A DNA stretch of 34,220 bases from Verrucomicrobiota bacterium (lineage in GTDB: Bacteria; Verrucomicrobiota; Verrucomicrobiia; Chthoniobacterales; SZAS-18), in assembly GCA_025353105.1 (NCBI GenBank), contig JANXRG010000108.1:1-34220 (forward strand), given 5' to 3'. The number at the start of each line of letters is the position of its first letter. Within the stretch, counting starts at the first letter, position 1. A program made the translations under genes and the position numbers. A model generated the notes under the pieces. That model was not told where the DNA came from, ran no database searches, and was given only the letters and a program-made list of their open reading frames with translations. This document shows, one piece after another, positions 1 through 34,220 of this stretch.

Positions 1-11
1 GATCGGCATAC

Positions 12-881
12 ATGACTGAATCCAAAGCCCGGTCCTGGAGGAAGGTTGCCGTCTTCTACGGGTTGACGCTCCTATTCTCGGGAGTGTTTGTCGCGTTTGA
101 TCTTCGCGCGCCGGGAAATATCACGTTGATTACCGGCGTGATGTGGGGACCGGCCGTGGCGGCGGTCCTCACGCAATGGGCGTTCGGCGAGAGTGTGCGC
201 AATCTCGGATGGAACTGGGGATCCGGTCGCTACCAGATTTGGGCGTATGTAATTCCGCTTTTCTACGCGCTGCCGGTGTATGTAATCGTTTGGTTGACGG
301 GCTTGGGCGGCTTCTATGACACCGCTTTCGCCGCGCGCACGATCAAGGACTTTGGAATGGCCGGGCTGCCGATGTCGGTCGGGCTGACGGGCTATGTCCT
401 GCTCGCGGCGACGGCGGGCTTCATTCCAAAGACCGCCCGCGCGCTGGGCGAGGAAATCGGGTGGAGAGGCTTTCTGGTGCCCGAGCTGGCGAAAATCACG
501 AATTTCACCGGCGTGGGGTTCATCAGCGGCTTGATGTGGGCGGCGTGGCACTATCCGTCGATTCTCTTCGGCAGTTACAATGCTGGTACCCCCCCGTGGT
601 ATGCGCTCACATGCTTCACGGTGATGGTGGTGGCGGGGAGCTTCATCGCCGCGTGGCTTCGCCTGCGGTCGCAGAGCGTTTGGCCGGCGGCCATTCTGCA
701 CGGCAGCCACAATCTGTTTATCCAGCTGATCCTGACTCCGCTTACGTTGGATACGGGTCGGACGGCCTACCTCATCGACGAGTTTGGAGCCGGTCTCGCG
801 ATTGCCAATGTGATCGGCGCGATCATCGTCTGGCGAAAGCGCGGCGAGCTCGGGCCGCTTCCGCTTGAGCAACCGCGGTAA
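12..881 (+). CDS. CPBP-family intramembrane protease (CAAX protease-like)
   Basis: A polytopic membrane protein of 289 residues, with about seven or eight hydrophobic segments visible. It carries the signature of the CPBP/Abi (CAAX prenyl protease-like) family. Motif 1 is GEEIGWRG near residues 146-153 (the EExxxR pair). Motif 2 is WAAWHYP near residue 176. A third conserved His lies in LHGSHNL near residue 230. In this family these Glu and His residues form the intramembrane catalytic site. The substrate cannot be told from sequence; bacterial members act in membrane-protein processing or bacteriocin self-immunity. The ATG at 12 is the first usable start, but the window begins only 11 bases upstream, so a longer form is not excluded. 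Family assignment is firm, biological role unknown. Confidence 0.9.
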   Translation: MTESKARSWRKVAVFYGLTLLFSGVFVAFDLRAPGNITLITGVMWGPAVAAVLTQWAFGESVRNLGWNWGSGRYQIWAYVIPLFYALPVYVIVWLTGLGGFYDTAFAARTIKDFGMAGLPMSVGLTGYVLLAATAGFIPKTARALGEEIGWRGFLVPELAKITNFTGVGFISGLMWAAWHYPSILFGSYNAGTPPWYALTCFTVMVVAGSFIAAWLRLRSQSVWPAAILHGSHNLFIQLILTPLTLDTGRTAYLIDEFGAGLAIANVIGAIIVWRKRGELGPLPLEQPR

Positions 882-957
882 GATTCCGGCTTCGCGCTTG
901 CCTTTCATCCCGGGGGCCGTTCAACTGGTGGCCGTTGGTTTGATCATTTTTGCGCCC

Positions 958-1386
958 ATGGACGAAGCAAAGAAGAGCAGGTTGCCGCTGGTCACGGTCT
1001 TGATTGTCGTTGTCGTCTCGGCTTTTTCCTATTCGTTTGCCCGGCAATTCTTCAATCGGGCGCCGGATGTGGATCGGGCGCTGGTGGAACTCAGCAGCGA
1101 GCTGAACAAGAGAATGCCAATCGTGGTCGACAAGGAGACCCGCTTGGATTCGACCGCTCCGAGCCCGAGCAAGACGTTGTCCTACCAGTACACGCTGGTG
1201 AACTTCGACGGGGTCAAGGTGGAGGAAAAAGAGTTGGCCGAGATTCGAACGCGCGCCCAGGCGAATTATCAGACGAATCCGGCGATGAAGTCTTTGCGGG
1301 AGATGGGGGTGACCTTGCGCTACCGGTACAAGAATAAGAGCGGCGCGTTTGTCGGTGAGTTCTCCCTTACGCCCAAGGATTTCTAG
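958..1386 (+). CDS. small membrane-anchored protein of unknown function
   Basis: A 142-residue protein if translation begins at the ATG at 958. The frame is open back to a TTG at 865, which would overlap the protease gene and add an unconvincing N-terminus. From 958 the protein starts MDEAKKSRLPLV, has one transmembrane segment at about residues 9-28, and then a hydrophilic domain of about 110 residues outside the cytoplasm. That domain has an amphipathic stretch (VDRALVELSSELNKRMP) and a C-terminal half rich in beta-type alternation. I recognise no family. It follows the protease gene by 76 bases on the same strand and may be co-transcribed with it. No catalytic motif is evident. Confidence 0.65.
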   Translation: MDEAKKSRLPLVTVLIVVVVSAFSYSFARQFFNRAPDVDRALVELSSELNKRMPIVVDKETRLDSTAPSPSKTLSYQYTLVNFDGVKVEEKELAEIRTRAQANYQTNPAMKSLREMGVTLRYRYKNKSGAFVGEFSLTPKDF

Positions 1387-1492
1387 AGTGGACTGGCCGG
1401 GCCATTCGTCGGACTGGAGTCACACCCAGAAAATGCGCGAAGGACTCGCGCCAGCGATCCGGGAGGCCGGCGTTGCCGGGATCGACCGTCCG

Positions 1493-2203
1493 ATGAAAAT
1501 CGTCCTTCTACCCGGGCTGGACGGCACGGGTCGCCTCTTTGCGCCGTTCATTGCTTCAATGCCGCCCGGATATTCAGCTCTGGGCCTCGCCTATCCTCCC
1601 GCGGAGTGCCGATCATATGATGAGTTGAGCCATCATGTCGCCGCACTTCTGCCTCAGGACGAGCCATACGTAATCGTTGCCGAATCGTTTTCTGGGCCGA
1701 TCGCGATTCGACTCGCCGCAAATGCGCCGCCGAATCTTCTGGCGATCGTCTTATGCGCTTCGTTTGTCCAGGCGCCGGGCGGCGCGATGATTCGCACGAT
1801 GATCCGCCGCACGGGCCGGTGGTTGTTCGCGATTCGGCCTCCACGGTGGACCGCGCGTTTTCTGCTCGCCGGCGCGGGCGCATCTGAAGCGTTGGTGTCG
1901 GCGATCGTCGAGGCAATTTCGAGCGCGGCTCCGTCGGTCCTGAGCCACCGCCTCGGCCTCGCGATGGCAGTGGACGATCGGCAGAGCCTGGCCGCATCGA
2001 CGGTCCCGATCCTTTACCTCCGGGCGACCCGCGATCGGCTTATTGGGTTCCGCAGTGGCGAGCAGATCCGACGTTGCCGGGCGGACGTCGCGGTGGTGTC
2101 GATCGACGGTCCTCACCTCCTGCTCCAGCAGAGACCGGCGGAAGCGATGAACGAAATTGATTTGTGGCTTCGCATGCGGGGGCTGGTACGGCGCGGTATC
2201 TGA
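1493..2203 (+). CDS. alpha/beta-hydrolase fold protein
   Basis: A 236-residue protein starting at ATG 1493 (MKIVLLPGLDGTGRLF). The frame is open further upstream, but this start begins directly at the first beta strand of the alpha/beta-hydrolase fold. The oxyanion region is LPGLDGTG. The nucleophile elbow is AESFSG with Ser65, where both flanking glycines of the usual GxSxG are changed to Ala and Ser. The acid is probably Asp181 (RATRDRL) and the base His208 (DGPHLLL). The set is complete, so the enzyme is probably an active serine hydrolase or esterase. No signal peptide, so cytoplasmic. The substrate cannot be inferred. Confidence 0.82.
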   Translation: MKIVLLPGLDGTGRLFAPFIASMPPGYSALGLAYPPAECRSYDELSHHVAALLPQDEPYVIVAESFSGPIAIRLAANAPPNLLAIVLCASFVQAPGGAMIRTMIRRTGRWLFAIRPPRWTARFLLAGAGASEALVSAIVEAISSAAPSVLSHRLGLAMAVDDRQSLAASTVPILYLRATRDRLIGFRSGEQIRRCRADVAVVSIDGPHLLLQQRPAEAMNEIDLWLRMRGLVRRGI

Positions 2204-2243
2204 GACGGGAAGACGGGTTTTGGCAGTCTTCCTGCTTCCGTCT
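2203..2243 (+). other. two alternative hairpins upstream of the metzincin-like gene
   Basis: Between the hydrolase stop and the next start, two stems compete for the same left arm. One is AGACGGGAAG (2203-2212) with CTTCCGTCT (2235-2243), nine pairs with one bulged G. The other is GGAAGAC (2208-2214) with GTCTTCC (2226-2232), seven perfect pairs. No long U-run follows. The structure may end hydrolase transcription or control the large gene beginning at 2249. This is seen only as base complementarity. Confidence 0.35.
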
Positions 2244-2248
2244 GAGTG

Positions 2249-5200
2249 ATGCCTCCCGCCCAACGCAGACGAATTTTGGCGGCTTTGCAAGCGGTGACTC
2301 TGGTCGCCCTTTTGGCGTGGGCATTTCATTCCAACCAGGAGTCCATGGAAGTTCGTCCGGCGGCGCCGAAGCCCATTGCACAAGTGATCATTCCGTCGGA
2401 ACCGGTCGGTGCGCCGTCATCGGCGGCGTTCCCAACGATTCCATCCCGCGTCGCAGTGCCGGCGATAGCCGTGGCTCCGACCGTCACCGCAGCGCCGGCG
2501 ATCGATGCACCTTTCAAGGATTTCCGCGCGTGGACAGACCAAGCACTCGCTGCGGGGAGCGTTCAACCGGCCGGGGATTTTCAGGCGCGCGGGGTCGAAC
2601 TGGCGAAGGCGCGTCGGGTCGCGCTGGCGCAACTGATCGTCAATGACCCCGAGCGCGCCATTGCAGAAGCGGTATCGCCGTTGACGCGCCAGCAGCTTCC
2701 GGCGGAAATCGTGGCGCAGCTCGAAGAGCGTGTCAGCACGCGCGCTAATTTTGACGTTCTCGCGACGCTTCCGCCCGAGGGAAGTGCATGGGCGCAAATG
2801 CCTCCGATTCGGCGGCAGGTCCTCACCTCGGATGGCCTCTCCTACCAAGCCTACGTCTACGGCACGCGCACGAACCAAGCAACTGCGACGAATCTCCCGA
2901 TCAGCGGTATCGCGCTCGATGGCAAGCTCGCCGTGGCCGAGAGCCCCGTGCGCGTGATGGCCGCCGGCGAAAAGATTGCGGCAAGCACGCCCGTGGTCGA
3001 AGTCTGTCCGGTTTCCGGCGAGACCGTGCCCGGCGCCCACTCGGGCGAGGTGCCCCCCGGTGGATCGGCGATCGAGATCGGAGGTACCGTACATTTCCTC
3101 TGCAGCGGCGGGCACATCATCGAGGTGCAGGAAGGCCTGAGCAAAGGAACCTTTACGGTGGCCGGGACCAAGGTGTCACCGCCGCTCGACGCCCCGGTGA
3201 CCTCGAGCGCTTACAATCAGGGCATCAAAAAGATTCTGATCATCCGGTGCAACTTCACCGACGCTCTTGCGGGTTCGATCAGCGTCGCGGGCGGCCAGAG
3301 CATGCTCACCGCCACGGACGCGTTCATGAACGAAAATTCCTATGGCACCCTGCGGATCGACCTGGTCAATTCACTTGTGACGCCGGTGTTGATCACGATG
3401 CCGAAGACGAAGGCAACATACGTGACGGAGAACAACTCGACCGGTTTTCTCAGCGACGCGCGCACGGCGGCCGCGGCAGCGGGATACGACTACACGCTTT
3501 ATGATTTTGAATTTGTGTGCTACGCCTCGATCTATGGCTTCAGCGGGCAGGCCTACGTAGGCGCACGCGGCGTTTGGCTCCAGAGCAACAGCACCGGAGT
3601 GGCCTGCCACGAGTGGGGCCACAATCTTGGCCTATGGCATGCGAACTCGTGGAATGCGAGTAACGACACCGTCATTGGGTCCGGCAGCAACGGCGAATAC
3701 GGCGACAGCTTTGACACGATGGGTTCAGCGGCCGCTGGCCACAATTCCTTCAACGCGTACCACCGCAACCGGCTCGACTGGTTGCCGACCGGAAATGTCC
3801 AGACCGCAACCAACGCAAGCGGGACCTATCGGGTTTTTGCCTTCGACCAAACGACGCTCACGCCGGGCCAGGTCCTGGCGCTGAAGACGAACAAGGACAG
3901 TCGCGACTACTGGTTGGAGCATCGCGTGCAGTGGGGCTCCAGCCCGACCACCTCGAATGGCATCCTGTTGCACTGGAGCGCGTGGGCCAGCAGCAATGGC
4001 GGCTCCCAGCTGCTGGACACCAATCCGGGCACGGCGGGCGGGGTCGGCGATTCCGGGTTGGTTGTGGGTCGGACCTTCTCCGATTTCGCGTCCGGCGTGC
4101 ACATCACACCGATCGCGAAAAATGCCACGGCGCCCGAGTCGATCGATGTCGTCGTCAATCGCGGCGCGTTCGCGACGAACCGCCCACCGACGCTTTCGTT
4201 GAGCGCCTCCACCACCAGCGTAGCGACCAGCACCTCCGTCACTTTCACCGCCGCCGCGGCGGATCCGGATGGGGACGCGCTGGCGTACTATTGGGATTTT
4301 GGCAACGGCACAGTGGGACCGAACGCCGCCGTCGCGACGACCTTGTGGAGCAGCGCCGGCCAATACAATGTCCTGTGCACGGTGTCGGACATGAAGGGCA
4401 AGACCGTCGCGAAATCGGTGCTCGTCACAGTGGGTTCACCAGCCACTTTCACGGCCAGCGGAATCGTCGTGGATAACTACGGTCAGCTGGTGGCCGGAGT
4501 GCGCATTCACAACGGATTATCCGGTGGCAGTTATCGAGGCACCTACACGGACAGCAGCGGGCAATACGTGCTGACGAACCTGTCGACGGGCAGCTACACG
4601 CTGGGCGCCGTTTCAGCGGGTTTCACGGCGACGGCGGTCGCGAATTTCACGAATCCCATCACGGTGGGTCCCAGCCAGAACAGCCTGAATTTCACCGGCA
4701 CGTCGGTTGGCGCCACGGTGAATGTCGCCCCGCCTCCTGCGCCGGCGCGCGAGGTTGGACAAGTGCCAGCGTCATTCACGTTCACTCGCGGCCAGGAAGT
4801 ACCGACGACTTCCGCCCTGACCGTCAACTACACGTTGAGCGGAACGGCCGACAAGGCCACAGATTACATCGTCGCCGCGGGTCCGCCCGCCACCGGCACG
4901 TATACGTCTTCGACCGGCGCGGGAACGCTCATCATCCCCGCTAGCGCGTTGAGCGCCGGTCTGCAGATCACGCCCATCGACGACACCATCGCCGAGGGTG
5001 CGGAGACGGTTGTCGCCACCATCACGACCGGCAGCGGGTACCAGCTGGGTGGAAACGTGGCCGCGACGATGATCATCGTCGACAACCCCACCGTCGATGT
5101 TTACACCGAGGCCTTCTCCTCCGGCGCGTCGGCCAACCCGTTTGATTTGAATGGTCGAAAGATCATCTTCACGCCGCTCACCGCGACGACGTATCGCGGC

Positions 5201-6193
5201 GGGTGCGACCCGGCCGATGCATTCCCGACCGATCCGACCGGCGGGACCAATCTCGCCACCGGGAACACGGCGGTGGTGCCGTTGGCTGGCGGCAATCTCG
5301 ATGACGGCTACTGGCAGATTACCGGGCTCACGGTCCAACCCAAGATTTTCGGAACCTCGTTTCCGCAGATCTATGTGAACACGAACGGGAACATTAGTTT
5401 TGAAAGCGGCGACGCCGGCTCGGACAGCTCCTACACGCAGCACTTCACCAGTGGCCGGAAGCGCGTGTCGCTCTTCGGCGCGGATCTTGACCCCAGCAAG
5501 GGCGGCACGGTCAGCTACCAGGTGATCAGCACGGCCGGCGCGCAGCGCGTCGTTGTCACCTTTGCGAACGTGCCGCGATACGGCGGCGGCGGCACAATTC
5601 TCAACGCTCAGGTGGAACTGTGGGCGAACGGAACCATCACGCTCACCTACGTAAATACGACGATCACCGATGGCATGGTCGGGCTCGCCGCGGGCCAGGC
5701 CGCACCGAGCCCGTTCCTGCCGACCGACCTCAACGCCTATCCACCGACGGGCAGCTACGCTTCGTGGGTCAATACGCATTTTACGCCCGCGGAGATTGCC
5801 GACCTGACAATCACAGGCGCGATGGCCGATCCGGATGGCGACGGCTGGTCGAACCTGATGGAGTATGCGCTGGGCTCGGATCCGCATGTCCGCGGAACAC
5901 CGGCGGGCGCGCCCGTCATGGGCCAGGCGGGCGGATACCTGACGCTCAGCTTCCAGCGGGATCCGAATCTCACCGACCTCAATTACCTCGTCGAGTGCTC
6001 CGACGACGCCCTGACGTGGACCGTGATCGCGCAGAGCCTCGCCGGTGCGCCCATGGGCGCTGCATCGGGCCAGACTCCCAGCCAGTTGGGAGAAGTCGTG
6101 AACGGCAGCGTCATGAATGTGACCGTGGGCGACACGGCGCTGATGAGCAGCAAGGTGCATCGCTTCATGCGCCTGCGCGTGACGAAGCCCTGA
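2249..6193 (+). CDS. large exported multidomain metalloprotease, metzincin type (M11/gametolysin-like)
   Basis: A 1314-residue protein starting at ATG 2249 (a GTG codon lies directly before it). The N-terminus has basic residues and one hydrophobic segment at about 10-27, a signal peptide or anchor. The catalytic motif is HEWGHNLGLWH: zinc ligands His454, His458 and His464, catalytic Glu455. A Met-turn follows in DSFDTMGS (Met491). This is the metzincin pattern, closest in style to M11 gametolysin-like peptidases. Then come a PKD-type domain (about 644-729, YYWDFGNG), a carboxypeptidase-regulatory-like beta sandwich (734-818), a Calx-beta-like region (839-947), a nidogen-like beta region (1031-1150), and a C-terminal part with a calcium-binding-type DPDGDGWSNLMEYALGSDP near 1192-1212. 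It probably degrades extracellular protein. Family and minor domain names are by eye. No PEP-CTERM or LPXTG sorting signal is seen. Confidence 0.85.
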   Translation: MPPAQRRRILAALQAVTLVALLAWAFHSNQESMEVRPAAPKPIAQVIIPSEPVGAPSSAAFPTIPSRVAVPAIAVAPTVTAAPAIDAPFKDFRAWTDQALAAGSVQPAGDFQARGVELAKARRVALAQLIVNDPERAIAEAVSPLTRQQLPAEIVAQLEERVSTRANFDVLATLPPEGSAWAQMPPIRRQVLTSDGLSYQAYVYGTRTNQATATNLPISGIALDGKLAVAESPVRVMAAGEKIAASTPVVEVCPVSGETVPGAHSGEVPPGGSAIEIGGTVHFLCSGGHIIEVQEGLSKGTFTVAGTKVSPPLDAPVTSSAYNQGIKKILIIRCNFTDALAGSISVAGGQSMLTATDAFMNENSYGTLRIDLVNSLVTPVLITMPKTKATYVTENNSTGFLSDARTAAAAAGYDYTLYDFEFVCYASIYGFSGQAYVGARGVWLQSNSTGVACHEWGHNLGLWHANSWNASNDTVIGSGSNGEYGDSFDTMGSAAAGHNSFNAYHRNRLDWLPTGNVQTATNASGTYRVFAFDQTTLTPGQVLALKTNKDSRDYWLEHRVQWGSSPTTSNGILLHWSAWASSNGGSQLLDTNPGTAGGVGDSGLVVGRTFSDFASGVHITPIAKNATAPESIDVVVNRGAFATNRPPTLSLSASTTSVATSTSVTFTAAAADPDGDALAYYWDFGNGTVGPNAAVATTLWSSAGQYNVLCTVSDMKGKTVAKSVLVTVGSPATFTASGIVVDNYGQLVAGVRIHNGLSGGSYRGTYTDSSGQYVLTNLSTGSYTLGAVSAGFTATAVANFTNPITVGPSQNSLNFTGTSVGATVNVAPPPAPAREVGQVPASFTFTRGQEVPTTSALTVNYTLSGTADKATDYIVAAGPPATGTYTSSTGAGTLIIPASALSAGLQITPIDDTIAEGAETVVATITTGSGYQLGGNVAATMIIVDNPTVDVYTEAFSSGASANPFDLNGRKIIFTPLTATTYRGGCDPADAFPTDPTGGTNLATGNTAVVPLAGGNLDDGYWQITGLTVQPKIFGTSFPQIYVNTNGNISFESGDAGSDSSYTQHFTSGRKRVSLFGADLDPSKGGTVSYQVISTAGAQRVVVTFANVPRYGGGGTILNAQVELWANGTITLTYVNTTITDGMVGLAAGQAAPSPFLPTDLNAYPPTGSYASWVNTHFTPAEIADLTITGAMADPDGDGWSNLMEYALGSDPHVRGTPAGAPVMGQAGGYLTLSFQRDPNLTDLNYLVECSDDALTWTVIAQSLAGAPMGAASGQTPSQLGEVVNGSVMNVTVGDTALMSSKVHRFMRLRVTKP

Positions 6194-6272
6194 TTCGCAA
6201 GGATCTTGGAAACGTTCGGGCTTGCGTTCCGCGCGGCCGATCGCTCATTTTGACGACGGAGGTTCCGCCGTC

Positions 6273-6752
6273 ATGCGCAAGATCAACATCAAGGATATTC
6301 CCGAGTTCACCTGGTCCTCGCCGAAGGGAAAATTCGGCGGCGCGGGAAAGGAAGTCTCCGAGGCCCTCGGACGAAAACCGCAATCCACGGACCTGATGGA
6401 GCGCCATCCCTTCGACGTGGAAATTACCCGCCTTGCTCCGGGACAGGTGCCGTATCCGTATCACTCGCACAGTGCCCAATGGGAATTCTACCAGGTCATT
6501 TCCGGCCACGGCGTCGTGCGGCATGAGGGCGGGACCGAGCCCATCGCGCCCGGCGACGCGTTTATCTTCTCCCCGGGCGAGGCGCATCAATTCAGCAACA
6601 ACGGCACCGAGGATCTGGTCGTCTTTGTGGTGGCCGACAATCCGGTGGGCGAGTCGTGCCATTACCCGGACAGCCAGAAGTGGATCGTGCGATCCCCGGA
6701 GCGGAGGTTGATTCGTTCGGAATCGCTCGACTACTTCGATGGCGAGGAATGA
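6273..6752 (+). CDS. cupin-domain protein
   Basis: A 159-residue single-domain cupin. The start is ATG 6273, chosen because GGAGG at 6258-6262 lies 10 bases upstream, one of the few clear Shine-Dalgarno sites in the window. Cupin motif 1 reads HSHSAQWEFYQVISG, giving metal ligands His64, His66 and Glu71. Motif 2 is PGDAFIFSPGEAHQF with His105. The metal site is therefore complete and the protein could bind Mn, Fe or Zn. The family includes sugar-binding proteins, isomerases and dioxygenases, and nothing here distinguishes among them. No signal peptide is present. The next gene on the same strand starts 21 bases after the stop, so the two may form a transcription unit. Confidence 0.85.
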   Translation: MRKINIKDIPEFTWSSPKGKFGGAGKEVSEALGRKPQSTDLMERHPFDVEITRLAPGQVPYPYHSHSAQWEFYQVISGHGVVRHEGGTEPIAPGDAFIFSPGEAHQFSNNGTEDLVVFVVADNPVGESCHYPDSQKWIVRSPERRLIRSESLDYFDGEE

Positions 6753-6773
6753 TCCTGGCCGGGCCTCGATGGA

Positions 6774-7379
6774 ATGACGATCAAGTATTTCTCCACCCCC
6801 GCGTTGTTGCGCGAGTGGTTCGAAATGCACCACGCGACCGCGACCGAATTCTGGGTCGGCTTCCGCAAGAAGGGCTCCGGCCTGCCGAGCATCACGTGGC
6901 CTGAATCGGTCGATGCCGCACTTTGCTTTGGCTGGATCGATGGCATCCGGAAAAACGTGGACGCGACGAGCTACAAGATTCGCTTCACGCCGCGCAAGGC
7001 TACCAGCACCTGGAGCAACATCAACATTCGGCGGGCGCAGGAACTCGAGGAACTTGAATGGTTGGAGCCAGCCGGGCGGAAGGCGTTCGCGGCGCGGCGG
7101 GAGAATCGTTCGGGCATCTACTCCTACGAGCAACGAAGCGAAGAACTGCCAGAGCCTTATGCAAAATACATCTACCGAACGGTGCATGCCGACGCTTTTC
7201 GGAAACGAAAGGAGTGGTTTGAGGATTTCGGTGAGCCCAGCCTGGCGATCTGGTGGCTTCCGGCGGGAACGATCCCCACGCTTGAAGAGGCCAAAAAGCG
7301 CCTCGTCTTGCTGGTGGCAAGCGGACCCACCGCGGATGCGTTCGGCTTTCGAGGTCTGTTTCCCAAACCACCGCGATAG
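6774..7379 (+). CDS. YdeI/OmpD-associated (OmdA-like) family protein
   Basis: A 201-residue soluble protein beginning MTIKYFSTPALLREWFEMHH. It matches the YdeI/OmpD-associated family pattern: an early LREWFEMHH-type helix, FWVGFRKKGSG, then the strongly conserved ALCFGWIDGIRKNVD followed by RFTPRKATSTWSN. Near the C-terminus, PTLEEAKKRLVLLVASG is also typical of the family. The biochemical function of this family is poorly defined. It has been linked in enteric bacteria to resistance against cationic peptides and bacteriocins, but that should not be assumed here. It lies 21 bases after the cupin gene on the same strand. The start at 6774 fits the conserved N-terminus. Confidence 0.85.
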   Translation: MTIKYFSTPALLREWFEMHHATATEFWVGFRKKGSGLPSITWPESVDAALCFGWIDGIRKNVDATSYKIRFTPRKATSTWSNINIRRAQELEELEWLEPAGRKAFAARRENRSGIYSYEQRSEELPEPYAKYIYRTVHADAFRKRKEWFEDFGEPSLAIWWLPAGTIPTLEEAKKRLVLLVASGPTADAFGFRGLFPKPPR

Positions 7380-7547
7380 AGCGGAAAGGTCGCCGCTTTG
7401 GCAGTGGTGGAGGTTGTACTCCATGGACGCTTGAGACGTTTTGGGACGGCGCCTCTTTCCGCTTGGATCGCGGCATGATTGGGTCGACGACGATCAGAGA
7501 TTTTCGCTCCGCACGGAATATCTCCGCCCGCCATCCCTCGCACCATT

Positions 7548-8102
7548 GTGGCAGTGCCCGATTTTGAAAAGCTCGTCGACGCGCATTATTCTGCGCTCTA
7601 TCGCTTTGGGCTCAGCTTGGCGCGGTCGGAAAGCGAAGCGGCCGACCTGACCCAGCAGACATTCTACATTTGGGCCTCGAAGGGACATCAACTCCGGGAC
7701 AAATCGAAGGCCAAGGCCTGGTTATTCACGACCCTGCACCGGCAGTTTCTTGAAGGCCGGCGGGGCGCGAAGAATTTTCCAAGTGTAACGCTTGAGGCCG
7801 TGGATCCGGAGCTGCCTGTCACCACGCCCCCGCGGCACGAGCGACTCGACGGCAAAACCGCAGTGGCAGCCCTGCAAATGCTCGACGACGCCTTTCGGGC
7901 GCCCCTCACCCTCTTCTATTTGGAGGATCTTTCGTATTCTGAAATCGCAGAGGTGCTGGACATTCCCATCGGCACGGTGATGTCGCGCCTCTCGCGGGGG
8001 AAGGTGCAACTTCGGCGCGCGTTGGACGCACCGATTCTGGACCAAAGCGCGAAGATCGTTCCCTTGCCATCGACTCCCAACCGATCGAACCGCCAATCAT
8101 GA
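7548..8102 (+). CDS. ECF-type RNA polymerase sigma factor
   Basis: A protein of about 184 residues with both ECF sigma domains. Region 2 spans roughly residues 4-65 (FEKLVDAHYSALYRFG, then DLTQQTFYIW and AWLFTTLHR). Region 4 spans about 100-155 (FRAPLTLFYLEDLSYSEIAE, then IGTVMSRLSRGKVQLRRAL, the helix-turn-helix that reads the -35 element). The start is uncertain: the frame is open to a TTG at 7479, but GTG 7548 (MAVPDFEKLVDAHY) begins just before region 2 and matches usual ECF length. The stop codon overlaps the start of the next gene (ATGA at 8099-8102), so sigma and downstream protein are probably translationally coupled, as expected for a sigma/anti-sigma pair. Confidence 0.9.
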   Translation: MAVPDFEKLVDAHYSALYRFGLSLARSESEAADLTQQTFYIWASKGHQLRDKSKAKAWLFTTLHRQFLEGRRGAKNFPSVTLEAVDPELPVTTPPRHERLDGKTAVAALQMLDDAFRAPLTLFYLEDLSYSEIAEVLDIPIGTVMSRLSRGKVQLRRALDAPILDQSAKIVPLPSTPNRSNRQS

Positions 8103-8836
8103 ACAACCGCGACGCCCAGTTTGTCCTGAGCGCGTTCCGGCCCGGCGGGCAGGACGCGACCGACCCGCAATTCGCCGAGGCACTGAGTCAGGCCCGGAGC
8201 GATCCCACGCTGGCCAGTTGGCTCAGCGCCCAAGTGGCATTTGACCGCAACTTTGCGGACGCGCTTCAATCGGTACGTCCGCCCGATGATCTCCGTCGGC
8301 GCATCGTGGCGGGCGGCATCGCAAGCCTGCCCCGCCAGACTTTTCGGCGCACGTATTTCCTGGCGCTCGCAGCCGGGATCGCAGTGGTCGCGCTTGCCGC
8401 TGGATTGCTTCTGCGCGGGAAATCGGACCATGCCCGGACGCCCTGGCAGGCGGCTGCGCTCAATTTTGTCTCCAGCAACAACCGAGCGCCGGAACTCGAC
8501 CATCTCGCACCGGGGGTCGAAGAGTTGCAGTCCTGGCTCACGGCCCGAAATGCGCCCATGGCGGCAAGACTTCCAGCGGGGCTTTCCCAAAGCGAACTGC
8601 TGGGCTGCAAAGTCCTGAATGTTCAGCAGCGGGCGGTCACCATCATTTGTTTTCGGCAAACCGATGGCCGACTTGTTCACCTGGTCGTGACCGATCGCTC
8701 CGCCTTGCCCGCCGGCGCGGCGACTCCAGCATTTCAGCAATCCGGACCATGGGCGACAGTCTCATGGGTCGAAGGCGGCCACGCCTATATGCTGGCGGCC
8801 ATCGGTAGCGAAGCAACGGTGGGCCGGTTTCTCTGA
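8099..8836 (+). CDS. probable anti-sigma factor, single-pass membrane protein
   Basis: A 245-residue protein whose ATG overlaps the stop codon of the ECF sigma gene. The N-terminal 80 residues are hydrophilic and helical (QFVLSAFRPGGQDATDP, DDLRRRIVAGG). A single transmembrane segment lies at about 86-104 (FLALAAGIAVVALAAGLLL). The remaining 140 residues would lie outside the cytoplasm. This topology and coupling are typical of membrane anti-sigma factors, but no zinc-binding HxxxCxxC motif is present, so it is not a ZAS-type protein. The C-terminal part contains isolated cysteines (LLGCKVLN, TIICFRQ) of unknown importance. The role is inferred from position and topology, not from a recognised anti-sigma domain. 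Confidence 0.75.
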   Translation: MNNRDAQFVLSAFRPGGQDATDPQFAEALSQARSDPTLASWLSAQVAFDRNFADALQSVRPPDDLRRRIVAGGIASLPRQTFRRTYFLALAAGIAVVALAAGLLLRGKSDHARTPWQAAALNFVSSNNRAPELDHLAPGVEELQSWLTARNAPMAARLPAGLSQSELLGCKVLNVQQRAVTIICFRQTDGRLVHLVVTDRSALPAGAATPAFQQSGPWATVSWVEGGHAYMLAAIGSEATVGRFL

Positions 8837-8850
8837 CGCGGGACCGGAGC

Positions 8851-8878
8851 TTGGCGACGAGGCGCAATTGGATAGGGT
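8851..8878 (+). promoter_or_regulatory. putative sigma70-type promoter upstream of the GNAT gene
   Basis: TTGGCG at 8851-8856 and TAGGGT at 8873-8878 are separated by 16 bases. Transcription would start near 8885, giving a short leader before the GTG start at 8908. It was found by eye from consensus similarity (4 of 6 and 3 of 6 matches), so it is tentative. Confidence 0.35.
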
Positions 8879-8907
8879 GCCCAACGTCCCAAGGCACCTG
8901 CTCCATC

Positions 8908-9417
8908 GTGAAAGTCCTCGAAACCGACCGCCTGATTCTCCGACGTCTCACGGTTGAGGATGCCGCGTTCATTTTCGAGCTGCTCAATGATCCCGCGTGG
9001 TTGCGCTACATCGGCGATAAGAACATCAGGAACCTTGATGACGCCGCGGGATATATCCGGGACCGTCCGATGGCGAGCTATGAACAATTCGGCTTTGGGC
9101 TTTATTTGGTCGAGCGGAAGGTCGATGCGACGCCCATCGGCATCTGCGGATTGATCAAGAGAGACACGCTACCGGACGTCGATATCGGCCTGGCTTTTCT
9201 GCCCGCTTTCCGCCGCAACGGCTACGCGTACGAATCGGCCCTGGCCGTGCTCGAACATGGTCGTCGTGATTTTGACCTGAAACGCATTGTCGCGCTGACG
9301 GGGCCGGACAACGACGATTCGATCCGCGTCCTGGAAAAACTCGGGTTTCAACTCGAGCGATTGATCACGATGTCCGACGATGGCTCGCCGACGAAGCTCT
9401 TCGCGCGCGACTTGTGA
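8908..9417 (+). CDS. GNAT-family N-acetyltransferase (RimJ/RimL-like)
   Basis: A 169-residue protein starting at GTG 8908 (MKVLETDRLILRRLTVEDA), a classical N-terminus of RimJ/RimL-type GNAT acetyltransferases. The frame is open to a TTG at 8851, but those extra residues do not fit the family. Conserved elements in order are the LRRLTVEDAAF start, the central strand IGICGLIKRD, the DVDIGLAFLPAFRRNGYAYES segment holding the acetyl-CoA pyrophosphate-binding loop (R-R-N-G-Y-A), and IVALTGPDNDDSIRVLEKLGF. It transfers acetyl from acetyl-CoA to an unknown amine, perhaps a protein N-terminus. It lies eight bases before the methyltransferase gene, so the two may be co-transcribed. Confidence 0.87.
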   Translation: MKVLETDRLILRRLTVEDAAFIFELLNDPAWLRYIGDKNIRNLDDAAGYIRDRPMASYEQFGFGLYLVERKVDATPIGICGLIKRDTLPDVDIGLAFLPAFRRNGYAYESALAVLEHGRRDFDLKRIVALTGPDNDDSIRVLEKLGFQLERLITMSDDGSPTKLFARDL

Positions 9418-9424
9418 CAACCCG

Positions 9425-10204
9425 ATGTCCTTCATCGATTTGTTCTCCGACAAGGCCGCGCTCTACGCGTCGGCGCGGCCGACGTATCCGGAGGCATTGT
9501 TTGATTTCGTGGTCACAAAGGCGCCATCGACAGAACGCGCGTGGGACTGCGCCACGGGCAGCGGCCAGGCGGCGATCGGCCTCGCCCGGAGATTTCGCGA
9601 GGTCAAGGCCACGGACGCGAGTGCCGCCCAAATTGCGAACGCCATCCCCTGCTCCGGCGTGCGGTATTCCGTGCAACCGGCCGAGCGGACCGGGTTCGCG
9701 TCCGCATCCTTCGACGCTGTTTGCGTCGCGCAGGCGTTGCACTGGTTCGATTTGGCGAATTTCTTTGGCGAAGTCTCGCGCGTGCTCAAGGTCGACGGGG
9801 TGTTCGCAGCTTGGGGATACGACTGGCTGAGCGTCGATCCGGCCTTCGACGAGGAATTTCAAAGGTCGGTGCTCGACGTGGTCGCGTCGCGGTGGGCACC
9901 GCAGAACGCCCAGCTCTGGAACGGATATCGCGACGTCGCGCTGCCGTTCGAGCGGATCAAACCGCCGGCCGTGCCAATGCAAATGACCTGGACCTTCCCG
10001 CAGTTGCTGGCCTACGTGCACACCTGGTCCGCGGTCCGGCAATGTCTGGCGGAGAGCGGAGGTGATTTCTTCGACCGCGCGGAGGCCCGGCTCGAGCCTC
10101 GGTGGGGAGACCCTTCGGCGCGCCGCACCGTGACGTTTCGTTTGCACGTCATTGCGGGACGTAAGTCCGGCGATAGACTGGCGACACATGCGGACCCTGA
10201 TTGA
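9425..10204 (+). CDS. class I SAM-dependent methyltransferase
   Basis: A 259-residue protein starting at ATG 9425 (MSFIDLFSDKAALYASARP). The SAM-binding motif I is AWDCATGSGQAAIGLA near residues 39-55, followed by the acidic loop KATDAS. The post-I region DAVCVAQALHWFDLANFFGEVSRVLK fits the class I Rossmann fold of the methyltransferase-11 type, similar in outline to trans-aconitate and Crg1-like enzymes. The methyl acceptor is unknown. No signal peptide, so cytoplasmic. The 3' end overlaps the start of the cyclase gene by 17 bases. Confidence 0.88.
   Translation: MSFIDLFSDKAALYASARPTYPEALFDFVVTKAPSTERAWDCATGSGQAAIGLARRFREVKATDASAAQIANAIPCSGVRYSVQPAERTGFASASFDAVCVAQALHWFDLANFFGEVSRVLKVDGVFAAWGYDWLSVDPAFDEEFQRSVLDVVASRWAPQNAQLWNGYRDVALPFERIKPPAVPMQMTWTFPQLLAYVHTWSAVRQCLAESGGDFFDRAEARLEPRWGDPSARRTVTFRLHVIAGRKSGDRLATHADPD
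10152..10179 (+). promoter_or_regulatory. putative promoter for the adenylate cyclase gene
   Basis: TTGCGG (10152-10157) and TAGACT (10174-10179) are separated by 16 bases inside the methyltransferase 3' end. The ATG at 10188 is only eight bases beyond the -10 box, so the transcript may be leaderless. Three of six consensus bases match in each box, so this is tentative. Confidence 0.3.
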
Positions 10205-11018
10205 TTTCTGGAAGCGGGGCTGGCACGGCTTTCGACGACTTCACCTTGCGCTCTACATCCTGTTCGCCCTGATGATGAGTCTGGGTGGGCTGGTGGCGTC
10301 GCTCTTCGAGCAGTACTCGATCGTGGACTTCAAGCGTGGCATCACGGAGATCCGTCGCAGCGCCGGCGCGAAGGCGCGGGGCGAGGTGCTGGCACCGGAG
10401 GCCGAGCGATTGCGCGAGGCCTTCAAGCCCATGGACCGCAGCGATCGCCCCCTGCTGATGACTCCCAAGAGCGGAGCGCAATATGATTTACGCGTCGGGC
10501 AGGGCGCCGGGACGAGCTGGTGGCCCTACTTGGTGATCGTCGTCTGGCTGTGGCCCCTCTATCGGTATTACTTCTCGAGCAAACCGCAGAACGAGCGGCG
10601 CGTGGAGCAGCGCATCGTCGATCTCCCGCTTTTTCTTTTTGCCCTGACGTGGCTGGCGGCGGTGGCCCACTACTTTTCCCGGGTGGGTACGTACCGCGAA
10701 CTCTACGGGGATCCTGATGCCCGGGTGAAGATCACCTTTGCGGCCGGCGCCTTCCTGCTCGGTGCCTTCGCGGGCTATCTGAATCTCGAGCTGACGCAGC
10801 TCTATGTGCGCAAGCGAATCGCCCGCCCGTTCTTCCGCGACCACAATCACACACGGACTCAAGAGCGGATTGCGCGTCGGGCTCACCACGCGGTACGCGC
10901 TGATGATCTTCTCGCTGGCCACCGTCCCGCTCGCCCTGTGCGTCTATATTCCGGCGTTTTTCAATTGGGACCTGCTGGGTTCGCTCCCTGGATCCAAGAA
11001 CGGAACGCTCTTCTTTGA
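10188..11018 (+). CDS. adenylate cyclase, N-terminal membrane half (frameshifted fragment)
   Basis: This frame begins at ATG 10188 (MRTLIDFWKRGWHGF) and encodes four transmembrane segments: LYILFALMMSLGGLVASLF, WWPYLVIVVWLWPLYRYYF, LPLFLFALTWLAAVAHYF and ITFAAGAFLLGAFAGYL. It continues to LYVRKRIARPFFRDHNH near 10850. After that the reading becomes arginine- and alanine-rich and loses membrane character until the stop at 11018, which looks like out-of-frame translation. The next frame resumes two further transmembrane segments, a HAMP domain and the cyclase domain. Joined, the two give a 6TM-HAMP-cyclase of about 574 residues, like the mycobacterial Rv1319c group. The break falls in a CACACAC run at 10848-10854; adding one CA unit would restore one frame. 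It is either a real mutation or a sequencing error. Confidence 0.75.
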   Translation: MRTLIDFWKRGWHGFRRLHLALYILFALMMSLGGLVASLFEQYSIVDFKRGITEIRRSAGAKARGEVLAPEAERLREAFKPMDRSDRPLLMTPKSGAQYDLRVGQGAGTSWWPYLVIVVWLWPLYRYYFSSKPQNERRVEQRIVDLPLFLFALTWLAAVAHYFSRVGTYRELYGDPDARVKITFAAGAFLLGAFAGYLNLELTQLYVRKRIARPFFRDHNHTRTQERIARRAHHAVRADDLLAGHRPARPVRLYSGVFQLGPAGFAPWIQERNALL

Positions 11019-11910
11019 GAACGCGGGCATCATGATTCCGCTGGTCATGACCACGTTTATCGCGGCCTTGATGCTTTGCTTTCACGGGCTCTCCATCCTG
11101 CTCTTCCGCTGGAACCTGCAGGCCCCCGTGGCAAAACTGATCGAGCGCATGCGCGGGGTGGCCGCCGGCGATTTCGAACGCAAGACCTCGGTGCTCGACT
11201 CCGACGAGATCGGCCAGCTGAAGGGCCACTTCAACCTGATGCTCGACGGCCTGCAGGAGCGGGAGAAGATCAAGGACACGTTTGGCCGGTACGTCTCGAT
11301 CGAGATTGCCGAGAAGATCATCAAGAGCGGCAAGGTAAATCTCGCGGGTGAAGAGATCGAGGCGACCGTGCTCTTCTCCGACATCCGGAATTTCACGCCG
11401 CTGAGCGAGACGCTGCCGGCCGCGGAGCTGGTGCGTTTCCTCAACGCGTATTTTTCGCACGTCACGCGGCCGATCATGGACAGCGGCGGCGTGATCAACA
11501 AATTCATGGGCGACGCCCTGATGGCCATCTTCTCGCCGGTCTTCGGACTCGAGGATCACGTTGGAGCCGCGGTGCGGGCGTCGCTCGGCATGCGCGCGGC
11601 GCTCGCTGATTTCAACCGCAACGGCGAGTATCCGCCGGTTCTGGCGGGGGTGGGAATCCACACGGGCCGGCTCGTGGCCGGAAACGTCGGTACCGAGCGC
11701 CGCATGGAATACACCGTCCTCGGCGACACCGTGAATGTGGCCTCCCGCATCGAGAGCCAGACCAAGCAACAGCAGACTGACATCCTGCTCAGCGGTGCCG
11801 TCGTCGCCGCGCTGGACTGCGCTCAATTCGGCGTCGTGCGCTTCGAGACCTGCGGCCCGGTGCTCTTGCGCGGAAAATCCGCGCCGATGGAGCTGTTTCG
11901 AATCGGCTGA
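10804..11910 (+). CDS. class IIIb adenylate cyclase, HAMP plus catalytic half (frameshifted fragment)
   Basis: The genuine coding part of this frame begins near 10855 (GLKSGLRVGLTTRYALM); the ATG at 10804 lies in shadow sequence. It has two transmembrane segments (ALMIFSLATVPLALCVYIP and IMIPLVMTTFIAALMLCF), a HAMP linker (NLQAPVAKLIERMRGVAAGD) and a class III cyclase domain. Metal-binding aspartates lie in VLFSDIRNF and KFMGDA. The purine-specifying pair is Lys in INKFMGD and Thr in YTVLGDTVN; Thr replacing Asp marks class IIIb. Transition-state Asn and Arg are present in VNVASR. All catalytic residues are therefore kept and the product should be cAMP. The SET-domain gene follows by 21 bases. 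Family is firm. Whether an intact protein is made depends on the frameshift. Confidence 0.88.
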   Translation: MCASESPARSSATTITHGLKSGLRVGLTTRYALMIFSLATVPLALCVYIPAFFNWDLLGSLPGSKNGTLFFENAGIMIPLVMTTFIAALMLCFHGLSILLFRWNLQAPVAKLIERMRGVAAGDFERKTSVLDSDEIGQLKGHFNLMLDGLQEREKIKDTFGRYVSIEIAEKIIKSGKVNLAGEEIEATVLFSDIRNFTPLSETLPAAELVRFLNAYFSHVTRPIMDSGGVINKFMGDALMAIFSPVFGLEDHVGAAVRASLGMRAALADFNRNGEYPPVLAGVGIHTGRLVAGNVGTERRMEYTVLGDTVNVASRIESQTKQQQTDILLSGAVVAALDCAQFGVVRFETCGPVLLRGKSAPMELFRIG

Positions 11911-11931
11911 AGGGCCGCCGCCCCGGCATGC

Positions 11932-12354
11932 ATGAGTAAGGAAACCCGCCGCCTGACCGCCGACCCCCGCTTGATCGTGCGCGGCAGCGGAATCCATGGC
12001 CGCGGCATCTTCGCGGCGATCGCCCTGCCCGGCCGGAGAAAGCTGGGAGAGGTCACGGGTAAGCGCGTCCGGCTGCCTGAAGCGCGCCAGGCCGTCGTGC
12101 GACAACCGCGCATTTATCTCGTGGAGTTGACCCGGCGTTACGCGCTGGATTGCTCGACGGGAAATGATTTCCGCCATCTGAACCACAGCTGCCGGCCCAA
12201 CTGCTACCTGCGCGTCTCCCACGGCCGGGTCGAAGTGTACTCCAAGGAGGCGATTGCGGCCGGGAGCGAATTGACGGTCGATTACGGCGCGACGCCGCAT
12301 GAAGGCGGGATGACCTGCCGCTGCGGAGCGGCCCGGTGCAAGGAAGTATTGTAA
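11932..12354 (+). CDS. short SET-domain protein (putative lysine methyltransferase)
   Basis: A 140-residue protein that is almost only a SET domain. The N-terminal strand RGSGIHGRGIFAA matches the SET-I start that contacts SAM. The signature RHLNHSCRPNCYLR contains NHSCxPN. The catalytic-Tyr motif is ELTVDYG, and a post-SET-like zinc cluster CRCGAARCKEVL closes the chain. In eukaryotes such domains methylate protein lysines. Bacterial copies are scattered and their targets mostly unknown. Here it sits between the cyclase and carbonic anhydrase genes. The start at ATG 11932 has another ATG four bases earlier in a different frame and no clear Shine-Dalgarno site. Domain call is strong; substrate unknown. 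Confidence 0.87.
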   Translation: MSKETRRLTADPRLIVRGSGIHGRGIFAAIALPGRRKLGEVTGKRVRLPEARQAVVRQPRIYLVELTRRYALDCSTGNDFRHLNHSCRPNCYLRVSHGRVEVYSKEAIAAGSELTVDYGATPHEGGMTCRCGAARCKEVL

Positions 12355-12438
12355 GGTGGCGCCGCGGCACCAAATTCCGGGCGCGGAAAATGATCGACTT
12401 CGGTTCGCGCTTGATCTGGCCGGCCCGTGTCGCGCACC

Positions 12439-12468
12439 TTGACGAAAAACCACGCTGCAGCATATCGC
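12439..12468 (+). promoter_or_regulatory. putative sigma70 promoter of the carbonic anhydrase gene
   Basis: TTGACG at 12439-12444 matches the -35 consensus at five of six bases. A -10 box follows as CATATC (12461-12466, spacer 16) or TATCGC (12463-12468, spacer 18). The ATG at 12472 is then three to five bases after the -10 box, so transcription would begin at or very near the start codon. Confidence 0.45.
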
Positions 12469-12471
12469 GCT

Positions 12472-13116
12472 ATGGGACACCTCGGACATCTTTTGAATCA
12501 CAATCGGGCTTGGGCCGACTCCATTCGGCGCCAGAACCCGGATTTCTTTGCCGAACTTTCGCAGCAGCAGTCACCCACGTACCTATGGATTGGCTGTTCG
12601 GACAGCCGCGTGCCCGCGAACCAGATTGTCGGACTCCCGCCGGGTGAATTATTTGTTCACCGCAACATCGCGAATCTCGTCGTGCACACAGACCTCAATT
12701 GCCTTTCGGTCATGCAGTTCGCCGTCGATGTGCTGAAGGTGCGTGACATCATCGTGTGCGGCCATTACGGCTGCAGCGGCGTGACAGCCGCGCTGCGCCG
12801 GGAGCGACTAGGATTGAGCGACAACTGGCTGCGCCACGTCCAGGATGTGCGCGAGAAGCACGACGCGCGACTCGGGAAATTGCCGGAAGACGGGGCCGGC
12901 TGCGATCGATTGTGCGAGCTCAACGTCGTCGAACAGGTGGTTAACGTCTGCCAGACCACGATCGTGCGCGACGCCTGGGAACGCGGCCAGGAGCTGGCGG
13001 TGCACGGTTGGATTTATGGAATCCAGGACGGCCTCATTCGCGATCTGAGCATGACCGTCGCGAACGTGGTGGACGTTGGCCCGACCTATCGCGCCGCCAT
13101 CGCCGGGTTGGGTTAA
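12472..13116 (+). CDS. can: beta-class carbonic anhydrase
   Basis: A 214-residue enzyme interconverting CO2 and bicarbonate. The start is ATG 12472, not the upstream GTG 12427, because numbering then matches the Escherichia coli enzyme exactly: zinc ligands Cys42, Asp44 (IGCSDSRVP), His98 and Cys101 (GHYGCSG). Trp39 and Arg64, which with a Tyr form the non-catalytic bicarbonate site of type II beta enzymes, are present, and Tyr182 in HGWIYGI is the likely third member. Asp44 can act as the fourth zinc ligand in the closed state, so bicarbonate inhibition and pH control are expected. Cytoplasmic. It lies 117 bases after the SET gene with its own probable promoter. Confidence 0.95.
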   Translation: MGHLGHLLNHNRAWADSIRRQNPDFFAELSQQQSPTYLWIGCSDSRVPANQIVGLPPGELFVHRNIANLVVHTDLNCLSVMQFAVDVLKVRDIIVCGHYGCSGVTAALRRERLGLSDNWLRHVQDVREKHDARLGKLPEDGAGCDRLCELNVVEQVVNVCQTTIVRDAWERGQELAVHGWIYGIQDGLIRDLSMTVANVVDVGPTYRAAIAGLG

Positions 13117-13134
13117 TTCCGGCCTCACTCAGGT

Positions 13135-13149
13135 CGCCCGCTTCGGGCG
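13135..13149 (+). terminator. GC hairpin after the carbonic anhydrase gene
   Basis: CGCCCG (13135-13140) and CGGGCG (13144-13149) form a perfect six-pair stem with a CTT loop, 18 bases after the carbonic anhydrase stop. No U-run follows, so it is at best a weak or Rho-assisted terminator. Confidence 0.35.
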
Positions 13150-13179
13150 CTAAGCAAACCCTGTCGGAGCGAGCTCGGT

Positions 13180-13207
13180 GCCCGAAAAGCAGAGCCCGAA
13201 AAGCAGA
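13180..13207 (+). repeat. perfect tandem duplication, 14 bases x 2
   Basis: The unit GCCCGAAAAGCAGA occurs twice head to tail (13180-13193 and 13194-13207), directly followed by a small palindrome GAGGC-AA-GCCTC at 13206-13217. It lies in the 191-base gene-free interval between the carbonic anhydrase and the secreted-protein gene, where nothing else but a promoter is seen. Confidence 0.8.
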
Positions 13208-13248
13208 GGCAAGCCTCCGCACTCCAAAACGGTCGTGCGATTGCGCAG

Positions 13249-13277
13249 TTGCCACCCCGCAAGGCCTCTGCTACAAC
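13249..13277 (+). promoter_or_regulatory. putative sigma70 promoter for the secreted-protein/gspG unit
   Basis: TTGCCA (13249-13254, five of six consensus bases) and TACAAC (13272-13277, four of six) are separated by exactly 17 bases. Transcription would start near 13284, about 24 bases before the proposed TTG start of the next gene, and would run through gspG to the hairpin at 14825. Confidence 0.5.
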
Positions 13278-13307
13278 ACGGTCGATTCGAGTTCGTCTTT
13301 TCCCCTC

Positions 13308-14372
13308 TTGAAGCGCTGTCCGCACTTTTTGTTTTTCGCGTTGGCCAGCATCGTCACGATGCTCTCCCCGCGTGCCGTCTCCGCGCAGGATCTCCGGGAG
13401 CACGCCCTCCCCTTCTCGGCCTGGCTCGATCTCCGACCCACCACCACCGACGCGGCGCCCCAGGCGGTCCCCGGCTGGATTGAGTCGATGGAATTTACCG
13501 GACCCGAGGATCTCGGGGTCGACCCGCGGGCGGATGACGGTCCGCGCTCGATTCACCGCATCCGTCTGCACGCGCCGCCCGGGGCCGAGGCATTGTTAAT
13601 CCGGCTCTACTTCGAGGACCTGCCGGGCTCGGGACCGATTGTCACGGCGTGGGATGAATTGGGTCGGCGTCGGTGGTCCTCGCGACGTTTGGGCGACGGC
13701 CTCGCGCTCTCGAACGCAAAATCCATTTCGGTTCCAGCGAGCGGACTTGATTACGTGGAGATCGAAGTGCCGGGAGATGGCTCGCTTCTGCGCAGCGCGT
13801 ATCTGAACTGGCTGGGTCGCGAGCAGGTGCTCTCTCCGATCGACGACAACTCCCGCCGGGCGGTGGCGGAACCCTTCCGGCCGGCGGCGCCCCCCAGCCC
13901 GTCCGCACAGACCGGAGATTTGTATCTGCATGGCGTGGTGCGCGCCTCGCTGACGGACGAAACCCACTGGTTGAACCGTCCGCAGGGCGGGTTCATGGCT
14001 TTTGATTGCCCGCTCGAGAAATCTCCGCTCGTTGCGCTGGTCACCTTCGAGGTGCTGGGACTCGATGCGGAAGTAATTCCGGAATTGATCGTGAACGGTC
14101 GGTCGTTGGGAAGTGTGAGTGTGGCCCTGCCGGATCTGGCCGACCCCGGATACCGCGGGGAATTGAAGGATAATAATCCCTCGATGGGCTTCCGCTACTC
14201 CGGCTGGCTGCGGGCGCAGAAGCTGATCCCCACGCTCCTGCTTGGCACGGGCGGGAATCGTATCGAGCTGCGCCTGCCCGCCACGGCCGGACCGGCGGCC
14301 GTCCGGTCCGTGGAAATCCAATTGAAATACGCCTGGGATAAGTTTGACTACGAGACGGCCCCGACCCGCTGA
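13308..14372 (+). CDS. secreted protein of unknown function, coupled to gspG
   Basis: A protein of about 354 residues. The frame is open far upstream into the carbonic anhydrase gene, but a typical signal peptide begins at TTG 13308: MKRCPHFLFFALASIVTMLSPRAVSAQ, with likely cleavage after AVSA. The mature part looks like two beta-sandwich regions joined by a Pro-rich linker near PFRPAAPPSPSAQ. The first half has LLIRLYFEDLPGSG and YVEIEVPG. The second half has PELIVNGRSLGSVSVALPD and NRIELRLPA. Such strands resemble carbohydrate-binding or adhesion modules, but I do not recognise the family. The stop lies two bases before the gspG start, so the pair is surely co-transcribed, suggesting a role in or export by the type II system. 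Confidence 0.75.
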   Translation: MKRCPHFLFFALASIVTMLSPRAVSAQDLREHALPFSAWLDLRPTTTDAAPQAVPGWIESMEFTGPEDLGVDPRADDGPRSIHRIRLHAPPGAEALLIRLYFEDLPGSGPIVTAWDELGRRRWSSRRLGDGLALSNAKSISVPASGLDYVEIEVPGDGSLLRSAYLNWLGREQVLSPIDDNSRRAVAEPFRPAAPPSPSAQTGDLYLHGVVRASLTDETHWLNRPQGGFMAFDCPLEKSPLVALVTFEVLGLDAEVIPELIVNGRSLGSVSVALPDLADPGYRGELKDNNPSMGFRYSGWLRAQKLIPTLLLGTGGNRIELRLPATAGPAAVRSVEIQLKYAWDKFDYETAPTR

Positions 14373-14374
14373 CC

Positions 14375-14824
14375 ATGAACCAATCGCTTTCCCCGTCCGC
14401 TCGTCTCCCGCTTCGTCGCTCGCGGGGTTTCACGCTGCTGGAGATCATGCTGGTGGTCACGATCATCATGCTGCTACTGGGCGCCGGCGTCTTTTTCCTC
14501 GGGGATCAATTCACGATTGGGCAGCGCGCGCGGGTGCAGGCGGATTTGCAGGGGCTGACGACGAACCTGCGCACGTACCAGATGTTGAACGGATTTTTCC
14601 CGACCGCGCAGCAGGGTCTGCAGGCCCTCGTGACGCCGCCCACCTCCGAGCCAAAGCCGAAGCAATGGGTGCAGCTTTCGACCAAGATTCCGCAGGATCC
14701 GTGGGGGAACGACTACGTCTACATCTGCCCCGGTAAGCACAATCCGAAGACCTTCGACCTGTATTCGAAAGGCGCGGATCGCCTGCCCGATACCGAGGAC
14801 GACATGGGCAACTGGGACAAGTAG
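14375..14824 (+). CDS. gspG: type II secretion major pseudopilin GspG
   Basis: A 149-residue pseudopilin that forms the shaft of the T2SS pseudopilus. The 18-residue leader ends LRRSRG, cleaved before FTLLEIMLVV, with Gly at -1 and Glu at +5 as prepilin peptidase requires. A hydrophobic helix of about 22 residues follows. The C-terminal domain carries GspG hallmarks: LRTYQMLNGFFPTAQQGLQALV, the IPQDPWGNDYVY loop, and the calcium-site region FDLYSKGADRLPDTEDDMGNW. Length matches the family. It is separated from the other T2SS genes by small-protein, ilv and HAD genes and sits two bases after the unknown secreted-protein gene. A probable terminator follows it. Confidence 0.95.
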   Translation: MNQSLSPSARLPLRRSRGFTLLEIMLVVTIIMLLLGAGVFFLGDQFTIGQRARVQADLQGLTTNLRTYQMLNGFFPTAQQGLQALVTPPTSEPKPKQWVQLSTKIPQDPWGNDYVYICPGKHNPKTFDLYSKGADRLPDTEDDMGNWDK

Positions 14825-14847
14825 CGGGCCGTCCGGCCGCCCGTTTT
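14825..14847 (+). terminator. probable intrinsic terminator after gspG
   Basis: CGGGCCG and CGGCC(GC)CCG form a GC-rich hairpin at 14825-14843 with a two-base bulge. TTTT follows at 14844-14847. It begins at the gspG stop codon and would end the secreted-protein/gspG transcript. Confidence 0.5.
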
Positions 14848-14885
14848 GACTGGTAAGACCGCCGGTGCTGGGCTAAGTCTCCTCC

Positions 14886-15074
14886 ATGGGTTTGATCCGA
14901 AAAGCATTTTGGGTGGCCGTGACGCTGGTCTTCACCCTCCTATTTTCCGTCCTCTTCGAGCACGGAACTTTGGACTACGGGAAAAACCTGGAGAAGGAAA
15001 TCAAATCCCTCCGGGACTTCGTCAAGCCTCCTCCGCGCAAGAAGGACACAAGCGATAGCATCCCGCCGAAGTAA
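14886..15074 (+). CDS. small single-pass membrane protein
   Basis: A 62-residue protein starting MGLIRKAFWVAVTLVF. One transmembrane helix spans about residues 7-24, followed by a charged tail (YGKNLEKEIKSLRDFVK) that ends in a Pro/Lys-rich stretch (PPPRKKDTS). No known family is recognised. It lies downstream of gspG but after a probable terminator, and is convergent with ilvC. The coding frame keeps a sensible hydrophobic-then-amphipathic pattern, which argues for a real small gene. Its neighbourhood hints at an envelope role, but that is conjecture. Confidence 0.55.
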   Translation: MGLIRKAFWVAVTLVFTLLFSVLFEHGTLDYGKNLEKEIKSLRDFVKPPPRKKDTSDSIPPK

Positions 15075-15081
15075 ACAAGCT

Positions 15082-15098
15082 GGGGCAAGCCGGGCCCC
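15082..15098. terminator. short hairpin between convergent genes
   Basis: GGGGC (15082-15086) and GCCCC (15094-15098) can pair around a seven-base loop in the 34-base gap between the small membrane-protein gene and the ilvC stop. It could end transcription from either side. No U-run is present. Confidence 0.3.
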
Positions 15099-15108
15099 GC
15101 TCGTTCGT

Positions 15109-16134
15109 TCAATACGCCGCCTGCGCACCCTTGAGATTGCGCCGCGCGATCCATGGCATCAGGCCGCGCAAGCGCGTGCCGACCTTTTCGATCGGGTGCT
15201 TTTCTCCGGCCTTCAGCAGTTTCGTGTAGGTCTTCCGGCCGGTCTTGTATTCGCGAATCCAACGCCGCGCGAACGTGCCATCCTGAATTTCCTTCAGCAC
15301 CTTCTTCATCTCGGCGCGCACCGCGCGATTGATGATACGTGGACCGGTGACGACATCGCCAAACTTCGCGGTTTCGGAAATTGAAAACCGCATCCCGGCG
15401 ATGCCCGCCTCGTTCATGAGGTCGACGATGAGCTTCAGCTCGTGCAGGCATTCGAAGTACGCCATCTCGGGTTGGTACCCGGCGGCGACCAGCGTCTCGT
15501 AGCCGGCCTGGACCAGCGCGGTCGCGCCGCCGCACAGCACGGCCTGCTCGCCGAATAAATCAGTCTCCGTCTCCTCCTGGAAGGTCGTCTCAATCACCCC
15601 GGCGCGTGTCCCGCCAATGGCTTTGGCCCAAGCGAGCGCGAGCTTCTTCGCCTGCTTCGACGGGTTCTGGTAGATGGCGATCAGCGCAGGCACGCCCTTG
15701 CCCTCGAGGAACTGCCGCCGCACGATGTGGCCGGGCCCCTTCGGTGCGACCATGAACACGTCCACGTCCTTGGGTGGTTTGACCGTGCCATAATGGACCG
15801 CGAAGCCGTGGCAGAACACGAGCGCCTTCCCCTTTTTCATAACCGGCGCGACTTCGGACTCATAGATTGGGGCGATTTTAAGGTCGGGCGCGCAGAACAT
15901 GATGATGTCGGCCTTTGCGGCCGCCTCCCTCACGTCGTACACCTTGAATCCCTTTTCGGCGGCAACCGCCCGCGAGGGGCTGCCGGCGTACAGTCCGATG
16001 ATGACGTTGACGCCGCTGTCCTTGAGATTCAGGGCATGTGCGTGCCCTTGCGAACCGAAACCGATCACGGCGACGGTCTTGTTTTGCAGCACGGCGAGAT
16101 TCGCGTCTTTGTCGGTGTAGATTTTTGCGGCCAT
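15109..16134 (-). CDS. ilvC: ketol-acid reductoisomerase (class I)
   Basis: A 341-residue enzyme that isomerises and reduces acetolactate or acetohydroxybutyrate with NADPH and Mg2+, the second step of valine and isoleucine synthesis. The Rossmann motif is GFGSQGHAHALNLKDSG (residues 25-41). The cofactor-specificity loop is GLYAGSPSR (47-55). Catalytic residues are His109 (FCHGF) and Lys132 (APKGPGH). The C-terminal domain has metal ligands Asp192 and Glu196 (ETDLFGEQ), Glu228 and Glu232 (YFECLHE), and Ser253 (SISET) for substrate. The length is that of the short class I form. It lies 52 bases downstream of ilvN on the same strand, so the two form an operon. Confidence 0.97.
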   Translation of the reverse strand: MAAKIYTDKDANLAVLQNKTVAVIGFGSQGHAHALNLKDSGVNVIIGLYAGSPSRAVAAEKGFKVYDVREAAAKADIIMFCAPDLKIAPIYESEVAPVMKKGKALVFCHGFAVHYGTVKPPKDVDVFMVAPKGPGHIVRRQFLEGKGVPALIAIYQNPSKQAKKLALAWAKAIGGTRAGVIETTFQEETETDLFGEQAVLCGGATALVQAGYETLVAAGYQPEMAYFECLHELKLIVDLMNEAGIAGMRFSISETAKFGDVVTGPRIINRAVRAEMKKVLKEIQDGTFARRWIREYKTGRKTYTKLLKAGEKHPIEKVGTRLRGLMPWIARRNLKGAQAAY

Positions 16135-16186
16135 GGATTGCGGTGGGGATGGACCGCGCCGGCGGGCGGCGGGTCCGGAATGGAAA

Positions 16187-16666
16187 TTATGATTCGGTCC
16201 GCATCATCGCGACCTTGCCCGTGCGGGCGATTCCGGCGATGCCGAACGGGTTCATCATCTTGAGGAACTTGTTGATCTTGGCCTCGTGGCCGGTGAGTTC
16301 GATGACGAGGCTGTTCAGTTGCATGTCCACCACCTTTGCGCGGAAGATCTCGCAGATTTGCATAATCTCCGGCCGCGACGACGGGTCGGCATTCACGCGC
16401 AGGAGGACGAGTTCTCGGTCGACGTATTCGCCGTCGCGGAAATCCTCGATCTGGATCACGTCCACCAGTTTGCCCAGCTGTTTAGTGACTTGCTCGAGGA
16501 CCGCGTCGTCGCCCCGGACCACGATGGTCATATGCGCGACCGACGGGTCGTTTGTGGGTCCGCTGTTGAGCGTGTCAATGTTGAAGCCGCGACCGCTGAA
16601 CATGCCCGCAATGCGAGCGAGGACGCCGAAGCGATTTTCCACGAGAACCGAAAGCGTGTGGCGCAT
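16187..16666 (-). CDS. ilvN: acetolactate synthase small (regulatory) subunit
   Basis: A 159-residue regulatory subunit. Its N-terminal ACT domain (about residues 1-75) begins MRHTLSVLVENRFGVLARIAGMFSGRGFNIDTL, the family signature, with the N-x-GVL-R and GRGFNI loops where valine binds for feedback inhibition. The C-terminal domain holds RELVLLRV, FRAKVVDM and the conserved end LMMNPFGI-like segment (FLKMMNPFGIAGIARTGKVAM). AGGAA lies about ten bases upstream of the ATG at 16666, a usable ribosome site. ilvC follows by 52 bases. The catalytic large subunit (ilvB) is not adjacent: the upstream neighbour is a divergent phosphatase gene. Confidence 0.95.
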   Translation of the reverse strand: MRHTLSVLVENRFGVLARIAGMFSGRGFNIDTLNSGPTNDPSVAHMTIVVRGDDAVLEQVTKQLGKLVDVIQIEDFRDGEYVDRELVLLRVNADPSSRPEIMQICEIFRAKVVDMQLNSLVIELTGHEAKINKFLKMMNPFGIAGIARTGKVAMMRTES

Positions 16667-16750
16667 ATGTCCTTGTTTCCTGGGCGACCCTGTTTTGCCG
16701 GGAGCGGAGACTCCGGAGGATTGGGCCTTTCGTCAAACGGATTTTCGGCC

Positions 16751-16756
16751 TATGAC
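16751..16756 (+). promoter_or_regulatory. putative -10 box for the HAD phosphatase gene
   Basis: TATGAC (four of six consensus bases) lies nine bases before the ATG at 16766. A weak -35 candidate TTTCGT is at 16728-16733 with a 17-base spacer. On the other strand TTGACG (complement of 16731-16736) may be the -35 box of ilvN, though no good -10 box follows. The 99-base divergent gap thus probably holds both promoters. Confidence 0.3.
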
Positions 16757-16765
16757 GGCCGACTC

Positions 16766-17353
16766 ATGCAACTTGCGATTCCCCCGGGGCCCTTCGGCGC
16801 GTACCTCTTCGACTGCGACGGGACGCTCGCAGACACCATGCCGCTGCATTATCGCGCCTGGCGGGCGACCCTTGATCCACTCGGTGCGGAATTCCCAGAA
16901 GATTTCTTTTACGGGATTGGTGGGACGCCAACGGCGCGCATCGTGGAAATCCTGAATGAGCGAAACGGGATCACCATGCCGATCGATTTGACGGCGCGAA
17001 CCAAGTCGGTGGCGTTCGTGGCCCTGCTGGCGGAGGCGCGTCCGATCGATGAGGTGATGACTTTGGCGCGCCGCGCGATCGATGCGGGAGAGAAAGTGGC
17101 CGTCGTGACCGGCGGTATGCGATGGGTGACCGACCGCATTTTGGAGGTCATTGGCGCGGGCGGGATTTTCGCGACGGTTGTGACGTCGGAGGATGTCGTG
17201 CGGGGGAAGCCGGCCCCGGATTGTTACCTTGAGGCGGCGCGGCGGTTGGCCGTTTCGCCGGCCGATTGTCTGGTGTTCGAGGACACGCGCACGGGAATCG
17301 AGGCGGCGACCGCAGCCGGGATGCGATCCGTGCTCGTGCCGCGGCCGCGCTGA
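16766..17353 (+). CDS. HAD-superfamily phosphatase (beta-phosphoglucomutase/YqaB-like)
   Basis: A 195-residue protein starting at ATG 16766 (MQLAIPPGPFGAYLFDCDGT). The long open frame upstream is a shadow of ilvN. All HAD motifs are present. Motif I is LFDCDGTLADT, with nucleophile Asp16 and acid/base Asp18. Motif II is VAVVTGG. Motif III Lys is in RGKPAPD, and motif IV is VFEDTRTGIEAA. The small alpha-helical cap and the MPLHYRAWRATL segment resemble the YqaB/beta-phosphoglucomutase subgroup, so a sugar phosphate such as fructose-1-phosphate is a possible substrate. Cytoplasmic. It is divergent from ilvN. Confidence 0.9.
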   Translation: MQLAIPPGPFGAYLFDCDGTLADTMPLHYRAWRATLDPLGAEFPEDFFYGIGGTPTARIVEILNERNGITMPIDLTARTKSVAFVALLAEARPIDEVMTLARRAIDAGEKVAVVTGGMRWVTDRILEVIGAGGIFATVVTSEDVVRGKPAPDCYLEAARRLAVSPADCLVFEDTRTGIEAATAAGMRSVLVPRPR

Positions 17354-17396
17354 ACGCGGTGGTGTCGATGGGCGCCCGAATGTGACGGCGAGCTAA

Positions 17397-17497
17397 GGTG
17401 GAACGCGATCTCCGAGCGCGTTGGCAATGGGTTTGGCAGCCCGCGGGCGCGGGCTGCATTTGCCTCTTGGCAACGCGCTCAGAGATCGCGTTCCACC
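17397..17497. repeat. large nested palindrome (REP/MITE-like) between convergent genes
   Basis: Two 31-base arms, 17397-17427 and 17467-17497, are inverted copies with only two mismatches (core CGCGATCTCCGAGCGCG against CGCGCTCAGAGATCGCG). Inside is a second perfect stem, GCAGCCCGC (17436-17444) with GCGGGCTGC (17449-17457), around a four-base loop. The element fills the gap between the HAD gene (+) and gspE (-), both transcribed toward it. It could serve as a bidirectional terminator, a repetitive extragenic palindrome, or a miniature mobile element. No target-site duplication was evident. The remaining 133 bases up to the gspE stop show no gene. Confidence 0.85.
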
Positions 17498-17630
17498 AGC
17501 GTCACCTCCAGCTTGCCAACCGCGATTCGACTTCACGTCCTAGCCGTAATTGCATTTTCGCGGGTTCTAAATATTCCCAACTTCCTTCGAGTTTCGAATT
17601 TCGAACTTCCCGCGCCGTCGGGCGCTCCCC

Positions 17631-19349
17631 TCAATCCGTCTCCGCGATCGCCTCGTCCTCCTGCGTCACGCGGATGACTTCCTCGACGGTGCTCATCCCC
17701 TGCCGCACGCGTCGCCAGCCGTCCTGTCGCAGGGTCACCATGCCCTCGGAAACCGCGACCGCTTTCAGCACGCCGCCACTGGCCTTGTGGACGATTTCCT
17801 CGCGCAGGCGCTCGGTGACGGGACAAATCTCGTAGATCGCCGCGCGTCCGAGGTAGCCCGTGTGACGACAGGCATCGCAGCCCACACCCCGCTTGAAGCG
17901 GTGCCCGAATTCATGCGGCACGCCAATCGATTCAAGATACGCGGGGTCGTAGTCGTGGTCCTCGATGCAGTGCAAGCAGACGGTGCGCACCAAACGCTGG
18001 GCGATGAACGCGCGCACTACGCTCGCGACGAGGAAGGCCTCGACGCCCATGTCGAGCAGGCGCGTGATCGCGCCGACGGCGTCGTTCGTGTGCAGGGTGG
18101 AGAAGACGAGATGCCCGGTCATGGCGGCCCGAATGCCGATTTCCGCGGTTTCGAAGTCGCGCATTTCGCCGACCATCACGACATTCGGATCCTGGCGGAG
18201 GATGGAGCGAAGCCCGTTGGCGAAAGTGAGATTAATTTCGGGGCGCACCTCAATCTGACTCACGCCCGGCAGCCGGTACTCGACCGGGTCCTCGATCGTA
18301 ATGATGCGCCGCTGCACGGAGTTGATGCTGCTCAGGAAGCAATACAAGCTCGTGGATTTGCCCGAGCCCGTCGGTCCGGTGAGCAACATGATGCCGTTTG
18401 GTTGGGCGAGCAGGGTCTTCACGAGGGCGAGGTGCGCGTCGCTCATGTCCAGCCGGTCGAGCCCGAATCGCTGCTCGTCGCGCGCGAGCAACCGGAGCGA
18501 GATGCTTTCGCCGTGCACGGTGGGAATGGTGGAAACGCGCACGTCGATATCGCGCGTGCCATCCTTGAGATTGATGCGGCCGTCCTGGGGCAGGCGCCGC
18601 TCGGCGATGTCCATGTGGGCCATCACCTTCAAACGGCTGATGATGGCGCTCTGCAACAACCGGAGCTGCGGTGGAACCGCCGTCTCGTGCAGAATGCCGT
18701 CGATCCGGTACCGGATGCGCAAATCGTTTTCCAGCGGCTCGACGTGGATGTCGGTCGCCCGCTCCGCGATCGCCTCGCGGATGATCAGGTTCACGAATTT
18801 TACGACGCTGGCCTCGGGATCGTCGGCGTTGAGATCCGCCGCGATCGACTCGCGATCCGCCGGTAGATCGAGCGAAGAGTTGTTCTGGATGAGCTGGTCG
18901 AACGTCTCCGCGCCCACGCCGTACAGCGTCTTGATCGCGCGGATAAGCGGGGCGCGCGGCACGAGCAGCCAGCGCAGCGTCTTGCCCGGCGTGAGCTGCG
19001 CGGCGAGCTGGCGGGCGACGGGATTGAAGAGGTCGTAGGTCGCGAGCGTGAGCGAGTCTTCCGTCTTCTCCAGCGGCAGGACGTGGTGCTGAAAAACGAA
19101 GCGGCTCGGGAGCGCCTTCACCGCCTCGCGTTCGACCTTGGCGGGGTCGAGCCGCGGTTCATAGGGCACGTCAAAGGCCTCGGCGAGATGCGCGAGAAAG
19201 CGGCCCTCGTTGACCTTCGGTGAGTTGAGTGCGGTGTTGGTCCACGTCACGCCGGGTTCGCGGGCATCGGCGAGCTGACCTGCCTCTTCGAGACTAGGCA
19301 CTCCGGCCGCAACGAGCGCCTCGACCAGCTTTTGGCGGAAGGGTGACAT
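17631..19349 (-). CDS. gspE: type II secretion ATPase GspE
   Basis: A 572-residue cytoplasmic hexameric ATPase that powers pseudopilus assembly. An N-terminal domain of about 150 residues (MshEN/N1E-like) is followed by the catalytic core. Walker A is LLTGPTGSGKSTS near residues 320-332. An Asp box lies in IITIEDPVEY, the Walker B region is VVMVGEMRDFETAEIG, and a His box is STLHTNDA. Two CxxC pairs (VCLHC and CDAC), the zinc-binding element of GspE proteins, flank the C-terminal C1 domain. The gspD stop lies 42 bases upstream, so it is the second gene of a gspD-gspE operon. Confidence 0.96.
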   Translation of the reverse strand: MSPFRQKLVEALVAAGVPSLEEAGQLADAREPGVTWTNTALNSPKVNEGRFLAHLAEAFDVPYEPRLDPAKVEREAVKALPSRFVFQHHVLPLEKTEDSLTLATYDLFNPVARQLAAQLTPGKTLRWLLVPRAPLIRAIKTLYGVGAETFDQLIQNNSSLDLPADRESIAADLNADDPEASVVKFVNLIIREAIAERATDIHVEPLENDLRIRYRIDGILHETAVPPQLRLLQSAIISRLKVMAHMDIAERRLPQDGRINLKDGTRDIDVRVSTIPTVHGESISLRLLARDEQRFGLDRLDMSDAHLALVKTLLAQPNGIMLLTGPTGSGKSTSLYCFLSSINSVQRRIITIEDPVEYRLPGVSQIEVRPEINLTFANGLRSILRQDPNVVMVGEMRDFETAEIGIRAAMTGHLVFSTLHTNDAVGAITRLLDMGVEAFLVASVVRAFIAQRLVRTVCLHCIEDHDYDPAYLESIGVPHEFGHRFKRGVGCDACRHTGYLGRAAIYEICPVTERLREEIVHKASGGVLKAVAVSEGMVTLRQDGWRRVRQGMSTVEEVIRVTQEDEAIAETD

Positions 19350-19391
19350 TCGAATCAGAAACGGTCGGACGCCGCACCCTTTGGGATCGGC

Positions 19392-21833
19392 CTAACCATC
19401 GGACGGCGGGTCCTCATTCCGAACCACATCCTTGTCGGTGGGAGGGACCGGCCTGGGCTTGGTGGTTTTCGGCTTCGGGCGGACTGGCGCGGGCTGCACG
19501 CGAATCGCCTTGCGCACCGAATCCGGCGCGGGCTGGGGCCGACCTGGCGGATAGAGCTGGCCCGCGAGGTCGCCGGAAAGATAGTACCGTTGCTCTTCGT
19601 CGCTCTTGGCGCGCACCAGCTGCTTCTGCGTGTTCGCCACCATGGGATGCAGCAAGATAATCAACTCAGAGCGGCTGGCGCTATTGTTTTGGGTCTTGAA
19701 CAAGTAGCCGAGAATCGGGATCCGGCTCAGAAATGGCAGACCACTCTGCGTCTTCGAGTCCTCCTGTTTGATGAGTCCGCCCAAGACGATCGTGGCGTTG
19801 TTCGGCACGGAAACCGTCGACCTGACAAAACGCGTCGCAATCGTCGGAACGGGATTGCCCGCTATCACCACCCCGCCGCCTGACACGACCGAGTCGATCT
19901 TCTGGTAGATGTCGAGGGTGACCTCGTTGTCGCTGTTGATCAACGGGATGACCTCCAATTGCAGAGTCACACTCTTGAATTGAATGGACGAACTGACGGC
20001 CGAAGTTGTATTCGCCGTCGAGCCGGCGGTGATGTTCGACAGCGTGCTGGTCGGCACGGCAATTTCCTGACCGCTCGCGATCACGGCCTTCTTGTTATTG
20101 CTCGCGAAGACGACGGGACGGGAAATCGTCTTGAATCGGTTACTCGACTCCAAAGCCTTGACGAGGATATCGAAATTACTGGTCGCCCGGACGACGGCGC
20201 CCGCTCCGCTAAAACCGCCCAGGGCCGTCGCGAGAGCCGAGATGACCGAGAGACCCGTGGCGGGCGTCGTGGTGCTGTTTGGATTGATGAATCCCGGACT
20301 GCTGCCGGTGAAGTTTGTGAAACCCGTTACGGCCCCCGAGCGAAGAATATAATCCACGCCACTTTCGATGCCGTTGCCGAGCGAGAACTCGCCGATGACC
20401 GCGGAGATCAGCACCTGCGGCGCGCGCACGTCGAGCTGCGCGATGATCTTCATCACGCGATCCACCGCCTCGCCGCTGCCCTGGATGATGATGGCGTTGT
20501 CGCGCGGATCGGCGATGAGCTTGGTGTTGCCGACGACCACCGCGCTTGGAGTTGTGTCGGTCTGCTGCGTCTCGAGACCCTGCGTCAAATTGAGTCCGCC
20601 CCCGCCGGCATTGGTGCCGGAACCGGACGCCGAACGATTCTGATTGTTGGCGAACAGCGGATTCTGCGCGCCGGTCTGCGCGGCCGGACGACCCGCCGCG
20701 CCAGGCGCCCCCGCGTTTCCGGACTGGTCGCTCCCTGGCTCGGTGAGCGACTGGACGAGGATCTGCAGGATGTCGCGCGCGGAAACAAACTTGAGCCGGC
20801 GCTTCACCGGATCGGCAAACGGAGTGTTCGCGTCGAACTCCTCAATCAACCGGCGCACGAGCGGCATGTTGACGGGACGGGTCACGACGTGCACGCGGTT
20901 CGTGCGCACGTCCGCCGTGATCTGAATCTTTCCCACCACGATCGCGTCCTCGGTCATCCCCCCGAGCGCGCTCGAAAGACCGGGATTTTCCAGCACGCCT
21001 GGCACGGCGACATTTGCGGGATTGGGATTGCCCGCCTGGTTCGAGGCGGGCCGAGGGCGCACGCGATTGCCCGTGGGCGCGGCGGCGGCTTCCTTGCGCT
21101 CGAAGACGGAATTCAGAAATTCGACGGCCTTGGTAACATCGGCGCGCTCGAGCCGGATGAATTCCTCCACGACCTCCGCCGGCGGAATGTCCACGTCGCG
21201 CACCAACTGGACGAGTTTGCGGATCACGCTCGTGCTCTCCGTGACGAGCAACGCCCCGGATTTGGGCAGCGCGACAAATGATGTGTAGAGATTCGCCGTG
21301 ATGTATTGCTGCAGGATCTGTTGCAGCTCGGTCGGATCCAGGTAGCGCAGTCGAAAGAGGTACGACACGACCAGCTCACCCTCGGGCAGTTGGGCGAAGT
21401 CGGAATAAATCGAGACGCCGGCGCCCCGCGCATTCTTGCTCAAGCCGAGGACCTTGGTGATGCCATCACCGGGCACGATGGAAAATCCGTTGAGCAGTAG
21501 CGCCGTCTCGATCAGCTTGATCGCCTCAGACCTCGTCACCTTGCCGTTGACGACGATGTTGATTTGACCCTGGATGGTGGAATCGAGGACGAGCCGCTTG
21601 CTGGTCAGGCGCTCGTAGTAACTGAGCACGTCGCGGACATCGGCGTTGGGCAGCTGCATCTGCACCATTTCCTCGCCCGCGCTCGACCCGGCGCCGGGCA
21701 AGCCTGCCATGGGCGGGACGACGAGGGGCGGCGGCGTGACCGGGATGGAGGGGGGAACGCCCGGAGCCTGCGCGAGCGCGGCCCCGACCGGGAGCGTGCA
21801 TACCAGCAACAACAGGAACGCGCTGGCGCGCAT
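19392..21833 (-). CDS. gspD: type II secretion outer-membrane secretin GspD
   Basis: An 813-residue secretin from ATG 21833, chosen over GTG 21860 because it begins a classic signal peptide (MRASAFLLLLVCTLPVGAALAQA) and sits about 27 bases after a predicted transcription start. Domains in order: Pro-rich linker, N0 (about 55-130, LPNADVRDVLSYYERLT), N1 (155-220), N2 (225-340), N3 (345-480, with a long Gly/Ala/Asn-rich insertion containing GNAGAPGAAGRPAAQTG), and the secretin barrel (480-750). The secretin signature VPNNATIVLGGLIKQEDSKT is near 675-695, followed by GLPFLSRIPILGYLF. The C-terminal tail is basic and Pro-rich (RPKPKTTKPRPVPP). It forms the outer-membrane channel. Confidence 0.96.
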   Translation of the reverse strand: MRASAFLLLLVCTLPVGAALAQAPGVPPSIPVTPPPLVVPPMAGLPGAGSSAGEEMVQMQLPNADVRDVLSYYERLTSKRLVLDSTIQGQINIVVNGKVTRSEAIKLIETALLLNGFSIVPGDGITKVLGLSKNARGAGVSIYSDFAQLPEGELVVSYLFRLRYLDPTELQQILQQYITANLYTSFVALPKSGALLVTESTSVIRKLVQLVRDVDIPPAEVVEEFIRLERADVTKAVEFLNSVFERKEAAAAPTGNRVRPRPASNQAGNPNPANVAVPGVLENPGLSSALGGMTEDAIVVGKIQITADVRTNRVHVVTRPVNMPLVRRLIEEFDANTPFADPVKRRLKFVSARDILQILVQSLTEPGSDQSGNAGAPGAAGRPAAQTGAQNPLFANNQNRSASGSGTNAGGGGLNLTQGLETQQTDTTPSAVVVGNTKLIADPRDNAIIIQGSGEAVDRVMKIIAQLDVRAPQVLISAVIGEFSLGNGIESGVDYILRSGAVTGFTNFTGSSPGFINPNSTTTPATGLSVISALATALGGFSGAGAVVRATSNFDILVKALESSNRFKTISRPVVFASNNKKAVIASGQEIAVPTSTLSNITAGSTANTTSAVSSSIQFKSVTLQLEVIPLINSDNEVTLDIYQKIDSVVSGGGVVIAGNPVPTIATRFVRSTVSVPNNATIVLGGLIKQEDSKTQSGLPFLSRIPILGYLFKTQNNSASRSELIILLHPMVANTQKQLVRAKSDEEQRYYLSGDLAGQLYPPGRPQPAPDSVRKAIRVQPAPVRPKPKTTKPRPVPPTDKDVVRNEDPPSDG

Positions 21834-21848
21834 CAAACGGCACGGCTT

Positions 21849-21933
21849 GAGGAGGAACACTGGGGCAGTAAACGGTCTTTTGGCCCCAAGGTCAAACCAT
21901 GCGGGCCCGATTGCGCTGGGTGGCTTCCTCCTC
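21849..21933. repeat. 9-base inverted repeat in the gspD/gspH divergent region
   Basis: GAGGAGGAA (21849-21857) and TTCCTCCTC (21925-21933) are exact inverted copies. As a result the same pyrimidine-rich string precedes each divergent start by 13 to 15 bases. It may be a shared operator half-site, or chance. Confidence 0.4.
21867..21895 (-). promoter_or_regulatory. putative sigma70 promoter of gspD-gspE
   Basis: Read on the minus strand: TTGACC (complement of 21890-21895; five of six consensus bases), a 17-base spacer, and TTTACT (complement of 21867-21872; four of six). Transcription would begin near 21860, leaving a leader of about 27 bases before ATG 21833. Confidence 0.55.
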
Positions 21934-21939
21934 TAACCT
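21911..21939 (+). promoter_or_regulatory. putative promoter of the gspH-led operon
   Basis: TTGCGC (21911-21916) and TAACCT (21934-21939) are separated by 17 bases, with three of six consensus matches each. The -10 box ends seven bases before GTG 21947, which would make the transcript leaderless. Confidence 0.35.
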
Positions 21940-21946
21940 TGGCCCT

Positions 21947-22426
21947 GTGCGGAAGTTTCGCCCTCGCGCGTTCACGTTGATCGAGATTGCAGTCTCCATC
22001 GCGCTCATTCTTTTGATCCTCGCGATCGCCCTTCCCGCTCTCGACGGCATTTTTGCGGCCGAACGCCTGCAGAGGTCGATGGAGACCTTCGACGCCTTCG
22101 TGGCGCAGGCCCGGGAACGCAGCATGGCCGACGGCCGCGTGTATGTCCTCGCGTGGGACAATCGGAAAATCCGGATGACGGCCGACGGCCCGCCGCGCGA
22201 AGACCTTGATGCCATCGAGCAGGTCTTCACCCCGGGCGACGCGGAATCGTACTCGCTGCTGCTGCCCTCGGCGATCGAGAAGGATCCGGCCCCGGAGTGG
22301 ACGTTCTGGCCGACCGGCAGCTGCGAGCCCGCCACCATTCTCTACAAGGGACCCTCCGGCTCATGGGAGTTGCGCTACTCCGCGCTCTCCGCCCGTCCGA
22401 CCATTCGCTCCTTCATCGCCAAATGA
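21947..22426 (+). CDS. gspH: type II secretion minor pseudopilin GspH-like
   Basis: A 159-residue pseudopilin from GTG 21947 (MRKFRPRA, then FTLIEIAVSIALILLILAIALP). An ATG at 21899 in the same frame would give a 24-residue leader, but it lies between the gspD promoter and the proposed gspH promoter, so the short form is preferred. Glu is at +5. The residue at -1 is Ala instead of the usual Gly. After the helix come ERLQRSMETFDAFVAQARERSMADGRVYVLAWD and a beta-rich end, as in GspH/FimT pseudopilins of the pseudopilus tip region. Its TGA overlaps the ATG of the next gene. First of a tightly packed operon running to 27030. Confidence 0.85.
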   Translation: MRKFRPRAFTLIEIAVSIALILLILAIALPALDGIFAAERLQRSMETFDAFVAQARERSMADGRVYVLAWDNRKIRMTADGPPREDLDAIEQVFTPGDAESYSLLLPSAIEKDPAPEWTFWPTGSCEPATILYKGPSGSWELRYSALSARPTIRSFIAK

Positions 22427-22836
22427 ACGCGCGCCTTTCCCGGGTCCAACCTCGCCGCCGCGGTTTCATGCTGCTGGAGATTATGCTAGCGGTCGCGATC
22501 TTCGCGATGGGCGTGGTCACGCTCGGAGCGGCGCTCACGCAATGCCTCGTCGCCCAGCGGCTGCGTTTTGAATCCGAGCGGGCGCGGCTCGCGTTGCAGA
22601 ACCGCATGGCGGAAATCCAGGCGAACCCGGCCATGCCGGATAATTCCGCCCGGCGGGAAATGAAGGGCGCGTTTGCGGGCATGACGATGGTCGAGAAGCG
22701 CAAGGCCGTGGAATTCAAGAATGAGGAGGGCGCGATCATGGCCGGCCTCAACCAAGTGACGCTCACCGCCGAATGGGAGAGCGAGGGCGACCGCCGAAGC
22801 CGCACCTCCACCTTTTATCTGCTGCGCGGAAATTGA
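22423..22836 (+). CDS. gspI: type II secretion minor pseudopilin GspI-like
   Basis: A 137-residue pseudopilin starting at ATG 22423, which overlaps the previous stop (ATGA). The 14-residue leader ends PRRRG, cleaved before FMLLEIMLAVAIFAMGVVTL, with Gly at -1 and Glu at +5. The body has ALTQCLVAQRLRFESERARLALQNRMAEIQANP and TLTAEWESEGDRRSRTSTFYLLRGN, a short beta-sheet end like GspI. GspI starts the tip complex with GspJ and GspK in known systems. Gene order H-I-J-K supports the name more than sequence alone does. Confidence 0.85.
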   Translation: MNARLSRVQPRRRGFMLLEIMLAVAIFAMGVVTLGAALTQCLVAQRLRFESERARLALQNRMAEIQANPAMPDNSARREMKGAFAGMTMVEKRKAVEFKNEEGAIMAGLNQVTLTAEWESEGDRRSRTSTFYLLRGN

Positions 22837-22844
22837 CCGACCCG

Positions 22845-23483
22845 ATGACCCCGCCCCGCGCCAAGCGCCCGCGTGATGCCTTCACGCTGCTCGAGATCAT
22901 TCTCTCGGTGGCGATCTTGTCGATGGTCGCGCTTGCGCTCTACCAGTTCGTCGGCTCGACGTTGATCTCCGCAAGCGTCGCCTACAACGCCGGTACGCTG
23001 CAGTCTGAGTTGGCGGGATTCAATCGAGTTTTCCAGGCGCAGGCCGCGAACCTGCCGGCCCGCGTGCCGAGCGGCGCGCAGTTGTTGACGGGGAAATCGA
23101 AACGGGGCGCAGGCGCCGCCGCGGATTCCATCATGTGGATCAGCCCGCCGGGAAATGGCGTCTTCGCGCGTCGTGGCGAGGGATATTTTTTTGCCACGCT
23201 CGAGCTCGTCCCCAACCGGGATGGCTCCCGGCTCGTCCTTTCGCGCGCGGTCATCCAGCCCGATCCCAATCTCCCGCCGAAACCGCTTCCGGACGTGCCG
23301 CTGATTTCCAACGTGGCTTCCTTCGAGGTCGCGTATTACGACGCGCGCATCAACAGCTGGGTGGATGACTGGAATGACCCGGTCGCGCTTCCGAATTTGG
23401 TCCGTTTTCGGATGCGATTCACCACCGGCGCCCCCGACTACGAAACGGTTATTCGCCTCCCGACCAAGACCGCCCGAACATGA
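22845..23483 (+). CDS. gspJ: type II secretion minor pseudopilin GspJ-like
   Basis: A 212-residue pseudopilin from ATG 22845 (MTPPRAKRPRDA, then FTLLEIILSVAILSMVALALYQF). A TTG at 22833 overlapping the gspI stop is a possible alternative. Glu is at +5, and the -1 residue is again Ala. The large beta-rich C-terminal domain includes GEGYFFATLELVPNRDG, RLVLSRAVIQPDPN and the closing FRMRFTTGAPDYETVIRLP, consistent with GspJ. It probably packs with GspI and GspK at the pseudopilus tip. Its stop overlaps the gspK start. Confidence 0.85.
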   Translation: MTPPRAKRPRDAFTLLEIILSVAILSMVALALYQFVGSTLISASVAYNAGTLQSELAGFNRVFQAQAANLPARVPSGAQLLTGKSKRGAGAAADSIMWISPPGNGVFARRGEGYFFATLELVPNRDGSRLVLSRAVIQPDPNLPPKPLPDVPLISNVASFEVAYYDARINSWVDDWNDPVALPNLVRFRMRFTTGAPDYETVIRLPTKTART

Positions 23484-24406
23484 ACCAGCTGACCCCCCTG
23501 CCGCCGCGCCGCCGGCCCGGATCCTCGGGGACTGCGATGCTGCTCGTCATCTGGGCGTTGATGCTGCTGACGTTTGTCGTGCTCGCGCTGGCGCGAAAGG
23601 TCGCGACAGATCTGGATTGGCAGGCGGAGGAGAACCTCGCGCTCGACGCGCACGCCATGGCGTATTCCGGATTGCAGATCGCGCTCCATTCGGCCTCGAC
23701 CTACAAGACGCCCGCGCTCGTCCAGCAATTTCCCGATCAGCGCGGTTTCGTCACACGCATCAAGGGTGAAGGCGGGCGATTGAACCTCAACTGGATTCTT
23801 GCCGGAGAGGAACCGAAGAAGCTCGAGACCCTCAAGAATTACCTCGCGACGAAGGGACTCGCGTTCGCCGAGCGCGAGGCATTCGTTGATTCCCTCCTCG
23901 ACTGGGTGGACGCGGACGACGTGCGCCGCTTGAACGGCAACGAGACGCCGGTGCGCGGTCCGATTGCCAACCAACCGCTGCGCGATCTCGCCGAGCTTTA
24001 CCAGATTCCCGCGTGTGATCCGCTGACCTCGCAGAGCGGTTGGGAGAAGGATTTCACGTTGTTGAGCCAGGGGCCGATCGACGTGCAATGGGCGAACGAG
24101 GACGTGCTCTCGTCGATCCCTGGGATCGGCCAGCGCAGCGCGCGGGGCCTCGTGCAGTTTCGCGCCGGGCCGGATCAGGAGGATGGCACCGCAGACGACA
24201 TCAAGCTCACGGACCTGCGGCAGGTGCAGGGTTTGCTGGGATTGGCGAAGGTGGACTTCGATGCCCTTGGCGGCCTTCTTTCGTTGAACGACCCGACAAT
24301 CCATATTACTAGCGAGGGACGTGCGGGCCCGATCAAGCGCTATATTGACGTCGTTGCGACCAAAGGGGGCAACCAGCCCCAGATTATCCAGTGGAGAGAA
24401 AACTGA
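23480..24406 (+). CDS. gspK: type II secretion tip protein GspK-like
   Basis: A 308-residue protein starting at ATG 23480, overlapping the gspJ stop (ATGA). The N-terminus is PPRRRPGSSGTAMLLVIWALMLLTFVVLALA: a pilin-like helix without Glu at +5, as is typical of GspK. The large globular domain has FVDSLLDWVDADDVRRLNGNE, the GspK hallmark with its acidic metal-binding residues. A helix-hairpin-helix-like stretch follows (VLSSIPGIGQRSARGLVQFR). In known systems GspK caps the tip made with GspI and GspJ. Family assignment is confident from the DWVDxDD motif and gene order. Confidence 0.9.
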   Translation: MNQLTPLPPRRRPGSSGTAMLLVIWALMLLTFVVLALARKVATDLDWQAEENLALDAHAMAYSGLQIALHSASTYKTPALVQQFPDQRGFVTRIKGEGGRLNLNWILAGEEPKKLETLKNYLATKGLAFAEREAFVDSLLDWVDADDVRRLNGNETPVRGPIANQPLRDLAELYQIPACDPLTSQSGWEKDFTLLSQGPIDVQWANEDVLSSIPGIGQRSARGLVQFRAGPDQEDGTADDIKLTDLRQVQGLLGLAKVDFDALGGLLSLNDPTIHITSEGRAGPIKRYIDVVATKGGNQPQIIQWREN

Positions 24407-25662
24407 AAACACCGCCCCCGCCGGCTCCGACCCCCTGCGCGCTTGCACCCGGAGCCTCGGCGGGCGCCTGGACGCTCACCGCGGGACCAACCGGCGCCCG
24501 GACGACGGCCGAGTACTCGAGCCTTGAGGAGGCGGCGGTCGCGGCCGCCGATCGCGCGGAGGAAATCGTCCTCTTCGTTCCCCTCGAATGGGTCATGCTG
24601 CAACGGATGCAGCTCCCGGCCGCCTCCTCCGACGAACGCTTGGAAATGGCGCAACTGCAGCTCGAGAAGGTGCTGCCCTACTCGATCGACGCGGCCGTCA
24701 CGGGGCTCGAAGTCATTCGCGAAAACGAGGGGGCCAGCGATGTCGCCGTCATCGTGGCGCCGGTCGACCGCCTGCTCGAGGGCGCCCGCCCCCTGGCCGA
24801 TCGCTCGCGCTGGCCCGGCAAGGTCTTTCTCAATCTTGCCCGCGCCTGTCCGGATTCGACCCGCGACGAAAACTCGCTTCTCGCCATTGAGGAACACGGC
24901 CGCGTGGTCGTGGGCATTTGCGAGCGAGGGGTGATCAGCTTCGCGCAGCCCCTCGGCGGAAATTCCGCCGCCACGATCCGCTCCGAGATCGGGCCGATTC
25001 TCATGGGCGCGGAACTGGCGTCCGCCCCCACCAATGTCCAGACCGTCCGGATCGACGCGCGTCGACGGGACCTTGAGCCCGTGTTTATGGCTGAGCTCGG
25101 TGTCCCGGTCGAGTGGATCGATCTCGACCAGGCCACGCCGACTCCGGGCGCCGCGGATCTGCAACCGCCGCAGTGGAAAAATCAGCGCGATCGCGCGGGA
25201 CGCGTCGACCGCGTGAAACACACCGCGGTGCTCGCCGCCGCGGTCTATGCAGGCATCCTCGTTCTCGGCGTGCTGTTCATCGCATTTCTGAAAATGCGCG
25301 TGTCGTCGCTCGACGCCTCCATCGCGACGAACGCCCCCCGCGTTACGGAAATCCAGGCCAGCATGAAGCGCTGGAACGCGCTCGCACCCGCGCTCGATCG
25401 TCGTCTGTACTTAATCGAGGTCCTGCACAACATCTGCGAGAGCATCCCGTCCACCGATCTCCGCATCACAAGCTACGACCAGTCACCGCGCGAGATCCTC
25501 GTGCAGGGCGAAGCGCCGTCGGCCTCGCTGGCCACGGACCTGAACGAGAAACTGAAGGCGCGGCCCGAGCTGGCCGGCCTGAGGTTCAGCGCCGAACCAC
25601 CCCAAATCCTCGCCAACGGCCGCGCGCGATTCCGCATCAGCATCTCCTTTGGCGGAGCCTGA
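24391..25662 (+). CDS. gspL: type II secretion platform protein, GspL/PilM-PilN-like
   Basis: A 423-residue protein from GTG 24391, overlapping gspK by 16 bases. The N-terminal cytoplasmic part (about 25-260) looks like the actin-like PilM/GspL domain that docks GspE, with VLFVPLEWVMLQRMQLP, EMAQLQLEKVLPYSID and VAVIVAPVDRLLEGA. A single transmembrane helix lies at about 277-300 (VLAAAVYAGILVLGVLFIAFL). It is followed by a PilN/GspL-like periplasmic domain with a coiled region and the ferredoxin-like end ITSYDQSPREILVQGEAPSA. The extra N-terminal Pro-rich stretch (PPPPAPTPCALAP) is unusual. Name from context and architecture; similarity to canonical GspL is low by eye. Confidence 0.8.
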   Translation: MERKLKTPPPPAPTPCALAPGASAGAWTLTAGPTGARTTAEYSSLEEAAVAAADRAEEIVLFVPLEWVMLQRMQLPAASSDERLEMAQLQLEKVLPYSIDAAVTGLEVIRENEGASDVAVIVAPVDRLLEGARPLADRSRWPGKVFLNLARACPDSTRDENSLLAIEEHGRVVVGICERGVISFAQPLGGNSAATIRSEIGPILMGAELASAPTNVQTVRIDARRRDLEPVFMAELGVPVEWIDLDQATPTPGAADLQPPQWKNQRDRAGRVDRVKHTAVLAAAVYAGILVLGVLFIAFLKMRVSSLDASIATNAPRVTEIQASMKRWNALAPALDRRLYLIEVLHNICESIPSTDLRITSYDQSPREILVQGEAPSASLATDLNEKLKARPELAGLRFSAEPPQILANGRARFRISISFGGA

Positions 25663-25687
25663 AACATCCCTCCGCTTTTTCCCCATC

Positions 25688-26281
25688 GTGAAGCTGCCCA
25701 ATGTTCCCTTTCAGTGGCCGAAGATCCGCCCGCCGGAAGCCTTCACCCGACTTTCGGTCCGCGAGCGAAAGCTCCTGCTGCTCGTCGCAACCGCCGTTTT
25801 CGTCGTGCTCAATCTGTTGGTCATTCGCGGGTTGCTGCGGTCGATCAACGAACTCCGCGCGCAATGGAGCGCGCGCAGCATGACGGCGACCGCCTCCAAG
25901 GCGCTCCTTTCGCAATCGACGCTGTGGGCAAAACGCGAGGCATGGCTCAACGAGAAGCAGCCCGCGATCGGGGCGGGCCGCGACCGCGCCAGCATCGATC
26001 TGCTCAACGACCTCGAGACGCTGACGCGCAACAACGGTTTGCTGCTCGACGCCCCGCCCGTGATCAATCCCGCGGAGAAAGTCGGCGCGGATGCTTCCTT
26101 CCAGTCCGTCTCCGTCAGCATCGATACGAAGGGCACTTGGGCCGCCGTTGCGCGCTTCCTGCATACCGTGCAGCAACCCGAGCGCTTCATCGTCTTTGAA
26201 AGCGCGACGGTGCAGACCGATCCGAGTGACAGCAATTTGCTGCGCGGCAAATTCCGCATCGCGAAATGGTACAAACCGTGA
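25688..26281 (+). CDS. gspM: type II secretion platform protein, GspM/PilO-like
   Basis: A 197-residue protein from GTG 25688 (a TTG at 25649 is possible but would overlap gspL). After a short cytoplasmic segment with LSVRERKLLLLVATAVFVVLNLLVIRGLL, which is the charged-then-hydrophobic start of GspM and PilO, there is one transmembrane helix at about residues 31-50. A coiled coil follows (INELRAQWSARSMTATASKALL), then a ferredoxin-like periplasmic domain (VSIDTKGTWAAVARFLHTV, FRIAKWYKP). It should dimerise with the GspL-like protein in the inner membrane. The stop overlaps the next gene by 16 bases. Confidence 0.78.
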   Translation: MKLPNVPFQWPKIRPPEAFTRLSVRERKLLLLVATAVFVVLNLLVIRGLLRSINELRAQWSARSMTATASKALLSQSTLWAKREAWLNEKQPAIGAGRDRASIDLLNDLETLTRNNGLLLDAPPVINPAEKVGADASFQSVSVSIDTKGTWAAVARFLHTVQQPERFIVFESATVQTDPSDSNLLRGKFRIAKWYKP

Positions 26282-27030
26282 TCACCGGAACCCTCCGCCT
26301 CAGTTCCCGCCGCGCCGTGATCGGCGTTGGCGCTCTCGCGCTCGCTCTGGCCGGTCCGGCCCGAGCGGAGGATCCGGAGGTGATCCCCGCGGCGTATCCC
26401 CTTTCGCGTTACGAGAAGACGCTCGCTCGCTCGCCGTTCGCCTTACCGACCTCCAACGCGCCCAGCGTCGCGCAGACGCAAAAGCAGCCCGGTTGGTCGG
26501 ACGATCTCTACATTGCCGGGGTTATGACCATCGGCGAAAAAAACGTCGTCACCATTTCGCAGCGCGGCGATTCCCAACGCTTTCTCCTGGCGAGCGGCGA
26601 GGAGAGTCCGCAGGGCGTCAGCGTGATCAACGTGCAGTGGAGCGAGCAACTCGGGCAGACGCGCGTGACCGTAAAGAAGGGGGCGGAATTTGCCGTCTTG
26701 CTCTTCGATCAAGCCTCGCTCGCGTTCACGCGTTCAGCCGCGCCGGCGCCGCGCGTCAACAGCCCCACCCCGCCGCCCGCTAACTTCGCCCCGCCCGGTG
26801 GAAATCCTGTGCGGCCGCTGCCCCAGCGCGTGCCCGCCGGCGGTCCGACGTTGCCGAATCCCGGCGGCCAGGCAGTGCCCATTGCGCCGGTTCCCGGCGC
26901 CGCGGCCAATCCGGGCGGCACGGACTTCCCGCGCCCGCGCCCCCGCCAGATCATCCGCGCCGAGCCCAACGCGCCGGCCACCCCGCCCCCGCGCGCACCG
27001 GCCGCCAGCGGTGAGGCGCTGCCCGACTAA
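26266..27030 (+). CDS. exported Pro-rich T2SS-associated protein, GspC/PilP-like
   Basis: A 254-residue protein starting at ATG 26266, overlapping gspM by 16 bases and last in the gspH-led operon. A signal peptide is visible (residues about 12-35, ending GPARAED). Residues about 85-150 form a small beta domain: LYIAGVMTIGEKNVVTISQRG, RFLLASGEESPQGVSVINVQW, TRVTVKKGAEFAVLLFD. This resembles the HR domain of GspC and the beta domain of PilP, which contact the secretin N0 domain. The last 100 residues are Pro/Gly/Ala-rich and disordered. Unlike GspC, it has no retained cytoplasmic anchor of the usual type. A GspC/PilP role is inferred from place in the operon. Confidence 0.65.
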   Translation: MVQTVITGTLRLSSRRAVIGVGALALALAGPARAEDPEVIPAAYPLSRYEKTLARSPFALPTSNAPSVAQTQKQPGWSDDLYIAGVMTIGEKNVVTISQRGDSQRFLLASGEESPQGVSVINVQWSEQLGQTRVTVKKGAEFAVLLFDQASLAFTRSAAPAPRVNSPTPPPANFAPPGGNPVRPLPQRVPAGGPTLPNPGGQAVPIAPVPGAAANPGGTDFPRPRPRQIIRAEPNAPATPPPRAPAASGEALPD

Positions 27031-27059
27031 ATTCTGCCATCGCACTCGCGCACTTTCAG

Positions 27060-27593
27060 ATGCCTCCGCGTGCCAATGCTTATCAACGGGCCATCGATGT
27101 GGATTACGAGACGGTCGGCGGGTGGATGCTGTTCTTTTGCATCTCAATGTGCGTGCTTCGTCCCGTCGTCGGCGGTTTTCAGATTTATCTGGAAGTGTCC
27201 GCGTTCGCCTGGAAGGAGGCGAATTTCCCTGGCCGCCTGCTCTTTGCCTCGGCCGTCGGCGTCGAGTTAAGCGTGATCGCGTTTGGCCTTGTCGCCGGCA
27301 TCTTCCTGTGGCGACTTCGCCCGCGTGGCATTTGGATGGCCAAGACCTTTCTCCTCGTCCAGTTTCTCGTTCCGGTTCTCTTCCTGATTGCACTCACGAC
27401 CTTCGTCAAAGTGCTCGGCGGCGATTCGGCTGCCCTGGTTCCAGTCATGCTTCCCGCCCTGGGCCGGGCGCTCGTCTACGGCGTGGTCTGGTGGCTCTAC
27501 CTTTCGCGCTCGCACCGCGTGAAGCGCACCTACGAACTGGTCCGCCAGCGCGCGGAGGGGTTCTCCGTCGAGTCTGCTCCGGCTGGCGTCTGA
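27060..27593 (+). CDS. DUF2569-type membrane protein
   Basis: A 177-residue protein with four transmembrane segments: VGGWMLFFCISMCVLRPVVG, ASAVGVELSVIAFGLVAGIFLW, MAKTFLLVQFLVPVLFLIALTTF and LGRALVYGVVWWLYLSRS. The GGWMLFFCI start and the closing WWLYLSRSHRVKRTYEL fit the DUF2569 family pattern. The cytoplasmic tail is basic. Function is unknown for the family. It follows the T2SS operon by 29 bases, so read-through is possible, but nothing else links it to secretion. Confidence 0.75.
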   Translation: MPPRANAYQRAIDVDYETVGGWMLFFCISMCVLRPVVGGFQIYLEVSAFAWKEANFPGRLLFASAVGVELSVIAFGLVAGIFLWRLRPRGIWMAKTFLLVQFLVPVLFLIALTTFVKVLGGDSAALVPVMLPALGRALVYGVVWWLYLSRSHRVKRTYELVRQRAEGFSVESAPAGV

Positions 27594-27619
27594 CGGCGGG
27601 ACGAATCGCGCGCCGGCAC

Positions 27620-27647
27620 TTTTCATCCCTCGAAGTCCAGCCAGATT
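27620..27647 (+). promoter_or_regulatory. putative promoter of the DegT aminotransferase gene
   Basis: TTTTCA (27620-27625, four of six) and CAGATT (27642-27647, three of six) are separated by 16 bases. The ATG at 27654 is six bases past the -10 box. Tentative. Confidence 0.3.
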
Positions 27648-27653
27648 GCACGC

Positions 27654-28850
27654 ATGCAAGTTCCCCTCCTTGATCTCAAGGCGCAATACGGTCCGCTCCG
27701 CGATTCGATCGAGGTCCGCCTCCGTGAGGTGGTTGAATCCCAGTATTTCATCCTTGGACCGGTCGTCGCTGAATTCGAAGTCGCCATCCGCGACTACTGC
27801 CACAGCGCCTTCGCCGTTGGCATGTCCAGCGGCACCGATGCGCAACTCGCGATCCTGATGCACCTCGGAATCGGTCCCGGCGATGCGGTCATCACCACGC
27901 CCTTCACCTTCTTCGCCACCGCCGGTTGCGTGTCGCGCGTCGGAGCCCGGCCGATTTTCTGCGACATCGAGGCCGGCACCTTCAATCTCTCGCCCGCGGC
28001 GGTGGCGTCGTATCTCGGCAACGTCGCGCGGCGGGACGCCGACGGGGTGCTGCGCGCACCGACCGGCGAACGCATCCGGGCGATTGTGCCGGTGCATCTC
28101 TTCGGTCTTTGCGCGGCCATGAAAGAATTTCTGGCCCTCGGCAAGGCGTACGGCATCCCTGTGCTCGAGGATGCCTCGCAGGCTATAGGCGCCGAGTACC
28201 CCTTTCCTGATGGTCTCCGGGGCGATGCGGGCTCGATGGGCGAGTTCGGCTGGTACTCGTTTTTCCCGTCCAAAAATCTTGGCGCATTCGGCGATGCCGG
28301 ACTCGCCGTCGGGCGCGACGTGCGCGACGAGGCGCCGCTGCGCGCAATGCGGATGCACGGCATGGACACGCAATACGTTCATCGTTTTGTCGGCGGGAAT
28401 TTCCGGCTCGACGCGTTGCAGGCCGCCGTGCTCTCCGTGAAGCTGCCCCACCTTGATGGCTGGTCCGATGCCCGCCGCGACCATGCGGCGCTTTATCGCA
28501 AGTTGTTCGAAGCCGCCGGGCTGACCGGAAAGATCACCCTTCCGGCGGAGCCCTACGCCCAGGCCGGTCTGCGCCACCATCACATCTATCACCAATACGT
28601 GATCCGGACGCCCCGGCGCGACGAATTGCTGGCTCATCTCAAATCCTGCGGCATCGGCTGCGCCGTCTATTATCCGTTGCCGCTCCATTTGCAGGAGTGT
28701 TTTGCCGCGCTGGATTATCGCGCGGGCGCTTTCCCGGAATCCGAGCGGGCCGCCGCGGAAGTGCTGGCGCTGCCGGTGTATCCCGAGTTGACGCGCGAGC
28801 AAATGATCTTTGTGGTCGAGAGCATCGCTGAATTTTTCCGCCGCGGTTGA
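27654..28850 (+). CDS. DegT/DnrJ/EryC1/StrS-family aminotransferase
   Basis: A 398-residue PLP-dependent aminotransferase of the family that aminates keto-sugar nucleotides for O-antigen or other surface sugars. The start reads MQVPLLDLKAQYGPL, the typical N-terminus. The cofactor-binding segment is MSSGTDAQLAIL. Then VITTPFTFFATAGCVSRVGARPIFCDI and VPVHLFGLCAAM are conserved. The PLP-stacking/Asp region is VLEDASQAIGAEY and the Schiff-base Lys207 is in FFPSKNLGAFGDAG. Near the end, HHHIYHQYVIR and YYPLPLHLQECF are standard. No other nucleotide-sugar gene is adjacent, so the product cannot be named. The start is supported by the conserved first residues. Confidence 0.95.
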   Translation: MQVPLLDLKAQYGPLRDSIEVRLREVVESQYFILGPVVAEFEVAIRDYCHSAFAVGMSSGTDAQLAILMHLGIGPGDAVITTPFTFFATAGCVSRVGARPIFCDIEAGTFNLSPAAVASYLGNVARRDADGVLRAPTGERIRAIVPVHLFGLCAAMKEFLALGKAYGIPVLEDASQAIGAEYPFPDGLRGDAGSMGEFGWYSFFPSKNLGAFGDAGLAVGRDVRDEAPLRAMRMHGMDTQYVHRFVGGNFRLDALQAAVLSVKLPHLDGWSDARRDHAALYRKLFEAAGLTGKITLPAEPYAQAGLRHHHIYHQYVIRTPRRDELLAHLKSCGIGCAVYYPLPLHLQECFAALDYRAGAFPESERAAAEVLALPVYPELTREQMIFVVESIAEFFRRG

Positions 28851-28856
28851 ATCCGC

Positions 28857-28885
28857 TTTTCAAATCGAAAGCGAGCGCTTACTTC
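28857..28885 (+). promoter_or_regulatory. putative promoter of the anchored-protein gene
   Basis: TTTTCA (28857-28862) and TACTTC (28880-28885) are separated by 17 bases. The ATG at 28894 lies eight bases past the -10 box and no Shine-Dalgarno site is seen, so a leaderless transcript is plausible. Confidence 0.35.
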
Positions 28886-28893
28886 TCCCGTCT

Positions 28894-29571
28894 ATGAGCG
28901 ATCAACAAAATCAAGGCATGGGTTGCTTTGCCAAGGGCTGCCTCACCCTCGTGGTGGTGGGCATTGCCATGGCCGCGATCATTGGCGGCAGTGTCTACTA
29001 TTATTTTGGCAAGTTCGTCGACAACCTGACTTCGACCCAACCCGTCGCCATCCGGGTCGAGCAGCCGACCGACACCCAATACGAAAATGCCTCGATGTTG
29101 CTCAAGCGACTCTCTGAAGCGTACCAAAGTGGTCAGGAAACGACGGTTGAACTCACCGCTGCGGATCTGAATGCGCTGATTGCGCGCCGTCCGGATTTTG
29201 AAAAGATGCGCGGTAAATCGTTTATCACCATTGCGGACGGAAACTTCGGCGCCGAGGTCAGCGTTCCCCTTGACCAAGTTCCGCTCTCGCGGCTGAAAAG
29301 CCGCTATTTCAACGGCAAATTCGTCGCCTTTTTCGAATGGAGTAACGGCGAAATCAGCTTCAAGCCGAAGCTGATCGAGGCGAATGGGAAGTCCATGCCG
29401 GATTGGGCGCTGTCGCAGGTTGCCACCGCCGACGCTCAACGCCAGATCAACGAAGAGCTCAAGAAGTCCACGAATCGCGGCGCCCGCGAGCAACTCGAGC
29501 GTTTCAAGTCCATTCGCGTCGTCGGCGATCGCGTGATTCTCGTGACCAAGGCCGGACCGCCGAAGAAATAG
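28894..29571 (+). CDS. single-pass membrane-anchored protein of unknown function
   Basis: A 225-residue protein from ATG 28894 (MSDQQNQGMGCFAKGCLTLVVV). The frame is open to 28810, inside the aminotransferase gene, but that extension is shadow sequence. One transmembrane segment lies at about residues 15-40, preceded by GCFAKGC, which is common in small anchored proteins. The remaining 185 residues are outside the cytoplasm and mix helices (ENASMLLKRLSEAYQSGQE, TAADLNALIARRPDFEKM) with strands (KSFITIADGNFGAEVSVPL, GEISFKPKLIEANGKSM). I do not recognise a named family. HflX follows by 68 bases; no functional tie is implied. Confidence 0.75.
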   Translation: MSDQQNQGMGCFAKGCLTLVVVGIAMAAIIGGSVYYYFGKFVDNLTSTQPVAIRVEQPTDTQYENASMLLKRLSEAYQSGQETTVELTAADLNALIARRPDFEKMRGKSFITIADGNFGAEVSVPLDQVPLSRLKSRYFNGKFVAFFEWSNGEISFKPKLIEANGKSMPDWALSQVATADAQRQINEELKKSTNRGAREQLERFKSIRVVGDRVILVTKAGPPKK

Positions 29572-29639
29572 GCCGGTCCGGCGACGGCCGCGGCGGGCAG
29601 AGATTGCACGAGCGATTTTTTCTGCGAGAGAAAACGGGC

Positions 29640-30986
29640 ATGTCACAGATTGTCGATCGACCAAGCTCCGCGGGAACAAAGGCGTTTCTTGTGGGAGTCC
29701 ACGTGGGCGCCGACACGGCGGCGGAAGGCCGCAGCCTGCTCGAGGAACTGGGTGAATTGGTCTGGACGCTCGGTCTGCCCGTGGTGGGAACAATGCTGGT
29801 CAAGGTGACCGGACTGCAAGCGGCCTATTTCACCGGCACCGGCAAGGCCGCGGAGATTGTGGAGCTGGCCAAGGCGGCTGGCGCGGGCGTCATCATTATT
29901 GACAATCAGATCACGCCCGGCCAGCAGCGTAATTGGGAGAAGCTCTCCGGGCTGGCGGTCATCGATCGCGAGGAAGTGATTCTCGACATTTTTGCGCAGC
30001 GCGCACGGACGATGGAGGCAAGGTTGCAGGTCGCGCTTGCCCGCGCTCAGTATTCCCTGCCGCGGCTGACGCGGGCGTGGAGCCACTTGAATCGCCAGCA
30101 GGGCGGCGGTCTCGGCGGCAAGGGCGAAGGCGAGAGTCAGCTCGAAATCGATCGCCGCCTCGTGCGCCGCAGCATCGAAAAACTGAAGGCCGAACTCACC
30201 GTGGTGCGCTCGCAGCGGGCCACGCAGCGCAAACGTCGCCAGCGCGTCCCCCTTCCCCGTGCCTCCATCGTCGGCTACACCAACGCCGGTAAATCATCGC
30301 TGCTGAAAAAGCTCACCGGCGCGGACGTCTTCATCGAAGACAAACTCTTCGCGACGCTCGACCCCACCACCCGCCGGGTGGATCTGCCGAATGGGCAGAC
30401 TCTGCTCCTGACCGACACCGTCGGATTCGTGCGCCGCCTGCCAACTCGCCTGGTCGAGGCGTTCAAGGCGACGCTGGAGGAGGCGGTGCTCGCCGAGTTC
30501 CTGATTCATGTGCTCGATGCGAGCGATCCGGAAGTGTACGCTTTTCACGCCACCACGATGAGCGTGTTGCACGAACTTGGCGCCGACGAAAAACCGATTC
30601 TGACGGTGCTGAACAAGGTGGATCGACTGGCCGGGAATGAAGTCCTTCTCCCGTTGAAGCGGCATTTTCCCGACGCCTTGTGCATCTCGGCCAAGACCGG
30701 TGAGGGGCTCGACGAGTTGCTGCATCGCGCGGCCGAGTTGTTGTCCGACCATCCGGCGGTCGTTGAACTTCTTCTCCCGCACGACCGCGGTGAATTACTC
30801 TCTCTGCTACACCGCCATGGCCAGGTGCTGTCCTCGGCGGTGGAACCCGGCGGCATGCGCGTGCAGGCGGTGGTTCCACCCCGCATCCGGCCAAAGTTCG
30901 ACGCGTTCATCCTTCCGGCCAAACCCGCGCCGAAGCCCCGGGCGGTCCGAAAACGCCGGGTGCCGGCGCCCGCCAGCGGGCGCTGA
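29640..30986 (+). CDS. hflX: ribosome-associated GTPase HflX
   Basis: A 448-residue GTPase that in other bacteria splits stalled or hibernating ribosomes. The N-terminal HflX domain includes VKVTGLQAAYFTGTGKAAEI, the conserved IIIDNQITPGQQRNWEK and VIDREEVILDIFAQRARTMEA, with RLTRAWSHLNRQQGG and the Gly-rich linker before G1. The G domain has G1 GYTNAGKSS (212-220), G2 in FATLDPTTR, G3 DTVGF, G4 NKVD (325-328) and G5 SAKTGEG. A basic C-terminal tail of about 30 residues (KPAPKPRAVRKRRVP) is extra. GAGAG lies 11 bases before the ATG at 29640, a weak ribosome site. Confidence 0.96.
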   Translation: MSQIVDRPSSAGTKAFLVGVHVGADTAAEGRSLLEELGELVWTLGLPVVGTMLVKVTGLQAAYFTGTGKAAEIVELAKAAGAGVIIIDNQITPGQQRNWEKLSGLAVIDREEVILDIFAQRARTMEARLQVALARAQYSLPRLTRAWSHLNRQQGGGLGGKGEGESQLEIDRRLVRRSIEKLKAELTVVRSQRATQRKRRQRVPLPRASIVGYTNAGKSSLLKKLTGADVFIEDKLFATLDPTTRRVDLPNGQTLLLTDTVGFVRRLPTRLVEAFKATLEEAVLAEFLIHVLDASDPEVYAFHATTMSVLHELGADEKPILTVLNKVDRLAGNEVLLPLKRHFPDALCISAKTGEGLDELLHRAAELLSDHPAVVELLLPHDRGELLSLLHRHGQVLSSAVEPGGMRVQAVVPPRIRPKFDAFILPAKPAPKPRAVRKRRVPAPASGR

Positions 30987-30998
30987 TGCCTGGCACCC

Positions 30999-31757
30999 CT
31001 AGTTGCGGATTCCCTTTGGCCACGCGACGGCGGACGACTCCAATTCCCGCAGAATGTGTTGCTGCCGCCAGCGCAGACGTCGCGTGGGCTCGCGCGGATT
31101 CCATCGCCGCGGATTGGGCAGCATCGCCGCCAGCATCGCACTTTGGGCGAGGCTGAGTCTGACCGACGGCACGCCGAAATGCGCGTGGCTGGCGGCTTCG
31201 ACGCCATAAATGCCGTCACCCATTTCGATGACGTTGGCATAAATTTCAAAGATGCGGCGCTTGCTCAACATGCGCTCCATCAGAAACGTGTAGTACGCCT
31301 CGAGCGCCTTGCGCACATAGGATCGGCCCGTCCAAAGAAAGGTCGAACGTGCGCATTGCATCGTGATCGTGGAGCTGCCGCGCGGATCGCCGCCGGTGCG
31401 CTGGGCGCGAGCCAGCGCCGCCTGCATCTCGATCCAATCGAAACCGCCGTGCCGGAAGAAGCGCCCGTCCTCACTCACCCATACGCAACGAAGAAACGGA
31501 TCGGGCAGTTGTTCCCACGACCGCCATTCAGAGCGGATCCCGCCTTTGAACTCGCTCGAAAACTTTCCCTCGACCCACCGCGCGAGCATCAGGGACGTGA
31601 CAGGTGGATTGACCACCTTTACGCAACCGACTTCGAACACGGGAATCAACAGCAGGCCGGCGCAAACCACCGCGGCGGTCCGCAGCCACCGCGCCCAGCG
31701 CGGGAGTTTGGCCGGGCGGGCGGAGGGCTTCGCCCTGGTTGCGGAGGGTGGCGGCAT
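30999..31757 (-). CDS. mtgA: monofunctional peptidoglycan glycosyltransferase MtgA
   Basis: A 252-residue GT51 enzyme that polymerises lipid II into glycan chains, anchored in the inner membrane by a helix at about residues 27-41 (RTAAVVCAGLLLIPVF). The start at 31757 (MPPPSATRAK) is preferred over an upstream one at 31826. GT51 motifs in order: WVSEDGRFFRHGGFDW with catalytic Glu96; GSSTITMQCARSTFLW, where the usual QQ is MQ; VRKALEAYYTFLMERMLSKRRIFEIYANVIEMG with the second conserved Glu region; and GVEAASHAHFG. No transpeptidase domain follows, so it is the monofunctional type. It is divergent from the GH26-like gene. Confidence 0.93.
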   Translation of the reverse strand: MPPPSATRAKPSARPAKLPRWARWLRTAAVVCAGLLLIPVFEVGCVKVVNPPVTSLMLARWVEGKFSSEFKGGIRSEWRSWEQLPDPFLRCVWVSEDGRFFRHGGFDWIEMQAALARAQRTGGDPRGSSTITMQCARSTFLWTGRSYVRKALEAYYTFLMERMLSKRRIFEIYANVIEMGDGIYGVEAASHAHFGVPSVRLSLAQSAMLAAMLPNPRRWNPREPTRRLRWRQQHILRELESSAVAWPKGIRN

Positions 31758-31810
31758 GAACGCCGAACGATGGCTGACGCGCCCGCGCTTGCAACGCGAA
31801 TGGAACGCGC

Positions 31811-31838
31811 CTGCAAAGGGCCGCAATCAGGCTAGGGT
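31811..31838 (+). promoter_or_regulatory. putative promoter of the GH26-like gene
   Basis: CTGCAA (31811-31816) and TAGGGT (31833-31838) are separated by 16 bases. The GTG start at 31847 is eight bases past the -10 box. Consensus match is weak (three of six each). The 89-base divergent gap otherwise shows nothing clear for mtgA. Confidence 0.3.
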
Positions 31839-31846
31839 CCTTCGTT

Positions 31847-32980
31847 GTGTTTCGAGGCCTTATTCCTTCCCGAGTTTTTTCCATTCTGGCCTGGTGGGGC
31901 GCGACGAGTCTCGCCCTCGGTGCTGACCTCCCGGACACCGCGAAGGTGATGACGAAGCCCGCCCCCCCGCCGCCCGGCCGACTTTATCACGGCGTGTACC
32001 CCGGCGGGCTCACCGGCGACGAAGACGACCTCACGATCAAGGACCTGCGGGAATATGAATCGGCTGTCGGGCAATCGGCGGCGTGGGTCTATTTCTCGCA
32101 CAACTGGTTCACTGGGCAGAGCCGCGCGTTTCCGCGAGTCACGGCCGACTGGATTCGCGCCGCGGGTTCCACGCCGTACATCCGCCTCATGCTCCGCGAG
32201 AAGCCCGAGCAGGATCGACGCGATCACACTTTCACGCACCAGGGCATCATCGATGGCTTGTTTGATCGGGACCTCCGCGCTTGGGCTCGCGCCGCGCGGG
32301 ACTACGGCGGGCCCCTCCTCGTGGAATGGGGCACCGAATTCAACGGCATCTGGTTTCCGTGGAACGGCGCCTGGCATGGTCGCGACAAGAAGAAGGGCTT
32401 CGGCGATCCGAAGAAATACGACGGACCCGAGCGATTTGCCGCCGCGTTCCGGCACATCGTCGAGCTGATGCGCGCGGAAGGCGCGACGAACATTGCATGG
32501 GTCTGGCACCCCGATGTGCATGATGATCCGCGCGAGGATTGGAACCGGATGGAAAACTACTATCCGGGCGATGACGTGGTCGACTTCCTGGCCCTGAGCA
32601 CGTACGGACCGATCACGCCGGACGAGCCCGCGAGCGAAAAACTCGGCGACATGCTCGACTACTCCGTGCCGCGTTTAAGCGAGCTGGCGCCGGGCAAGCC
32701 GGTGATCGTGGCGGAGTTTGGCTGCACAGCCGGTAACTCCACCGCTTCCCCGGCCCCGTGGGCCGCCGATGCCCTCGCGTCCCTGCTCGCGCGCAAGCAT
32801 CCGTCCATCATTGGCTTCTCGTGGTGGAACGAGCGTTGGCCGAACGACGACAATCCCAAACACGACACGACCATGCGCGTGCAGGATTTGCCGGAATTGG
32901 CGCGCGTGTTTCGCGAAAGTTTCGCCACCCACGCGGACGAACTTCAGACGCGGATGCTGACCGTGCCGGCGCGGCCCTGA
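31847..32980 (+). CDS. exported glycoside hydrolase, GH26-like (beta-mannanase type)
   Basis: A 377-residue protein from GTG 31847 with a signal peptide (RVFSILAWWGATSLALGADLP, cut near residue 26). The mature part is a TIM-barrel glycosidase of GH26 type. The acid/base is Glu164 in VEWGTEFNGIWFPWNG (the family HExNG-W-PW motif with Thr in place of His). The nucleophile is Glu290 in VIVAEFGC. Barrel landmarks include TPYIRLMLRE, NIAWVWHPD, DVVDFLALSTYG and IIGFSWWNERWP. Family members cleave beta-mannan, xylan or mixed-linked glucan; the substrate is not evident. Exported, so possible cargo for the T2SS encoded nearby. Confidence 0.85.
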   Translation: MFRGLIPSRVFSILAWWGATSLALGADLPDTAKVMTKPAPPPPGRLYHGVYPGGLTGDEDDLTIKDLREYESAVGQSAAWVYFSHNWFTGQSRAFPRVTADWIRAAGSTPYIRLMLREKPEQDRRDHTFTHQGIIDGLFDRDLRAWARAARDYGGPLLVEWGTEFNGIWFPWNGAWHGRDKKKGFGDPKKYDGPERFAAAFRHIVELMRAEGATNIAWVWHPDVHDDPREDWNRMENYYPGDDVVDFLALSTYGPITPDEPASEKLGDMLDYSVPRLSELAPGKPVIVAEFGCTAGNSTASPAPWAADALASLLARKHPSIIGFSWWNERWPNDDNPKHDTTMRVQDLPELARVFRESFATHADELQTRMLTVPARP

Positions 32981-33005
32981 GAATGCGGCGCGCCACGTCC
33001 TCCGA

Positions 33006-33536
33006 TCAGTCGTGGAGGTAACGGGCGTAGCGCTGCGCGTAAGGATGAACCTGTTTCGTGACCCGGCCATCGGCATCGACTAGCGCACCGCCTTCATTGT
33101 GCCATTGGATGATGCCGCCATAGAGATTGACGGCCCCGGCATAGCCTTTGGCGCGCAGGGCTTCCACTGTCTTGCCACTCCGCCAGCCGATCGTGCAATA
33201 CACCACAATCGGGGTGTCGAGCGGCAGGTCATGCGGGATCGTGGGACCGGCGAGAAGTTGCCACGCACCGAAAGGGACCAGCCGTGCGCCAGGCAGATGG
33301 CTGACGGCGAATTCCTTCTTGGTCCGCGTGTCGAGAAGCACCACGCCTTTGTCGATGAGCCGGCGTGCCTCGGACACATCAACCTTTGGTGCACCAATTC
33401 CAGCCAGCTCCGACCGCAGCGCATCGCGATACGCGCGGTCCCGATCATCTGCGCGTGCGGGAATCAAGGTCAGCAGCGTCGTGAGCAACACGAACAAGAG
33501 AATCCAGCGCGATGGCACCTGGACTACTCGCATCAT
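33006..33536 (-). CDS. exported single-domain rhodanese-like protein
   Basis: A 176-residue protein with a signal peptide (RWILLFVLLTTLLTLIPARA, cleaved near residue 29). The single rhodanese domain has DVSEARRLIDKGVVLLDTRTKKEFAVSHLPGARLVPF and the active-site loop VVYCTIGWRSG with Cys114, followed by ALRAKGYAGAVNLYGGIIQWHNEGG. The loop has the six-residue length of sulfurtransferases, so it could move sulfane sulfur in the periplasm. Two ATG codons stand in tandem at 33536 and 33533. The M13 peptidase gene lies upstream on the same strand with a hairpin between them. Confidence 0.88.
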   Translation of the reverse strand: MMRVVQVPSRWILLFVLLTTLLTLIPARADDRDRAYRDALRSELAGIGAPKVDVSEARRLIDKGVVLLDTRTKKEFAVSHLPGARLVPFGAWQLLAGPTIPHDLPLDTPIVVYCTIGWRSGKTVEALRAKGYAGAVNLYGGIIQWHNEGGALVDADGRVTKQVHPYAQRYARYLHD

Positions 33537-33552
33537 CTTCCGTCCAGCGCGA

Positions 33553-33576
33553 GCCGCCGGCCTTCGCGCCGGCGGC
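33553..33576. terminator. strong GC hairpin between the M13 peptidase and rhodanese genes
   Basis: GCCGCCGGC (33553-33561) and GCCGGCGGC (33568-33576) form nine perfect GC pairs around a six-base loop. It lies 21 bases after the peptidase stop and 16 bases before the rhodanese start, both minus strand. TTT follows only on the plus strand, so for these genes it may act as a Rho-independent-like pause, an mRNA-stability element, or an attenuator. Confidence 0.5.
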
Positions 33577-33597
33577 TTTGTCCAGCACTCCCGTCCG

Positions 33598-34220
33598 TTA
33601 CCAGATCTTCACCTGCTGGTTCGCCGGGCGGACCATGGCTGAGTCGGGCGGACAGCTGAACGCCGCCATGAACTCGGGGAGATTGGAGAGTGGGGCATTC
33701 ACGCGCAGTTCCGGCGGCGAATGGGGATCGGTCTTGAGGCGCAGTTTGATCGCTTCCGGCCGCGTGTTGCTGCGCCACACCTGCGCGTAGCCGAGAAAGA
33801 AACGCTGCATCGGGGTAAAGCCGTCGATTTTCTGGTCGGCTGCGCCGGGCTTGGCCTCCAGCGCCTTGAGGAACGCATCGTAGGCAATCTTGAGCCCGCC
33901 GAGATCCGCGATGTTCTCTCCCTGCGTGAGTTCACCATTCACCTTCATGTCGTCGATGACGATGTAGTTGCTGAATTGATCGACAATGACCTTCGCGCGT
34001 TCCTTGAACTTCTCGCCGTCCTCCTTCGTCCACCAGTCGCGCAGGTTGCCCTCAGCGTCGAACTGCCGGCCCTGGTCGTCAAAGCCGTGCGTCATCTCGT
34101 GGCCGATCACCATGCCGATGCCGCCGTAGTTGATCGCGTCATCCGCGGTGAAGGAGAAAAACGGCGGCTGCAGGATTCCGGCCGGGAACACGATTTCGTT
34201 CATCGCCGCGTTGTAGTACG
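33598..34220 (-). CDS. M13-family zinc metallopeptidase (neprilysin/PepO-like), C-terminal part
   Basis: The gene runs off the right edge of the window, so only the last 207 or so residues are seen (reading YYNAAMNEIVFPAGILQPPFF at its visible start). The zinc-binding motif is VIGHEMTHGFD (HExxH), with the third ligand Glu in GENIADLGG, the M13 signature. The C-terminus VNAPLSNLPEFMAAFSCPPDSAMVRP with terminal VKIW is characteristic of PepO and neprilysin. Full members are about 650-700 residues and exported, cutting peptides outside the cytoplasm. The ATG at 34203 is internal, not the true start. Confidence 0.95.
   Translation of the reverse strand, partial: YYNAAMNEIVFPAGILQPPFFSFTADDAINYGGIGMVIGHEMTHGFDDQGRQFDAEGNLRDWWTKEDGEKFKERAKVIVDQFSNYIVIDDMKVNGELTQGENIADLGGLKIAYDAFLKALEAKPGAADQKIDGFTPMQRFFLGYAQVWRSNTRPEAIKLRLKTDPHSPPELRVNAPLSNLPEFMAAFSCPPDSAMVRPANQQVKIW

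Follow-up and report, generated by a model that had tools for sequence, protein, structure and literature searches.

We propose that the plus-strand DNA from 10188 to 11910 carries one ordinary 6TM-HAMP cyclase gene whose reading frame is interrupted by a recent one-base frameshift or by an error of the draft consensus, and we give this reading a probability of roughly 0.88. Positions refer to the window, the whole 34,220-nucleotide stretch of a Verrucomicrobiota bacterium that was analysed (contig JANXRG010000108.1). The first frame starts with an ATG at 10188, which sits inside a listed ORF with a TTG start (10152..11018), and is closed by a TGA at 11016-11018. The second frame stays open between 10795 and its stop at 11908-11910, and its mechanical ORF begins with an ATG at 10804. 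The two frames meet at a run of CACACAC (Table 1); besides this joint, neither a stop codon nor a second frame switch was found within the cyclase gene.

Table 1. Features of the split cyclase gene, in window positions
Feature	Position	Strand	Description
Cyclase gene, first half	10188..10847	+	Residues 1-220, membrane segments 1-4; 35-48% identity to the N-terminal part of 13 single-ORF relatives; GC3 0.81
Frame-switch site	10848..10854	+	7 bases, CACACAC, versus 6 in 13/13 relatives; from codon alignment and HMM
Frame-1 tail past the switch	10848..11018	+	56 missense codons, then TGA; GC3 0.46; relatives unmatched beyond residue 220
Cyclase gene, second half	10849..11910	+	Frame +1; segments 5-6, HAMP and cyclase; 60-69% identity to the same 13 relatives; GC3 0.85
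HAMP domain	11104..11259	+	PF00672, E 3.2e-8; residues 101-152 of the frame-2 ORF
Class III nucleotide cyclase catalytic domain	11359..11883	+	PF00211, E 5.1e-25; residues 186-360 of the frame-2 ORF
Catalytic motifs	LFSDIRNFT 11371-11397; NKFMGD 11497-11514; EYTVLGDTVNVASR 11707-11748	+	Read in frame 2

The second frame matches all 31 homologous loci that were compared, and 13 of these (L008-L020) carry both parts within a single ORF, which from its first possible start is 567-677 residues long. L008 and L009 represent the window's own genus, being from both of its other genomes, while L010-L020 are ten MAGs titled Elusimicrobia or Elusimicrobiales together with L015, titled "bacterium". The other 18 loci match the second half and not, with confidence, the first; they have other anchors or are more distant, and were omitted from the count at the joint. 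Four of them show weak first-half matches (E 0.06-0.95), and six were included in the alignment. The 13 close relatives are colinear with the window gene over its whole length, at the identities given in Table 1. Their match to the first frame ends at residue 218-220 (base 10841-10847), and their match to the second starts at base 10852-10855, the exception being L014 at 10843. An earlier note had described one gene split by a frameshift, with the second frame resuming at the break, and the single ORFs of these relatives bear this out. The same note had considered that relatives might consistently carry two ORFs; none of the 13 close homologues is split.

Two tests that are free of homology agree on the position of the switch. 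A 7-state, 3-periodic codon HMM places the change of frame at 10852/10853. Its training set was 175 long ORFs from the window's own genome; as length was the sole criterion for choosing them, they may include ORFs of the window as well as some spurious antisense ORFs. GC3 is high in both halves of the gene and drops in the 56-codon tail of the first frame (Table 1). The suggestion that the first frame loses its sense near 10850 thus holds by the end of the relatives' match and by the HMM.

At the level of codons, the joint interval is bounded on one side by the codon that aligns with Asn AAT (10845-10847) and on the other by a Gly codon at 10855. In all 13 relatives it comprises two codons and six bases, namely Pro (CCC or CCT) followed by Tyr, His or Phe (TAC, CAC or TTC); the proline is invariant, and a repeat at this site is absent from every one of them. 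Because the window has seven bases where the relatives have six, the codon alignment argues that one base was gained on balance at the break, and not that a CA unit was lost. The latter event is not supported, as it requires a nine-base ancestor, and nine bases are found in none of the 13. According to the earlier note, one more CA unit would join the two frames. Arithmetically such a unit does restore the frame; the resulting protein would be one residue longer at the joint than any of the 13 relatives and would lack the invariant proline.

Read across the joint, the intact gene is predicted to encode an ordinary 6TM-HAMP class III adenylate cyclase that would make cAMP. All of the recognised catalytic residues are in place in frame 2: the two aspartates in LFSDIRNFT and NKFMGD, the lysine in NKFMGD, the threonine in EYTVLGD, and the asparagine and arginine in TVNVASR. 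We take the aspartates to be metal-binding and the lysine and threonine to select adenine, the combination that presumably places the enzyme in class IIIb. This fits the description of the domain as catalytically complete, and by these residues the complement of a class IIIb enzyme would be full. The substrate is likewise predicted from motifs, and Cya2, one of the related solved structures, is titled a guanylyl cyclase.

The anchor half matched no Pfam family. With a mean hydropathy of 1.2 as threshold, frame 1 itself shows only three peaks, so that the count of four segments made earlier stands for three of them, while the fourth (near residues 111-128) is suggested by the intact homologue L010. 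L010 has six hydropathy peaks before its HAMP domain, and its predicted structure shows six long helices (at a modest pLDDT of 64, with low confidence over HAMP). Since the threshold of 1.2 also flags two stretches inside the catalytic domain, the segment count leans on the structure model as well. In this model the Asn-Pro-X-Gly joint separates helix 179-220 from helix 224-258 (pLDDT 64). The six segments of L010 are divided four plus two across the frames of the window. A HAMP domain between anchor and catalytic domain is also found by Pfam in L010 and L008, and the proposed 6TM-HAMP-cyclase architecture is therefore confirmed by the peaks and helices of L010 together with the Pfam matches to HAMP and cyclase.

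The type of the class IIIb 6TM-HAMP cyclases is Rv3645 of Mycobacterium tuberculosis, which belongs to cluster 2 of Beltz et al. 2016, with anchors that have elongated loops or helices (PMC4821796). The window gene shares with it six membrane segments, a HAMP domain after the sixth and a class III catalytic domain (PMC4821796), and a loop of about 70 residues lies between its membrane segments 1 and 2. Unlike the Rv3645 type, it is frameshifted in the assembly, and its anchor, having no Pfam match, is likened to that of Rv3645 by architecture only. The best 50 fold matches of the structure model are cyclases, so that, with its modest pLDDT, the model says little about the anchor. CyaB of P. 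aeruginosa (3r5g), Cya2 (2w01) and CyaC of S. platensis (1wc1) are among the top 20 and share the catalytic domain with the window protein (profile E 1.8e-27 to 3.5e-34); OaPAC is also among the closest solved catalytic domains. In the best 60 of 62 solved class III chains no best stretch begins before profile position 335, and so the anchor is not covered by them. Literature searches for adenylate cyclase in Elusimicrobia and for frameshift errors in MAGs, judged by title, returned nothing related.

How long could the gene have been broken? With the joint excluded, the window gene has changed none of the 30 columns of the N-terminal half that are invariant among the 13 relatives, and 4 of the 148 in the C-terminal half. 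When relatives were left out in turn, the corresponding counts were 1/31 and 4/152 for L008, 7/37 and 12/160 for L009, and 4/34 and 15/163 for L010, while in the remaining ten, a dense clade by themselves, 0-1 and 0-2 columns were changed. The terminal branch of the window gene is 0.22, against 0.34, 0.51 and 0.44 for the three nearest relatives. Because constraint is intact, the branch is short and the catalytic motifs are in place, the gene appears free of long decay, and the lesion would be very recent or not in the organism at all. Of the suggestion that this is a decaying gene, what survives is a very recent single lesion; otherwise decay is not seen.

The most probable of the competing explanations, though a very unlikely one, is that the split is useful and yields two working proteins, a separate four-segment anchor and, by initiation inside the gene, a shorter HAMP-cyclase. 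Catalytic domains of class III can function when detached from their anchors, frame 2 is open from 10795 with possible starts at ATG 10804, TTG 10870 and ATG 10903, and a further ATG at 11032, 13 bases past the frame-1 stop, could receive reinitiating ribosomes and give a product of 292 residues with segment 6, HAMP and cyclase. Against this, none of the 13 close relatives is split, the tail of frame 1 has no coding signature by its GC3 of 0.46, and no convincing ribosome-binding site was seen by eye before the internal starts. The ATG at 10804 that opens the frame-2 ORF also precedes the point at which 12 of the 13 relatives begin to match (10852-10855).

Could the run at the joint be a genetic switch? 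In Helicobacter pylori oipA, dinucleotide repeats near the gene start underlie phase variation (PMC10564699). By analogy with these CT repeats, slippage of the CA tract would turn a full-length receptor-cyclase on and off; the earlier note had named a phase-variable switch among its possibilities. The seven bases do form a CA tract at the frame break, which is the likeness to oipA (PMC10564699), a gained unit would repair the frame as described above, and both halves of the gene are conserved; near-perfect conservation of both halves is also expected of a functional phase-variable gene in its off state. However, the tract has only 3.5 units, short of the hypermutable many-unit tracts of phase-variable genes. 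CACACAC is no commoner than chance, with one seen in the window versus 2.26 expected, and 710,929 bases of the window's genome, with both strands counted, contain it 15 times. A run of 5.5 CA units (CACACACACAC) occurs nowhere in the whole genome. Neither is a tract kept at the same place in the relatives, varying by whole units: 0 of 13 have one, and all have six bases. Unlike the oipA tract, which is near the gene start (PMC10564699), the site lies mid-gene, and the change in length against the relatives is one base and not two. There is no sign of a genetic switch, and a switch is not needed to explain the break; we consider this explanation slightly less probable still than that of two proteins. 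With a divergence of 31-40% in the second half, the relatives do leave some room for an ancestral loop with one extra codon, from which a CA unit was later lost. A run that looks like a dinucleotide repeat and sits at a frame break readily suggests phase variation; the codon-level comparison, with its one-base change and no repeat, is a warning against that conclusion.

A combination of these ideas has an even smaller chance: the short CA tract might slip in the population and toggle between a full-length, ligand-coupled cyclase and a shorter HAMP-cyclase cut from its sensor, made from internal starts or by reinitiation at ATG 11032. Least probable of all is a programmed ribosomal frameshift, in which the ribosome would skip one base in CACACAC to make the full protein; the required shift is indeed +1 and the second half is fully conserved, but in none of the 13 close relatives does the protein require a shift, and no slippery or stop-linked site of what we take to be the known +1 kinds is evident by eye. 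It was mainly because the 13 close relatives are all single ORFs that the programmed shift and the two-gene arrangement were rejected.

For the preferred reading, a single gene with a one-base frameshift or a consensus error, it matters how common such breaks are elsewhere in the genome. We counted as a switch any change of frame on the same strand at which the first ORF runs on for more than 45 bases. In 1,263,787 of the 3,724,877 bases (1,082,217 called coding) the detector flagged six; it recovered 49 of 60 planted insertions, placed at least 250 bases from segment ends. Three of the six read as ordinary gene ends or overlaps (one in L051, two in L077), and the other three, in the cyclase gene, L128 and L143, are probable breaks. 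At L128 (G000:C54, 3230-6060, minus strand), a protein kinase-TPR ORF of 762 aa has a switch near 3838, and its C-terminal TPR part continues in another frame; an A7 run is close to the switch. The two parts match an intact neighbouring paralogue in order, with 50% identity over 699 residues and then 24% over 153 (E 2.7e-5). At L143 (G000:C69, 10097-10786, minus strand), a DUF4440 ORF has no counterpart to profile positions 1-21 and extends some 395 bases beyond the end of its coding signature, overlapping the next gene. A comparable scan of 272,923 bases in 26 relatives' loci, made with the codon model of the window's genome on loci chosen by cyclase match and not as a random sample, flagged none. 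Because few breaks were flagged, the assembly is not riddled with indels, and a handful of breaks per genome is compatible with fresh natural mutations and with rare consensus errors alike. We rate a natural mutation and an indel in the draft consensus about equal, and only reads can decide between them. No 16S rRNA gene was found in the whole genome (G000), which is rated 97.57% complete; its absence would be usual for a short-read metagenome bin.

Just downstream of the cyclase, at 11932-13116, lie a small SET-domain protein and a carbonic anhydrase (Pro_CA family), the latter two genes downstream; neither was seen beside the cyclase in 28 relatives' loci. No shared neighbouring genes at all were found in these 28 loci with 36 queries; one of the queries was read in the wrong frame, and the two genus-mates have little flanking sequence on one side or on both. 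Elsewhere in the window, a spread-out type II secretion-like set (T2SSG, T2SSE, secretin, T2SSJ below its curated cut-off, and T2SSK) occupies 14375-24406, and a 1315-residue ORF with PKD and carboxypeptidase-regulatory domains occupies 2246-6193; the latter has a weak gametolysin-like peptidase match below cut-off.

The homologue searches found no copy of the window gene closer than 69% identity. When the phylum of the window was searched, matches at E <= 1e-40 came from 22 of 387 genomes; leaving aside the copy in the window itself, all listed matches are at 43% identity or below. Beyond the genus, the nearest homologues found are in Elusimicrobia MAGs, with 60-68% identity in the second half versus at most 43% among the other listed matches in the 387 genomes of the phylum. 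This distribution of sequence identity suggests a transfer of the cyclase gene between lineages.

On the reading that we favour, a net gain of one base at the boundary of segments 4 and 5 would throw translation out of frame, either as a very recent natural mutation (in one strain, or in the consensus of a mixed population) or as an indel of the draft consensus. With a real mutation, the cell would mainly produce a four-segment anchor that ends in 56 missense residues and lacks the enzyme, and any cyclase could come only from internal starts, devoid of the first four membrane segments. If instead the base is an error, annotation would yield two artefactual ORFs. Matches to the cyclase also occur at four further loci of the genome (C119, C86, C45 and C70, the weakest with E 5.9e-6), and therefore the loss of one may be tolerable; if the mutation is real, the organism has a receptor-cyclase that was broken only recently, alongside these four cyclase-like loci.
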